From: Miscanthus floridulus | Lineage: Eukaryota; Streptophyta; Magnoliopsida; Poales; Poaceae | Length of the DNA stretch: 64,000 bases | NCBI RefSeq assembly: GCF_019320115.1 | Contig: NC_089593.1 | Span: forward strand, 35,473,835-35,537,834 | Direction of reading: 5' to 3' | Shown: piece by piece, positions 1 through 64,000 of the stretch | How the letters are laid out: the number at the start of each line of letters is the position of its first letter | Position numbering within the stretch: position 1 is the stretch's first letter | Program-made: the position numbers and the translations under genes | The notes under the pieces: generated by a model | The model's input: the letters and a program-made list of their open reading frames with translations, nothing else | Database searches by the model: none | What the model was told of the DNA's origin: nothing

Positions 1-2658
1 ACTGCCCTCACCGTGGCTAGGCTGCTCCAGACCATCTCCGTCTTCACCGAGTCCACCATCATGATCACAGTAAGCTCCTGAGTGTGATGCTCACTCTTCC
101 TTTGACTCTACTGCGCCGTAGCCCTAGTTACATCGACCACCGTCGTGTCTGAGCCGCCATGGCCGGCGTGGGCCTCCCTCCGGTGTGCCTACTGCCGTTA
201 TGAGGACTGTGATAGATTCGTATGATGGTGTAGATCATTTTGGTGCTATCCGCTTCGCCGGAGACTCGCCGTCGGCGCGTTTTGGCCGTCCAGTATGGCA
301 GCGCCGCCGTGCGTCTTCGTTGTGTCGCTGACAGCGGGCCCAGGCTGTCAGTGAAGCTGAGGGAGAAGAAGAACAGTGCTGATTTTTGTTTTCTGATTTT
401 GAATAGTGCAGCAATTTGGCAATTTTGTAGGAATTTATTTACACATCCAAAAATTCTAAAAATTTGTGGGTAGCTTCTGTACATGTTCTAGTATGATTTA
501 AAAATTTGAAACTTGGAATTTGAATAAATTTTTAATGTTAAAATATTTAGTCCTTTAATTGAAAAATGCAATTTCCATGATTTTTGTAGGTCACTATATA
601 ACTCCAAAAATTATGAAATTTATTTTGGTACACTAATTTATCATGAGGAAGCTTACATAAAAATTTGAGCTTAATTGGACAAAGTTTATTTTATACCTAA
701 TGTAGACTTAAGTATTTAATTAATTATTCATTTAATCAATGTTTACTCAATTAAGATTTGTTTGACTTTAGAGTTGATTGTTGACCTTGGGTCATTAACT
801 TATAATGATCCTTAGTACCTTAATTAGTATTGAACTTATACCTAATTTGTGATTAGCAAATCTTAATGACATTTCATGTGATAACCGAGGTCATTAACAA
901 GTTAACTCGTCGAAACCCTAAGTGTTTGATTAGTGTTGGATCTTGTTTTGGTCATGTTTTGTGACTAGTAGGGTTCCAAGATCCATTAGGTCAAGTCACA
1001 TGTGTGGTTCTTAATAATAGTGTTGCAGGTTGGTTTTTTTGGCTTGCAACTGTTCCGCGAAATAAAATCTTTTGCGGTTGTTTTTATATTTCATGTGCCG
1101 TGAAAGCATCATGTTTACATTATCATCATGTTAAAGCATATGTTATCATTTCGTGTAGAACCCGAGAACGAAACGATTCTAGTTGAGCAAGTTCTGGAAG
1201 AATCCCCGGTTGTCACGGGATTTGATAATTGTGGTACTAATCCGGAACCGGAAATCGTCAACGAAGGCAAGCCCCGGTTTATGCATTAAGCCCTTACCTT
1301 GTTTACTTTGAAAAGTTATCACCTATGTTATTTATTGCATTAAGTTGTTTAATTCAAATGTTACCTACTTGATGCATTACCTACCTTGATAATTGTTTAC
1401 CATCCTTGAAGATGTTTTCGTTTATAAAGGCGTAGTGTGCTTAGTATGCTTTATGGTAGGATTTCAAAGTAAAAGTTTCGATACAATCAAAGATGGCATA
1501 CTGGCCAAAGAAAGAAAGGATGTAGAATGAATTAGAGACTAGTCGGGTGACTTATCTTGAATGTTGGGTAATGTTGCCGACTATGTCGCTTAAAGGCCAC
1601 TCATTGTGGATCTTCTGAACGAGACACTTTGTAGTACTGGTCACATACTCCGGTAAGCCTACTTCGGCTAATCCGATACTAAGACGAATGCCCGCGCACT
1701 GGGAGTGGAGAGATGGCGGGAGTAGCGTGTACCCTCGTGGCTGGAATGTGGCCTGGATTTGAGGTGTGCTGTGCTCTCGGGTGGCGTGGAGACGGCTTAG
1801 TATAGGAGGATCCGGTAGCGAGGTTGATATATGCAAGATTAAGTTCTACATATGTCGTGTGATAAGGAATCCCCAGCTGGGACTTGAATCAATTCGAATT
1901 GCCGGTGCTCCGCGGATATGGAGACTCGATTCATTACAGAAGCAATGTAGTACTGGTGAATTACTAAAATATGAGAAAAAGAATGGAATGAGAAGGAATG
2001 GAATATGGGAAATGTATATTTAGTTGAGATAATGAACTAAAAGAACTTAGTGGTAAACTTGAAAATAGAATGAAGGATAGTAAGCTTTTGGCAAAGAACT
2101 TTTGAATCTTGCTACATCCTTACCTTGCCCCAAATCCCTGCATCTCTAAAGTCTTACACCCCGTTACGTCGGGTTAGTCTTGTTGAGTACCTTTGTACTC
2201 AGGGTTTGTTAACCCTTGTTGCAGGTGAGTCGCATGCGCAGGCTTGTTTTGGTCCCTGCTGCATGTCAGTGTTTGAAGTCAACGATGATGATGAGGAGTA
2301 ATGAATGGCCTTTGGACAAGGCACTAGTTTGTATGATAAATAAAGTTAATGTAATATTATCCCGCTACTATGGTTGTATGACACTTATGGTATTGTAACT
2401 TTGAAAACAACTGGTTTGTAATAATGCTATCTTAAGACTTCCGCTATCTTTTACTCTGATATATATTTGAATAAACTGTTGTAATCTGCAATGACTGTGA
2501 TTGGGATCCTGTTTGAAAAGAGAAACGTGGATGATTCGGGTTTCCCGAGGACACCCGACAGACCTGTTGAGTTGTTGGGAACTCGTGTACGCTATCCGAG
2601 GTCTGTTAAGACAACGATAGGTGCATGTGGGCCCGATTCCTTAGGAGGTTCTGCCACA
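1..2658 (+). repeat. Partial left LTR of Tekay-type chromovirus T1
   Basis: This is the downstream part of a long LTR whose start lies outside the window. It aligns collinearly with 9447-12073, the complete LTR between T1 and T2, and ends with the same ...GCCACA just before a tRNA-type primer binding site. It is about 31 bp longer than the matching part of the complete copy, mostly through small insertions in the first 420 bases. The ORFs in it (for example 1766-2023) also occur in the other copy but have no recognisable domain, so I do not call them genes. A GAGTAC-CTTT-GTACTC hairpin at 2185-2200 precedes a splice-acceptor-like TTGCAG at 2219-2224. Confidence 0.9.
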
Positions 2659-2660
2659 GC

Positions 2661-2674
2661 TGGTATCAGAGCAG
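2661..2674 (+). other. Primer binding site of T1 (initiator tRNA-Met type)
   Basis: TGGTATCAGAGC starts two bases after the LTR end. This word is the usual plant retrotransposon primer binding site complementary to the 3' end of initiator tRNA-Met. The same word recurs at 12076 after the complete LTR, which fixes the LTR/internal boundary in both copies. Confidence 0.9.
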
Positions 2675-3046
2675 TTCCCATCTAAGATCATTGTAGGTTA
2701 CTTTGGAAAACCTTCAAAATGATTTGGATCAATGAAAGTAAACATGATATTTTGAAAGTTCAATTTCTTTCTTCTTACCTTTGATCTAGACTCAATCCTG
2801 ACTTATTTGAAAAGTTTGTGGCGGATAATATGATTAGGTTTGTCCTATGTATTATGAAAATCTAGTACTTATGATTATATTAATCTTTTGTACTTAGATT
2901 CGTAAGATCGATTCATGCATCATGCTTGAGCACATTGCATAATAATTCCCCTTAATAGTGGTTGGGTAAGTAATGTCAATCCCATTCTTGCTAACCTCCG
3001 TTATCCTCAAGCTATTCTTATAGTCCTACCCTAAATTCTTCAGGCT
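2675..3046 (+). other. Untranslated leader of T1
   Basis: This AT-rich leader lies between the primer binding site and the first internal ORF. I see no coding potential. It repeats almost unchanged at 12090-12459 in T2. Packaging or dimerisation signals would be expected here, but I cannot identify one. Confidence 0.6.
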
Positions 3047-3583
3047 ATGGCAAAGACCAAGAAAACCGCACGCAAGTCCACCGGACCTCATGGAGTCCCG
3101 CGTCACCAATTGGCGCCAAGAAATCACGAGCTTGGTGAAGGAAGTTCCAAGAACCTAGGAGAGGAAGGATCTTCGAGCAACCCCGCCAACGTCGAGAACC
3201 TTAACAAGGAGCTCAACACTCTTCGTCGAGCTCATGCCAAAGACCAAGAAGAGCTGGCGGAAATGCAAAGGGGCATCACCATGACCATGGAGCTGCGGAA
3301 TGAAGCCTGGACACGAGAAGATGCGGCCAATGAACGCGTCAATGAGTTGGAGTTCTATGTAGAGGACCTGGAGATGGACAATGCCATCCTTCATGAGAAT
3401 GTCCATATGCTGTATGCTCAACTTCATCCTCCTCATGGGGATGGTGAAGTTACCGATGAAGAAATGATTGTAGCTCCAGGAGAAGTCGAGAATGAAGAAG
3501 AGGAGGAGGACCCTGAGGAGTTAGTGTACTTCTCAGATGAAGATGAGGTTTCATCTGATACGGGCACGGATGCCGAAGACTGA
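3047..3583 (+). CDS. Extra ORF upstream of gag with histone H3-tail-like N-terminus, coiled coil and acidic C-terminus
   Basis: This is an intact 178-residue ORF. Residues 2-13 read AKTKKTARKSTG against ARTKQTARKSTG in histone H3, and residues 18-23 (PRHQLA) match H3 PRKQLA after a one-residue insertion. Positions equivalent to H3 K4, K9, S10 and T11 are kept. About residues 50-127 are a charged, heptad-like coiled coil rich in Glu, Leu and Asn. The last 44 residues are highly acidic with a run of Glu and a SDEDE segment. There is no histone fold, so this is not a histone gene. It lies 158 bp upstream of gag in the same element, and T2 carries a broken copy at 12460. The function is unknown. 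Mimicry of H3 to engage writers, readers or chaperones is my inference. The ATG is the first in the frame and the repeated copy begins at the same codon. Confidence 0.85.
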   Translation: MAKTKKTARKSTGPHGVPRHQLAPRNHELGEGSSKNLGEEGSSSNPANVENLNKELNTLRRAHAKDQEELAEMQRGITMTMELRNEAWTREDAANERVNELEFYVEDLEMDNAILHENVHMLYAQLHPPHGDGEVTDEEMIVAPGEVENEEEEEDPEELVYFSDEDEVSSDTGTDAED

Positions 3584-3741
3584 AAGCTTGGAGTAGTAGT
3601 AGTTCCTTTACTGCTTTCCTAGAAAACCAGGGTTGTCTTGTGGGATACAAGACATGTAATTAAATAAGAACCCTTTGTAGCATGCAACCTTTTAAAAGCT
3701 TTCAATAAAGAATAATGTAAGTAAATGTGTTTCTCTAACAG
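3584..3741 (+). other. Spacer between extra ORF and gag, with poly(A)-like signal and splice-acceptor-like site
   Basis: This 158-bp spacer contains AATAAA at about 3703-3708 and ends in TTTCTCTAACAG directly before the gag ATG, which looks like a 3' splice site. It is nearly identical in T2. A spliced gag-pol RNA, or separate termination of the upstream ORF, would be possible. Neither is shown by sequence alone. Confidence 0.45.
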
Positions 3742-4677
3742 ATGCCTCGTCCTATCACCCGAACTGGTGCTAGTGGCTCGCATGATGATGATGAGTGCCC
3801 AAATCCTCCACCAATGCCCTCGACTATGGCAGATGCCATAGCTGCACTCGTCAACGCAACGGCAGAGAATGCCAGGCTAGTTAAGGGAGTTGGCGCAGAA
3901 CCAGCAGGCACCATACCCTAATCGTGGCCGTCGTAATAATGGAAACGACGAGTCAACCTATGTGGATTTTACTGACACACAGTCCGCCTGTGTTCTCTAA
4001 GGCAGACGAACCTTTAGAAGCTGATGATTGGCTTAGGACAATAGAGCAAAAGTTCGAGCTGATCCACTGTACTGAGGTTCAAAAACCAAGGTTTGCGGCA
4101 CAGCAACTCCGAGGAGCTGCTGGTGCCTTGGTGGGCAAATTTGGTAGCAGTACAGCCCGTTGGTCACCAAATCAACTGGAGGGAGTTCAAGGATGCCTTC
4201 AGGGCACATTATATTCCGGACGGTGTGATGACCATGAAGCTGGAAGAGTTCTTGGCTCTTAAGCAAGGGGAGCACCCGGTGATGCATTATGTTGGGCGTT
4301 TCAACCACCTGTCTCAGTATGCTATTGAGTATGTGAATACGGACAGGAAGAAAAAGAATCATTTTCTTCGAGGCTTGAACACTAAACTTCAGACAATGAT
4401 GGCAGCCTGTGGTAATGCAACTTACCATGAAACAATCAACATTGCTATCGCTTCGGAAGAAAATTACCGCCGACACAAGGAGGCGAAGAAGAAGAAAATA
4501 TTTGCTTCCGGATCATCAAGTGGCAAGCGTCAGAAGATAGTATACCATCCTCAGAATCATGGCCGTACGCCATTCCGCCCACAACAAGGCCAAAGCAGGC
4601 AGCAAATCTTCATTCGCCCTGCAACTAATACACCTTATACATCATCAAGCACCACAGCAGCAGAACAATGCCAATAA
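3742..4677 (+). pseudogene. T1 gag (capsid), frameshifted
   Basis: The gag frame starts at ATG 3742 (MPRPITRTGA...) and contains the plant retrotransposon gag core: ADDWLRTIEQKF at about 4020-4055, then FKDAFRAHYIP, EFLALKQGEHPVMHYVGRF and FLRGLNTKL. It encodes the capsid that packages the element's RNA. Comparison with T2 and frame tracking show extra single bases near 3879, 3981 and 4128, and another frame change near 4640, each moving the frame by +1. T2 lacks the three at 3879, 3981 and 4128 but has a different extra base nearby. The protein cannot be read through as given. The breaks may be real decay or sequence error. Confidence 0.85.
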
Positions 4678-7105
4678 TGCAAACCGCAATGCTACTCCCC
4701 AGAATCACAATTTTCCATGCTATAATTGTGGTAAACCCGGGCATTTTTCCCGAGAATGTCCGTATCCTAGGAAGAACAATCCTGATGCAACCAAAGCCCC
4801 TGTTAATCAAGCTCAAAATCAGTACAAGGGCAATGCTCAGAACCATCAAAAGGGTCCGGCTGAGAAGAAAACTGGAAGGGTATTCTATACGCAAGTGGAA
4901 TCTATTCCAGAAGGAGAACCAGTTATGATGGGTATGTTTCCCATTGCTAAGCATCCTGCAATTACCTTATTTGATTCTGGTGCATCCCATACATTCATCA
5001 ATCGTACATTTGTTGTGAAGCATGGGATAGCTATTGGGGAAACAAAAGAACCCTATCATATACAGTCGCCTGGGGGACGAATCTGTACAAGGGAGGTAGT
5101 TCAGCATGTACCTATTGATTTGGGAGGTTATGAGTTCCCTACCAATATGCTGATATTAAAGGATCAAGATATAGATGTGATCCTTGGTATGAACTGGCTA
5201 ACTCAACACGGGGCTATCATAGATGTCCTGCATAGAACAATAAGGGTAAATGCACCTGACAGCAAAACCCAACTTCTCATCCAACTTCCTTTTCCTAAGA
5301 GTACAGTGGAGACAGTCTGTGCAACTATTGTTGAAGGAGCCGAGGAAATTTCAGTGGTATGTGAGTTTACGGATGTCTTTCCCGATGACCTGCCTGGTCT
5401 GCCACCAGACCGAGACGTAGAGTTCAGAATTGATCTGAAACCAGGGACAGCACCAGTGTCCAGAAGAGCATATAGGATGCCACCGAAAGAATTAGCAGAA
5501 TTAAAAATGCAACTACAAGAGTTGTTAGACAAGGGTTTCATTCAACCCAGTTCATCACCTTGGGGATGTCCTGCTATTTTCGTGAAGAAGAAGGACCAAA
5601 CCTTAAGGTTATGTGTTGACTATAGGCCATTAAATGAAGTCACCATCAAGAACAAATACCCCTTACCCCGAATTGATTTACTTTTTGATCAACTTGCGGG
5701 AGCTAAGGTATTCTCAAAGATAGACTTAAGATCAGGCTACCACCAGATTAAGATCAGACGTGAAGATGTGCCAAAGACAGCGTTTACTACCCGATATGGA
5801 CTATATGAGTATTTAGTCATGTCTTTTGGGCTGACCAATGCCCCGGCTCATTTCATGTACCTGATGAACTCAGTTTTCATGCCTGAGTTGGATAAGTTTG
5901 TCGTGGTGTTTATTGATGACATTCTTATCTACTCTAAGAGCAAAGAGGAACATGCGGAACATCTCCGTATTGTTCTACAAAGATTAAGAGATCACCAACT
6001 ATATGCCAAATTCAGCAAATGTGCATTTTGGTTGGAGGAAGTACAATTTCTGGGTCATGTGCTATCTGCTGAAGGTATAGCTGTTGATCCGAGCAAGGTA
6101 GAAGAAGTCCTTAATTGGAAAGCACCTACAACTGTTCATCAAGTTCGTAGCTTCCTGGGGTTGGCAGGGTATTACCGTCGGTTTATCCCTGACTTCTCCA
6201 GAATTGCGAAGCCAATTACTGGACTGTTGAAAAATCAAACAAAGTTTGTATGGTCAACAGAATGTGAAGAGGCCTTTCAGACATTGAAGAAGTTGTTGAC
6301 AACTGCACCAGTATTAGCACAACCTGATATCGAGAGGCCATTTGATATCTATTGTGATGCATCTGGAATTGGTATTGGCTGTGTTCTTATGCAAGAAGGC
6401 AGAGTCATAGCATATGCTTCCAGACAACTCAAGAAGCATGAAGAACATTATCCCACCCATGATCTTGAATTAGCTGCTGTTGTCCATTCACTCAAGATTT
6501 GGCGACATTATTTATTGGGCAATATATGTCATATCTATACGGATCACAAGAGTCTGAAATACATCTTCACTCAGTCAGAGCTGAATATGAGGCAAAGGAG
6601 ATGGTTAGAACTTATCAAAGATTATGACTTAGAAGTGCATTATCATCCGGGCAAGGCTAATGTGGTTGCCGATGCCCTGAGTCGCAAGAGTCATTGTCAT
6701 TGCCTAATTGTAGAACCTATGCAGCGAACATTGTGTCAAGAGATGGAGCATCTGAATTTACAAATCATAGAACAAGGTTCCCTGTCCAATATTGTAGTTG
6801 AGTCCACTATCAAAGATCAGATCATTGCTGCTCAACAGAAAAGTAAGGGCATAGCCCATATTAAGGATAAAGTCAGATCTGGAAAACCAACATGTTTCAA
6901 GATTGATGAATCAGATGTCGTATGGTTCAAGGATAGGTTGGTAGTACCCAAAAATCCGGAGCTGCGAAAGCAGATTCTTGATGAAGCTCATTCTACAAGA
7001 TACTCCATTCATCCGGGTAGCAACAAAATGTATCATGATCTGAGAAAGAGATATTGGTGGACCAAAATGAAAATAGAAATAGCTCAATATGTAGGCCAAG
7101 TGTGA
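4559..7105 (+). CDS. pol: T1 pol: zinc knuckle, protease, reverse transcriptase, RNase H, integrase N-terminus
   Basis: This 848-residue open frame joins the end of gag to most of pol. Domains in order: a CCHC zinc knuckle at residues 54-67 ([14 protein letters not shown]); aspartic protease with FDSGAS at D139; reverse transcriptase with [11 protein letters not shown] and the catalytic FIDD at D453/D454; RNase H with IYCDASG at about D600 and DALSR at its end; and the two histidines of the integrase zinc-binding domain near the C-terminus. All the catalytic motifs I checked are present. The frame is lost at about 7094, between the histidines and cysteines of the integrase HHCC motif, because of one extra base. 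The true gag-pol start is probably upstream at 3742, and residues before about 35 are likely out of frame. Confidence 0.92.
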
Positions 7106-8243
7106 TATTTGTCAGAGAGTCAAAGCAGTTCATATGAAGACTGCAGGTCCATTACATTCGTTGCCAGTTCCATCTTGGAAGTGGGAAGATATCTGTATGG
7201 ACTTCATAGTAGGGTTGCCTAGGACATCTGCAGGCTACAATTCAATATGGGTTATTGTTGATCGTCTAACCAAAATAGCTCATTTCTTGCCAGTCAGAGA
7301 TAAATATCGAGCGGAGCAGTATGCAAAGCTTTATCTTGATAGAATTTTCAGTCTGCATGGGGCACCCAAGACCATTGTCTCTGATAGAGGGTCATTGTTC
7401 ATATCCAAGTTTTGGAAAAGTCTACATGAGTCTTTAGGAACTAAACTTATCCGTAGTTCTGCTTATCATCCGCAAACAGACGGACAGACTGAAAGGGTAA
7501 ATCAAATTCTTGAAGATATGTTAAGAGCATGTGTTCTTTCCTTTGGTGCTAAATGGGATGAATGCCTTCCCTTAGCTGAATTCTCATATAACAATAGCCA
7601 TCAAGAGAGCATTAAAATGGCACCATTCGAAGCACTGTATGGCCGTAGGTGCCAAACACCTTTAAATTGGTCAGAAGCTGGAGAACGTTGGTTCTTTGGA
7701 CCGGATGTGGTCAAGGAAGCTGAAGAGAAAGTTAAACTCATACAAGCTAATATGAAGATAGCTCAATCCCGACAGAAAAGCTATGCTGATAAGAGGAGAC
7801 GACCGCTAGAATTCAAAGTGGGAGATTATGTCTACCTCAAGGTATCACCGATGAAAGGAGTTCATCGTTTTGGGATTCGGGGAAAGTTGGCGCCCCGTTA
7901 TGTCGGTCCTTTTCAGATCCAACAACGATGTGGACCAGTCGCCTATCGCGTCAAGCTACCAGATCACATGTCAGCGGTGCATGATATCTTTCATGTATCT
8001 CAGTTAAAGAAGTGTCTTCAAGTACCTGACCAAGAGATCGACTTTGGTGATGTAGAACTAGAACCTGATTTGACTTATGCCGAGTACCCCATTAGAGTCT
8101 TAGATCAGAAAGATCGAGTCACTCGGAGACGTACGATCAAGTTCTACAAAGTACAATGGAATCAACACACTGAAGATGAAGCTACTTGGGAGTCCGAGGA
8201 TTACTTAGAAGAGAACTTTCCTGACTTCTTCGCTTCTATCTAG
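7095..8243 (+). CDS. pol: T1 pol continued: integrase core and chromodomain-like C-terminus
   Basis: This is the continuation of pol after the +1 shift at about 7094; the first ATG in this frame is 7134. Counted from that ATG, the integrase catalytic triad is D23, D84 and E120, a D-60-D-35-E spacing. [19 protein letters not shown] and [12 protein letters not shown] follow. The last 65 residues (from about YPIRVLDQ through KFYKVQW and ATWESEDYL) are chromodomain-like, which places the element in the chromoviruses. The long LTRs and tRNA-Met primer site fit the Tekay/Del clade. Plant chromodomains of this kind often lack part of the aromatic cage, so binding to methylated histone is not certain. 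Confidence 0.9.
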
Positions 8244-8376
8244 TTGCAATACCTTGTCTATATTGTAACTTGTCTTGTTGTTAACAGAATGGAAAACCCC
8301 CTCACTAGCCTTTTGAATAAAGTTATGATGTGTTAGCTTGACACATTTCCTTTTCCATTACTTAGCCTTAAGTTTT

Positions 8377-8395
8377 AAATCTCGGGACGAGATTT
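8377..8395 (+). promoter_or_regulatory. Inverted repeat next to the polypurine tract of T1
   Basis: AAATCTC-GGGAC-GAGATTT is a perfect 7-bp stem with a 5-nt loop just upstream of the polypurine tract. The same stem with one loop change occurs at the same place in element W (46575-46593, minus strand). It may be an RNA structure for termination or for minus/plus-strand DNA priming; this is inference. Confidence 0.6.
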
Positions 8396-8397
8396 CT

Positions 8398-8412
8398 TTA
8401 AGGGGGAAGGGT
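8398..8412 (+). other. Polypurine tract of T1
   Basis: AAGGGGGAAGGG lies immediately before the TG of the LTR at 8413. This is the normal primer site for plus-strand DNA synthesis and fixes the internal/LTR junction. Confidence 0.85.
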
Positions 8413-11400
8413 TGTAACACCTCTGGTGTTTTGACCTAATACTAAAATTTGACATGTCATCATGTGCATTGCAAAGCATTCATATAGTATAAAGTTTTGA
8501 ATGCATTCACTAAATAAGGTTTATTTCATAATGTTGTTATTTCATGTGATGTGTTTCAAAAAACCCTAAATACAGATCATGACCACAAGGGTCAAATTTC
8601 ATGTGATCATGTGAGGCCATAGTGTCATTTGACTCAAATAACCCTAATGGGCCATGTTACTGGTCAAAAATCAAAATCTAAGTAAAAGGAAGACAAATCA
8701 AATTTGAATTCACATTCAAATTATAAAAGTCCTTTTTGCCCCTTTTAACTAATTCAAAATCCATGAGGAATTTGGGGTTGAGGCAAAAAGCAAAGTTGGA
8801 GATTATTTTATAAGGATCAACTTTGGTATTCAAAGTTTTTCAAGTTTACATACAAAATTTGGAGTAATTTTGAAATGATTCAAATCTTTAAATGTACCCC
8901 AAATGTGAAATTTCAAAATGGAGGCAGAATTTGAAAATGTTTCTTAAACCAAAGTTGTAGTACTTGAAAAGTTGAGCAACTTTCATTTTTGGAGATTTTC
9001 AACTTCTTTAGAAAATTTGGAGTAATTTGAGAAATGGAAGCAGTGGCAGTTCTGTAATTATTTCAAAAATTCACCTCCACCTCACTGCTTGCCGCCGGCG
9101 CCACGCGGAGGTCAGCTTGCCGCCGCCCTTCTCGCCGCTTTCCACCGCGTGACACGCACGATGTCACCGTGGCGAACCGCCCGTGCGTTGGCGACACCGG
9201 ACGCCTCTTCCGGGCTATAAATAGCCACCGTCGCCGCCGTCGCTCCATTCTTCCCTCTGCTCTGCTCCGCCACCGCGTAGCTCCGCCGCTCGCCGTAGGC
9301 CTCGTCGAGCCGCGTCTGTCGTTCCCAGCTACGTCAACGCGATCGCATTGGTCTTGTGCTCCTCCTCGACTTGCTCTCGTCGCTGGTGTTGGCCGGAATC
9401 GCCCGGCGCAACCCGTCTTCCCCGTGACCGGTCGAGCTCCGCCGCGACTGCCTCACCGTGGCCAGGCTGCTCCAGACCATCTCCGCTCACCGATCCATCA
9501 TGATCACTGTAGCTCCTGAGTGTTGCTCACTCTTCCTTTGACTCTACTGCGCCGTAGCCCTAGTTACATCGACCACCGTCGGGTCCGAGCCGCCATGGCC
9601 GGCGTCGGTTCCTCCGGTGTGTCCTCTGTTCTGAGGCTTGGGATAGATGCGCGACTTGGTGTAGATCATGTAGGAGCAGTCCGTCGCCGGAGATCACCAC
9701 GGCGCGTTTTGCTGGCCAGTGGCCGCGCCGCCGTGCGTCTTCGTTGTGTCGCTGACGCGGGCAGGCTGTCAGTGAGCTGAGGAGAGAAGAACAGTGCTGA
9801 TTTTTTTTTCTGATTTTGAATAGTGCAGCAATTTGGCAATTTTGTAGGAATTTATTTACACATCCAAAAATTCTGAAAATTTGTGTAGCTTCTGTACATG
9901 TTCTAGTATGATTTAAAAATTTGAAACTTGGAATTTGAATAAATTTTTAATGTTCAAATATTTGTCCATTAATTGAAAAATGCAATTTCCATGATTTTTG
10001 TAGGTCACTATATAACTCCAAAAATTATGAAATTTATTTTGGTACACTAATTTATCATGAGGAAGCTTACATAAAAATTTGAGCTTAATTGGACAAAGTT
10101 TATTTTATACCTAATGTAGACTTAATTATTTAATTAATTATTCATTTAATTAATGTTTAATCAATTAGGATTTGTTTGACTTTAGAATTGATTGTTGACC
10201 TTGGGTCATTAACTTATAATGATCCTTAGTACCTTAATTAGTATTTGAACTAATATCTAATTTGTAATTAGTAAATCTTAATGACATTTCATGTGATAAC
10301 AAAAGTCATTAACAAGTTAACTCGTCGAAACCCTAAGTGTTGATTAGTGTTGGATCTTGTTTTGGTCATGTTTTGTGACTAGTAGGGTTCCAAGATCCAT
10401 TAGGTCAAGTCACATGTGTGGTTCTTAATGATAGGGTTACAGGTTGGTTTTGTTGGCTTGCAACTGTACCGTGAAATAAAATCCATTGCGGGTGTTTTTA
10501 CATTTCATGTGTCGTGAAAGCATCATGTTTACATTATCATCATGTTAAAGCATATGTTATCATTTCGTGTAGAACCCGAGAACGAAACGATTCTAGTTGA
10601 GCAAGTTCTGGAAGAATCCCCGGTTGTCACGGGATTTGATAATTGTGGTACTAATCCGGAACCGGAAATCGTCAACGAAGGCAAGCCCCGGTTTATGCAT
10701 TAAGCCATTACCTTGTTTACTTTGAAAAGTTTATCACCTATGTTATTTATTGCATTAAGTTGTTTAATTCAAATGTTACCTACTTGATGCATTACCTACC
10801 TTGATAATTGTTTACCATCCTTGAAGATGTTTTCATTTATAAAGGCGTAGTATGCTTAGTATGCTTTATGGTAGGCTTTCAAAGTAAAAGTTTCGATACA
10901 ATCAAAGATGGCATACTGGCCAAAGAAAGAAAGAATGTAGAATGAATTAGAGACTAGTCGGGTGACTTATCTTGAATGTTGGGTAATGTTGCCGACTATG
11001 TCGCTTAAAGGCCACTCATTGTGGATCTTCTGAACGAGACACTTTGTAGTACTGGTCACATACTCCGGTAAGCCTACTTCGGCTAATCCGATACTAAGAC
11101 GAATGCCCGCGCACTGGGAGTGGAGAGATGGCGGGAGTAGCGTGTACCCTCGTGGCTGGAATGTGGCCGGATTTGAGGTGTGCTGTGCTCTCGGGTGGCG
11201 TGGAGACGGCTTAGTATAGGAGGATCCGGTAGCGAGGTTGATATATGCAAGATTAAGTTCTACATATGTCGTGTGATAAGGAATCCCCAGCTGGGACTTG
11301 AATCAATTCGAATTGCCGGTGCTCCGCGGATATGGAGACTCGATTCATTACAGAAGCAATGTAGTACTGGTGAATTACTAAAATATGAGAAAAAGAATGG

Positions 11401-12073
11401 AATGAGAAGGAATGGAATATGGGAAATGTATATTTAGTTGAGATAATGAACTAAAAGGACTTAGTGGTAAAACTTGAGAATAGGAATGAAGATAGTAAGC
11501 TTTTGGCAAAGAACTTTGAATCTTGCTACATCCTTACCTTGTCCCCAAACCCCTGCATCTCTAAAGTCTTACACCCCGTTACGTCGGGTTAGTCTTGTTG
11601 AGTACCTTTGTACTCAGGGTTTGTTAACCCTTGTTGCAGGTGAGTCGCATGCGCAGGCTTGTTTTGGTCCCTGCTGCATGTCAGTGTTTGAAGTCAACGA
11701 TGATGATGAGGAGTAATGAATGGCCTTTGGACAAGGCACTAGTTTGTATGATAAATAAAGTTAATGTAATATTATCCCGCTACTATGGTTGTATGACACT
11801 TATGGTATTGTAAGTTTGAAAACAACTGGTTTGTAATAATGTTATCTTAAGACTTCCGCTATCTTTTACTCTGGTATATATTTGAATAAACTGTTGTAAT
11901 CTGCAATGACTGTGATTGGGATCCTGTTTGAAAAGAGAATCGTGGATGATTCGGGTTTCCCGAGGACACCCGACAGACCTGTTGAGTTGTTGGGAACTCG
12001 TGTACGCTATCCGAGGTCTGTTAAGACAACGATAGGTGCATGTGGGCCCGATTCCTTAGGAGGTTCTGCCACA
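8413..12073 (+). repeat. Complete 3.66-kb LTR shared by T1 and T2
   Basis: The LTR starts TGTAACACC after the polypurine tract and ends GCCACA before the primer binding site of T2. It serves as the 3' LTR of T1 and the 5' LTR of T2. It has an AT-rich U3 of about 800 bp, a TATA box at 9216-9223, a GC-rich block (about 9060-9780) like a grass gene's first exon and 5' UTR, then about 2 kb of AT-rich leader. At 11600-11615 it carries the GAGTAC...GTACTC hairpin, followed by TTGCAG and GTGAGT. A length above 3 kb is usual for Tekay-type elements. ORFs inside (9169-9519, 9520-9780) look like by-products of GC-rich sequence. Confidence 0.92.
9215..9224 (+). promoter_or_regulatory. TATA box of the T1/T2 LTR promoter
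   Basis: CTATAAATAG sits at the boundary between the AT-rich U3 and a pyrimidine- and GC-rich leader. This is the layout of a grass RNA polymerase II core promoter. Transcription would be expected to start about 30 bp downstream, near 9248-9255. Confidence 0.75.
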
Positions 12074-12075
12074 GC

Positions 12076-12089
12076 TGGTATCAGAGCAG
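12076..12089 (+). other. Primer binding site of T2 (initiator tRNA-Met type)
   Basis: TGGTATCAGAGC begins two bases after the complete LTR, identical to the site at 2661. It shows that a second internal region starts here rather than host flanking DNA. Confidence 0.9.
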
Positions 12090-12459
12090 TTCCCATCTAA
12101 GATCATTGTAGGTTACTTTGGAAAACCTTCAAAATGATTTGGATCAAGGAAAGTAAACATGATATTTTGAAAGTTCAATTTCTTTCTTCTTACCTTTGAT
12201 CTAGACTCAATCCTGACTTATTTGAAAAGTTTGTGGCGGATAATATGATTAGGTTTGTCCTATGTATTAAAAATCTAGTACTTATGATTATATTAATCTT
12301 TTGTACTTAGATTCGTAAGATCGATTCATGCATCATGCTTGAGCACATTGCATAATAATTCCCCTTAATAGTGGTTGGGTAAGTAATGTCAATCCCATTC
12401 TTGCTAACCTCCGTTATCCTCAAGCTATTCTTATAGTCCTACCCTAAATTCTTCAGGCT

Positions 12460-12998
12460 ATGGCAAAGACCAAGAAAACCGCACGCAAGTCCACCGGACC
12501 TCATGGAGTCCCTCGTCACCAATTGGCACCAAGAAATCACGAGCTTGGTGAAGGAAGTTCCAAGAACCTAGGAGAGGAAGGATCTTCGAAGCAACCCCGC
12601 CAACGTCGAGAACCTTAACAAGGAGCTCAACACTCTTCGTCGAGCTCATGCCAAAGACCAAGAAGAGCTGGCGGAAATGCAAAGGGGCATCACCATGACC
12701 ATGGAGCTGCGGAATGAAGCCTGGACACGAGAAGATGCGGCCAATGAACGCGTCAATGAGTTGGAGTTCTACTGTAGAGGACCTGGAGATGGACAATGCC
12801 ATTCTTCATGAGAATGTCCATATGCTGTATGCTCAACTTCATCCTCCTCATGGGGATGGTGAAGTTACCGATGAAGAAATGATTGTAGCTCCAGGAGAAG
12901 TCGAGAATGAAGAAGAGGAGGAGGATCCTGAGGAGTTAGTGTACTTCTCAGATGAAGATGAGGTTTCGTCCGATACGGGCACGGATGCCGAAGACTGA
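12460..12998 (+). pseudogene. T2 copy of the H3-tail-like ORF, frameshifted
   Basis: This copy starts with the same ATG and the same H3-like residues as 3047. Within the tail-coding segment the two copies differ only at synonymous positions (CCG/CCT and GCG/GCA codons). Extra single bases at about 12589 (A) and 12772 (C) shift the frame, so only the tail and the acidic C-terminus can be read, in different frames. As with T1, all indels are insertions. Confidence 0.85.
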
Positions 12999-13156
12999 AA
13001 GCTTGGAGTAGTAGTAGTTCCTTTACTGCTTTCCTAGAAAACCAGGGTTGTCTTGTGGGATACAAGACATGTAATTAAATAAGAACCCTTTGTAGCATGC
13101 AACCTTTTAAAAGCTTTCAATAAAGAATAATGTAAGTAAATGTGTTTCTCTAACAG

Positions 13157-14030
13157 ATGCCTCGTCCTATCACCCGAACTGGTGCTAGTGGCTCGCATGA
13201 CGATGATGAGTGCCCAAATCCTCCACCAATGCCCTCGACTATGGCAGATGCCATAGCCGCACTCGTCAACGCAACGGCAGAGAATGCCTAGGCTGTTAAG
13301 GGAGTTGGCGCAGAACCAGCAGGCACCATACCCTAATCGTGGCCGTCGTAATAATGGAAACGACGAGTCAACCTATGTGGATTTTACTGACACACGTCCG
13401 CCTGTGTTCTCTAAGGCAGACGAACCTTTAGAAGCTGATGATTGGCTTAGGACAATAGAGCAAAAGTTCGAGCTGATCCACTGTACTGAGGTTCAAAAAC
13501 CAAGGTTTGCGGCACAGCAACTCCGAGGAGCTGCTGGTGCCTGGTGGGCAAATTTGGTAGCAGTACAGCCCGCTGGTCACCAAATCAACTAGAGGGAGTT
13601 CAAGGATGCCTTCAGGGCACATTATATTCCGGACGGTGTGATGACCATGAAGTTGGAAGAGTTCTTGGCTCTTAAGCAAGGGGAGCACCCAGTGATGCAT
13701 TATGTTGGGCGTTTCAACCACCTGTCTCAGTATGCTATTGAGTATGTGAATACGGACAGGAAGAAAAAGAATCATTTTCTTCGAGGCTTGAACACTAAAC
13801 TTCAGACAATGATGGCAGCCTGTGGTAATGCAACTTACCATGAAACAATCAACATTGCTATCGCTTCGGAAGAGAATTACCGCCGACACAAGGAGGCGAA
13901 GAAGAAGAAAATATTTGCTTCCGGATCATCAAGTGGCAAGCGTCAGAAGATAGTATACCATCCTCAGAATCATGGCCGTACGCCATTCCGCCCACAACAA
14001 GGCCAAAGCAGGCAGCAAATCTTCATTCGC
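13157..14030 (+). pseudogene. T2 gag, frameshifted and cut by the assembly gap
   Basis: This is the gag copy of T2, collinear with 3742-4615 of T1. An extra base near 13289 shifts the frame. At about 13592 a TGG codon has become TAG in a CTGG context, ending the frame in front of the FKDAF motif. It then reads openly from 13638 into the run of N. The rest of T2 (pol and its right LTR) is missing. Confidence 0.85.
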
Positions 14031-14130
14031 NNNNNNNNNNNNNNNNNNNNNNNNNNNNNNNNNNNNNNNNNNNNNNNNNNNNNNNNNNNNNNNNNNNNNN
14101 NNNNNNNNNNNNNNNNNNNNNNNNNNNNNN
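14031..14130. other. Assembly gap of 100 N
   Basis: Exactly 100 N, the conventional placeholder for a gap of unknown size. It separates T2 gag from an unrelated copia LTR, so the order and distance of what lies on either side are not proven. Confidence 0.98.
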
Positions 14131-15013
14131 GACATAGCAACCTTGTGAGCTTAGCCAAAGCCCTCCCACTCATCTCCATCATTGATCATCATCTCTGTGA
14201 GATTGGGAGATGAATCCAAGTGCATTGCTTGAGTGATTGCATCTAGAGGCACTTGGTATTCGTGTTGCACTATGTATTTCGCTTGTTACTCTTGGTGGTT
14301 GCCACCACCTAGATGGCTTGGTGTAGCGGTGGAGGATCGGCACGAGTTGGTGATTGTTCGTGGCCATCTTCGGTGATTGTGAGGGGAGTTGTACCTTCCC
14401 CGGGCAGAGTGTCCGAAAGGTAACTCTAGTAAATTGCTCGTGTCATTGAGTTGCCTCACTTGTGGGTAGGTTCTTGCGGTGTCCAATCGTGTGGACGAGG
14501 TTTGTGAAACACCTCTTAGCCGCCGAACCACCAAGTGTTGGTCGACACAACGGGGACTAGCGTGTTGGCAAGCACGTGAATCCTCGGGAGAAAAATCAGT
14601 TGTCTCTTGTCATTTGCATTCTCCCGGTGATTGCATTTGATCTTCATCTTGTGATTGGTTCATTCCTCTACATGGCGGTATAACCATCCCACTCACTCGT
14701 TTATATTCTTGCAAACTAGTTGTAGCAAGCTCTTTAGTGTAATTAGATTTGAGAGCTTGCTTTGCTATTTAAGTTTGCTTAGTGGAGCTCTTTAGAGTAG
14801 AAAGATTGAGAGCTCTTAGTGAGTAGTATCATAGCAGGTTGTGTGTCTAGCTATCATTGCAACTAGAATTGTTGGATAGGTGGCTTGCAACCCTCGTAGA
14901 GCTAGAGCAAGTTTGCATTACGCTATTTGTCTTACTAATCAAGTTGCTCTAGTTGATTTGTAGAATTTTAAATAGGCTATTCACCCCCCCTCTAGCCATA
15001 TTAGGACCTTTCA
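14131..15013 (+). repeat. 3' part of a Ty1/copia (Sirevirus-like) LTR
   Basis: The stretch ends with CACCCCCCCTCTAGCC and then GACCTTTCA, which I recognise as the typical end of Sirevirus-type LTRs in grasses. No primer binding site follows; instead the sequence continues at once in the coding region of a Tat element. It is therefore a 3' LTR or solo LTR inserted into that element. The left end is lost in the gap, so the target duplication cannot be checked. I see no coding region in it. Confidence 0.7.
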
Positions 15014-16952
15014 CATGGGAAGAACCGCAAAATGGGCACTCAAGTTGATGGATCAGGGCATTATGTATGCCTCCTGAACAACGATCAAGTCCTAGGTGTT
15101 GGCGGACTTTGTCGCAGAATGGAGTGAGGTCCAAATGCCACCGACGGTCGTCGATCAAGAGTACTAGATGATGTACTTCGATGGATCACTGATGAAGAGG
15201 GGTGCCAACGTGGGGCTGGTCTTCATATCACCCCTCGGGGTACGCATGAGGTACATGGTTCATCTCCATTTCCCCTCATCCAATAATGTGGCTGAGTATG
15301 AAGCACTCCTCAACGTCCTACGCATTGCCATCGAGTTGGGCATCCGATGCCTCGATGTCCGGGGCGACTCTTAGTAGATTGTCGACCAAGTCATGAAGGA
15401 GTCAAGCTATCATGACGCCAAGATGACAGCATACTACCAAGAAGTCTGATGGCTAGAGGACAAATTTGATGGCCTCGAACTCAATCACATCCCAAGGTGT
15501 CTCAATGAGGCGGTCGATGCACTTGCGAAGGCGGCATCCAGCCAAGAGCCGGTGCCAACAGGTGTCTTCACCAGTGACCAACACAAGCATGAAGGGTCAG
15601 AGTAGGCCCATGATGATTCGCCCGATCCAGCCTCGGGGGCTAACTAACTGATGGCTCCATCTAGGCCTGAGGTCATGGAGATTGAACAAGATCCAGTAAC
15701 AGAGCCTGACCCTCTGATCATCTGGAGAATTCTCTACCTCGACTACCTCCTCCCTAACATGCTGCTGATGGACAAGATAGAAGCTCAATGCCTCGCATGT
15801 CACGCCAAGTCCTTTGTTCTTGTGGAGGGCGAACTCTACAAGCAAAGCCACACCGGGATCCTACAGTGCTGCATCCCCATCAAATAGGGGAACCATTTGC
15901 TGAGCGATATCCATGGTGGGGTCTACAGTCACCACGCCATGCCTAGAACCTTGGTTGGAAATGCATTCCAACAAGGCTTCTACTGGCCCACTGTAGTAGT
16001 CGATGTTGAGCAGATCGTACACACCTACGAAGGGTGTTAGTACAATGCTCGACAAACTCACCCCCTAGCCTAGGCACTCTAGATGATCCCCATCACGTGG
16101 CCCTACACGATCTGGGGGCTCAATCTAGTTGGACCTCTGAAGAAGGTGCCTAAGGGCTACACCCACTTGCTTGTCACCATAGACAAGTTTACAAAGTGGA
16201 TAGAAGCTCGGCCGATCTCCTCGATCAAATTCGAGCAAGCAGTACTATTCTTCCTCGACAATGTCCATCGCTTTGGAGTTTCGAACTCCATCATCACAGA
16301 CAATGGTACGCAATTCACCAAAAAAAAGTTCCTTCGATTCTATGATGAATACCACATCTAGGTCGATTAGGCTGTCGTTGCGCACCCCCAAACAAATGGT
16401 CAGGTCGAGCGTGCAAACGGCATGGTTCTACAAAGCCTCAAGCCTAGGATCTTCAACTGGTTGAACAAGTTCGGTGCATGGTGGGTCACCGAGCTCCCCA
16501 TGGTGCTCTAGAGCCAAAGGACAACCCCTAGTCGAGCCACTGGCTACATGCCTTTCTTCATGGTCTATGGTTCCAAGGTCGTCCTCCCAACCGACCTCGA
16601 CTATGGAGCTCCAAGGATCAAAGCATACGATGAACAGGGAGTCGAGGCATCCCATGAAGATGCCATGGACTAGCTAGATGAAGCTCACGACGTTGCCCTC
16701 CTCTGCTTGGCCAAATACCAGTAGGCATTACGATGGTACCACAGCCGATGGGTGTGGGACCGAGCCTTCAACATCAGGGACCTAGTTCTCTGCCTTATGT
16801 AGAGCAACAAGGACCGCCACAAGCTCTCCCTACCCTAGGAGAGGCCTTATGTCATCGCGGAAGTACTCCGGCCAAGCGCCTATAAGCTAAAAACCATCGA
16901 CGGCGAGGTCTTCACCAATGCCTGGAACATTGAGCAGCTACATCGCTTTTAA
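15014..16952 (+). pseudogene. pol: M0 pol: RNase H end, archaeal-type RNase H, integrase (Tat lineage), decayed
   Basis: One reading frame can be followed through many stops. It begins with the end of the first RNase H (AKWALKLMDQGI). The second, archaeal-type RNase H (YFDGSLMKRGANVGLVF at about 15170, then NNVAEYEALL) is the hallmark of Tat elements. It continues with the integrase zinc finger at about 15900-16060 and the core (KGYTHLLVTIDKFTKWIEA, IITDNGTQF, VERANG), ending at TAA 16950-16952 after NIEQLHRF. The first catalytic Asp of the integrase is Asn (16122-16124). Many stops are TAG where relatives have Gln or Trp. Confidence 0.88.
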
Positions 16953-17606
16953 CCATAAATAAACATTTACTTTCTCCTAGCAGTTTTGTCATTGAAATCC
17001 TTGATCTTTTGTGACGTCTGACCCCTACAAGAGCGAGGGGCCAGGCCTCACTCGGGCGCTGCTATAAGTACATTTACCTTGCGAACACTCTTTGCGCATG
17101 CCCTCCCTTTTTTACATTAATTCTAAAGAGCTTAATTTACAGAAACAATTCCTGAGTATAACTAGTAGGACTATGGGAAACCTACACCTCGACAACTACG
17201 GTCTCATTGCTCACCAGCGTGATTAGAATTGCCTCGCCCACACTCTGAGCTTTTTAAGATCTTAACCACGGAAAGGGTCGAGATGCGCTAAAGCTTTTTT
17301 ACACAAAAGGGGAGAAGAAATAAGAAGTTGTTTGCTGTAACAAAATATTGAAAGCTTGTCCATTTGTTACAAGTTTCACTGCTTGGCTTCCCTGGTTAAC
17401 TAAATTCCTATGCGGGATGTCTGCATCCTTTATATCCATAGGGATTTTTTGTTTCAGTAGGTAGCCCGAATCGACCAAACGACACGACGATTGCCAGGAA
17501 ATAGATGGGACAAGCTTCCCCTTACAGAGTGATTTCATCATGAAAAGGGACTGATGTATTCATGAATACAAAAAACTGTTCACACAGGAGCTCCCCCACA
17601 ACTTAA
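16953..17606 (+). other. Non-coding 3' region of M0, first part
   Basis: This follows the pol stop. It contains the GAGGGGCCAGGCCTCACTCGGGCGCTGC segment in pieces typical of Tat 3' regions, then AT-richer DNA. I see no gene here. Confidence 0.6.
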
Positions 17607-17651
17607 ATGGTTACATTTGCTGACCACTTCTACTCTAAATACTACTACAGC

Positions 17652-17815
17652 CGCTGCACCACGCTCTCCATCGGCAACATCCTACCGCTTCATGGGATCC
17701 CTGAGGGTGCCGTTGTCTACAACATCAAGCACCACGTCAGTGACCGTGTTGTCTTCACCAGGGTGTCTAAGGACTATGCCATCGTGATCAGCCGCAACCC
17801 TGACAATGGCACCTC
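17652..17815 (+). pseudogene. RPL8: Captured fragment of the 60S ribosomal protein L8 (uL2) gene
   Basis: In the plus frame this segment reads [19 protein letters not shown], then HHVSDRVVF and [17 protein letters not shown] recognise it as the middle of plant cytosolic ribosomal protein L8 (uL2), which forms part of the peptidyl transferase region of the large subunit. About 50 residues match with scattered substitutions, and the rest of the protein is absent. The homology stops at GTSR, and the sequence that follows (RGSS, or an alternative frame) is not L8. It lies inside the 3' region of Tat element M0, in the element's sense direction and beside its antisense ORF remnant. It is best read as transduced host exon sequence now decaying. 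It is not a functional gene. Confidence 0.82.
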
Positions 17816-17884
17816 GAGACGAGGCAGTTCCTGGACAAGGACGCTACCCGCCGAAGTATGGCCACCATGGCTGGTGGATGTCTC

Positions 17885-18175
17885 TGATGTCTCATCAAAC
17901 TTGATGAACTGGCCGACCTAAGCGGCTGTAAGGGTGAAACCCCCCATTGGCTCAGTCCTAGGCAGCTTCCCCACCAACAAGGCTCACTCGAGGAAGATTC
18001 ATCGGAAGAAGCCTACGTATGGCTCCATCCCGATGAAGGCCTCACAGATGATGACAAAGCCAGTGATGTGCAGCACCCTCCAGCGTGCCTCCTCCTTTGG
18101 TGGAAGCGGCCCCTTCTCGACAAAGGTGGCCAGCACCATCTAATCTACGTTCGATGACCTCTAGCTCAACATCAT
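17885..18175 (-). pseudogene. Remnant of the antisense 'putative gypsy-type transposon' ORF of M0
   Basis: On the minus strand the frame reads VLATFVEKGPLPPKEEARW, then VLHITGFVIICEAFIGMEP and PMGGFTLTAA. This matches the ORF of element S at 61403 (SVLEAFIQKGFLLPQEVAH, VLHLTGYVTVYKAFLGMEL, PVGGFTLQKK). It belongs to the grass family often labelled 'transposase (putative) gypsy type'. Relative to S it has lost about 45 residues between the two blocks, carries stops, and breaks off where the L8 fragment region begins. It runs opposite to M0, as such ORFs do in Tat elements. Confidence 0.75.
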
Positions 18176-18720
18176 GCTCTGGATTCACAAACGGATCTAT
18201 GAGTCCTCCTCTCCCTCACATTACCCTCTCTCACTTAAAAACCACCACGACGCACGAATGCACTCAGCAAGAAGGAAGAAGGAGGGGAGGCAGCTGCTCA
18301 AGAATAGGCAGAGGAATGGGATGAGAACCCTCTCCATTCCCCTATTTAAGGAGGAGACACAACAGTTGGAGGAAGATGAAGGATTGGGGCAAAAAACCCT
18401 CTCCCTTCCCCTATTCAATGTAGATGGGAATTTGATGGGACACGTCCTAACCGATGGGACGTGCCTTGGTCGATGAGATGGCGCTTGGTCAAACAGGACG
18501 TGGCCTGGACATGGCCAACCACTACCGCACGTCGGGCATGAGAAACAAGGCACAGCCATAGGCAAGCGGCACTCCGCCTTCCTAGGTAGGACCTGGAAGG
18601 GCCCAACGATGGAGCCTCCATCAAGGGGAGACCAACGGGCCTCCTAAGTCGATTGGATGGCCCAATCGAACACTGAGCGATGGGGTTGAGGAACCAAATG
18701 GCCACCAAAAGATAAGCACC
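18176..18720 (-). promoter_or_regulatory. Antisense leader/promoter region of the M0 antisense ORF
   Basis: The minus strand here matches the region upstream of the S antisense ORF (61010-61400). Both contain the segments around GTGCGGTAGTGG and GGACGTG/GGCACGTCCCATC, and a leader coding for ...FSSCLPSFF-like pyrimidine-rich sequence. No experimentally known promoter can be claimed. The shared layout suggests the ORF had its own antisense start region. ORFs read through it (18221-18565, 18415-18708) are not convincing genes. Confidence 0.5.
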
Positions 18721-19129
18721 CTTATTTATTTACTTTATGTATCAATTTCACTACCGAACCTCTAATCCCAGCAATGGCAGGGGTGTGGACATCGCTCGGG
18801 GGCTGCCGAGAGTGTCTACTCGTTTAGACATTCTCTTTGCCTGACCCCTCTGTATGTTTAAAAACCAGAGGCACGGTGTGTGGGTGTAAACTTTGAGTAA
18901 AACTGGTCAAACCGCTAGACCCTATGCCCCAGCGGCCATGACATTTTATTCACCAGCGTGATCGAATTCTTTGTACCTGCACCTCAAGCTTTAGCATCCA
19001 CCTTCTTGAGAAGGGTTCAGAGGGGTCTGCCTGTGGAATCTCCTTCAAGGAGAAGCTACTAGGTTGCCCAAGTCGATCGAACGGCTCGGATCGCTATCGA
19101 GACATAGAAATGAAAAATTGCTATGCTCA

Positions 19130-19935
19130 TGCAGGTTACATTGGCCCCATCACAAATGTTAGACCTGAACCCCACATGGACATGTCTAGTAAGAGTTCCC
19201 TATCACTCATGCCACCAAGGTTACATTTGTCCTACAGTGTTATGGGCACCAGCATTTGCCCTCGGACACGAATCCTGACAGAAACATACAAAAACTGCTA
19301 TGATCCAAGAGGATACTCATGTCAGCTACAGTATGAACGTGGCAGCCTCTACGCCATCTGCTCCCCGTGGGGTCATGGCTCAGCATCCTGGCATGCCGCG
19401 CTGCCCGCCAAAGTGGGATGGGACAAGACCACTTGCTGAACGAAGCCAGAGCACAGCCCTATCAGGATCAACAAATGTGTTATCCCTAGCACCGTCTGCC
19501 ATTTTAGTAGGGCAGGCTCAATGGAAAAGGAAGACCTGACACCTTCAAAGGACCTTCTCTATCTCTAGTTTTTTCCACTTTCTCCCATCTATAATCCCTG
19601 CTCCCCCTTTATCTATAAAAGGGAGGGCAGGGCACCCACTAGGGGGACGAATCAATTCAACACACCACGCATCACATAACACACAACTGAGCAGCAACCG
19701 AGCTCTCAGCGCCCATTCTACCTTTCCATCAGAGACTTGGGACCCATCCCTCTCTTGACCGTTTGTACCCCCTACTACAAACCTTTTAGTGCTAACAACA
19801 CGAGCAGCAGCAAACTAGACGTAGGGACATTCTGCCCAAACTAGTATAAACCTTGTGTCTTTTAGCACACCATCCGGGCCTAACGTGCAACAAATACAAA
19901 TTTACTAGTTGGTGTTTACTCAAAACACTGAAAAA
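19130..19935 (+). repeat. Probable 3' LTR of Tat element M0
   Basis: The TATCTATAAAA box at 19611-19620, the block GACGTAGGGACATTCTGCC and the AACTAGTATAAACC segment are shared with the LTRs of N1 (24221-24906) and S (57953-58790). The right end lies between 19931 and 19937, where LINE coding sequence resumes. The left end is not resolved and may be as far left as about 18780, where GGCAGGGG is followed by TGTGG. Short ORFs (19110-19439, 19300-19539) are not supported. Confidence 0.6.
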
Positions 19936-19937
19936 CA

Positions 19938-20420
19938 TCATCTATATCTACCTCCAAGACATCCCCTATCATCTCACCTGCCGCCTCATTCATCAATCCC
20001 AGAGGCATTTCATCACTCTTACCCAAATTGGGATTGAATTGAATTCAATCTCATCAATCGTCTTGGCACTATCAAAATATGCCATTATCACCAAGTCCTT
20101 CCCAAACATCCAAGGACCATCCTCCAGCACCCTTCTTTTGCCCAATCCTTGAAGAAAGGTGAACAAGAACTAGTTTTCCCCAAATCCTTGCACTCCACAC
20201 CTAAGAGAGGACACCAGATTTGCCTAAGGGCTTGCTCCAGAGATTCATCCTAAATTGGCTTATTTGACAGAACCTTCCCCACCACTTGTGGATCCCCCTT
20301 CTGCCTTATCCCCACCTCCACACCACCTAGCTTGACACTCTTCTTCTCCATCTCTAAAAGGTTCATCTTCTCCAAAACCTGATCACCTTATTTGCCCCCA
20401 CCCATTCCATGCAGACATCT
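19938..20420 (-). pseudogene. LINE (L1-type) ORF1 remnant, DUF4283-like domain
   Basis: The minus strand reads MNLLEMEKKSVKLGGVEVG, then QALRQIWCPLLGVECKDLGK, FLFTFLQGLGKRRVLEDGPW, MFGKDLVIMAYFDSAKTIDE and, after a frameshift, PLGLMNEAAGEMIGDVLEVD. This is the DUF4283-type nucleic-acid-binding domain of plant L1 LINE ORF1 proteins and related zinc-knuckle proteins. It has stops and at least one frameshift. It ends abruptly at the M0 LTR, so M0 or its LTR most likely inserted into this LINE. ORF2 is not visible. Confidence 0.75.
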
Positions 20421-21060
20421 CACAACCCCACCCCTTGAAACCCTAAATCGACATGAACTCAGAAGACCAACTTACACTCGGTTAGCAGATCTTGGCTAGG
20501 CTCTTGGTGGAGAGTTTGGCGTGGATGCAATTGTGGGATTAGGATATGGACTCAAGTCAAATCCCAATGGGGAGATCTAACCAGGAACAAGGAGGAGAAG
20601 AAACCCTATTCGACACTTGGTACCCCTCTCGAGTTGCCCCTAGGCACCAAGGACTGGTCCACCGCTTGTCTTAGATACTTTAGGGAGAATGATTCACCTA
20701 CCCTTTGAAGTTTAACAGTAAATTCTCCCATAGCTTTCTTCAAACAGTGAATCTCATTTGACAATTCTTGTGCCTACATCTTCGTAGCATCTAACTCTTG
20801 TCGCTGACCATCAAGTTGTTGTCAAAGCTCTTCCTTTTCTCCTACAAAATAGGTAGCATTTAATATATTTAATTAAGTTTGAGAAACTATTAAATTTAAT
20901 TAAGTTTTTGGTACAATGAATTCTAGAGTGTAACGTGATAGAAAAATCTAGATGGTTGCACACGGGTCATGATATTTGTGCAAATAGAATCAAGACTAAC
21001 ATGAACATGATATGTTGATACTTAAATGTTATTAAGTACGATGTAGTTATATGACACTTG
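20421..21060. other. Unassigned stretch between LINE remnant and solo LTR
   Basis: I see no convincing gene. A short minus-strand segment near 20740-20840 can be read as a coiled-coil-like peptide (QQLDGQRQELDATKM), but it is isolated and has stops. The right part is AT-rich, and its last bases may be the start of the N1 LTR. Confidence 0.5.
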
Positions 21061-21072
21061 TGTTGTCATCCA

Positions 21073-21077
21073 TATCA
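21073..21077. other. Target site duplication, left (TATCA)
   Basis: TATCA directly precedes the TG of the solo LTR and is repeated exactly at 24216-24220, the 5-bp duplication expected of a gypsy integrase. Confidence 0.9.
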
Positions 21078-24000
21078 TGTAACACCCTAAATTTTTCCCT
21101 TTTTGAAATAGATGAAAAAATGATTTAATCTTGCATTTCTGGTGTTCATGAAAAAATAGGAAACAATAATTTTTCATTAAATTAAAATTTATCATAGGGT
21201 TAGCTACATGGTTGAGCATTCATGCTACTACAAATTTACTTTGTGATGATTGAGTTCGAACAAGATTTCAAAAGAATTTAAATTGGATCTGAAATTGCAT
21301 TTGGAAAACATTAGAAATAAAAAAAAGCTTTCTTCCTCTCTTCTGGCCCACAGTGGCCCACCCGTTTCCTTCCTCCCATGCCCCCTCCTAGCTCGACCCA
21401 GCCGCATGCCCCCAGCCCAGTTGGCCCAGCAGCGCCGCGCCTTTCCCTTTCCCCCTTCTCTCTTTCGCTGACCGATGGGCCCCGTCTGTCAGAACCTTCT
21501 TCAACCCGTCGCCGCACTGGACTCCATGGAGGAGTCTGTGTCAATGCCAACCCAGCCTTTTTGGCTTGTCCTGCAAGCTCCCCTACCTCATAAGTAGACA
21601 CAGTACCCTGCGCCGCTTTCCCCGAACCCTAGAGCAAGTGCCACCCCTATTCGAGGCTTCAGCAGCCATAGCGCCACACGCCACACGCCACCAAAGATCC
21701 AGCGCCATGGGACTTGCTGCTCTATCGTCACTCCACCTCTGAGATTGCCTTGCCAAGCTTCTACGTGAGGTAAGAAAGCCTCTGGTACCCACCTTTTCTT
21801 CTCTCTCGCTCTCTTTTCTTCTAGTGTTGCTACCGTAGGTATGCCGATGAGCCTAAGCCGCTCCTCTGAGTGCCGCTTCATCACGAAGCCACCACGGTCC
21901 CCTCTGACCCCTCCATCGCGCTCGCCTTCTTCTCTTGTTTCTTGAGTTTTTCCCAAGCCAAATGGTGGTCAAAATGCTTAGAACGAGGAGCGTCGGTGAG
22001 CTCCTCTGCTCTTTGGACATGGCATCGCTGTCCAGGTACTGTACCAGTGACCCCATCCCTCCCAATCATTTTGAGCCATCCGATCTAAGATCTATGGCCT
22101 AGATTAGAAGATACCCCTTTGCAGGCAATTTTGCTAAAGAGTCCTCCAAGTTTTTATGTATATAACCCACTGTCCCTGTAGTTTTTCTAAAGAGCCCCTG
22201 TGTTTTGCTGATTTAGAACCCACGGTCCCTAATCTCGATTTAAAAATCTATTTGTATTTATTTTAATTCAAAAATCAAGTTCCATCTATTTACAAAATTG
22301 CCACTATTTTCTTTAGGCCATAACTTCTGTGTTTTAACTCCGAATTGACCCATTCAAGTCATGTTAGATTCATGATGATGAGATCTACGCGTTAGTAATA
22401 ATGTTTATCATGTTACCAGCTCTAGAATTTCATGGTTTAAATCCTAACTTGAATAATGATTATGCAATTGTTTTTTTCTAATTAAAAGTAACTTAGGCTT
22501 TTCACCTTGGTCAATTATATGATTAGTTTTACCTTGTTTTTCCAAATCAAGTATAATTTGACTTAACTCAATTTAGGTATTTCTCAGAAGTATCTTATAC
22601 ATGTTTTAAATAGCTAAAATAAATAATGCCTATAGTTTCTTTTCGAAGCAAATCTATCGGTAGATGTATCTTTTTCACCATAGATCTGATTAGAGTGCTT
22701 TTTCGTGTCTGTGTGTTTGTAGCGAGATGTAGATTCATTTTACAAATTTTTTATCTTGATTTTATGTTTGGTGTACTATTCTAATTTAGATCTATTGTTT
22801 GCTTCATGAATGATTGCATGGATGCTTGTGTGGTGCTCTATGATTATGTCCAGACAGTGAGCTATATGTGGTGAATCAAGAAGCAGATCTTTGAAGATTT
22901 GGATTGGAAGAAGAATCTAAGTTTAAGGCAAGTATAGCATGGGATCTTCCTTGTTGTCCTATACACCTTTAATCAATTAATTCATACTGCACGTGTCTAC
23001 CTTGACTGCCACTAAGGATTTCCTAGTGCTTTGTTACCTTGTGCCTTGTTACCTATGGGGTATTGCATTAGGTAGTATGATGGTAGTGCTCAACTACAAC
23101 CATGATCTTGTAACTTGACTAATGGAATATGCAATAAACACTAAAAGATGCTTTTTAGCAACATGGAATCAGGGGGCTAGAGCATTGGGCTATTTTTATG
23201 GTGCTCTAGATTCCTCTCCCTAAGGACTTATCTATAAGCGAACATCCAGGACTTATAGTATAGCTATGAGGGCTACATGGCTCTAGCTTTAGCTCAGTAT
23301 GAGGACCTTTTCTAGCTTGTTAGAGGTTACCTTTATTGGTGTAAAAATGGCTTGACGAATCGGGTATAGGATAGCCTCTGTCCCCTTGTGTATTGGCTGC
23401 GTGTGATTGTGTCATCAGGAAGGGTGGTTCCTATATCTGTTTACCGAGTGAATCTAATAGCCCTAACTTGTTAGACAAACCTTTGAAAGGCTTTATAGTG
23501 AACCCTACCGACCTTTCTTGGAAGTGGGTCAAGAGATTAGCTACCTCGGGTGAAAGGGTAAATCACAGCTCACAGTGAAAGTATACAACCTCTGCAAAGT
23601 ATAAAACTGGTATATCAGCCAAGCTCACGGTCATGAGTGGCCTTGGAACAATTACGGAATAGATGATCACTAATGGTTAATGATGATGAACATAAATGAT
23701 ACTGATGATGAAGATGCTCATTAATGATTATTGTTTCTGCTATTCATTATTCATGTTTACGTGATCATGTGTTTATATGGGCTTGTGAATAAACTTGTTG
23801 CCACCCAATTGCTAAAAGATGACTCATTAAAAGCTAATCATAGTTAAACTAGTGTCAGCCTTTTGAGCCTTATGAACACCATGTTATATTTGTTGAGTAC
23901 AACATATACTTACGCTTGCTTTATTTTTCAAATATTTGGATAAAAATCCCGGATGGGTATCAAATTGCTAGAGTTTGGAGGAATTAGGCTTGTGATCAAC

Positions 24001-24215
24001 CAGTCAGTTGTCCCTATGGAATTGGAGTCTTCACCCAAAGATCAGAGTTGTCTTTCTGTTGTTTGCTATCTAAGGTTATATCCATTATACTAAGTACATT
24101 ATATATTGAGTATTGTCTTTTGATATTACCCTTATTTGTAGCTATATGTGAGATTTAACTTCCTAGGCTCACATATGATGTGTATCTGGTTTTGTTCTTA
24201 AACCCGGGTGCTACA
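21078..24215 (+). repeat. Solo LTR of a chromovirus, 3.14 kb
   Basis: It begins TGTAACACCCTAAATT and ends GGGTGCTACA, flanked by TATCA on both sides. It has the same plan as the T1 LTR: AT-rich start, GC-rich block at about 21340-21950, then a long AT-rich leader. A degenerate GAGTA...TACTT hairpin lies near 23904, preceded by TTGTT. No internal region or primer site is present, so it is a solo LTR left by LTR-LTR recombination. ORFs around 21311-22088 arise from the GC-rich block and are not supported as genes. Confidence 0.93.
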
Positions 24216-24220
24216 TATCA
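24216..24220. other. Target site duplication, right (TATCA)
   Basis: Exact copy of 21073-21077, immediately after the solo LTR end. Confidence 0.9.
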
Positions 24221-24906
24221 CTTGGTCGTTAGTGTAGACCAGTTATAACAGACAATGAGAGCATACATATGTGCAGCATAGTGCATACACCCATGTAGAC
24301 TAACACAACTACTTGCATGCCTCTGGATATCAATAGTATGGTAGGCACCGACGTCTGCCATACCTGAAGAAGACAACACAACCTCCCACGTGCATCAGAC
24401 ATTCAATAGTATTATGGGCGCCTACCATCATCATATACCCACTAGCGTGGACAACAAGACTTAGTAGCATACATACTCTCTCCCTCTCACTTGTAAGGCC
24501 ATCCCCTTCATCTATAAAAGGGGATGCGCTCTCTCCCAACATATAAGTTCATTCAGATCGATCAAGTTCACTAGTACACAACAATAGAACCACCAGATTC
24601 AAACCTTGAGCACACGCTCGAACACATAGCACATAATGGAGCTCCCATCACTCTCGGTCCCTCTAACCAGAGTCTGACCAGACCTCTTGTACCCCCCCCC
24701 CTATCTTTCTTCTTCTCATTTCTAACCCCACTACAAACTTCAAGCACCTAGGCTCAGGAATAAAGTCACTGACCGACTCAAACTAGATGTAGGGCATGTT
24801 GCCTAAACTAGTATAAACCCTATGTCATTGAGTGCTAGGCCACCTCTGATCACAACATATGGTAAAACTATAAATATTTACGTGTTGGTCACTTTCTGCA
24901 CCGACA
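24221..24906 (+). repeat. 5' LTR of Tat element N1 (interrupted on the left by the solo LTR)
   Basis: The end GCACCGACA is followed by a primer-site-like sequence at 24908. Internal blocks (GATGTAGGGCATGTTGCC, AGTGCTAGGCCACCTC) match the S LTR at 57953-58790 in reverse orientation. The solo LTR at 21078 interrupts it. The original start may be TGTTGTC at 21061, giving a length near 700 bp, but that is a guess. The TATA box at 24513-24519 lies in the loop of an 8-bp inverted repeat. Confidence 0.78.
24501..24525 (+). promoter_or_regulatory. N1 LTR promoter: TATA box inside an inverted repeat
   Basis: ATCCCCTT and AAGGGGAT form a perfect 8-bp inverted repeat with CATCTATAA between them, so the TATA box overlaps the loop and right arm. 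The same structure is kept in the S LTR at 58287-58311. Confidence 0.6.
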
Positions 24907-24907
24907 G

Positions 24908-24926
24908 TTGGCGTCGTCCGTGGGGA
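24908..24926 (+). other. Primer-binding-site-like sequence of N1
   Basis: TTGGCGTCGTCCGTGGGGA follows the LTR end by one base. Tat elements use TGGCGC-type primer sites rather than the tRNA-Met site. I do not assign the tRNA. Confidence 0.65.
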
Positions 24927-24959
24927 AGATGTTGTACATTCAACACTTTTGGTCATCGG

Positions 24960-27270
24960 ATGGCCCATTTTTCCGCCACCTTTGCCATGGCGGGCTCAAG
25001 TGGTACGACTCGCTTTGGCTCACTAGAGTTTCCTACACTCCCACCTATTGGGATGTGGATTCCACCTGTCTTTGAGCCATCCTAGACCTTCCTCTTTGGA
25101 AGCCTAGACTTCATCATCGACCGGCTCAGCGTACTACACCTCCTCGAGGAGGCACTTGTTTCGGCGCCCATCGGAGGGGCACCCTCCATTAGCTCCGGGA
25201 TGCATGATGACTTCAACGATGAGGCATCTACACTTCATTCTTAGCAAACTCTCTGCTCAAACCCCACTACTCTCTATTTACTATCTCCCACTGATTATCC
25301 AAAGGGATCGTATTTTCCACAACGCAAACATCGTATGACAGTTCCTCTATGACCTCACGTCTCCTATGGACGCGTGCGCTCGGGGGCTCTAAAGGACGCT
25401 GGCGCCACCCCCTCTCACATCTAAATTTGTGGGAATGGAGAGCTATGCTCCCACCACTCTCAATGAACTCCTGGATGATGAGGTTGAGAGCGATGGCTCT
25501 AGCATCGGTGATGTGGTGCCTAGCCACCATCTGTCCTAGGAGTGCACTATGGCGGATGCCTTAGGGCAGCCACCGGTGGTTGTAGAGTCTGTGTAGACTC
25601 ACAACCCTATGGACCCATGTGCGGGGGCCCTCGCGCTTGCACAAGAGCATGCCAAGGAACTACGATGATGGCAGCAAAACCAGCCGCCGCCTGCGATGGC
25701 ATGCTTGATGCAGCACGTTGCGCCCCATGCGCATGACCCAGCTAGCGGGGCCTAGGGTTGCACCCGCTAGGTCCAATGTGACATCATGAATGAGGGGAAT
25801 GACCCCCCACAGTTTGCTCGGCAAGCCAGAACATCGCTGCTGCGGCAATGCTTCTGCGTGGCGTTCTCGAGCCCATCGACCCCTAGGAACGGGCAGTCTA
25901 CTAGAACCTCCGAGCACTGGTAGAAGCCGTTGCCGTTCAATAGGCAGAAACCTCTACATTGCGACTCCGACAGGCACCCTCTCTCCCCACTGGGGGAGTG
26001 GGGATGCACCAGATGGATTGCTCCATCCGCTCACCCCTACAGCCGCCAAGCGTGGCTCGGGAGGTAGCGGCTGCATCATGGTCCATCCTAGCGCCTGCTC
26101 CACACCAACCGCTGGTATGTGAATGGCCTGGTTTGCACCAAGATGCTCATAGCGTCATTAGCAACTGGCATCAGGCCTAGCATGATGATGACGTCCATCG
26201 AGCAGCGATGAGGGTAGGCAACATGGGTCCTGGCCAAACCATTGAGGGGAGCGACAAAACGTGCCTCAGGCATGGTCGCCGCCTAGGAGACTGAAGTCCT
26301 AGCCCTGAGGGCCTAGGACCATGGTCCTTTGGCTGGCGTATCCAAAGAGCACCGTTCCCATAGTGCATTCGACCGCCCACCAACATCGCCAAGTACATCT
26401 AAGAGACGAACCCTGGTATTTGGCTTGAAGATTTCTAGCTCGCCTACCGAGCCGGAGGGGTGGATGATGACCTTTTCATCATTCAATATCTCCCCATCTA
26501 CATGGGGGACATGTTTAGGCATGGCTCGAATTCCTCATGCATGACAGCATTCATGACTAGGCAGACCTCAAGAGGGTCTTTGTTGGAAATTTCTAGGGGA
26601 TGTATGTCCACCCTGGTAACTCTTGGGACCTCAAGAGCTGCCAGTAGGAGCACAGCGAGTCCCTATGGGATTACATCTACATGTTCTCCCAATGATGCAA
26701 CTCACTCCCTGATATCGTCGACGCGGACATCATCAGTGCATTCCTCTCCAAGATGACCTGCGAGTCCCTGATCTACAAGCTTGGTAGCCTGAAGCCCCGT
26801 ACCACCCTCGACCTTCTCGACATTGCCACAAACCATGCCTCCAGTGAAAGAGGCAGTTAGAGCAGTCTTCAACGGAGGCTGGGACAAAGGCAAGGCCAAG
26901 CGCACGGACCAAGACGAGGGCCCCTCTACATAGAGGGGCAAGAAGAACAAAAAGGATCGATGTTGATAGGACAACACCACGTTGGTCGCCATGGCTGATC
27001 GCACGAGCAAGCAGCCCCAGCAGGGCCTGCCTGACCACTTCAACAAGCTCATGGATAGCCCATGCACCAACCATGCCTACCCTATCAAACACCTCTACAA
27101 GGACTGCGAGCTCCTCAAATATTTCCTTCGATAGGCTGGCGGGCTAGAAGGAGACGGCAAAGAGGCGGCAGCCAAGAAAGAAGGCGTAGCGGGCAAGGAC
27201 GGAGATGGCTTCCCCGACCCTAAGGAATGCACCATGATCTTTGGTAGATCTGATGCCAAATGGTCCAAAT
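24960..27270 (+). pseudogene. N1 gag, heavily decayed
   Basis: Only patches are readable. A possible start at 24960 reads MAHFSATFAM. The capsid core appears at about 26440-26880 in shifting frames (AGGVDDDLFIIQYLPIYMGD, then ADIISAFLSKMTCESLIYKL and LDLLDIATNHAS), which matches Tat-type gag proteins. Stops and frameshifts are too many for function. The other ORFs listed in this region on both strands are by-products. Confidence 0.7.
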
Positions 27271-27339
27271 GCTAGCACAAGGTGTGCTATAGGGAGGCAT
27301 GCGCCGCCGAGACAGTTGTCCCCTCCTTCCTTAGTTGGT

Positions 27340-29541
27340 CGGAATCTCTAATCACCTTCGATCAGAGGGACCATCCCTCCCACATCGTGAGATCAGGACG
27401 CTACCCACTCATCGTCGACCCCATCGTCTGTAAGAAGCGCCTCACCAAGGTGCTGATGGACGGAGGCAGCGGCCTCAATATCCTCTACATCGACACCCTC
27501 AATGCCATGCTCATCCCCCGATCGGAACTCTGCCTAGCGGGCTCTCCCTTCCACTGGGGTGATCCTGAGAGCATAGGCATACCCACTCGGGCAGATCGAC
27601 CTGCCTATCACATTTGGCAACTAAGCCAACTTCTGCTCAGAGGTCCTCACCTTCAAAGTGGTGGACTTCACAGGGTCCTACCACGCCATCTTGGGGCGGC
27701 TGTGCTACGACCAAATTCATGGCAATCCCCAACTACACCTACCTCAAGCTAAAGATGCTAGGACCGAATGGTGTCATCACCGTGAGCAGTGCCTTCTTGC
27801 ACGCCTTCATGTGTGATCGCGAGCATTTCGAGTACGCCACCGCAGTCGTCAACTCGTCCGTGCTCCCGCGGCTCAGGGAGTCATCGACCCCAGCAGTCCT
27901 AGACTACAACAAACCAACCTCCTCAATGGCCTTCTGCCCACTTAAGGAAACCAAGGTAGTGGGAATCAACCCCACCAACCCAACCAAGACGGTGCGGATC
28001 AGGGACCCTAGCTCCTAGCCAAATAGGAATGCGAGCTTGTCAACTTCCTGCACGCCAATCATGATGTCTTCGCATGGAAGACATCTGACATGCTAGGCAT
28101 ACCATGGGATATCGCTGAGCATGCACTATGCCTCATTCTGGGCTCAAAGCCTGCTAAGCAATGCCTATGTCGCTTCAACGATGATAGGCATAGGGCCATA
28201 GGCAAAGAGATCGCTAAACTCCTGGCTAGTCGGATTCATCAGAGAGGTATTCCACTTCGACTGGCTTGCTAATCCTGTTCTTGTTAAAAAGAAGACCTGA
28301 GAAATGGAGAATGTGCGTTGATTATACTGGCCTTAACAAGGCATGTCCAAAGGATCATTTTCCTTTACCGCGCATAGACCAAATAGTCGACTCCACCATC
28401 GGGTTACGAGATCCTCTCCTTTCTAGGATGCCTACTTGGGCTATCACCAGATCAAGATGAAAGAGTCCGATGAGCTCACAACCTCATTCATCACCCTGTA
28501 TGGTTCGTACTGCTACATAACCATGCCTTTCGGCCTGTGCTGGCGCCACCTACCAAAGGTGCAAGTAGTAATGCTTTGCCGACCAAATCGACCCGCTCGA
28601 TCAGCCTGATCGAGCCGAATGGCCAACACCAATGATCGTCATCTATGTTGATGACATAGTGGTCAAAACGGCTCAAGCTTGCGACCTGATCGCAAACTTG
28701 GCCACAACGTTTGTGAACCTTCGAAGGTTCAACATCAGATTGAATCCCAAGAAATGTGTTTTCAGGGTTCCAAAGGGGAAGCTGCTAGGATACATCATGT
28801 TTGAGCGCTGGCATCGAGGCCAACCATGAAAAGATCACGACCATCTCCAACATGGGCCCTATACACAACGTCAAGGGCATGCAAAGGCTCACCGGCTGTC
28901 TGGCTGCCCTAAGCCGATTCATCTCCTGGCTCGATGAACGGGGGATGCCACTCTACAAGCTCCTCAAAAAGATGGACGCCTTCATCTAGACTAAGGAAGC
29001 TCAGCAAGCTCTAGAGAGCCTCAAAGCATCCCTGACATTGGCCCCAACCCTCATGTTGCTCCCGAACGGGGAGAACCCCTCCTCCTCTACATCATGGGCA
29101 GCAACCATGTGGTAAGTGTCGCCCTAGTCATCGAAAGGGAGGAGCCAGGACACCACCTTAAGGTCTAGAGGCCCATATACTTCATTAGGGAGGTACTCAC
29201 CAACCCCAAGGTTTGGTACCCCCAGGTGCAGAAACTCCTATACGCTGTACTGATGGTGACCCGAAAGCTCCTGCACTACTTCACTGACCACGAAGTCACG
29301 GTCGTAACTTCATACCCGCTCAGGGACATCATCCTCAACCGCAACACCATAGGATGGATCTCCAAGTGGGCACTCAAACTCATGGGCCACGGCATCAGGT
29401 ATATCCCCCATACCACTATTAAATCTTAGGCTCTCATGGATTTTGTTGCCGAATGGATAGAGGTGCAGCTACCGACCCTAGACATCACCCATGAGTACTG
29501 GACAATGTACTTTGATAGGTCTATAATGGCGCCATGTGGGG
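27340..29541 (+). pseudogene. pol: N1 pol: protease, reverse transcriptase, RNase H, start of archaeal RNase H
   Basis: Protease: KVLMDGGSGLNILYID at about 27450. The linker NYTYLKLKMLGPNGVITVSS follows. Reverse transcriptase runs from about 28040: WRMCVDYTGLNKACPKDHFP, LGYHQIKMKE, and the catalytic VIYVDDIVVKT at about 28640, which is intact. Then RNLTGCLAALSRFISWL-type and RNase H segments run to 29430 (QKLLYAVLMVTRKLLHYF, ISKWALKLMGHGI). The archaeal-type RNase H starts at about 29500 (YWTMYFD) and is cut at 29541 by element N2. Several frameshifts occur. Stops such as TAG at about 28987 replace Trp in a CTGG context. Confidence 0.85.
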
Positions 29542-30006
29542 TGTATGACCCCAGATATCCATGGTAGGCCACATGGGCTATGCCCCTAGGGGTGGCCTAG
29601 CCCACAAGGCAAACCTTGCGGGGCACGACTCTGCTCGGTGCCTCCCGCAAGACATCGGGAAGATATCCTGAAGATACTACGAGATCTGTTAGGATATGTA
29701 TGATCTCAAGATTCCTGTAATCAGTTATTACTTTCTGGTTATCTCTTAGATCTAACCGACTTGTAACCCTGCTCCCCGGACTATACAAGGCGGGCAGGGA
29801 TCCCCCTCCAAACTCACGTAATATCATATGATAGCTAATACAAACCAACAGACCATAGGAGTAGGGTATTATGTCATACTGATAGCCTGAACCTGTCTAA
29901 CTCGTGTGCCTCTATTGCCTTCTTGTTCTTGATCTCACGCTTCTCTACCAATCAATCTACCTTCATGGGATACCCTCGGAGGACTACCGATGATATTCTG
30001 TCGACA
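29542..30006 (+). repeat. 5' LTR of Tat element N2
   Basis: The LTR begins TGTATGACCCCAGA, interrupting the N1 coding frame, and ends ATTCTGTCGACA before a Tat primer site. It is 465 bp, with TATACAAGG at about 29782 as the likely TATA element. The five bases before it (TGGGG) are the expected target duplication; the partner copy is outside the window. Confidence 0.85.
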
Positions 30007-30007
30007 G

Positions 30008-30026
30008 TTGGTGCGCCAGGTAGGGG
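30008..30026 (+). other. Primer binding site of N2
   Basis: TTGGTGCGCCAGGTAGGGG follows the LTR by one base. The TGGYGCGCCAGGTAGGGG word is characteristic of grass Tat elements and supports the LTR boundary. Confidence 0.8.
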
Positions 30027-30180
30027 TGTGCATGCTATTTCCTTGTCGAACGAGACGGCTTTTTCCATAGGCTCTTCGTCCCTCCCACAGCCAGCTAGAT
30101 CTTCACGATCGGATCCATCTCGTGGGTCATCAACACTGACAGAGTAGGAGAGCTCCTCGAGCCAAAGCAGATCCGATCTA

Positions 30181-32140
30181 TGCCGACCACTCCCGCACCT
30201 GCAACTGCAGATCTGATCTTGGATCTACTTCCGAGGTTGCCTTCATCAACAACTCACCGCTCGCTTCCTCGTTACCAGAGGAGGCACATCAGCAATGATG
30301 ATCTGATCGAGTCCATCGATCGGGTCGGTCTAAAGCTCGCCGATTGCCTCTTTGTCGCCGAGTCAACTCTGAACACTTTCGTTCAGTGCCAACCACCCTC
30401 CTATTCAGATCTACCGGAAGCTACTTGGCAAACTCTGGGGGTTATGGCCCTACCTTTCAGGCTCGCCGACGCTGCCATCGCTTACCAAAATGCCCTAAGG
30501 GGCAAACTTGCCGACCAGGTGGACTGCGTCCATCTACCCGCCGACCAGGTCGCCATCCAGCTTTCGCCAGCCGTCAACATGCTTCACTTAGGCTGGAGCC
30601 CCGGGGTGCCCCTCCAGACCATCTCAGAAGAAACTCCAGACTCTAAGTCTTAGGGCTCTATGGAGACCCTCGCCGAAACCTTCTCTGAGCAACTCCTCCT
30701 TCCACCCTTCTAGGGGTGGTGTGATCTTCAACATCAGCATCGATAGCCCTCCTCGAAACAGCAAAACCGAGGAGGAGCACGTTGCTCGGGAGAACCGAAT
30801 GTCAACCATGCATAGCGCCGAGAAAATGAGGCAGCCATTGCAAGGGCCAAGGCTGCTCGGGATAATCAGCTCGATTCACAAGGAAGACCGCTCCTGCTTC
30901 ACCACGACCTCAACAAAGAATTTCTCCGCGTCGATGGCCATGACGTCTTCAAGACTCCAAGCGCCAATCTGGCTATAGCCGCCAACGAGCTCGCTCATTT
31001 CCCTCAAACACCTGAGCTCACCAAGATCGCCGCCATGCTAAAAGTGGCTCACTGTCAGGTCAATGAGATTCATGAGGATCAGAGACCATCGTGCTCTATG
31101 AGCAAGATTCACCGATCAGCTGTGCTAAGATCCAATTGCCGCCCTAGTCAAAGCTGTTTCGCTGACCAGTCGCTACCTCCCCATGGGGAGCCAGGGGCCA
31201 TCACGCCGAACATCATCGCCAACATGACCAGGAGGTCGAATAGGATGCTTGAGTGCATCTCAGCAACCTCCAGGATGCACGACGGCATATCGAGCAACGT
31301 CGCTTCGGTCGCCATGAAGACGAAGTGCGTCGTCGCCAGGAGTACGAGAAGGAGTACGGCAACCCGGACTCAGCCCTCAAGCCCATCCCTAACCGCAATG
31401 CCACATACGATGATGTCAACAACCCTGAGGGGCCTCTAGCTTTCACAAGGGCACTTCGAACACTTCGGTGACCCCGTGGTTTTAAGATCACTGGGGTCGA
31501 GCCCTACGAAGGAAGAATGAACCCGACATAGTGGCTACAGGCTTACGCCACTGCTATCCGCACTGCTGGAGGAGACACCAGCGTCATGGTGAATTATCTC
31601 CCTGTCATGCTCACGCCACCGGCCATGAGCTAGTTTATCAGCCTTGTGCTAGACTCCATCGGATCATGGGAAGAGCTGAAGAAAGTCTTCATCGACAACT
31701 ATATGGCCACGTGTACTTGACCCGGCACCAAGCATGATCTTAGCTGCATCAACCAAAAGCCATCCGAGCTCCTCCACAGCTACATTCGATGTTTCTTCGA
31801 GATGAGGAATTCTATTCCCAACATCACGGAAGCTGAAGTCATCACTGCCTTTATCCGAGGACACCACCATCGCGAGCTTCGCTCCAAATTCAACCGCAAG
31901 GCACCCACCGGTATCGGCAAGATGATAACTATGGCCAACCAGTATGCCGACACTGAGGAAGCCAAGGTACGCTTCAATGAGGATGTAGGCACTCATCGCC
32001 TGTCTCACCGCTACAACGACCACCCCGACGACCGGTGTCACAGCGACCGCTGCCCTGACGATCGCAGCTACCATCGCGATAGCGGCCGTGATCAAATAGG
32101 AGGACACAGGCCTGGCCCAAATTGCCGCCATTAGTTAACC
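30181..32140 (+). pseudogene. N2 gag, decayed
   Basis: The N-terminal part (MPTTPAPATADLILDLLPRL) is open for 157 residues from 30180. The capsid core at 31470-32130 reads GFKITGVEPYEGRMNPT, WLQAYATAIRTAGGDTSVMV, NYLPVMLTPPAMS, then SIGSWEELKKVFIDNYMAT and ITAFIRGHHHRELRSKF, across frameshifts and a TAG replacing Trp. It is the RIRE2-like gag type. The tail is rich in His, Asp and Arg. It is not functional. Confidence 0.8.
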
Positions 32141-32535
32141 TCACGCCAAGCGCAACTATGACGAATAGTACCAAAAGATCCTCGATGGCCCGTGCCCTCT
32201 TCACAAGAATGCCAAACATAAGTTCTAGGACAAGAGGCTCAACGACGACGCCAACAATGGAGCTAGAGGTTGCCGACCACCTGGGGGCAACAACAATGCC
32301 TTTTAGGACCATGATAAGGTGGTCGCCACCATCTTCAAGGGCCTCACCTCCACTGAGAGTAGAAGAGAGCGGAACCTCACCGCACGGCGGGTGCTCTCCG
32401 TTACTACGGAAGACGCCACCGCTAACCCCAGCTATCACCCATGGTCTGAGGTCCCCATCACCTTCAGCAGGGCCAACTAGTGGGTAGATATTCCCTACAC
32501 TGGGGCATTTTCCCCTCGTCCTCGACGCAACCGTA
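32141..32535 (+). other. N2 gag-protease linker, broken
   Basis: Fragments readable in alternating frames (for example FSRANXWVDIPYTGAF near 32460) link gag to the protease. I see no separate gene; ORFs on either strand here are by-products. Confidence 0.5.
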
Positions 32536-35500
32536 CAGAAGGTGCTCTTCAGAAAAGTGCTCATTGATGGTGAGAGCGCTCTGAATCTCCTCTTCACCGG
32601 AGCCCTAAAAGAGCTAGGCATTGGCTTGTCTGATCTCACACCTTCTGACTCCACCTTTTGGGGTGTGGTGCCAGGCAGGGCCTCCAAACCGCTTGGAGAG
32701 ATTACCCTACCAGTTCAGTTTGGCATGCAAGCAACTACCACATCGAACATATCAACTTTTACATCACCGACTTCGACACCGCCTACCACACCATACTTGG
32801 TTGGACAGCTCTAGCCATGTTCATGGCCGTGCCGCACTACGCCTATCTAGTGCTAAAGATGCCTTCACCTACTGGAGTCTTGGCCCTACGGGCTAACCTC
32901 ACCATCGCCTACGCTTGCGAGACGGAGAGTCTCGCCCTCACTGAAGCTACCAACCTCTCCATCTAGATGGCTAGTGTGGTCACCGAAGCCAAGATAGTGC
33001 CTACCAAAGACTTGGAGATCCCAGAGCTGGAGCCTCCCCGTGCCTCTGCCAAGTCAAAGGAAGTCAAGGAGGTCGGCCTTGGCCTCGATGATCCCTCCAA
33101 GACCATGAAGATTGGGGCTCACCTTGACCCCAAATAGGAAAGTGCACTCGTCTCCTTCCTACGTGCCAACGCCGATGTGTTTGCTTGGAAACCTACAGAC
33201 ATGCTGGGTGTACCATAGGAGAAGATTGAGCACTCCTTGAATGTCTCGCCGACCGCCGATTCACGCCAGACAAGAAGGAGGCTATTAGGGTAGAAATAAA
33301 ATGGCTCTTAGCTGCCGGATTCATAAAAGAAGTGTATCATCCTTATTAGTTAGCAAACCCTGTTCTTGTTCGAAAAAAGAATAAAGAATGGAGAATGTGT
33401 GTTGATTATACTGATCTTAACAAACATTGCCCTAAAGACCCCTTTGGCCTGCCTTAGATAGATGAGGTTGTAGACTCCACCACTGGCTGCAAACTGCTCT
33501 CCTTCCTTGATTGTTACTCTGGCTATCACCAGATTTCCCTAAAGGAAGAAGATCAGATCAAGACATCGTTCATCACGCCCTTTGATGCCTATTATTACAA
33601 AACTATGTCCTTTAGACTCAAGAATGTCAGAGCAACTTATCAAAGGGCCATCTAGATGTGCCTCGACCAACAGATCAACCGCAACGTCGAAGCCTACATC
33701 AATGATGTGGTCGTCAAAACCAAGGCCGTCGATAATCTTATCATCGACCTTGAGGAAACCTTCGCCAACTTGAACAAATACCGATGGAAGTTGAACCCTT
33801 CAAAGTGCATCTTTGAAGTTCCATCCGGTATACTACTGGGCTACATTGTCAGTGCTCGAGGCATCGAACCTAACCCTAACAAGGTCTCTGCCATCACCAA
33901 CATGAAACGGCTGACATGTGTCAAGGATATATAGAAGCTTACAGGCTGCATGGCCGCCTTAAGCTGCTTCATATCATGTCTCGGTGAAAAAGGGCTACCT
34001 TTCTTTAAGCTCCTCAAGGCCTCCAAGTGGTTCTCCTGGTCAGAGGAAGCAGACATAGCTTTTGACCAACTCAAGTTGTTCTTAACAAAGCCTCCGATCA
34101 TGACAGCGCCACAACTAGATGAAACTCTATTGATTTACATCGCTGCCACTTCCTGCGTTGTCAGCACAGCTATTGTTGTCGAATGCGAGGAAGTCGGGCA
34201 TGCCTACAAGGTGCAATGTCTGGTGTACTTCATAAGCGAAGTACTTAATGAGCCCAAAACTCATTATCCTCAGGTACAGAAGCTGTTATATGCAATCTTG
34301 ATTATGTCGCGTAAGCTCCGACATTATTTTGACTATTACAAGATCGCCATGGTCACTGAGTTCCCTCTAGGGGACATTCTCCACAACAAGGAGGCCAACG
34401 GTCGCATCATCAAGTGGGCCGTTGAGCTGGGTACCTACTCCATCGAATTTAGAAGTAGGCCTACTATCAAGTCACAAGCGCTCGCTGATTTCATCGCTGA
34501 GTAGACTGAGATCCAAGAGCCTATCGCTGCCACTTGCCCTGAGCATTGGGTGATGTACTTCGATGGTGCCCTTAGCATCAATGGTGCTGGAGTAGGCATT
34601 ATGTTCATTACGCTGACCAAGGATAAGCTCCGGTACGTTCTCTGGATACACTTTCTGGCCTCCAACAACGCCGCCAAATATAAAGCATGTCTCCATGGAC
34701 TCCATATAGCCATCGAGCTCAGCGTCAAATGCCTCATGGTGTACGGTGATTCTGCACTGGTCATTAACCAGCTTAACAAAGACTGGTCTTGCCCCAGCGA
34801 GAAGATGGACGCATATTGCGCCGAAATCAGGAAGCTCAAAGGAAAATTCTATGGCATCGAGTATCACCATGTGGTACGCGACCAAAATCAGCTCACCGAT
34901 CACTTATCCAAGCTGGGCTCTTCTCGCGTCGCGATCCTACCAGGGGTCTTCATTCAAGATCTCCTGGTGCCATCCATCAAAGAATATAAGGAAATCGAAG
35001 AGGTTCCCCTGCTGAACAGTTGGTACTTGCAGTACCTTCGTCGGTCGTCGATTGGAGGGAGCAATTCATCAAGTACCTCACCAGCATCGAGGTACCTGCC
35101 GACAAGACTGAAACTGAATGCCTAGTTCGTCGAAGCAAGCTTTGCATGCTCGTGGATGGCAACTTGATGAGGAAAAGTGCCAAGGAAGGGATATTGCAGA
35201 AATGCATCACCCAAGAGGAGGGAGTAAAGCTACTTCTTGAAATTCACTCTGATTCATGCGGCAACCACGTGGCCTCGAGAACACTGGTTGGCAAGGCTTT
35301 TCGAGCTGGTTTTTATTGGCCCACAGCCATCACTGATGCAGAAGACCTCATCCGATGTTGTGAAGGATGCCAATTTTTCGCTAAGCAAATACACATGTCG
35401 ACGTAAGAGCTGCAAACCATCCTAGCTTCCTGGCCCTTCGCATGCTGAGGACTAGACATGATCGGGCCTTCAAACCAGCACCAGGTGGTTTTCGGTACAT

Positions 35501-36015
35501 ATATGTCGCCATCAACAAGTTCTCCAAGTGGATTGAATATAAACCGCTCGTCTTGGCTACTGCAAAGAAGGCAGTTGAGCTCTTCGACGATATCATCCAC
35601 AGATTCGGTCTACCGAACAGCATCATCACCAATCTCGGAACTATGTTTACTAGCCATCACTTATGGGATTTCTATGAAGACCATTGCATCTCTGTCAAAT
35701 ATGTCTCTGTTGCCCATCCAAGAGCCAACGGCCAGGTCGAACGGGCGAACAGCATGATCCTTGATGCCCTCAAAAAGCGACTATATTAGAAAGAAGAAAA
35801 CCACCCAGGCAGATGGCTTAAGGAACTTCCAGCTATAGTCTAGGGACTACATACTCAAGCTAGTCGCAGCACCGACGTGACTCCATACTTCTTGGTCTAT
35901 GGCTCAGAAGCCATACTACCAGCGGACATTACTTTCTGAGCACCTAGAGTGGAAAACTATGATGAAGAGTAGGTCGAGGCTGTTCAATCAGAGGACGTCG
36001 ATAGTGTAATAGAAC
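32536..36015 (+). pseudogene. pol: N2 pol: protease, reverse transcriptase, both RNases H, integrase; broken
   Basis: Protease: KVLIDGESALNLLF at about 32565, where relatives have DGGS. Linker FYITDFDTAYHTILGW and YAYLVLKMPSPTGVLALR. Reverse transcriptase spans about 33280-33930. Its active site reads YINDVVVKT, so the first catalytic Asp is Asn (33701-33703). RNase H lies at 33950-34504 and the archaeal-type RNase H at about 34545-34920 (MYFDGALSINGAGVGIMF). Integrase starts at about 35020; the zinc finger is at 35230-35390 and the core has FSKWIEYKP. The second catalytic Asp is again Asn (TNLGT, 35631-35633). Stops are mostly TAG from Gln or Trp. It is interrupted at 36016 by solo LTR X and resumes at 41156. 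Confidence 0.88.
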
Positions 36016-39000
36016 TGACCAAATTATAAGAACGTAAGTACAAAAACAATCACTGAAGTGATTAAATTCCTGTACTTAAGCTCCCATAATCCCGGTAGTC
36101 TGGAAATCACGAAGGATTTCAAACAACTCCCAACATACAAACCAAGACCGTAGTGATTCAACACAACACATCATTCGTTACAACATTTCACAAGTGGCAT
36201 CTAGATTACATCCATTAGAGTTCAAATAAAATATTACAAACCAAGTTCAAATTTGCGGAAGCAACATAGTTTAGTACATAACTTCATAGTTTCAAATACA
36301 TTGCCAGATCTTAGTCATGTCCCACCAAAAGCATCTTCAGGTATGAGAACTAGGAGAGACCGTACCTAATGGTCTAGTCTTCATCCCCAGCCGGGAGAAG
36401 GCAATACTTGCAGCAACCAAAGTAGAACTGGTCATCTGCAATAGGTGGGAGATAAACCCTGAGTACGAGAAGGTACTCAGCTAGACTTACCCGTCAAAAC
36501 CAGAAATAAAAGACACCAAGGGTCATGCAAGGCTTATGAGGTGGGCTAGCTTGACACAGTTGCATAAAAGAGCTTATGAATATAGTGACCAATTTAAACT
36601 TAGCATCGAGTTTATCATCATTTACCTATCCACTAGATTAGCACCTGTACTAGAGCACTCACTTATTAGGAGCAAACAATATTAACCATAGCAGGTATAA
36701 TAAGGCTGTCATCATCATACCATCATTCCTGAACCATTATGTTATTTAGTGTATCTACTTTGGAGATAAGCCCATTAAGTTCTCACTAACCGGTGAGAGA
36801 CGGCGACTCGAATCGAATTACAACTCAGCTGAGGGGGTATTCCTAACTCTCACCCTGGCATACTTTGCAAGGGTAGCCATGGGTCATCTTTGGTACAACT
36901 CAGGAACCAAATTCGTGGGTTCGATCAGCGCCAGCACTCTCAGGGATTACCCTTCTACCAGGACGATCAGGACTTTTAAATCACCTGCCCTTGGACTCAC
37001 GCCTACGGCTCCCTTCTAAGGAGTACTTTATACTTATCGACTCCCGGCCTGAGGTGAGCTACTCGGCTTCGTGGTCGATCTCCAGACCTGGCCAACTAAG
37101 AGAGAGGCATGCGTTCAACATGAATAGGAAAGGCTCCAAGATTCGGTCCTTAAGCGACACAGACGGAGTCACTACAAACCGGCAAGCCTCCGCCCGGTCT
37201 TCAATTCAAATTAAGACAGGTTCTTTTCCATGATAGCAAATATAGCCAACCGTGCCATATGTATATCCCTATAGCTCGTAGGTGATAGGAAATCACCTGA
37301 CTTCTACCGCATTTAAGCAAGGCTAAGCACTACACGAGCCTGAGCTACATAGGATTCAGGGTATCAATATCTGGACAAGGATTGGATAACCAGTGCAGCA
37401 AGTGTTTGCATCCAACACCTAAACTTAATGCAACAATATATATGTAATAATAATACTTTAATTGCATTTCAGAAACTAAGAGGCTTAATATGCTCCGGGG
37501 CTTGCCTGGGATCCCACACTGAGTCAGTGTTAGTTAGACGACACTCGCTAAGTGGGCATCTCCCGTCCTAGCACTTGTCTAGTCCTTCCACCTTCGGGAT
37601 AGGTCCACCATACACCGTCTTCGGGTTTGGCTCCCACATCACGTCCTTCATGTGGTTCATCTAGCGCACCTAGATGAGATGCAAGATGCAAGTGCATGAA
37701 TATGAAGAATGGTAATACAAGAGGCATCACATAAGCATTCAAGACAAACACAAGATTATGCAAGACATAGACACCAATAGCTATTTAACTAACATCACAC
37801 AACTAACTATAGAGAGAAAGCACATCAAGCATGACATAGGTTTTACAAGGTCACAAGTATCATAACTTGACCATCAACAAGGGCACAAGCCACACTTAGC
37901 AACACATGAAGTAAACAACCACACTAGCATATGTCTATTTCTGGACTGGAAACAACAGCTTCATGTTTGGATCATAACTAGAGTTATACAAATCCAATAG
38001 CCATGAAACAAGACATTCTGGAAAGCTTATGACATTTTATACAATTCATCTTTAATCATCTTAGCATGATTCTCCAGCTAACTAAGTCAAATATACCCAT
38101 TTACAGACACTGGTCCACAATTGACAGAGAGCAGCCATTTCTGAAGACCAACTTTAAACAGGCATCACTCACAAACCACAAGACCAAATACCACCAAATT
38201 TTAACAGAAGCTAGATACATGAATTATCTACAACTTTGTTATTATCACTAAAAGCTCATTCAAATCCTAACTAGATCAAACACTAGCATCTTTCAGATCT
38301 TCTCAGAATACAATCAAAACCTGGCAGAAGACTTAAAAGTCATGTAACTCCTACACTATCTGGCCTATGACCTTACAATTTGAACACAAGCAAGATCATG
38401 AAATTTGATACAACTTTTTTATTCACTACAACCATAGCAAACATCATTTATACCACGAAAATAATTGCACAAGCAAAACTGCAATTGCAACCCAATAGCA
38501 ATGGTACAGAAAACTGATAGAAACTACAGAGAAGCATAACTGGAGTTCTAGACCTCCAACCAACATGAACCATAACTTTTTGAAAAGCTTAGTAAGTTAC
38601 CTACAACTTTCTTATTCTCATATTAAGATGATTCTATAGTTACAAGGGTCAATTAATTCAATAATTGCATCTCTGTCCAAAACATAGACAGAAACTGACA
38701 TGCCACTTTAAACAGCTATAAATGGAGTTACACCTGTCCAATAAATGTGGTTCTAGATGTTTTAGAAATATTATCAAATTCTAAACAACTTTGTTGTAAA
38801 CACCTAAAGCTAATTCTACTATTAAGAAGGCCCCACAGTAAGAACAAGGAAACCCTCTCTGGGTTTGGGCAGAAACAGCCACAGAGATTTAAGCAAGTAT
38901 AACTCAAGATCTACTTAACCAAAAATCATGATATTTAGCTTTTTGAAAAGCTTAATAAAAGTACTACAACTCATATATTATCATGAAGTCATGATTCATA

Positions 39001-41155
39001 ACTTAACTAAACCAATTAATTCAAACATGCAGGACTATTCAGAATAGGAGCAAAGCAATACAGTACATTTGTTATTTTTATAACTCTTAAAATATAAATC
39101 CTACACTTCTGAAATTTTTACCAGACAACAACAATCACCTTATGAGCACTCCATAAAAATTTTCACATTTATTTGAGCAAAAGAACTACAGTTATGAAAA
39201 AAAGACAAATACAACTAGCATTAAAAACCTAACTGCATAAATATATTTTTACAGCTAAACCTTTAAACTAAAACATGTAATATTATAGATCTAGTACATA
39301 GAGAATTTCACAATGATTCCAAAAAGTCCTCATTTACTATTTTACGATTTTTCTACAAATTACTACGAATTTTCAAAGTGGAGCATTAAAATCTGTAAAA
39401 ACTAGAGAAAAGGGATTGAAATCTTGCATCGGGGTCCCTGCGGAAAACACAAATTAAACACGAACAAATGGATCCTTTTCGGCACTGTTCAACTGAGTCA
39501 CTGTTTCTTCAGTTAACACACTGGAAAAGCTTCTATTTGCGCGTGCAGTCCTTCTTCTCCTTCACCGAACCGAGCAGAGGAGGCCATCGGGGAGGACCGG
39601 CCGGGGGCCGATTTGGCCGGCTGGAGAGGGGCGTCGGCGGCCACAGAGGGGCGGTGCTGGGGCGTGGCCGTGGATAGCCATGGCCGCGCTTGGCCCTGGC
39701 TGACCAAGCTGCAGGCAGTAGCGGCGCAGCAGCCGAGCCGCGCCAGGACGGCAAGCAGGGCAGTGGCAGCTTTGGCGATGGCAAGCAGGGCGGCGAATCT
39801 GGCCAGAGAAGAGACGGCGGTGGAGGAGCAGCGTGGCGTGCCTAGGCACTACAGCAGAGGAGGAGAGGGAGCAACGCTATAACAGCAGCAGCAGCTCAAG
39901 CTTCACTCAGCGTCAATGGCGGTCATGGCCATAGCGAGAGGCTTGCGAGAGGGGCGATGGAGAGGCGAGAGAGGAGGCAAGGGCCGCTCGGGCGCTCAGT
40001 TTGAGGGGTAGGGGCACTCGGCAGTGCATGGCATAGAGCTTGGACGCGTGTCAGCCATGGCGGGGCACGCTCCAATGCATGGCTGCCACGACGTCACTTC
40101 ATCGAACACGTGGCGCGCGTCGCGGTGCTCGACTTGGAGGCCGTGATAGGGATGCTTGCGTGCTAAACTGGGCTATGACCCTTGAATAAAAATTGTTCCA
40201 CTTCTGACGATCTACAAACTTTATTAAGGGATCATAGCCATTGGGGCAATAGATTAGCGATTAGTGACACTCCAAGATGGCAGTGTCAGTGCATTAACGG
40301 CGATTAACAACCTCCAGAAATTGATGGGCAAAATGAAGTCAACTGAGTGTCATCTTCATACATGCTCTTCTCCATCATGTATACTCCAACTTTTATTTTG
40401 CGACCTGCTCACTTTGCTTAACAAAATCACGAGAACGCAAGATGCCAATGGGACGACGATGAATTCTAGACTTTGAAAAATTCTAAGTCTAAAAACAGCC
40501 GCTGATTCAATTTTCGAGCCTCTGTTTGACTTAGTTCCAAGTTGATCTGGCTCTTGTTCCAAAAATAAAGTTTGTTCTACTCTACTCAATCTTCAACTTT
40601 TATTTAAGGTGCAACTCCATGCAAGCACTGTAAGTGGTTGGTCAACATAGGTAAAAGTATCATCACTGTAAAGCTTAAATTAGAGTTATTGACTGATCGA
40701 GGCATTTTCTTGACATTTGCCCAACATGAACCTTTCATGACTTTTGTTGTAGAGTTCATCTAGAGTCATTTGGGCAAGGTTGCAAGGTTTGATTAATGAC
40801 CTACATTTCCATTCACTTAATAGTGCAATTCAAGCACTTAGTAAAATCATTCCAATAAGGATATAACTTATCATTTCATGTGACTTTTTGATTCCAAACT
40901 TCATGAAACTTTTCCAGTGATCAATATAGATGGATATTGATGTGAGACACATGAAGATATTCCAATAACACCAGCCAAGCATATATCTTTAAAAGGGCCT
41001 ATATGTAAAGCAAGGGTGCAACATCCGAGTTTAGGTTGGGGCTCATTTCCATAGGTTTCCATAGGTTTGACCTTGACATCTCCATCACCACTGAACATGT
41101 CATGGTTGAGCTTAAACCCATTGCTTAACTGGCGACAAACACCTAGGGTGTTACA
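36016..41155 (-). repeat. Solo LTR X of a chromovirus, 5.1 kb, minus strand
   Basis: Read on the minus strand it starts TGTAACACCCTAGGTG at 41155 and ends ATAATTTGGTCA at 36016. It interrupts the N2 integrase gene, which continues on both sides in the same frame. It is related along its length to the W LTR (41769-46558). It has an AT-rich U3, a GC-rich block at about 39500-40140, a long AT-rich leader and a GAGTAC...GTACTC hairpin at 36461-36478. It lacks internal sequence. The flanks (AGAAC and GACAG) do not form an obvious duplication. ORFs at 39468-39882 belong to the GC-rich block. Confidence 0.85.
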
Positions 41156-41446
41156 GACAGGGCCAAGGAAGAACGCCTAATCACCTGCGTCCGCATAGCT
41201 AAATATCTGGAGGGCTTGCGGAGGTACTACAACCGAAACATCAAAGGTCGTTCATTTGCTGTCGGTGATCTCATTCTCCGCATAAAACAAAAAACTGAAG
41301 GGGTGCACAAGCTCTCTTCCCCTTGGCAAGGGCCTTATGTCGTCAAAGATGTTACTCGACTAGGGTCTTATCACCTAAGTGACTTAGAAGGAGTCGATGT
41401 TCCCAACTCGTGGCACATCGAACACCTTATACATTTCTATCCTTGA
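41156..41446 (+). pseudogene. pol: N2 integrase C-terminus, downstream of solo LTR X
   Basis: The frame resumes as RAKEERLITCVRIAKYLEGL, RRYYNRNIKGRSFAVGDLIL, SSPWQGPYVVKDVTRLGSYH and ends NSWHIEHLIHFYP with TGA at 41444-41446. This is the usual C-terminal end of Tat pol. It proves that X sits inside one gene rather than between two elements. Confidence 0.92.
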
Positions 41447-41592
41447 AACACTCCAGATATGTACTCTCAACTTTTATATTGAGTAAAGTTTTGGTCTCCA
41501 TAACTTGTCTCTGTTTTGTCTCTATTGTGGTTTAACATCCACTCACAGTCATCGAGCTACATGCTACTACATAATGAACTCCAATACGTAAG

Positions 41593-41759
41593 CGCCGAAC
41601 ACGATTTCTCCAACATAATCACCGAACACGTTTTCTCCAAAATTGCTGAACACGTTCTCTCCAACGTTAGCGCCGAACACAATTTCTCCAACGTAATCGC
41701 CGAACACGTTTTCTCCAACATTAGCGCCGAACACGATTTCTCCAAACGTAATCACCGAA
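41593..41759 (+). repeat. 27-bp minisatellite in the 3' region of N2
   Basis: Six tandem units of 25-28 bp with the core CGCCGAACACGATTTCTCCAA. Units alternate between a GATTTC/TAAT form and a GTTTTC/TAG form, suggesting a 54-bp dimer. It lies 147 bp after the pol stop, the place where Tat-lineage elements are known to carry hypervariable tandem repeats. The unit length is a multiple of three, and the array is open in frames on both strands (41516-41827 plus; 41557-41745 and 41567-41803 minus). That is a property of the repeat, not proof of a protein. Confidence 0.88.
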
Positions 41760-41768
41760 GTCACAGAA

Positions 41769-44700
41769 TCGACCAATTTATAAGAGCACAAGTACAAAAA
41801 CAATCGCCGAAACGATCAAATTCTTGAACTTGAGCCCATATAAACTCGGTAGTCAACTGAAATCTCAAAGGATTTCAAACCAACTTGCATACAACCAAGA
41901 TCACAGTAATTCAACATAACATATCGTACGTTACAACATTTCACAGATGTTTGCAAATAGATTACATCAGCACAGAGTCATCGTTATTACAAAACAAGTC
42001 TTGTAAAACATGCGGAAGCAAATAGTTTGACTTACACACCCGAGTTCAAATACAAATACTGGCTCGCTGATCACAACCCGCAAAAGCATTCATATAAGAG
42101 AAATGGAGATCATGCCCATGATCTAGTCTTCATCACCCGCCTGGTGGAGACAATACTTACAGAATCCCTGATATAGAAGGTCATCTGCAACAAGAGGGAA
42201 TAAACCCTGAGTACGAGAATGTACTCAGCTAGACTTACCCATCGGAAACCAAAACAAATGACACCAAGGATTATGCATAGCTTAATTTAGTGGATCTAGG
42301 CTAACACTTTCTTTTTGTAGGAAAAGCATAAGTAATAAGATCAACTCTTAACCAGAACTAGCAGTGACTTTTAGCCATTAACCTGTCATCTATATTAGCA
42401 CCTATACTAAGCAATCATTTTATTAGGGTGCAAACATTAATAACCATATCAGGTATACATTGTGGCAACCTTATCATCATCATCCATTTAACCATATCAG
42501 TTAGATTAATTAAATCTATGTTGCCGCTGCTCAGTCAAGTTCTCACTATCCGGGAGAGATGGTGCATTCGAATCGATTCCTATCCAGCTGGAGGGGTATT
42601 CCTAAACACAAATCCCTACTTTCCCCCGTCAAGGTCGCAAACTGAGTCACCTTTGGTATGATTCAGGAGTCGCAAGTCCAAACAGATCGACATTCTCAGA
42701 GAACCACTCTGCCAAGGTTGTTCGGGACTCTAACCCGCCTTGGACTTATAGCCAATGGCTCTCCGCACATCCTTACTACCTCTAGAATGCATGCCACTAC
42801 TCGCAGTCCCCAGGCCTGAGTCAAGCTACTAGGCTTCGCGGTTGGAATGACTTATTCTGGTCCAGCTAAGTGTTAGGCTACGTTCAACATGACATAAGGA
42901 CGTACAGCGTATCGGTCCTTAAATGACTCAGACGGAGTCACTATGTCCAAACCTACACAAGACTCCGCCCTGGTCTTAATTCATTATTAACATGGTTCTT
43001 TTCCACTGATAGCAAATATAGCTAACCGTGATCCACCTCATCCTAAAGCTCGCAGGTGATAGGAAATCACCTGACTTCTACCGCACTAAGCATGGCTAAG
43101 CATTTAACCTAGTTCCTGAACTTAAATAGGATTCTAGTGCTATATCTGGACAAGGAGGGATATATATAATGCAACAATTGGTTCCAACCAATTCCTATAC
43201 TTAATGCATCATCAACAAATAAAAGATACTCAATGTATTTGTAAAAACATGGGAGGCTTAATATGCTCCGGGGCTTGCCTTTTAGGAAAGAGGAAGGCTG
43301 GTGGTCAGGGTACTTAGGGCAACTCCTCCATGGTGGCAGATGCTTCGTCAGCTTCCTGCACCTCGGGCTCCTCCTCCTCTGGTTGGCTCCCACGAACTCT
43401 AGCAATGTCACTCCCTTTGGCACACCTATTGCATGAATGCGCAAGATAAATATCATGGATACACATGAACGAATGTCAGGGATGCTCGGGGAATGCACAT
43501 GTTCGTTGTAGTCTGCATATTCCAACTTAAGCCCTATTCAAATCACTTTACTTACCAAGTTTATACAACCTAATGTATAATTGCTCATCTTCAGTTAATG
43601 ACCTAGCACCTGCACCTAAGCATATTCTCAAGTTAGGCTAACCCCTAAACAATCAACGAGAACATTGCAACGAGTATACACTCAAGCATTTGTACTTCAG
43701 TAAAATGGAGACTATATAGTGGTACAGTAAACTGGCCATAACTGGAGATTTAGAAATCCAAATGACATGCAACAAGACACTTTGGAAAGCTTATTAAATT
43801 TTCTACAATTCATTTTTAAACCTCTAAGCATGATTCCAACCTTTACCAGGTTGAATTCTTTAATCAACAGAACTATGTCCTCACAAGACAGAGAGTAAGC
43901 AAAACTAGAACCTAAATTTAAATAGCTGTAGTTCCTAAACTACTAGGCTAGATGCCATTAAATTTTTACAGGAGCTAGATACATAAATTATCTACAACTT
44001 TTGTATTCATCACATTCACAGCAAACCAAAATATCATGGGGAACCTTATAAAGTCCCCAGATCTGTCCAGAAGGACATAATGCAAACAATTAATTATTAA
44101 CTTATGATGTGAACACATAATTGGACAAAACTAACTCTACTTATTACACATATCACAAGAACACCAGAAAGTAGGGTGTTCATCACCAAAACATTTCTTT
44201 TAATACATTTCTTAATTTATTTAATTAATTAGAGGAAATGGTAGACATATATGAAAACTACACCAATAAATCTACAAAAATTACAGTAGATACTACATGC
44301 TCTAAGTAGACTACCATAAAACTTTCACACCATTTGAGAAAGTATAACAGCCTACACAAAAATGATAAGACATAATGGCTTAAAATGACATAATTAGGAA
44401 ATCTTAGTGAAAAGTGTCAAGCAACATATTTCATATTTTTCCTAGCATCCTTAAGGTACTAGGATACTACCCACCAAGTTTCATGGCCATAGGATTCCTA
44501 GATAATTTACAAAAATTCACACAAGTATCAATCAATGATAAAAGGAAAATCTATAACTCAAAAACTATACATGCAATGACTCTCAAATTTTAACCAGAGC
44601 TCCTACTAAGGCAAGACTAGCTTACCCACAAAATTTCATAATTTTTGGATCAAAGAAACTCAAGATATGATTTAAACAAGTTTGCATGTATTTAAAAACA

Positions 44701-46558
44701 CATTTCAAGTTCCTATTTAATTCATCCAAAATTTCTACATCATGTGCTCATGTCATATTTTTCTTAAATACTAGACTTCACTATGAGTCTAACAAAATTT
44801 GAATCACACCATTTGGATCTACACATTTGGAGTTACAAAATTCACAAAATAGCATTCAAAACTGGAAATTTGAACTAGCTTTTAAATCTACAGTCACAGA
44901 CAGCAGGGACCCGCATGTCAGCTGGGCCCACTGGTCAGCGACAGCGAAACAGGGGAGGTGCACGCGATGGTGCGGCAATGGTCTAGCTCACCGACGGAGA
45001 GGACTTTGGCAACACCAAGGACACCTACGTGCTCTACGTGATGAGGGGAACCGATTGGTGCTAGTGGCAAGACCTAAGGTCCATCGGAGGTGGCTTGTCG
45101 CTGGTGATGGCGGCACGGTAGAGCTCCGGTGCGAGATGCCAGCGACGGCAAGCATCGGAGGTGGCTCGTCACCAGTGATGGCGGCACGGCAGAGCTCCGG
45201 TGCGAGATGTCGGCGACGGCAAGCCATGGCTGCCTTAACCGTGCTCGGTATGAGCTTAGGGGGTCGCTACTGATGCTACCCAAGCAAGGAGAGGAGGACA
45301 AGGAGGTTCCTAGCTACCCCGACCATGACGGCCTCAACTTCCGGCGAGGTCACGCTCATGGCGGCGGTGGGCAGAAATGGCCAATGTGCCCTTACCAAGA
45401 CTCAATCGGCTCGGCTAAGAGGTGGAGGAAGTAGAGGAGGACACGGCGGAGCTGTGGTGGAGATGTAGTTGCGTGTTTTTGCAGTGGCGAGCGAGCTAGG
45501 CAATGGTGCGGCTTGCTCGGCAATGGCAGGAGCGAAGGAAGCGATGTTGCTGCTCACGGTGGAGGCGAAGGAATGGAGAAAATGAACGGTGAACCGGTCG
45601 GGCAGGCAGCGTGGGGGGTTCAAGCACTAGCCTGCAATGCGGCGGTGGTTTTTTGAAACCAGTCAGGTACTATAGCATGCCTGAAACCCGATTCAGTTTC
45701 CAAATGAACCGACTGATAGGCGAAACTTTGATGGTGATTAGCTCCTAATCCGTGATGATATAGCTCAAGGTATAATTGACAAAGTTGAACATCTACATGT
45801 GAACTACAACTTTTACAATTGGAGCTCGAGCTGGTTCGGCTTGGTTTGGGAGATACACTGCGCTAAACATCAGTACATGGAACTGAAACTTGCTTTGTGA
45901 CTTAGAAAATTTTCAGAGTTACAAAATAGATCTCAAAACTGACTTGTGGGCCATTTTTGAGCATGTTGTGCACAATTTCATGACTTGGCTTCTAAACAAA
46001 GTTTGTTTCTTATAAAATTTGCTACAACTTTGTTTTAGGTTGCTCAGACATGCAAACATTCTAAGCTACACTTTTTAAATAGTACAAACAAAAAGGGTTT
46101 AGGGGTCAAAACAAGTCAAATCACTTTTTGCAAATCCTATTTAGGCAACATGATCAATATGAACACTGTTCCAAATGACATTCTAGGTGTCACTAAGTTG
46201 TTTAAGAGAATTATTAGCCACACCACAACTTGGTCACACAAGAATCAAGCATTGTAGGTACTGAAACAATGAAAAACACATGAAATGTTACATCTGTTTC
46301 ATAGTCATGTTTCACATGTTTCATGATCTTGTTGCATGGTATTAACTAGCTTTGTTTCACTAAAGTGAGTTACACATGTTGCACTTAAGTGTTGCACACT
46401 ATTCATCTCATAAAAGGAACAACACACATGAAATATGCAACATGTTGCAATGTTTCGAAATCATGTTTCATGTGATATAAGCTTATGAATGGATGAATGA
46501 TGCTCATGTTCATGAAATGCAAGTGCAAATGTGGAAGCCAAACACCTGGGGTATTACA
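41769..46558 (-). repeat. 3' LTR of chromovirus W, 4.8 kb, minus strand
   Basis: On the minus strand it begins TGTAATACCCCAGG at 46558, right after a polypurine tract, and ends TTGGTCGA near 41769 (TCGA instead of the expected TCA). It shares the layout of X, including the GC-rich block at about 44895-45640 and the hairpin at 42209-42226. It is inserted in the 3' region of N2, just after the minisatellite. ORFs at 43109-43525 and 44827-45623 have no recognisable domain. Confidence 0.85.
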
Positions 46559-46576
46559 GCCCTCCCCCTTATAAAA
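46559..46576 (-). other. Polypurine tract of W
   Basis: The minus strand reads ATAAGGGGGAGGGC directly before the LTR TG. It is preceded by the AAATCTC-GGGAT-GAGATTT stem at 46575-46593, as in T1. Confidence 0.8.
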
Positions 46577-46579
46577 ATC

Positions 46580-48036
46580 TCATCCCGAGATTTGAAAAGC
46601 GTACCATTGTTGATAGAATTCCTTATAACCATCCCTCAAATAATCTTCTCTTTCCCACATTGCATCGCGTTCACTACCCTGATTACTCCACATGACTTTA
46701 TAAAACTTGACCACCCGACTCCGAGTCACTCGCTCACGAGTGTCAATCACTCGAACCGGCTTTTCTTCAAAGGTCAAATCTGATTTTAACTCGATATCCC
46801 CCAATGGAACTCTCTCTTCAGGGACTGCGAAGACATTTCTTCAATTGGGATACATGAAAGACATTGAAGATAGCACTCATCTCAGGAGGTAATTGAATCT
46901 TGTACGCCACCTGACCACTTTGTCCAATGATTTCAAATGGACCAACATATCTCAGGCGCAAGCTTTCGCTTCACACCAAAGTGTTGGACACTCTTCATGG
47001 GTGAGACTTTCAGATAAACTAAGTCTCCAACTTCGAACTCAATAGGTTTTCTACTGTCGATCAGCATAACTTTTTTGCCTAGCTTGAGCTGCGGCCATAT
47101 GGGTTTGGATAGTACGGACTTGTTCTTCGGCTTCTTGAACAAAATCAATTCCATAATATCTCCTTTCACCGGCTTCTACCCAATTCAACGGGGTTCTACA
47201 CTTCTGGCCATACAACGCTTCAAACGGTGCCATCTTGATACTCTCTTGATAACTGTTATTGTACGAGAATTCAGCTAGGGGCAACCATTTTTCCCATGAG
47301 CCCTTAGCCGAGATGACACATGCTCTCAACATATCTTCTAAGATTTGATTCACTCGTTCAGTTTTCCCATTGGTTTGTGGATGATAGGCAGAACTTCTTA
47401 CTAGCTTAGTTCCTAATAATCCATGTAAGTGCTCCCAAAAGCAAGTAGTGAAATGTGGTCCTCTATCTGAGACAATAGTACGAGGGATCCCATGAAGTCG
47501 GACTATCTGATTAAAGTACAACTCCGCATAGTTAGTTGGACGGAAATCTATGCGGACAGGAATGAAGTGTGCAGACTTGGTCAGACGGTCTACAATCACC
47601 CAAATGAAGTTAAAATTCCTCTGAGTAGTAGGAAGTCCAACAATAAAATCCATACTTATCTCCTCCCATTTCCAACCTAGAATAGAGAGTGGCTGAAGTA
47701 ATCCAGCTTTCATGTGCATAGCCTTGACTCGACAACAAGTGTCACACCTAGCCACATAAGCGGCTATCTCTTTCTTCATTTTGGTCCACCAAAAGTGAGG
47801 CTTCAAATCATGATACATTTTGCTACTACCAGGATGAATAGATAATTTAGAGGAATGGGCTTCGAATATGATTTGATTTATAAGTTCTCTATCCTTTGGA
47901 ACTACCAACCTATCCTTGAACCATAACATGCCATCCTCATCTACTCGAAAATGTTTGGTTTCTTCCTCTTTCATCTTGCGCTTGATGTGAAACACACCTG
48001 CATCTGTCTTCTGTAGCTTGACAATTTGACTCTATA
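46580..48036 (-). pseudogene. pol: W pol 3' part: integrase and chromodomain-like tail
   Basis: The main frame 47051-47995 carries the integrase zinc finger (HSSKLSIHPGSSKMYHDL, then CDTCCRVKAMHMK) and the core with [17 protein letters not shown] and TERVNQ, all catalytic residues present. Frame changes near 47045 and 46930 lead into [19 protein letters not shown]. The chromodomain-like end lies at 46580-46804 (PVRVIDTRERVTRSRVVKFY, AMWEREDYL). It is a different chromovirus family from T1 but from the same broad group. Upstream, coding similarity is lost at about 48036; reverse transcriptase, protease, gag and the 5' LTR are absent. Confidence 0.88.
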
Positions 48037-48175
48037 GAGTACAAATGACAGTGATGTTGTAAAGGACTACAGGATGAAGGAGCTTTGACAAATGGACATT
48101 GACATCAGCACTTTATGAGACATTGACATCCTTGTATAATTCTAGCTGATAGGATTGTTATCGGCACTTATACTT
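48037..48175 (-). other. Junction between W and R
   Basis: About 140 bp that fit neither the W integrase frame nor the R pol frame. It may be what is left of the 3' untranslated region of R. No LTR end or target duplication is visible, so the junction looks like a deletion rather than an insertion boundary. Confidence 0.5.
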
Positions 48176-50602
48176 TTATGCATCCATCCAGATACTAGGG
48201 TAATATTTCTTTAAATATTTTCCATTTAATGCTCTGGGAAACACAACCCCTTCGAGGGTTTCTAGAATATATGTGTTACTAGGAACAGACTGATTTATCT
48301 AATATGGACCTTCCCAATTAGGAGACCACTTTCCAAACTTTGAACTTATAGTCCCAATCGGTAAAATCAATTTCTAGACCAGATCTCCATCGACAAACTC
48401 CTTTACCTTCACCTTCTTGTCATACCATCTGGCTACTCTTTTCTTATTTTCTTCGATGCTAACTAAAGCCCTTAACCGATGACCCGCCACATCTTCCAAC
48501 TCATCCTTCATAAGAGTATCATAATCATCGGCTGTCAGCTGATTTTGAGAATGTATTCGCCTAGAGCCAGTTTTAATTTCCCAAGGCAATACTACGTCGT
48601 GTCCATATACTAACTGATAGGGCGTTACTTTGGTTGCACCATGACATGACATCCGATATGACCACAAGGCTTCATTTAATACTGTATGCCACCTCTTAGG
48701 ATTTTCTTTAATTTTGCACTTAATGAGTTTGATGATCCCTTTGTTAGAAGCCTCAGCCTGACCATTAGCTTGAGCATAATATGGAGAAGAATTTAAAACT
48801 TTAATTCCCATACCTACAATAAACTCATCAAATTCTCCCGATGTAAACATAGTATCCTGATCAGTAGTAATAGTTTGAGGAATACCAAATCGGTAAACAA
48901 TATGCTCCTTCACAAAATCGATCATATTAGCCGATGTCACCTTTTTTAAAGGAATTGCCTCAACCCATTTTGTGAAATAATCGGTAGCAACCAGAATAAA
49001 TTTATGTCCTTTACTCGATGGTGGATAAATCTGACCGATGAGATCGATAGCCCATCCCCGGAACAGCCAAGGTTTAATTATAGGGTTCATAGCCGATGCA
49101 GGCGCTCTTTGAATATTACCAAACTTTTGACACCCCTGACATCCTTTAAAATATTTAAAACAATCTTCAAGAATAGTCGGCCAATAGTATACATTCCTTC
49201 TGATCATCCACTTCATCTTGAAAGCCGATTGATGCGCTCCACACACTCCTTCATGAATTTCACCCATCAAGCTTTTCGATTCATCATTGCTAACACATCT
49301 GAGTAAAACTCCATCTATAGTTTGATAATATAATTCATCATCGAGGAGCACATACTTGGTAGCTTGGAACCTTATACGTCTTTCAACCTTTTTATATGGA
49401 TCCTTTAAATAATCAACAATCTCCTTTCTCCAGTCATCGGTATCGACTGCCGATGTTAGCACTTCCTGAATAGGCTGATACCCTGAAGCATGCTGAGCTA
49501 GTCGATTAGCTTCTTCATTATGCAGTCGAGAAATATGTTCAAGATGAAAATCTCTAAACCCTTTCAACAATTGCAAACATCTTTCATAATATGAAATTAA
49601 AACTTCACTTTGGCATTCATAAATCCCAGCCAATTGATTTATAACTAGCATAGAATCACCAAAGATTTCAACAGCATCAGCACGTATCTCCTTCAGTAAT
49701 TCTAACCCTTTTATCAAGGCTTGGTATTCAGCCTGATTGTTTGTCGATGTAGCAACAATCGGCAATGAAAACTCATACTTCCTTCCTTGAGGTGAAATCA
49801 ACACAATGCCGATACCTGCTCCTTCACCACATGTGGACCCATTGAAGAAAAGTGTCCAAGGAGCAACCTCCAGAGAGTCCACTGTATTATAATGCTGAGT
49901 GACAAAATCAACCATAACCTGCCCCTTAACTGCCTTAGTCGATTCGTAACGTAGTTCAAATTCTGATAATGCTAAAATCCACTTGCCGATTCTACCACTT
50001 AATATCGGCATCGACAGCATATACTTGACTACGTCGTCTTTGCATATGATCGTACATTCAGCAGATAACAAATAATATCTTAATTTGACACAAGAAAAGT
50101 ATAAACACAGACATAATTTTTCGATGGTCGAATACCTTGTCTCAGCATCCACTAATCTTCTACTCAAATAATAAATAACACGTTCTTTCCCTTCAAATTC
50201 TTGAATAAGAGCTGAACCGATAACGGTATCATCAGTTGACAAATACAACCTAAAAGGTTTCCCGTGTTGAGGTGGAACTAGCACTGGAGGATTTGTTAAA
50301 TATTTCTTAATTTCATCTAGGGCTAACTACTGCTCAGCTCCCCATACAAATTCTTGATCGGCTTTCAATTTAAGTAATGGACTGAAAGCCTTGATCTTAC
50401 CCGACAGATTAGATATGAATCTTCTAATGAAATTAATCTTACCGATCAAAGATTGCAATTTAGTTTTATTGGCAGGAGCAACCACCTTGTTAATTGCATC
50501 AATAGACTTTCCACTGATTTCGATGCCCCGCTGATGCACCATAAAACCCAAGAATTGACCTGCCGATACACCAAATGCACATTTATTAGGATTCATCTTC
50601 AA
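48176..50602 (-). pseudogene. pol: R pol: RT thumb, RNase H, archaeal RNase H, integrase
   Basis: Minus strand. The frame 50327-50602 holds the thumb (MNPNKCAFGVSAGQFLGF). After one stop, 48374-50284 is open for 636 residues. RNase H runs from about LYLSTDDTVIGSALIQE. The archaeal RNase H reads WTLFFNGSTCGEGAGIGIVL, where the usual DGS is NGS (49841-49843), so a catalytic Asp is lost. The integrase zinc finger follows (HEGVCGAHQSAF, CQGCQKFG), then the core with WAIDLIG, TTDQDT and GQAEASNK. A TAG at about 48375 interrupts the last part, which continues to about 48176 (YILETLEGVVFPRALNGKYL). It is the best preserved Tat pol in the window. Confidence 0.9.
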
Positions 50603-50632
50603 TCCATGCTTCCTTGTGCACTCCAGTATCTT

Positions 50633-51412
50633 TCATAGATCGGCTAGATGTTTTGTGATATCTCTAGACTTAATCACTACATCATCAATGTATATCTCCA
50701 CTAATGTGCCGATGTATTCATGAAAAATAAAGTTCATAGCTCTTTGATAAGTAGCGCCAGCATTTTTCAAACCAAACGTCATGACTATCCACTCAAACAA
50801 CCCTACATGACCTAGACATCTGAAAGCAGTCTTGGGAATATCTTCTTCAGCCATGAATATTTGATTGTAACCTACATTACCATCCATGAAGCTGATAATT
50901 TGATGTTCGGCTGCAGCATCAATCAATAAATCAGCAATCGGCATTGGATAGCCATCCATCGGTGTGGCTTTGTTGAGATTCCTGAAATCAATACAAACAC
51001 GAAGTTTTCCATTTTTCTTATAAACAGGAACCACATTAGAGATCCACTCTGCATATCGACACTGCCGAATAAACTTTGCCTCAATTAATTTAGTTATTTC
51101 GGCCTTAATGTCATGAAGTATATTAGGGTTGCATCGGCGCGCTGGCTGCTGATGTGGCCGAAATCTAGATTTGATAGGTAACCGATGTTCAACTATCGAT
51201 CGGTCTAATCCAGGCATCTCAGTATAATCCCAAGCAAAACAATCTTTATACTCTTTTAACAAATCAGTTATTTGCTGCTTATACTTGGAATCTAACTTAG
51301 CACTAATAAAAGTAGGTCTTGGCCTATCGCCATCACCAATATCTACTTCTACTAAATCATCTGCCGATGTGAACCCTTGACCTAATTTTCCATCATCGGC
51401 AAACCTATCCAT
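50633..51412 (-). CDS. pol: R reverse transcriptase
   Basis: This 259-residue open segment contains the RT linker FAWDYTEMPGL, RHLP-type strand, GKLRVCIDFRNLNKATPMDG, YNQIFMAEEDIPKTAF, WIVMTFGLKNAGATYQRAM and the intact catalytic IYIDDVVIKS. The M at 51412 is only the first Met of the stretch; the pol frame runs in from 51595 across stops. A stop at about 50632 separates it from the thumb domain. It copies the element RNA into DNA with the RNase H domains downstream. Confidence 0.88.
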   Translation of the reverse strand: MDRFADDGKLGQGFTSADDLVEVDIGDGDRPRPTFISAKLDSKYKQQITDLLKEYKDCFAWDYTEMPGLDRSIVEHRLPIKSRFRPHQQPARRCNPNILHDIKAEITKLIEAKFIRQCRYAEWISNVVPVYKKNGKLRVCIDFRNLNKATPMDGYPMPIADLLIDAAAEHQIISFMDGNVGYNQIFMAEEDIPKTAFRCLGHVGLFEWIVMTFGLKNAGATYQRAMNFIFHEYIGTLVEIYIDDVVIKSRDITKHLADL

Positions 51413-51594
51413 TAAAACTCTTCTTCAGAACCGACTGCTTGGATCGGTGGAATTTCATAATCAGCAACTCTAAGGAATTCTTTTTCCCAAACTTCTCCTG
51501 ATATGCATTTAGTTCGCTCATAAGTATCTGATTCTGCCGATGCGATGATATAAGAAGAATCACCAGGGACAAACTCAATCTTATCCCCAATCCA

Positions 51595-53391
51595 CTATAC
51601 GAGGCATTGATGCATTGTAGAAGGAACACAACAATTAGCATGAATCCAATCCCTCCCTAGAAGCAGATTATATGCACCCTTGCCATTAATAACAAAGAAT
51701 GTCGTCGGCAAGGTTTTGCTGCCGATGGTCAATTCAACGCATACTGCCCCTTTAGCCGGTGACACATTGCCTTCAAAATCCTTCAGCATCATATCGGTTT
51801 TGGTCAAGTCTTGATCTCCCTTACCAAGTTTCCGATACATCACATAAGGCATAATATTAATCGCAACCCCTCCGTCGATAAGTATCTTAGATACAGGCTG
51901 CCCATCAACTCTGCCTTTCACAAACAAAGCCTTAAGATGCTGTCTCTCATCATCGGTAGGTTTCTCAAAAACAGCCATCATTGGATCTAGTGTCAACTGA
52001 GCTACTTGATCAGAGAGAACAACTTCTTCCTCATTATCAGATAGTGCCAAAAACTCCACCGGCAACATGAATACCATATTAACATCTGCCGATGGACCCT
52101 TATTTTTGTGTTTTACCTGCCACTGCTGATGACCGGACCTCTCATTGGAGGGATTTTCCTCTCGGTACAAATCCTCCTGATGCTCACGTTGCATCCTCCT
52201 TTTCTGTGTCTTTGTCAGACCCTCCAGGCACCATCGAGGAAACTTGGTTTTCCAAACTGGCTGATAATAGGTCCCAGTCGATTCTACATGGCGTATATTA
52301 GGGTCCCTGTAGAATATTTCTTCATCGGGAACTCTTGTGTTTGCCATCTCCTCAAGCTCCTCTTGATTCCTTGGAAAATAATCAGCGCGTTTACCAAGCC
52401 TCTCATGTACACTAAGTCTACCCCCCAGCCGATCATGCACTGATGCTCTACCTCTGATTGGCTCATTAATAAATAAACCCTGATTGCCAGGTTGAAACCT
52501 CCTTTCTGACCGATTGACCCCATAATAACCATTGCACTCAGGGCAATTTTCAACAGTTGGCAATTTAATACCTTCTTCCCAGCAATGGATGAAAAACGGG
52601 CACCTCCAATGATCTTTATGCCGATACCATTCTTCCCGATGTCTCTCTTCTTGCTGTTGTCGATATCGGTCCTTACGCTGACACCAACCCTCCTGCTGCC
52701 TTCGATGGGTAATCACAATGCTAGGTCGAGGAGGGTTTTTGGAACTACTGCTTTCTCCCAGCAAACCCTTACTTTTTGCATCATCGGTAGTTATCCGATG
52801 TTGGGGATCCACTGATGCGTTTTTCTCAGCAGCCTCTGACATCAATACCTTGGTCTTCCCTTTGGCCTCCAACATATTTGCTGGAAAAGGGTGTTGATCA
52901 ATTTTCATCGGCTTCTGGGCCTTGGAAGTACCAAACTTAATTCTCCCAGATTCAATAGCCGATTGTAACTGTTGCCTGAACACCTTGCACTCATTTGTAC
53001 TATGTGAAGTTGCATTGTGCCATTTGCAGTACAAGATCTTCTTCAACTCTTCTGCCAATGGGATCACATGATTAGGTGACAGCTTAATTTGGCCCTCTTG
53101 AAGCAGAAGATCAAATATCATGTCAGCCTTGGTGATATCAAAGGTAAACTTTTCTGGCTCTTTCTGACCAAAGGGACAAGATATCGGCTTTTTATTCTTA
53201 ACCCACTCAGCTAAGCCGATAACTGGTTCTTCATCAGAATCAGAATCTCCTACTTCTTCAACAAATGATACTTTTTTACTCCAATTCTTTTTAGGTTCAA
53301 AAACCCTAGTATCTTGATCAGAGATCCTTTGCACAAGATGACTGAGGCTTTCAAACTCCTGAGAAGCATATCTGTCTTTAAGATGTGGCAA
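51595..53391 (-). CDS. R gag C-terminus and protease
   Basis: This is a 598-residue open frame. It starts in the capsid C-terminal region (HLKDRYASQEFESLSHLVQR). A zinc-knuckle variant CKWHNATSHSTNEC has C-x2-H-x4-H-x4-C spacing. A long charged, Arg-rich linker with a second CPEC motif follows. The aspartic protease core reads KILIDGGVAINIMP, followed by LLLGRDWIHANCCVPSTMHQ. The frame ends at a TAG and continues toward the reverse transcriptase. Protease matures the Gag-Pol polyprotein. The DGG active-site form is usual in Tat elements. Confidence 0.85.
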   Translation of the reverse strand: MPHLKDRYASQEFESLSHLVQRISDQDTRVFEPKKNWSKKVSFVEEVGDSDSDEEPVIGLAEWVKNKKPISCPFGQKEPEKFTFDITKADMIFDLLLQEGQIKLSPNHVIPLAEELKKILYCKWHNATSHSTNECKVFRQQLQSAIESGRIKFGTSKAQKPMKIDQHPFPANMLEAKGKTKVLMSEAAEKNASVDPQHRITTDDAKSKGLLGESSSSKNPPRPSIVITHRRQQEGWCQRKDRYRQQQEERHREEWYRHKDHWRCPFFIHCWEEGIKLPTVENCPECNGYYGVNRSERRFQPGNQGLFINEPIRGRASVHDRLGGRLSVHERLGKRADYFPRNQEELEEMANTRVPDEEIFYRDPNIRHVESTGTYYQPVWKTKFPRWCLEGLTKTQKRRMQREHQEDLYREENPSNERSGHQQWQVKHKNKGPSADVNMVFMLPVEFLALSDNEEEVVLSDQVAQLTLDPMMAVFEKPTDDERQHLKALFVKGRVDGQPVSKILIDGGVAINIMPYVMYRKLGKGDQDLTKTDMMLKDFEGNVSPAKGAVCVELTIGSKTLPTTFFVINGKGAYNLLLGRDWIHANCCVPSTMHQCLV

Positions 53392-53418
53392 TAACCCTTA
53401 GAAAGCCAGATCAGCAAG

Positions 53419-55090
53419 CTACCGATCATCTAGCACCAGGCTGTAGCATTTATTTTTTACATCTCTTAGCCTTTGCACAAAGCTTTCTACCGATTCATCA
53501 TTACGCTGTCTCAATTTTACTAAATCGGTAAGCTTCTTTTCATGGATTCCAGCAAAGAAATACTTATGAAATTGTTTTTCTAGATCAACCCAAGTAATAA
53601 TAGAATTTGGTGGTAATGAAATGAACCATGTAAATGCCGATCCAGACAAAGATGATGAAAATAATCAAACTCTTAATTCATCTCTGCTAGCTGCCTCTCC
53701 ACATTGAATAATGAAGTGATTGACGTGTTCCATTGTTGATGTATCATCTTGCCTAGAGAATTTAGTGAAATCTAGTACCTTGTACCAATTTGGGAGAGGA
53801 ATTAAATCATATGCAGGAGGGTATGGAGTCCGATAAGAATAAGTATTGACCTTGGGCTTTATCCCAAACTGATCCTTCATAATTTCTGCTATCTTATCGG
53901 CCCAAAAAGCATCAGCCTCCTGCTAACGAACTGGCTGAATTTCTACAGGAGGTGCCTACTGATATCCCTCCACATATCTTTGTGGCCCACGATCTCCAGC
54001 AATCGGCATATTTGCTGTTACTTGTGGTTCATTAACCTGTTGGAAAGGATTCATCGGCTGAGCTGCCGATGCTTGATTCTTGAAACCAGCTTGCATATGA
54101 CCTTGTTGAATCCCTACAACCTGCTGATTTTGCTGAACTGTATGTTGAACAGGTAACTGTCCTAACCAACCATTATTAGAACTCATTGGTACAAAACTTA
54201 CCGATGGCTGGTAATTTGTTGACATTGTTGGATAATTATAACCATCTTGAGGCATGAACTGAACCCCAGTTTGACTCATAGCAGGGGCTTTCTGCTGCAT
54301 TGGCAGTAAGCTTGCCGATGGACTTGAATTGGGTGTTTGAACCAAAGGCATCTAGAAACCTCCTGGAGTTGGTTGCACAGTAGTTGCTATGGCATATTGA
54401 GGCACTTGAGCCATCGGCGAAACAGCCGATGGTATAGGAGCTTTCCCTACTACATCAAACACTTGAGGTAACCCAGCATTGAAAGAAGATGACTCTAGAG
54501 GCATACCATATCCCCACCAATTAGTAGGAATCTAGCTATTCTGAGACACAGGGCCTGACATAGCTGATACCGATAGATCTATATTAAGCTGAACTCGTCC
54601 TCCTGGTAGTACCAGATCTGATCGTATCGGTGTAGATTGAATATTAGGTAAGCCTGCCGATACTGGAGGAGAAGTAACTTCTATACCCACAACGGCCGAG
54701 GGAGCCGATGGAGTATTGATAGATGCCGGCTCTGGTTGGTGATAGGCAGGCCCAACGTAATGCGGTGATGCTTGTCCTTCTTTGAGAGTTTGAACCATAG
54801 CATTATGAATAGTATTGGATAGCACATTAGAATGATTAATCAAAGCATGATTTACTACAGAATTAACCATCTCTTGAAGTTTACCAGGATTGGAGTCAAA
54901 GGTAACCTGCCGAGGCAACGGCAAATCTTGCTTCTGGATGACTTGTCCACTCTTGTTCAGGCTAAACGATTTCAGACAAAGCTGCCTGTATTCTTCTACA
55001 GCCTTTTCCATAGCCTGCCTCTGCTCTTCCTTAAGATCTTCTTCTGATACCGCGATAATGTTCCCTGAATTGATCTCAGAATTGAACATG
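53419..55090 (-). pseudogene. gag: R gag N-terminal region and capsid core
   Basis: Minus strand, one frame with a few stops. It begins near the 5' LTR (MFNSEINSGNIIAVSEEDLK), then a charged helix and a Pro/Gln/Ser-rich segment (54532-55090 and 53956-54351). The capsid core follows (53665-53880, DFTKFSRQDDTSTMEHVNHF; 53419-53649, GSAFTWFISLPPNSIITWVD and VESFVQRLRDVKNKCY). Stops at about 54532, 54352, 53940, 53665 and 53419 are mostly TAG where a Gln or Trp would fit. Open upstream codons run to 55125, but I place the start at the Met near 55090. Confidence 0.8.
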
Positions 55091-55107
55091 TTGATCAGAT
55101 TGATTGG

Positions 55108-55124
55108 TCCCACTAGGCGTGCCA
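55108..55124 (-). other. Primer-binding-site-like sequence of R
   Basis: The minus strand reads TGGCACGCCTAGTGGGA seven bases inside the 5' LTR end, resembling the TGGCGCGCC-type primer site of other Tat elements. Confidence 0.65.
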
Positions 55125-55131
55125 AAAGATA

Positions 55132-55897
55132 TGTTGATGCAAAAGTAGATCTACAAACACAAAGGGCTAATACCCGAATCGATATCCAAAGCGTGCCAGT
55201 CGATTTGACCTGTTAATCGACAAGGATGAAGATACGAGCACTTTAGTCCTGACAACAGCGATACGCCCGGAAGTTACGGCCAAGAGGTACTCACGTGGAA
55301 CTTGAGAATCGCCGAAGGTCGCACTAAAGCGATGCAACTCGTCGAATCAATGAGAACTCGTAAAAGGAAAAATATGCAAATTGACGAAGTTGCCGAAAAG
55401 TAAGTAGATGCAAATAGGAGTAAAAATTGGTTTTGATATTGATTGATCTATTTTTTACATTGCCCCTCAATCTATATTTATACCCTGATCTAAAGAGACA
55501 TAACCAAATACGACTAGGACACCAAGTCCATATCTAAAGAAACACGTGACTCTTACATGAATCATACTCTAACAAATATAGAAAAGGAAATCAACTCCTA
55601 TCTATTTCCCTGTCCACCTCAATTACGATGGAATTCTCACCGACCTCCTTTCCATCGGCATACTTCCTGTTTCATCGGCAGTAGTTTTCAAGCCTTCCTT
55701 CATCGGCATCGACAATAACATCTCCAACCTTATCGACAACGCCCGAGTCTAAATCAACCTTTCCATCGATCACCACCATTCATCGACAACCATCTTTACA
55801 AGCTGATTTTCATCGACTGTCAGCGTATACAGTAACTTTCCTCCTGCCGATTAGCCCACTCTGATCATTTTGACACGTGCAAAAAATGGTGTCAACA
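55132..55897 (-). repeat. 5' LTR of Tat element R, minus strand
   Basis: On the minus strand it starts TGTTGACACCATTTTTTG at 55897 and ends CATCAACA at 55132, giving 766 bp with TG...CA ends. A TATAAATA box lies at 55475-55482 (minus). It contains four copies of the GCCGAT/ATCGGC word that is enriched through the element. No matching 3' LTR is present. Confidence 0.85.
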
Positions 55898-57952
55898 ATA
55901 GTAATTCCGATAAGGAGGAATTCACCTTTTAGCTCCCCAGCAAGTTTGTCCGCCCGCTCTGCTTCCTTTGCCTTCTCCAGGTGAATTTGATCGATGGCCT
56001 AGCGCATTTGGCCAAGCTCAGCGCCTTGCTCTACAAGCACAATAGTTGTCACCAAAAATGTGGCTGTTTAGCAATACAAAAGTACATTCATTGATATACC
56101 ATATCTGCTTTCTGCTTGGATACACTGTTAAGTTGTTCGATTTTCCTCTCTAGCTGCTCGGAAGCACTTTTCAGTTGGCCAGAGATAGTGGCCAGCTGCT
56201 CGAACTACCTCCGCACCTACTCAAACACAGCAGCCAGCTTTTTGGTCAGGACCCCCTTTTGGTATTCTAGGTCCCGCGTGTTGGACTCCGCAAGGTCTCG
56301 CTCGTGTTGGGCCCTCTGGATATTCTTCTCTGAGAGGTTCCTGGCCTCTTTGAGTTTTTCATTCTCCTCAGCAAGGGGCTCCATTCGCTTTATTAGTTGG
56401 CGGCGCTACTCGGCAACTTGAGTTATTTCTTGCAAATGCATAATGACAGTATAGATATCCAATTCCAAAAAACAACCAGGACCTTTCCAGACGCAGTTTT
56501 AACCTTGATCTATTTCATCACACCGGTAAGGGCAGTCTCTAGTCTCTAGAATTCCTTGGTGGTGTCCTCCTCTTTGACAATTACTATTTCATCATCGCGC
56601 TTTTGGAGGATCCAAACTAATTGGGGTCGAGGTTTGTCATGCATGATCTCCTCCACCTCGTCCTCCTCTATTGCACCTAGGGGCACCACCTGGGGGCTTG
56701 GTGGCCGGATAGTAGGTCCAACCATACCCTCCGAAGCATCAAGGAGTCCCATCTGCTCCTTTGGTGCTGAAAGCTTTTCTGCTCTAGATTCTGCCATTAC
56801 CGAAGGTGATGTCGCCGACTCATTCACCATTGTAGTTAGTCGTTCGTCGCCACCAAGCCCACCAAGGGCAGCGATTGGCTCTCTCGCGTGCTCCCGAGCA
56901 CTCGGGGACTCTAGGATGGGGTCTACTAGTATCTCCCCCGCTTTGAGGCTAACTTCTGGTTGCCGCTCATTTGCAGTAGGTGGGGCTAGATCTATCGTTC
57001 GCCTTGCACTGTATCATATCAGTTATTCAGTCCTCACAGAGGTAAAGAAAATACAGCATAGTAACTTCAACACAAGGACACTTACGGTTTGGTCTAATGG
57101 TTCAATTTCTTGAACCGACGATGCCTGCCTGAGCCTCCAGGTGCAGCCGCGGGGTCGACTCTTGTGCTCTACGGGGGAATTCTCGTTTCTTCCTCGGTTG
57201 ACCTTGGTTTGGCCTGCTGCTCTAGGGCCCTTTCCACCTACTGCTCCAGGTCCGCTTCTACTTGTTGCTCGAGGACTTCCGTTGCTCGCCCTATAGGGAC
57301 TTCCATCATCTGCTACGCAAAAATTCCCTCAACCCGCTACTCGGGGACTTTCCTCGTCAGCGCCTCATAGACTTCTTTGCCTACTCTGGGTTGTTCCCCC
57401 GTGTGCGGGTTACGTGGAGGCTCTTTCGTGCTCAGGGGAGGATCCGTCAGAATCTCATCATCGTCAGACCAATCGAACACCGTGGTCCTTCGTGTTCGAT
57501 TGGTGTGATCATTGCCAAGTGAGATGCCGCCTGGTTTGCGAGGAGCAGTAGTCACTGTTTTCCTCTTTTTCTAGGCCAGCTCATCTGCCACTAGCCTCTT
57601 CCCCTGGCTTTTCGCTGATACCGGGGGAGGACTCTCCGTCCGGCCAACATCCATACCTTCGAATTCTGAGGAGACGCCAACGGAGCTTTCTTTAGGTTGA
57701 GCTAGTGGTCGTGCATCTACCGCCAGCGGCCAATCGTTTCTTGGCACGTCCGAGAAATACACGGCCCTGTCCTACAAATGGATCTTCACATAAGTGGATT
57801 AGTCTATTGTTTGGCAATGACAAAATAAAAAACTTCTCAGAAACAAACAGTTGGGATATTCACCTGAGGAGGCAGATTCTTGCAGTTAAAGAGCTTTGTG
57901 TACCCTGACAATCTGAATGAGGTAAGTGGAGCGAATAGCTCGATAGTCCGCT
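55898..57952 (-). pseudogene. C-terminal half of an antisense 'putative gypsy-type transposon' ORF, probably of N2
   Basis: Minus-strand exons can be followed. Near 57950-57870 it reads KRTIELFAPLTSFRLSGYTK, then CKNLPPQ. After an intron-like gap come VYFSDVPRNDWPL (57571-57762), TRRTTVFDWSDDDEILTD (57337-57555) and MVNESATSPSVMAES... (56546-56830). A coiled coil follows at 56100-56440 (KNIQRAQHERDLAESNTRDL), then EKAKEAERADKLAGELK near 55930. It matches the later part of the grass gypsy-type transposon ORF family. Stops and frame changes abound. N2 runs on the plus strand, so a minus-strand ORF here, after its 3' repeat region, fits the Tat plan. The N-terminal half is displaced by element S. 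Confidence 0.7.
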
Positions 57953-58790
57953 TGTCGGTACAGAAAGTGACCAACTAGTAAATATTTGTAGTTTTGCTAT
58001 ACGTTATGATCGAAGATGGCCTAGCACTCAATGACACGGGATTTATACTGGTTTAGGCAACGTGCCCTACGTCCAATGTGGGTTGGTCGGTGACTTTATT
58101 CCTGAGCCTAGGTGCTTGAAGTCTATAGTGGGGTTACAAATGAGAGATAGAGAGATGGGGTGTCCAGTCGGTCCGGTCAGAAGGGCCGAGATCAACAGGA
58201 GCTATGCTATGAACGAAGTGTCCAACCCTAAACTTGAACTTGAAGATGTCGACTTGGGTTAACTTTTTTGTGTTTGGAGGGAGCGCATCCCCTTTTATAG
58301 AAGAAGGGGATGGCTTTATAAGTGAGAGGGAGAGTGAGTACGGATGTTTCTAAGCCTTGTTGCCCACACCGATGGGGATGGAATGATGGTGGGCGCCCAT
58401 AATACTATTGATGTCACTGCAAAATGTTAGGTACATGTGGGAGGTTGAGCTGCTTTCTTTAGGATTGGAGGACGTCGGTACTTGCAAAAATGCTGTCTCA
58501 CCAACTAGAGGCATGGCTTTACCATGTTCACCTGGTACGGTGAATTCCGGTGCCCACAATACTGTTGATGCCCAGAGGCACATGGGGGGGTCTTACCGTA
58601 CGGGTGTTTTGACCGGCGCCTACAATACTATAGAGGTAAACATTGGCGCCTACAATACTATTTGTGGCAGGGTGGTTGTAAAGTACTATTCAGTAGGGTA
58701 TGGTCCCTGGTGCCGTGGTTTGACTTGCAAGCCTCATTTTGCCTTCCTTTGTACGCCTTCTAGTTCCATCTGAGCGGGCGTCCCCGGTCG
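57953..58790 (-). repeat. 3' LTR of Tat element S, minus strand
   Basis: The left edge is TGTCGGTACAGAAAGTG, the reverse of the ...TTTCTGTACCGACA end shared with the N1 LTR. The long block around 58000-58090 is a close reverse copy of 24790-24906. It is inserted in the antisense ORF at 57952, and no primer site follows. TATA lies at 58293-58299 in the loop of an 8-bp inverted repeat (58287-58311). The right edge is approximate. ORFs at 58062-58262 and 58350-58773 are not supported. Confidence 0.8.
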
Positions 58791-61402
58791 GATGGCCCCA
58801 GTTGGCTCTGGCGCGCCAGTCAGAGAATAGCGATGGGCAGGGTTATCTATGAACCCTGATCAAAGACATGGGGTCGAAGTCGGAGGCAGTCCTCGGGTTA
58901 GGTTTTTCGAGTGGAGACTGGATGAAGGCAGCCAGGGTCTGATGCTAGTGCTTCGGTCGAAGAGGCCATTCGGAGTTGGCTTGAGCCTGAGCTAGTGCTC
59001 TGGTCGGAAAGATGGGCCGAAGGCGGCCAGGGCCTGAAGCGAGTGCTCTGGTCTATTGAACTTAGACTCTCAAGCCAGACCAGAAGAAAAAAGGCCATCC
59101 TCCTAGGCCGAGCCCTGGCATGGAAGCCGGTCCCTGAGGGACCTCGGGTTTATGAACCCGATAGGAGCCCCCGAGCCCCCGGGCGATTTTGGGCAGAATC
59201 GTCCAAGGGATTTTTGTCTTGCCGGCAGGTGCGCGCGAGCGCACCCGCGGGTGTAGCCCCCAAGCCCCTGGGCGGTTTCGGGCAAAATTGGCTGGGGGTG
59301 TTTTTAGCGGGCGTGTGTGCGTGTTTTTTTAGATGGATTTTTGTTTAACCACAGTGTCGTTGCGCGCCGTGTGATCAGGTGAGTCAGAGTCATGAATGGA
59401 CCATGGCGTCAGTGCGTGCCGTGGATAGGATTGAGGCGGAATTGCGAGTAGACCTAGCCATCGGTGCACGCTGTGGATCAAGAGAGTTAGTTTTAGTTAG
59501 TGAAGCCATTATGCGAGTTTAGGAGTCGCGGTCCCAAGAGTCGTAGCCAGATGTCGCCGATCCTATTGACGTGAGTTTAGGGTCGCGGTCCCAGGGTTTC
59601 TTTGGAGTGTAGTGAAGCCATTTGAAGCCGTTATGAAGACATTTGTTAGTTTAGTTAAAGATCAGATGAGGCGATGCTCGTGGGTCTAGGCATCGGTGCA
59701 CGCCGGGGACCAGGCGAGTCATAGTCGTGGATCTGGCGAGTTCGAGGTCATCGTCCTTAGCATTTTTCTTGAGCCCCTGAGCCCTATTGGGCCTTCGTAG
59801 GGGTTGATGTGAGTTTATGTGCGTTTACCCCATCCTCAGTTCCTCACAACCAAAGAGGCTGAGTTTTGTCTCCTGTCCCGATCGCTCGGGCTCGAAAGAC
59901 TAGCTCGATGAGCTATTAATGGGTGTGATCGAGTGGAATCCAGGTCCGTCATTCATGATGGGGTCGGCATAGCCCTCTTGTGACATTCCACTACTCCTTT
60001 ACCTACAACCCGACATATGCCTAGGTCGTTCTGGAGACCAGCCTGGGTGGCCTTTTGGCCTCCCCTCGATGGAGATTCTATGGGCTTGGCGAGAGGTTTA
60101 GGATTGAACGAGAAGGTTGAGATAACCCAGTCTGCTGGACTGGGTGAGGGCCACATGGGGCTCATCTGTGGTTTTCTCCCCTGGCTCTGTTTCGGTTGCT
60201 CATATCGAATGAGGCAACCGCTGCTTCGTGACGCAATCACGGAACATTCTAATGCATTTCACTACATGTGCGATGCTTAGTTCCTGAGCCTCTGGGCGGT
60301 TCATGCTCTAACCATCCAGGGGGTTCAGGCGTATGGTATAAAATGCGTGTATGGATGTATGAAATGATTATAAAGAAATAGAGGGGGTTTTATAGTGTTT
60401 ACCTTTGATAGTTTTGAGTGACAGGGCTCGGAGAGCATCAGTCGGAAATGTCCGACCAGGACCCACACTCGTCGTTCGTGACGGAGTTGATGTGGCCCAC
60501 ATGGGGCATCCCTTCGCTTCCTACCTGTGTCCCGATGCTTATCCTGAGTGAATCGATCGACTCAGGAGGCCGGTTGATCTCTCTTGGTGGAGATCTCGCT
60601 GTTGGATCTCTCTAGGTCTGGCCTTGGTGACTGGAGTGATGGGGTTCGAAGAGCTCCAGTCGGAGACATCCGACCAGGACCTACGCTTGTCAATCGTGGG
60701 TTAGCCCTAGTGTGAACTATTTGTATTAATGAACACATGCTCACCTTGGTGACCTAAGAAATGGGGTTCGAAGAGCTCCAATCAGAGACGTCTGATCGGG
60801 ACCTTAGTGACCTGAGAGACAGGGTTCGGATAGCTTCAGTCAAAAAAGTCCGACCGAGACCTGTATCTCAGGTGTTTATCCTAAGTGAATCGATTGACTC
60901 AGGAGCCCGGTTGATCTCTCTCGGTGGAGATTTCACTGTTGGATCTCTCTAGGTCTAGCCTAGGGAGACAGGGAGTCATCCGTGTGTGGTGGCACTTTGG
61001 TTTTTGTGCCTAGTGCATGGTAGTGGTTGATCGTGCGGTAGTGGTGGGCCATGTCCCGGTCACGTCCCACCTGATCAGGAGATGTTTCGTCGCGCTGGGC
61101 ACGTCCCATCAGTCAGGGGGCATCCCATCTGCATTAAATGGGAAAGAGAGAGAAATTCTTGCTCCACCGTTCTGCCTTCCCCAATTGGCGCGTCCTTCCC
61201 TAACCATCGTCCCTTTTCTTTTAAGTAGGAGTGTGGAGAGGTTTTTGTTCCGTTCTTTTGCCTGTTCTTCTCCTTCTGCCATCCTCCTTCTTTTCTTGCC
61301 GTGAGCGTTCCTGAGAGCCGCGGCGGTCTCTAGGAAAGAGAAGGGAGAGGGTGAGAGTAGAAGAGTAGAACTTACTGATTCTTTTTGCAATCTGGAGTGA
61401 GG
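58791..61402 (-). other. 3' non-coding region of S (also the region upstream of its antisense ORF)
   Basis: The GC-rich part at 59090-59330 has the CCCGAGCCCCCGGGCG and CAAGCCCCTGGGCGG repeats and a GGTGCGC-GCGA-GCGCACC hairpin (59228-59245) typical of Tat 3' regions. Direct repeats occur at 60420-60965. The last 400 bp resemble 18200-18720 of M0 and probably serve as promoter or leader for the ORF that starts at 61403. I see no protein-coding gene. Confidence 0.6.
60420..60965 (+). repeat. Imperfect direct repeats with hairpins
   Basis: Unit A (GGGTTCGAAGAGCTCCAGTC then GGAGACATCCGACCAGGACC) occurs four times, near 60423, 60641, 60763 and 60822. Unit B (TATCCTGAGTGAATCGATCG onward, about 88 bp) occurs at about 60540 and 60877. 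Each A unit has a small inverted repeat: GTCGGA-AATG-TCCGAC, GTCGGA-GACA-TCCGAC, ATCAGA-GACG-TCTGAT, and a decayed fourth. Unit B contains GATCTC...GAGATC. Confidence 0.8.
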
Positions 61403-63990
61403 ATGTCAGACTGGAAGTCGTCCACCGTGAGGAAGTCGGTGCTGGAGGCCTTCATCCAGAAGGGGTTTCTGCTGCCGCAGGAGGTGGCGCACTAGAGGGT
61501 CCCTAAAAAGGAGGAGTTCCCACAACCTTGTTCCAACGAGGTGGTTTCATTCCTTACCTTCCATGAGCACGGTTTGGGATACCCCGCACACTGGTTCCTA
61601 TGCGGGCTTCTCAACGAGTGGGGCATGGAGTTACAGCATCTCAATCCAACGAGGGTGCTGCACCTCACCGGTTACGTTACTGTCTACAAGGCTTTTCTTG
61701 GGATGGAGCTGCATGTGGATATCTTCCGGCGGCTCTTCTCCCCGAGAGCCTTGACGGTGGGGGACCCGGCTGAGATCACGCCGGTGGGAGGATTCACCCT
61801 GCAGAAGAAGTTGAGCGTGGGAGACTCATATCCTAGGTACCTCCTTTATGACTCTAATCAGGGGTGGCATGGGGAGTGGTTCTACATCAGGAATATGGCG
61901 GCGGCGCCATTCCCGGTGTTCACCGGTAGGAGGCCGGAGAAAAAAGAAAGTTGGTCATGGGGCTACACCAAAAAGGAGAAGCACAAGGTGGGAGTCATCG
62001 AGGTAGAGCTCCGAAAGCTCATGAAGAGCAGTCTCAATGGGGTGTAGGTGTTTCACACCCTGTACCGCCACCGGGTCATGCCGTTGGCGGAGAGGGCGTG
62101 ACCGATGTGGATGTACGATGGCCTTTCGGACCCGGACCGTATGTCATCGGAGGATCTGCCAGACGATGAGGTTTGGAGTCACATTGGCCAGGTGCTGCAA
62201 CTAAGGCCCAAGGAGAGGGTCAAAGGGAGGCCCATACCTTTCAACTCTTCGATCATGTCCCGCCTGGTTTGTTCCCTTCTTTAATCTGCACATTTTTCTC
62301 TACTTTTCCTATTTCTTGATTGGGGGTCATACATTCCGTAGGGGCTTAGAAAGTACAAGTTCTGGCCGCACCTTCCCAAGGGACCAGAGGGCTAGGCCTA
62401 GCAAGCCGCTCAGAAGGAGGCGGCAGATGTCCAGAAGAAGAAAAGAACTGAGGAGGTTCGGCGGAAGGAAGAGAAGAAGAAGGAGGTCGCCCGGTGCATG
62501 AGGGCCGAGGAACATAGGAGCGACGTCAAGTCAGAACTCGTGTTGGATGACCCTCCTATGGATTTGGATGACATGGTCTTCTCCGATGAGGAGGAGAGTC
62601 GGGAGGTCGTTGTGACCTCGGTGGAGCGTCGCGGCCCTACGGCGATGTTCATCGATGGTGAGCAGGAGACCGCACAGCGTGCAGCGGTTCCTACATCGAG
62701 GAAGTGCACAGCGAGTGCAGATGTCACTGGTGAGCGAGTGGTGAAGCGGTTGTGGTCACCGTGCCCTGTGGCGGCATCGCCGGTCCTGTCATCATCTGTG
62801 GCGGGCGTGGCTGAGCGAGCCGGGCGGTCTAAGGAGCAAACGGGCTCTTGTGCGGCGATGGAACTAGTACCACCGACGGACTCGCAGCTAAAGGAGGCCT
62901 TGCCTATCATGACTGTGGTCGAGCAGTCCCGGCAGTCTGAGGGGCAGACTAGTGCCTGGTCAATACGTGACTTGCAGTCAAAGGATGCCCCGCCCACTGC
63001 TCCGGTTGGGGAGTCCCGAGCTAGAGGTCATAGCGACCCGCAGGCCGGGCAGGAGCCGGTCGAGATGACTCCAACCCCGTTCGAAGCGAGGGGGCATGGG
63101 TCATAGCCTAGGAGCAGTCCTCAGCCCATGGGTCCATGGTCGTCAGAGTCTGCCTTCTGAGTCGTGCCGCTCGCCACCCGGTATGTTTCCTTTAGTTGCT
63201 TCTTCGATTCTTGCTAGTCGAGTCTTTTTGGAGTGTGGCTTACCCGCTATTTTTGTCAACGGCCGAGGGATGCCAGGGTTGAGCATCGCCCTGACCCTCA
63301 TGTAGGAGGTTTGGAGGCCCACACTATAGCATGTGGTGGCGAGTGAAGGTGGCAGCAGGATGGTGGCAGCAAGGCCTTCCCTTAGGGGGTGTTGCCCCCC
63401 GGGGGGCTGCTGATAAGGCAGCAACGGTGGCGTCGGTGTTGGTGGCGATCCTGGTGCTGATGGTGGAGGTGACGCTCACAACCCCTTCTTCGACGGTCGT
63501 GGTGGAGGAGACAAGGGAGAGCGAACTCCCTATCTTGTCGGGTGGAGGGCTGCACGACCTATCCTTGCCGTCGGAGCCAAAGGCGCCAGAGGGAAGCATG
63601 GCTGGGATGAAGTTGGGATGCTCGGTGGCATCCCATGTGAACGTGGTGGTGGAAATCCCATCTGACGATGAGGCGGATACCGTGGTAGAACCAGTGGTGT
63701 CACCGTGGGAGCTGGTGGTGGTCCAATCGGAGGCTGGGCCCTCTGGCGGTTCATTGGAGGGTGACCTAGAGTGGCCCTTCCCTAAGGACCCATCAAAGGT
63801 GAGGTTCATCCTCTGGGATTCCCGGGAGCGCCAGCTCTAGGACATTTTCGGGGGGCAAGGGCATGCCATAGTGTCCGAACTCACCAAGCTGTCCGTGAAG
63901 CTTGATAGTGCCTAGAAGCAGGCTTAGTTTGCCTGGCAGCTGGTTGAGGTCGACCTGCAGCTCGCTGTGGAGGTGAGTTTATGGTACTTA
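61403..63990 (+). pseudogene. Antisense 'putative gypsy-type transposon' ORF of element S
   Basis: Starts MSDWKSSTVRKSVLEAFIQ at 61403. After one in-frame stop (TAG, about 61492) the domain is open at 61541-62047: GYPAHWFLCGLLNEWGMELQ, HLNPTRVLHLTGYVTVYKAF, VGGFTLQKKLSVGDSYPRYL and GWHGEWFYIRNMAAAPFPVF. This is the 'transposase (putative) gypsy type' domain common in grasses. After a stop and an intron-like gap (about 62269-62339, GTTTGT...CCGTAG) come a Lys/Glu-rich helix, acidic and Ser-rich segments (62498-63106) and a further open piece at 63331-63840. It runs off the window. It is antisense to S. Biochemical function is unknown. The gene is damaged by stops. Confidence 0.75.
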
Positions 63991-64000
63991 TCCTTGCCCT

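Follow-up and report, generated by a model that had tools for sequence, protein, structure and literature searches.

A chromodomain retrotransposon ORF0 of Miscanthus floridulus starts with a conserved segment that nearly copies the histone H3 tail, a possible decoy for H3K9-methylation silencing

Why does a retrotransposon protein begin like histone H3? The question is raised by a 64,000-nucleotide stretch of the Miscanthus floridulus genome (contig NC_089593.1; hereafter the window), in which a first-pass annotation had singled out a reading frame with an H3-like start. The frame lies between the primer-binding site (PBS) and gag of a chromodomain Ty3/gypsy element, on the same strand, and by this location it is an ORF0. 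Such additional frames, also termed 5'aORF, are known from Retrosat2, RIRE3 and RIRE8 as well as from relatives in maize, sorghum and Brachypodium, and have been called divergent, with hydrolase-like or dsRNA-binding-like predictions (PMC3485330; PMC11728184). In abundant grass retrotransposons they have been in print since at least 2012 without an accepted function (PMC3485330). The word "histone" is absent from the main texts of both papers and, as a whole word, from the accessible text of a review of additional ORFs (PMC7264820). A literature search over titles and the beginnings of abstracts, in which subscription journals are little covered, gave no earlier description of H3 likeness in a retrotransposon ORF0 among the papers listed.

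The element belongs to an LTR-internal-LTR-internal tandem (window positions 1-14030), two elements with a common middle LTR, directly followed by a run of 100 N (14031-14130). A purine tract at 8400 precedes the second LTR of ~3.66 kb, and thereafter the series begins anew. The integrase ends in a chromodomain (PF00385, 26.0 bits against a Pfam cut-off of 25.1), in agreement with the annotation of a chromovirus-type element; the gag-pol reading frames of the window copy are interrupted. Retrosat2, RIRE3, RIRE8 and grass Tekay-type elements, which are related Ty3/gypsy elements, are built alike, with an additional ORF that separates gag from a long LTR (>3 kb). The LTR length agrees with the >3 kb of Retrosat2 and RIRE8, but the LTR ends do not: TGTCACACCC...GGGCGTGACA are expected (PMC3485330), and those of the window start with TGTAACACCT and end with TTCTGCCACA, so we do not file the element under the Retrosat2/RIRE8 family proper. 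The clade name Tekay is given by build and by the first-pass call. Likewise, the link to published ORF0s is one of position and build, and the H3 likeness sets the window's ORF0 apart from the published descriptions. Another Ty3/gypsy-like element, or more than one, lies on the minus strand at positions 47051-53391 and may be nested. An Rfam scan of the window gave no match at gathering scores.

Table 1. Features of the window; positions are counted from its first nucleotide.
Feature	Position	Strand	Evidence or remark
5' LTR, truncated by window start	1..2658	+	direct repeat, spacing 9.4 kb; LTR end motif at 2647 and 12062
PBS TGGTATCAGAGC	2661..2672	+	exact match at 2661 and 12076
Leader intron, 78 nt, GT-AG	2966..3043	+	sequence; locus L021 without exactly 78 nt; 10 exact spliced-junction copies genome-wide
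ORF0 (5'aORF), 178 aa	3047..3583	+	open reading frame; 137/150 scored genomic copies without inner stop
H3 residues 1-12-like segment AKTKKTARKSTG	3050..3085	+	K9 equivalent at 3074-3076
H3 15-23-like segment VPRHQLAPR	3095..3121	+	K18 position = His, 3104-3106; HQLA zero changes on 66-protein tree
Predicted 81-residue helix, likely coiled coil (residues 46-126)	3182..3424	+	AlphaFold, mean pLDDT 96-98 in blocks 51 to 120
Acidic disordered C-terminus	3467..3580	+	18 D/E, 0 K/R in 38 residues; low pLDDT
Candidate 3' splice site TTTCTCTAACAG adjoining gag ATG (3742)	3730..3741	+	sequence; AG likewise in eight F2 loci
Zinc knuckle, protease, reverse transcriptase, RNase H, integrase start	4559..7105	+	Pfam
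Integrase with C-terminal chromodomain (about 8115-8228)	7134..8243	+	Pfam PF24626, PF00385 above cut-offs, PF00665 just below
Middle LTR, common to second tandem partial element	8413..12073	+	after AAGGGGGAAGGG at 8400, before PBS at 12076; boundaries by eye
Second ORF0 copy: tail intact, body frame broken	12460..12998	+	sequence comparison
Integrase zinc domain	47051-47995	minus	further Ty3/gypsy-like element
RNase H/integrase	48374-50284	minus	further Ty3/gypsy-like element
Reverse transcriptase	50633-51412	minus	further Ty3/gypsy-like element
Protease-like, below cut-off	51595-53391	minus	further Ty3/gypsy-like element

The ORF0 starts with a genuine H3-tail mimic that recurs in many relatives. 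Residues 2-13 equal H3 1-12 at 10 of 12 positions, as noted at first reading, and in 200,000 shuffles of these residues that identity never arose. The second block, originally aligned as PRHQLA to PRKQLA of H3, is indeed H3-like, but a one-residue insertion after G12 had been overlooked; the block reads PxG-VPRHQLAPR, with VPRHQLAPR opposite H3 15-23. P16, R17, Q19, L20 and A21 are shared with H3, whereas other residues stand in place of K18 and K23 and the position of K14 varies. Searched alone against the PDB, the protein gave 21 matches at E<=1: SEC2 and, in register, 20 N-termini of histone H3; the best E of 0.096 is not significant by itself. With a profile of 22 relatives the best H3 match reached 6.9e-6 (a chain with the label Cse4 and an N-terminus that looks like an H3 tail), with one of 15 more diverse relatives 4.4e-8, and among the matches listed in the two profile searches (60 of 157 and 60 of 197) all are H3 or H3-variant chains. 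The relative P0135 is identical to H3 1-12 at 12 of 12 positions and to H3 1-21 at 18 of 21, ungapped.

To assemble relatives, three protein searches at E<=0.01 were run, giving 423, 49 and 3302 family members, the third with only 7982 candidates scored. The listings gave the best 120 of the 423 and the best 120 of the 3302; the distinct relatives listed and retrieved number 240, hence 241 proteins with that of the window. Such a search favours conserved segments because relatives are found through shared 5-residue words. The tail columns are covered by 194 of the 241, which supports the recurrence that the first-pass annotation had made the touchstone of its idea. The 47 others mostly start at an inner Met or past an apparent frame change (39); 5 begin without Met and 3 hold a partial tail (list read by eye).

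Identities to H3 1-12 among the 194 tails range from 6 to 12, most commonly 9 (92/194). The K9 equivalent is retained in 191, T6 in 189, R8 in 174 and S10 in 162. Of the K4, K9, S10 and T11 equivalents singled out at first reading, K9 is thus kept across the family and S10 is not universal; the emphasis on K4 is not supported, as this position is lysine in the window copy and in 86 tails overall, with arginine in 107 (K or R in 193/194). Methylation of K4 as the core function is rejected on these counts; S10/T11 signalling on the tail is possible. At position 18 there is His in 191/194 and never Lys; at position 23, Arg in 183 and Lys in 7. Most tails have Pro at the T22 position, and 19 of 51 clusters have Pro or Gln in place of A7. 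After the start Met stands A in 94/194 and P in 63/194; by a crude rule, with A, P, S, T or V in 175/194, first-Met removal as in H3 is expected for most ORF0s because a small residue follows. A large MPPRTR-like group would have an N-terminus one residue longer than that of H3 after Met removal. Its member P0098 found best identities of 36-43% in the Miscanthus genome among 150 of 8021 candidates scored, the matches mostly having the open-frame length of the second ORF0 family described below. Since none of those scored is a close match to P0098, MPPRTR-group elements, and hence the tail, likely also exist in other genomes. A scan of viral contigs gave 52 pattern matches and no relative.

Among the relatives compared, the tail is the most strongly conserved part of the protein. 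Over 51 clusters at 80% body identity the commonest residue has a frequency of 0.83 in the tail compared to 0.43 in the body, where the best 20-residue window reaches 0.53. On a midpoint-rooted tree of 66 proteins, built from the body alone, tail sites took a mean of 4.8 parsimony steps and body sites 11.75 (Mann-Whitney p 7e-9). K9 and T6 changed twice, H, Q, L and A of HQLA not once, and at the nine H3 1-12 positions with an unambiguous root the root state is H3's own residue. This conservation spans proteins that are 22-46% identical overall. The histone-like sequence is under purifying selection, more weakly in the second family, as is seen at the DNA level.

From the 2.68 Gb genome, 150 of 9124 first-look candidates were scored, those most like the query, and in these closest copies 137 had no inner stop (hand count). 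Two families were compared, F1 (that of the window, 44 distinct open copies) and F2 (a second ORF0 family of the same genome, 48 copies). A VPxHQLA pattern filter was not used for the tails, as it favours conserved ones, and the F1 dN/dS set leaves out L075, a family-2 sequence. In F1, dN/dS is 0.08 for the tail, 0.10 for linker and coil and 0.25 for the acidic end; in F2 the respective values are 0.51, 0.15 and 0.32. Neutral evolution, which the first-pass annotation had named as the fate that would undo its idea, is thus unlikely for the F1 tail, but the F2 tail lies above its own coil, and even in F1 the contrast between tail and body is not significant (p 0.17). The F2 tail varies at residues 4 (H3 T3) and 24 and in CpG-containing Arg codons. 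With F1 strict and F2 variable, a uniform demand on the tail is disfavoured. F2 copies such as L042, L045 and L051 show drift in the H3-like half, with T3 to A, Q5 to M and A7 to P, while K9-S10-T11-G12 and VPRHQLA mostly stay. The PBS lies 384-389 nt upstream of ORF0 in F1 loci with 0-2 mismatches (exceptions L021, 308, and L030, 359) and 385-405 nt upstream in most F2 loci, again with 0-2 mismatches. In the F2 copy L034/L044 the start codon is joined straight to LTR-like sequence without a recognisable PBS.

The leader appears to hold a record of splicing. A stretch of 78 nt, 3 nt upstream of the ORF0 ATG, opens with GTAAGT at 2966 and closes with TTCTTCAG at 3043, and locus L021 lacks exactly these 78 nt. 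The pattern of the joined flanks occurs genome-wide at 17 places when up to 2 mismatches are allowed, of which 10 are exact and 2 have a single mismatch, compared with 2 for the reversed control. All 10 exact copies hold leader and ORF0 and, by eye, lie in at least 5 sequence backgrounds, including the KITARKS subfamily. Loci noted with an intron-lacking leader are L021 and L115-L124. From their sequence, the intron-free copies are best explained by reverse transcription and reinsertion of spliced RNA; duplication or gene conversion may have multiplied some of them. Acceptor-like sequence is found just upstream of ORF0 in most F2 loci, and an AG directly before the gag ATG in both families (window 3730-3742; F2 loci L039-L053, with eight F2 loci inspected). 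Because acceptor-like sites precede both frames, alternative splicing between ORF0 and gag would be possible.

The remainder of the protein had been described as a coiled coil with a strongly acidic tail rather than a histone fold, and so it appears in the model. AlphaFold (76 sequences) predicts one helix, residues 46-126, with disordered ends (mean pLDDT 73.5, pTM 0.42), and residues 141-178 contain 18 D/E and no K/R. A histone fold in the body is rejected on the single predicted helix and on Pfam, which for the window ORF0 and five relatives listed no match at cut-off and no histone, the sub-threshold matches being mostly coiled coils. Precomputed Pfam tags on some relatives name coiled-coil families such as ATG16. 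The helix probably forms a coiled-coil oligomer.

What, then, might an H3 tail on a rod be for? In plants, H3K9me2, set by KYP/SUVH4, SUVH5 and SUVH6, and DNA methylation by CMT2/CMT3 are mutually reinforcing (PMC7218100). The structure of maize ZMET2 shows the BAH domain reading H3 1-10 with K9me2 and H3 14-23 lying in a groove of the methyltransferase allosteric loop, where K18 inserts into an acidic pocket and must be read for the enzyme to be activated; R17, L20 and T22 are contact residues, T11-G13 are untraced and the K14 side chain is without density (PMC9256654). Judged by sequence, ORF0 presents both contact blocks (1-10 and 14-23), with T22 changed and the activating K18 absent. The sequence follows this map closely: R17 and L20 are kept, the insertion lies at the untraced connector or next to it, and the variable position is that of K14.

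Building on the observed H3 likeness, the conservation of the tail and the copies lacking exactly the leader intron, we put forward, at somewhat less than even confidence, that the 24 residues after Met, which closely copy the H3 tail, are conserved and sit on a predicted coiled-coil rod, serve as a decoy for H3K9-methylation silencing, with CMT3/ZMET2 as the likeliest target. Removal of the first Met would let the tail present Ala1, SUVH4/KYP-type enzymes would methylate the K9 equivalent, and two or more tails, displayed jointly by the rod, would occupy readers. Binding of CMT3/ZMET2 without activating it, proposed because both ZMET2-read blocks are kept while K18 is His, would lower CHG methylation of the element. 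We are distinctly more doubtful of the full version, in which a clade of plant retrotransposons carries a captured H3 tail with K9 and R17/Q19/L20/A21 kept and K18 replaced as a chromomethylase antagonist, made from spliced RNA, whose host-methylated oligomer jams the self-reinforcing H3K9me2-CHG loop.

Several observations count against a decoy. Most tails have Pro in place of T22, which ZMET2 contacts, and the pocket for K18 might still admit the His of position 18. Chromodomain readers are expected to disfavour the Pro or Gln found at A7. The tail dN/dS of F2 and the extra residue of the MPPRTR group do not favour it either, and VPRHQLAPR is fixed on a sequence that is not that of H3, so that its partner could be something else than an H3 reader. 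H3K9 writers or other readers would likewise explain much of the K9 block.

One such alternative is that the tail tethers instead of deceives: methylated at K9, it would be gripped by ADCP1/AGDP1, by chromomethylases or by the element's own integrase chromodomain, bringing the particle or integration complex to chromatin. That the same element encodes a chromodomain integrase fits this, and the coiled coil could bind Gag, but chromodomains are also found in elements without ORF0. In the window chromodomain the W of the methyl-lysine cage is kept, the third aromatic is His and the first may be kept; sunflower Tekay chromodomains are reported to retain only one aromatic of that cage (PMC11728184). 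ADCP1 reads K9me2 together with unmethylated K4 (PMC7218100), and the near-invariant K or R at position 4 is compatible with this. On balance we consider a tether unlikely, if the foremost of the rivals.

Marginally less likely still is that the tail, though derived from H3, now has nothing to do with H3 reading and acts in nuclear import, RNA binding or Gag assembly, for example, through its basic residues and VPRHQLAPR. The most rigid block is precisely the part unlike H3 (H18, P22, R23, with HQLA unchanged), and nuclear localisation has been predicted for the 5'aORF proteins of the grass Tekay elements examined (PMC11728184). However, an import or RNA-binding signal leaves unaccounted for why T6, T11, G12, Q19, L20 and A21 are conserved in H3 register and why the root state is that of H3 at nine positions.

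It is improbable that the segment is conserved as DNA or RNA, for instance because it signals splicing or packaging next to the intron, and not as protein. Synonymous divergence is lower in the tail than in the coil (0.080 and 0.238 in F2, 0.114 and 0.155 in F1), so that some extra constraint may act on the tail DNA, and the tail begins 3 nt past a splice site that appears to be used. Between the families, in contrast, 9 of the 19 shared tail residues use different codons, indicating that the protein rather than the DNA is maintained; tail pS is 0.61, conservation extends across the highly diverged proteins mentioned above, and Rfam is blank. Finally, chance likeness or a histone-gene fusion peculiar to one copy, suggested by the weak single-sequence PDB match, is all but excluded by profile E values down to 4e-8, by the ungapped match of P0135 and by the family-wide recurrence of the tail, that of the window included.

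If the decoy reading is true, ORF0 would directly target the H3K9me2-CMT3 loop by which plants silence transposons, which would help to explain the thousands of copies of such elements, and the fixed change of K18 to His provides a sharp prediction. The H3 tail gives ORF0 proteins a testable function, and the clean losses of the leader intron are a genomic record of splicing beside ORF0 in living plants. Within the literature searched, this would be the first histone-tail mimic described in an LTR retrotransposon.

Parasite-encoded H3-like motifs are familiar from viral histone mimics (influenza NS1 and others). Those motifs are shorter; ORF0 carries ~21 residues of the true N-terminus together with its start, on a protein that lacks the histone fold. 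Among cellular proteins other than histones, PAF15 and DNA ligase 1 similarly contain a segment resembling H3 that DNA-methylation factors modify or read (PMC8594673); they are host proteins serving methylation, whereas ORF0 comes from a target of silencing. The VANC proteins of VANDAL transposons counteract silencing on behalf of a plant transposon, as is predicted for ORF0; in contrast, VANC is a DNA-transposon protein that recognises short DNA motifs, with no histone likeness stated in the accessible part of its description (PMC13317346).
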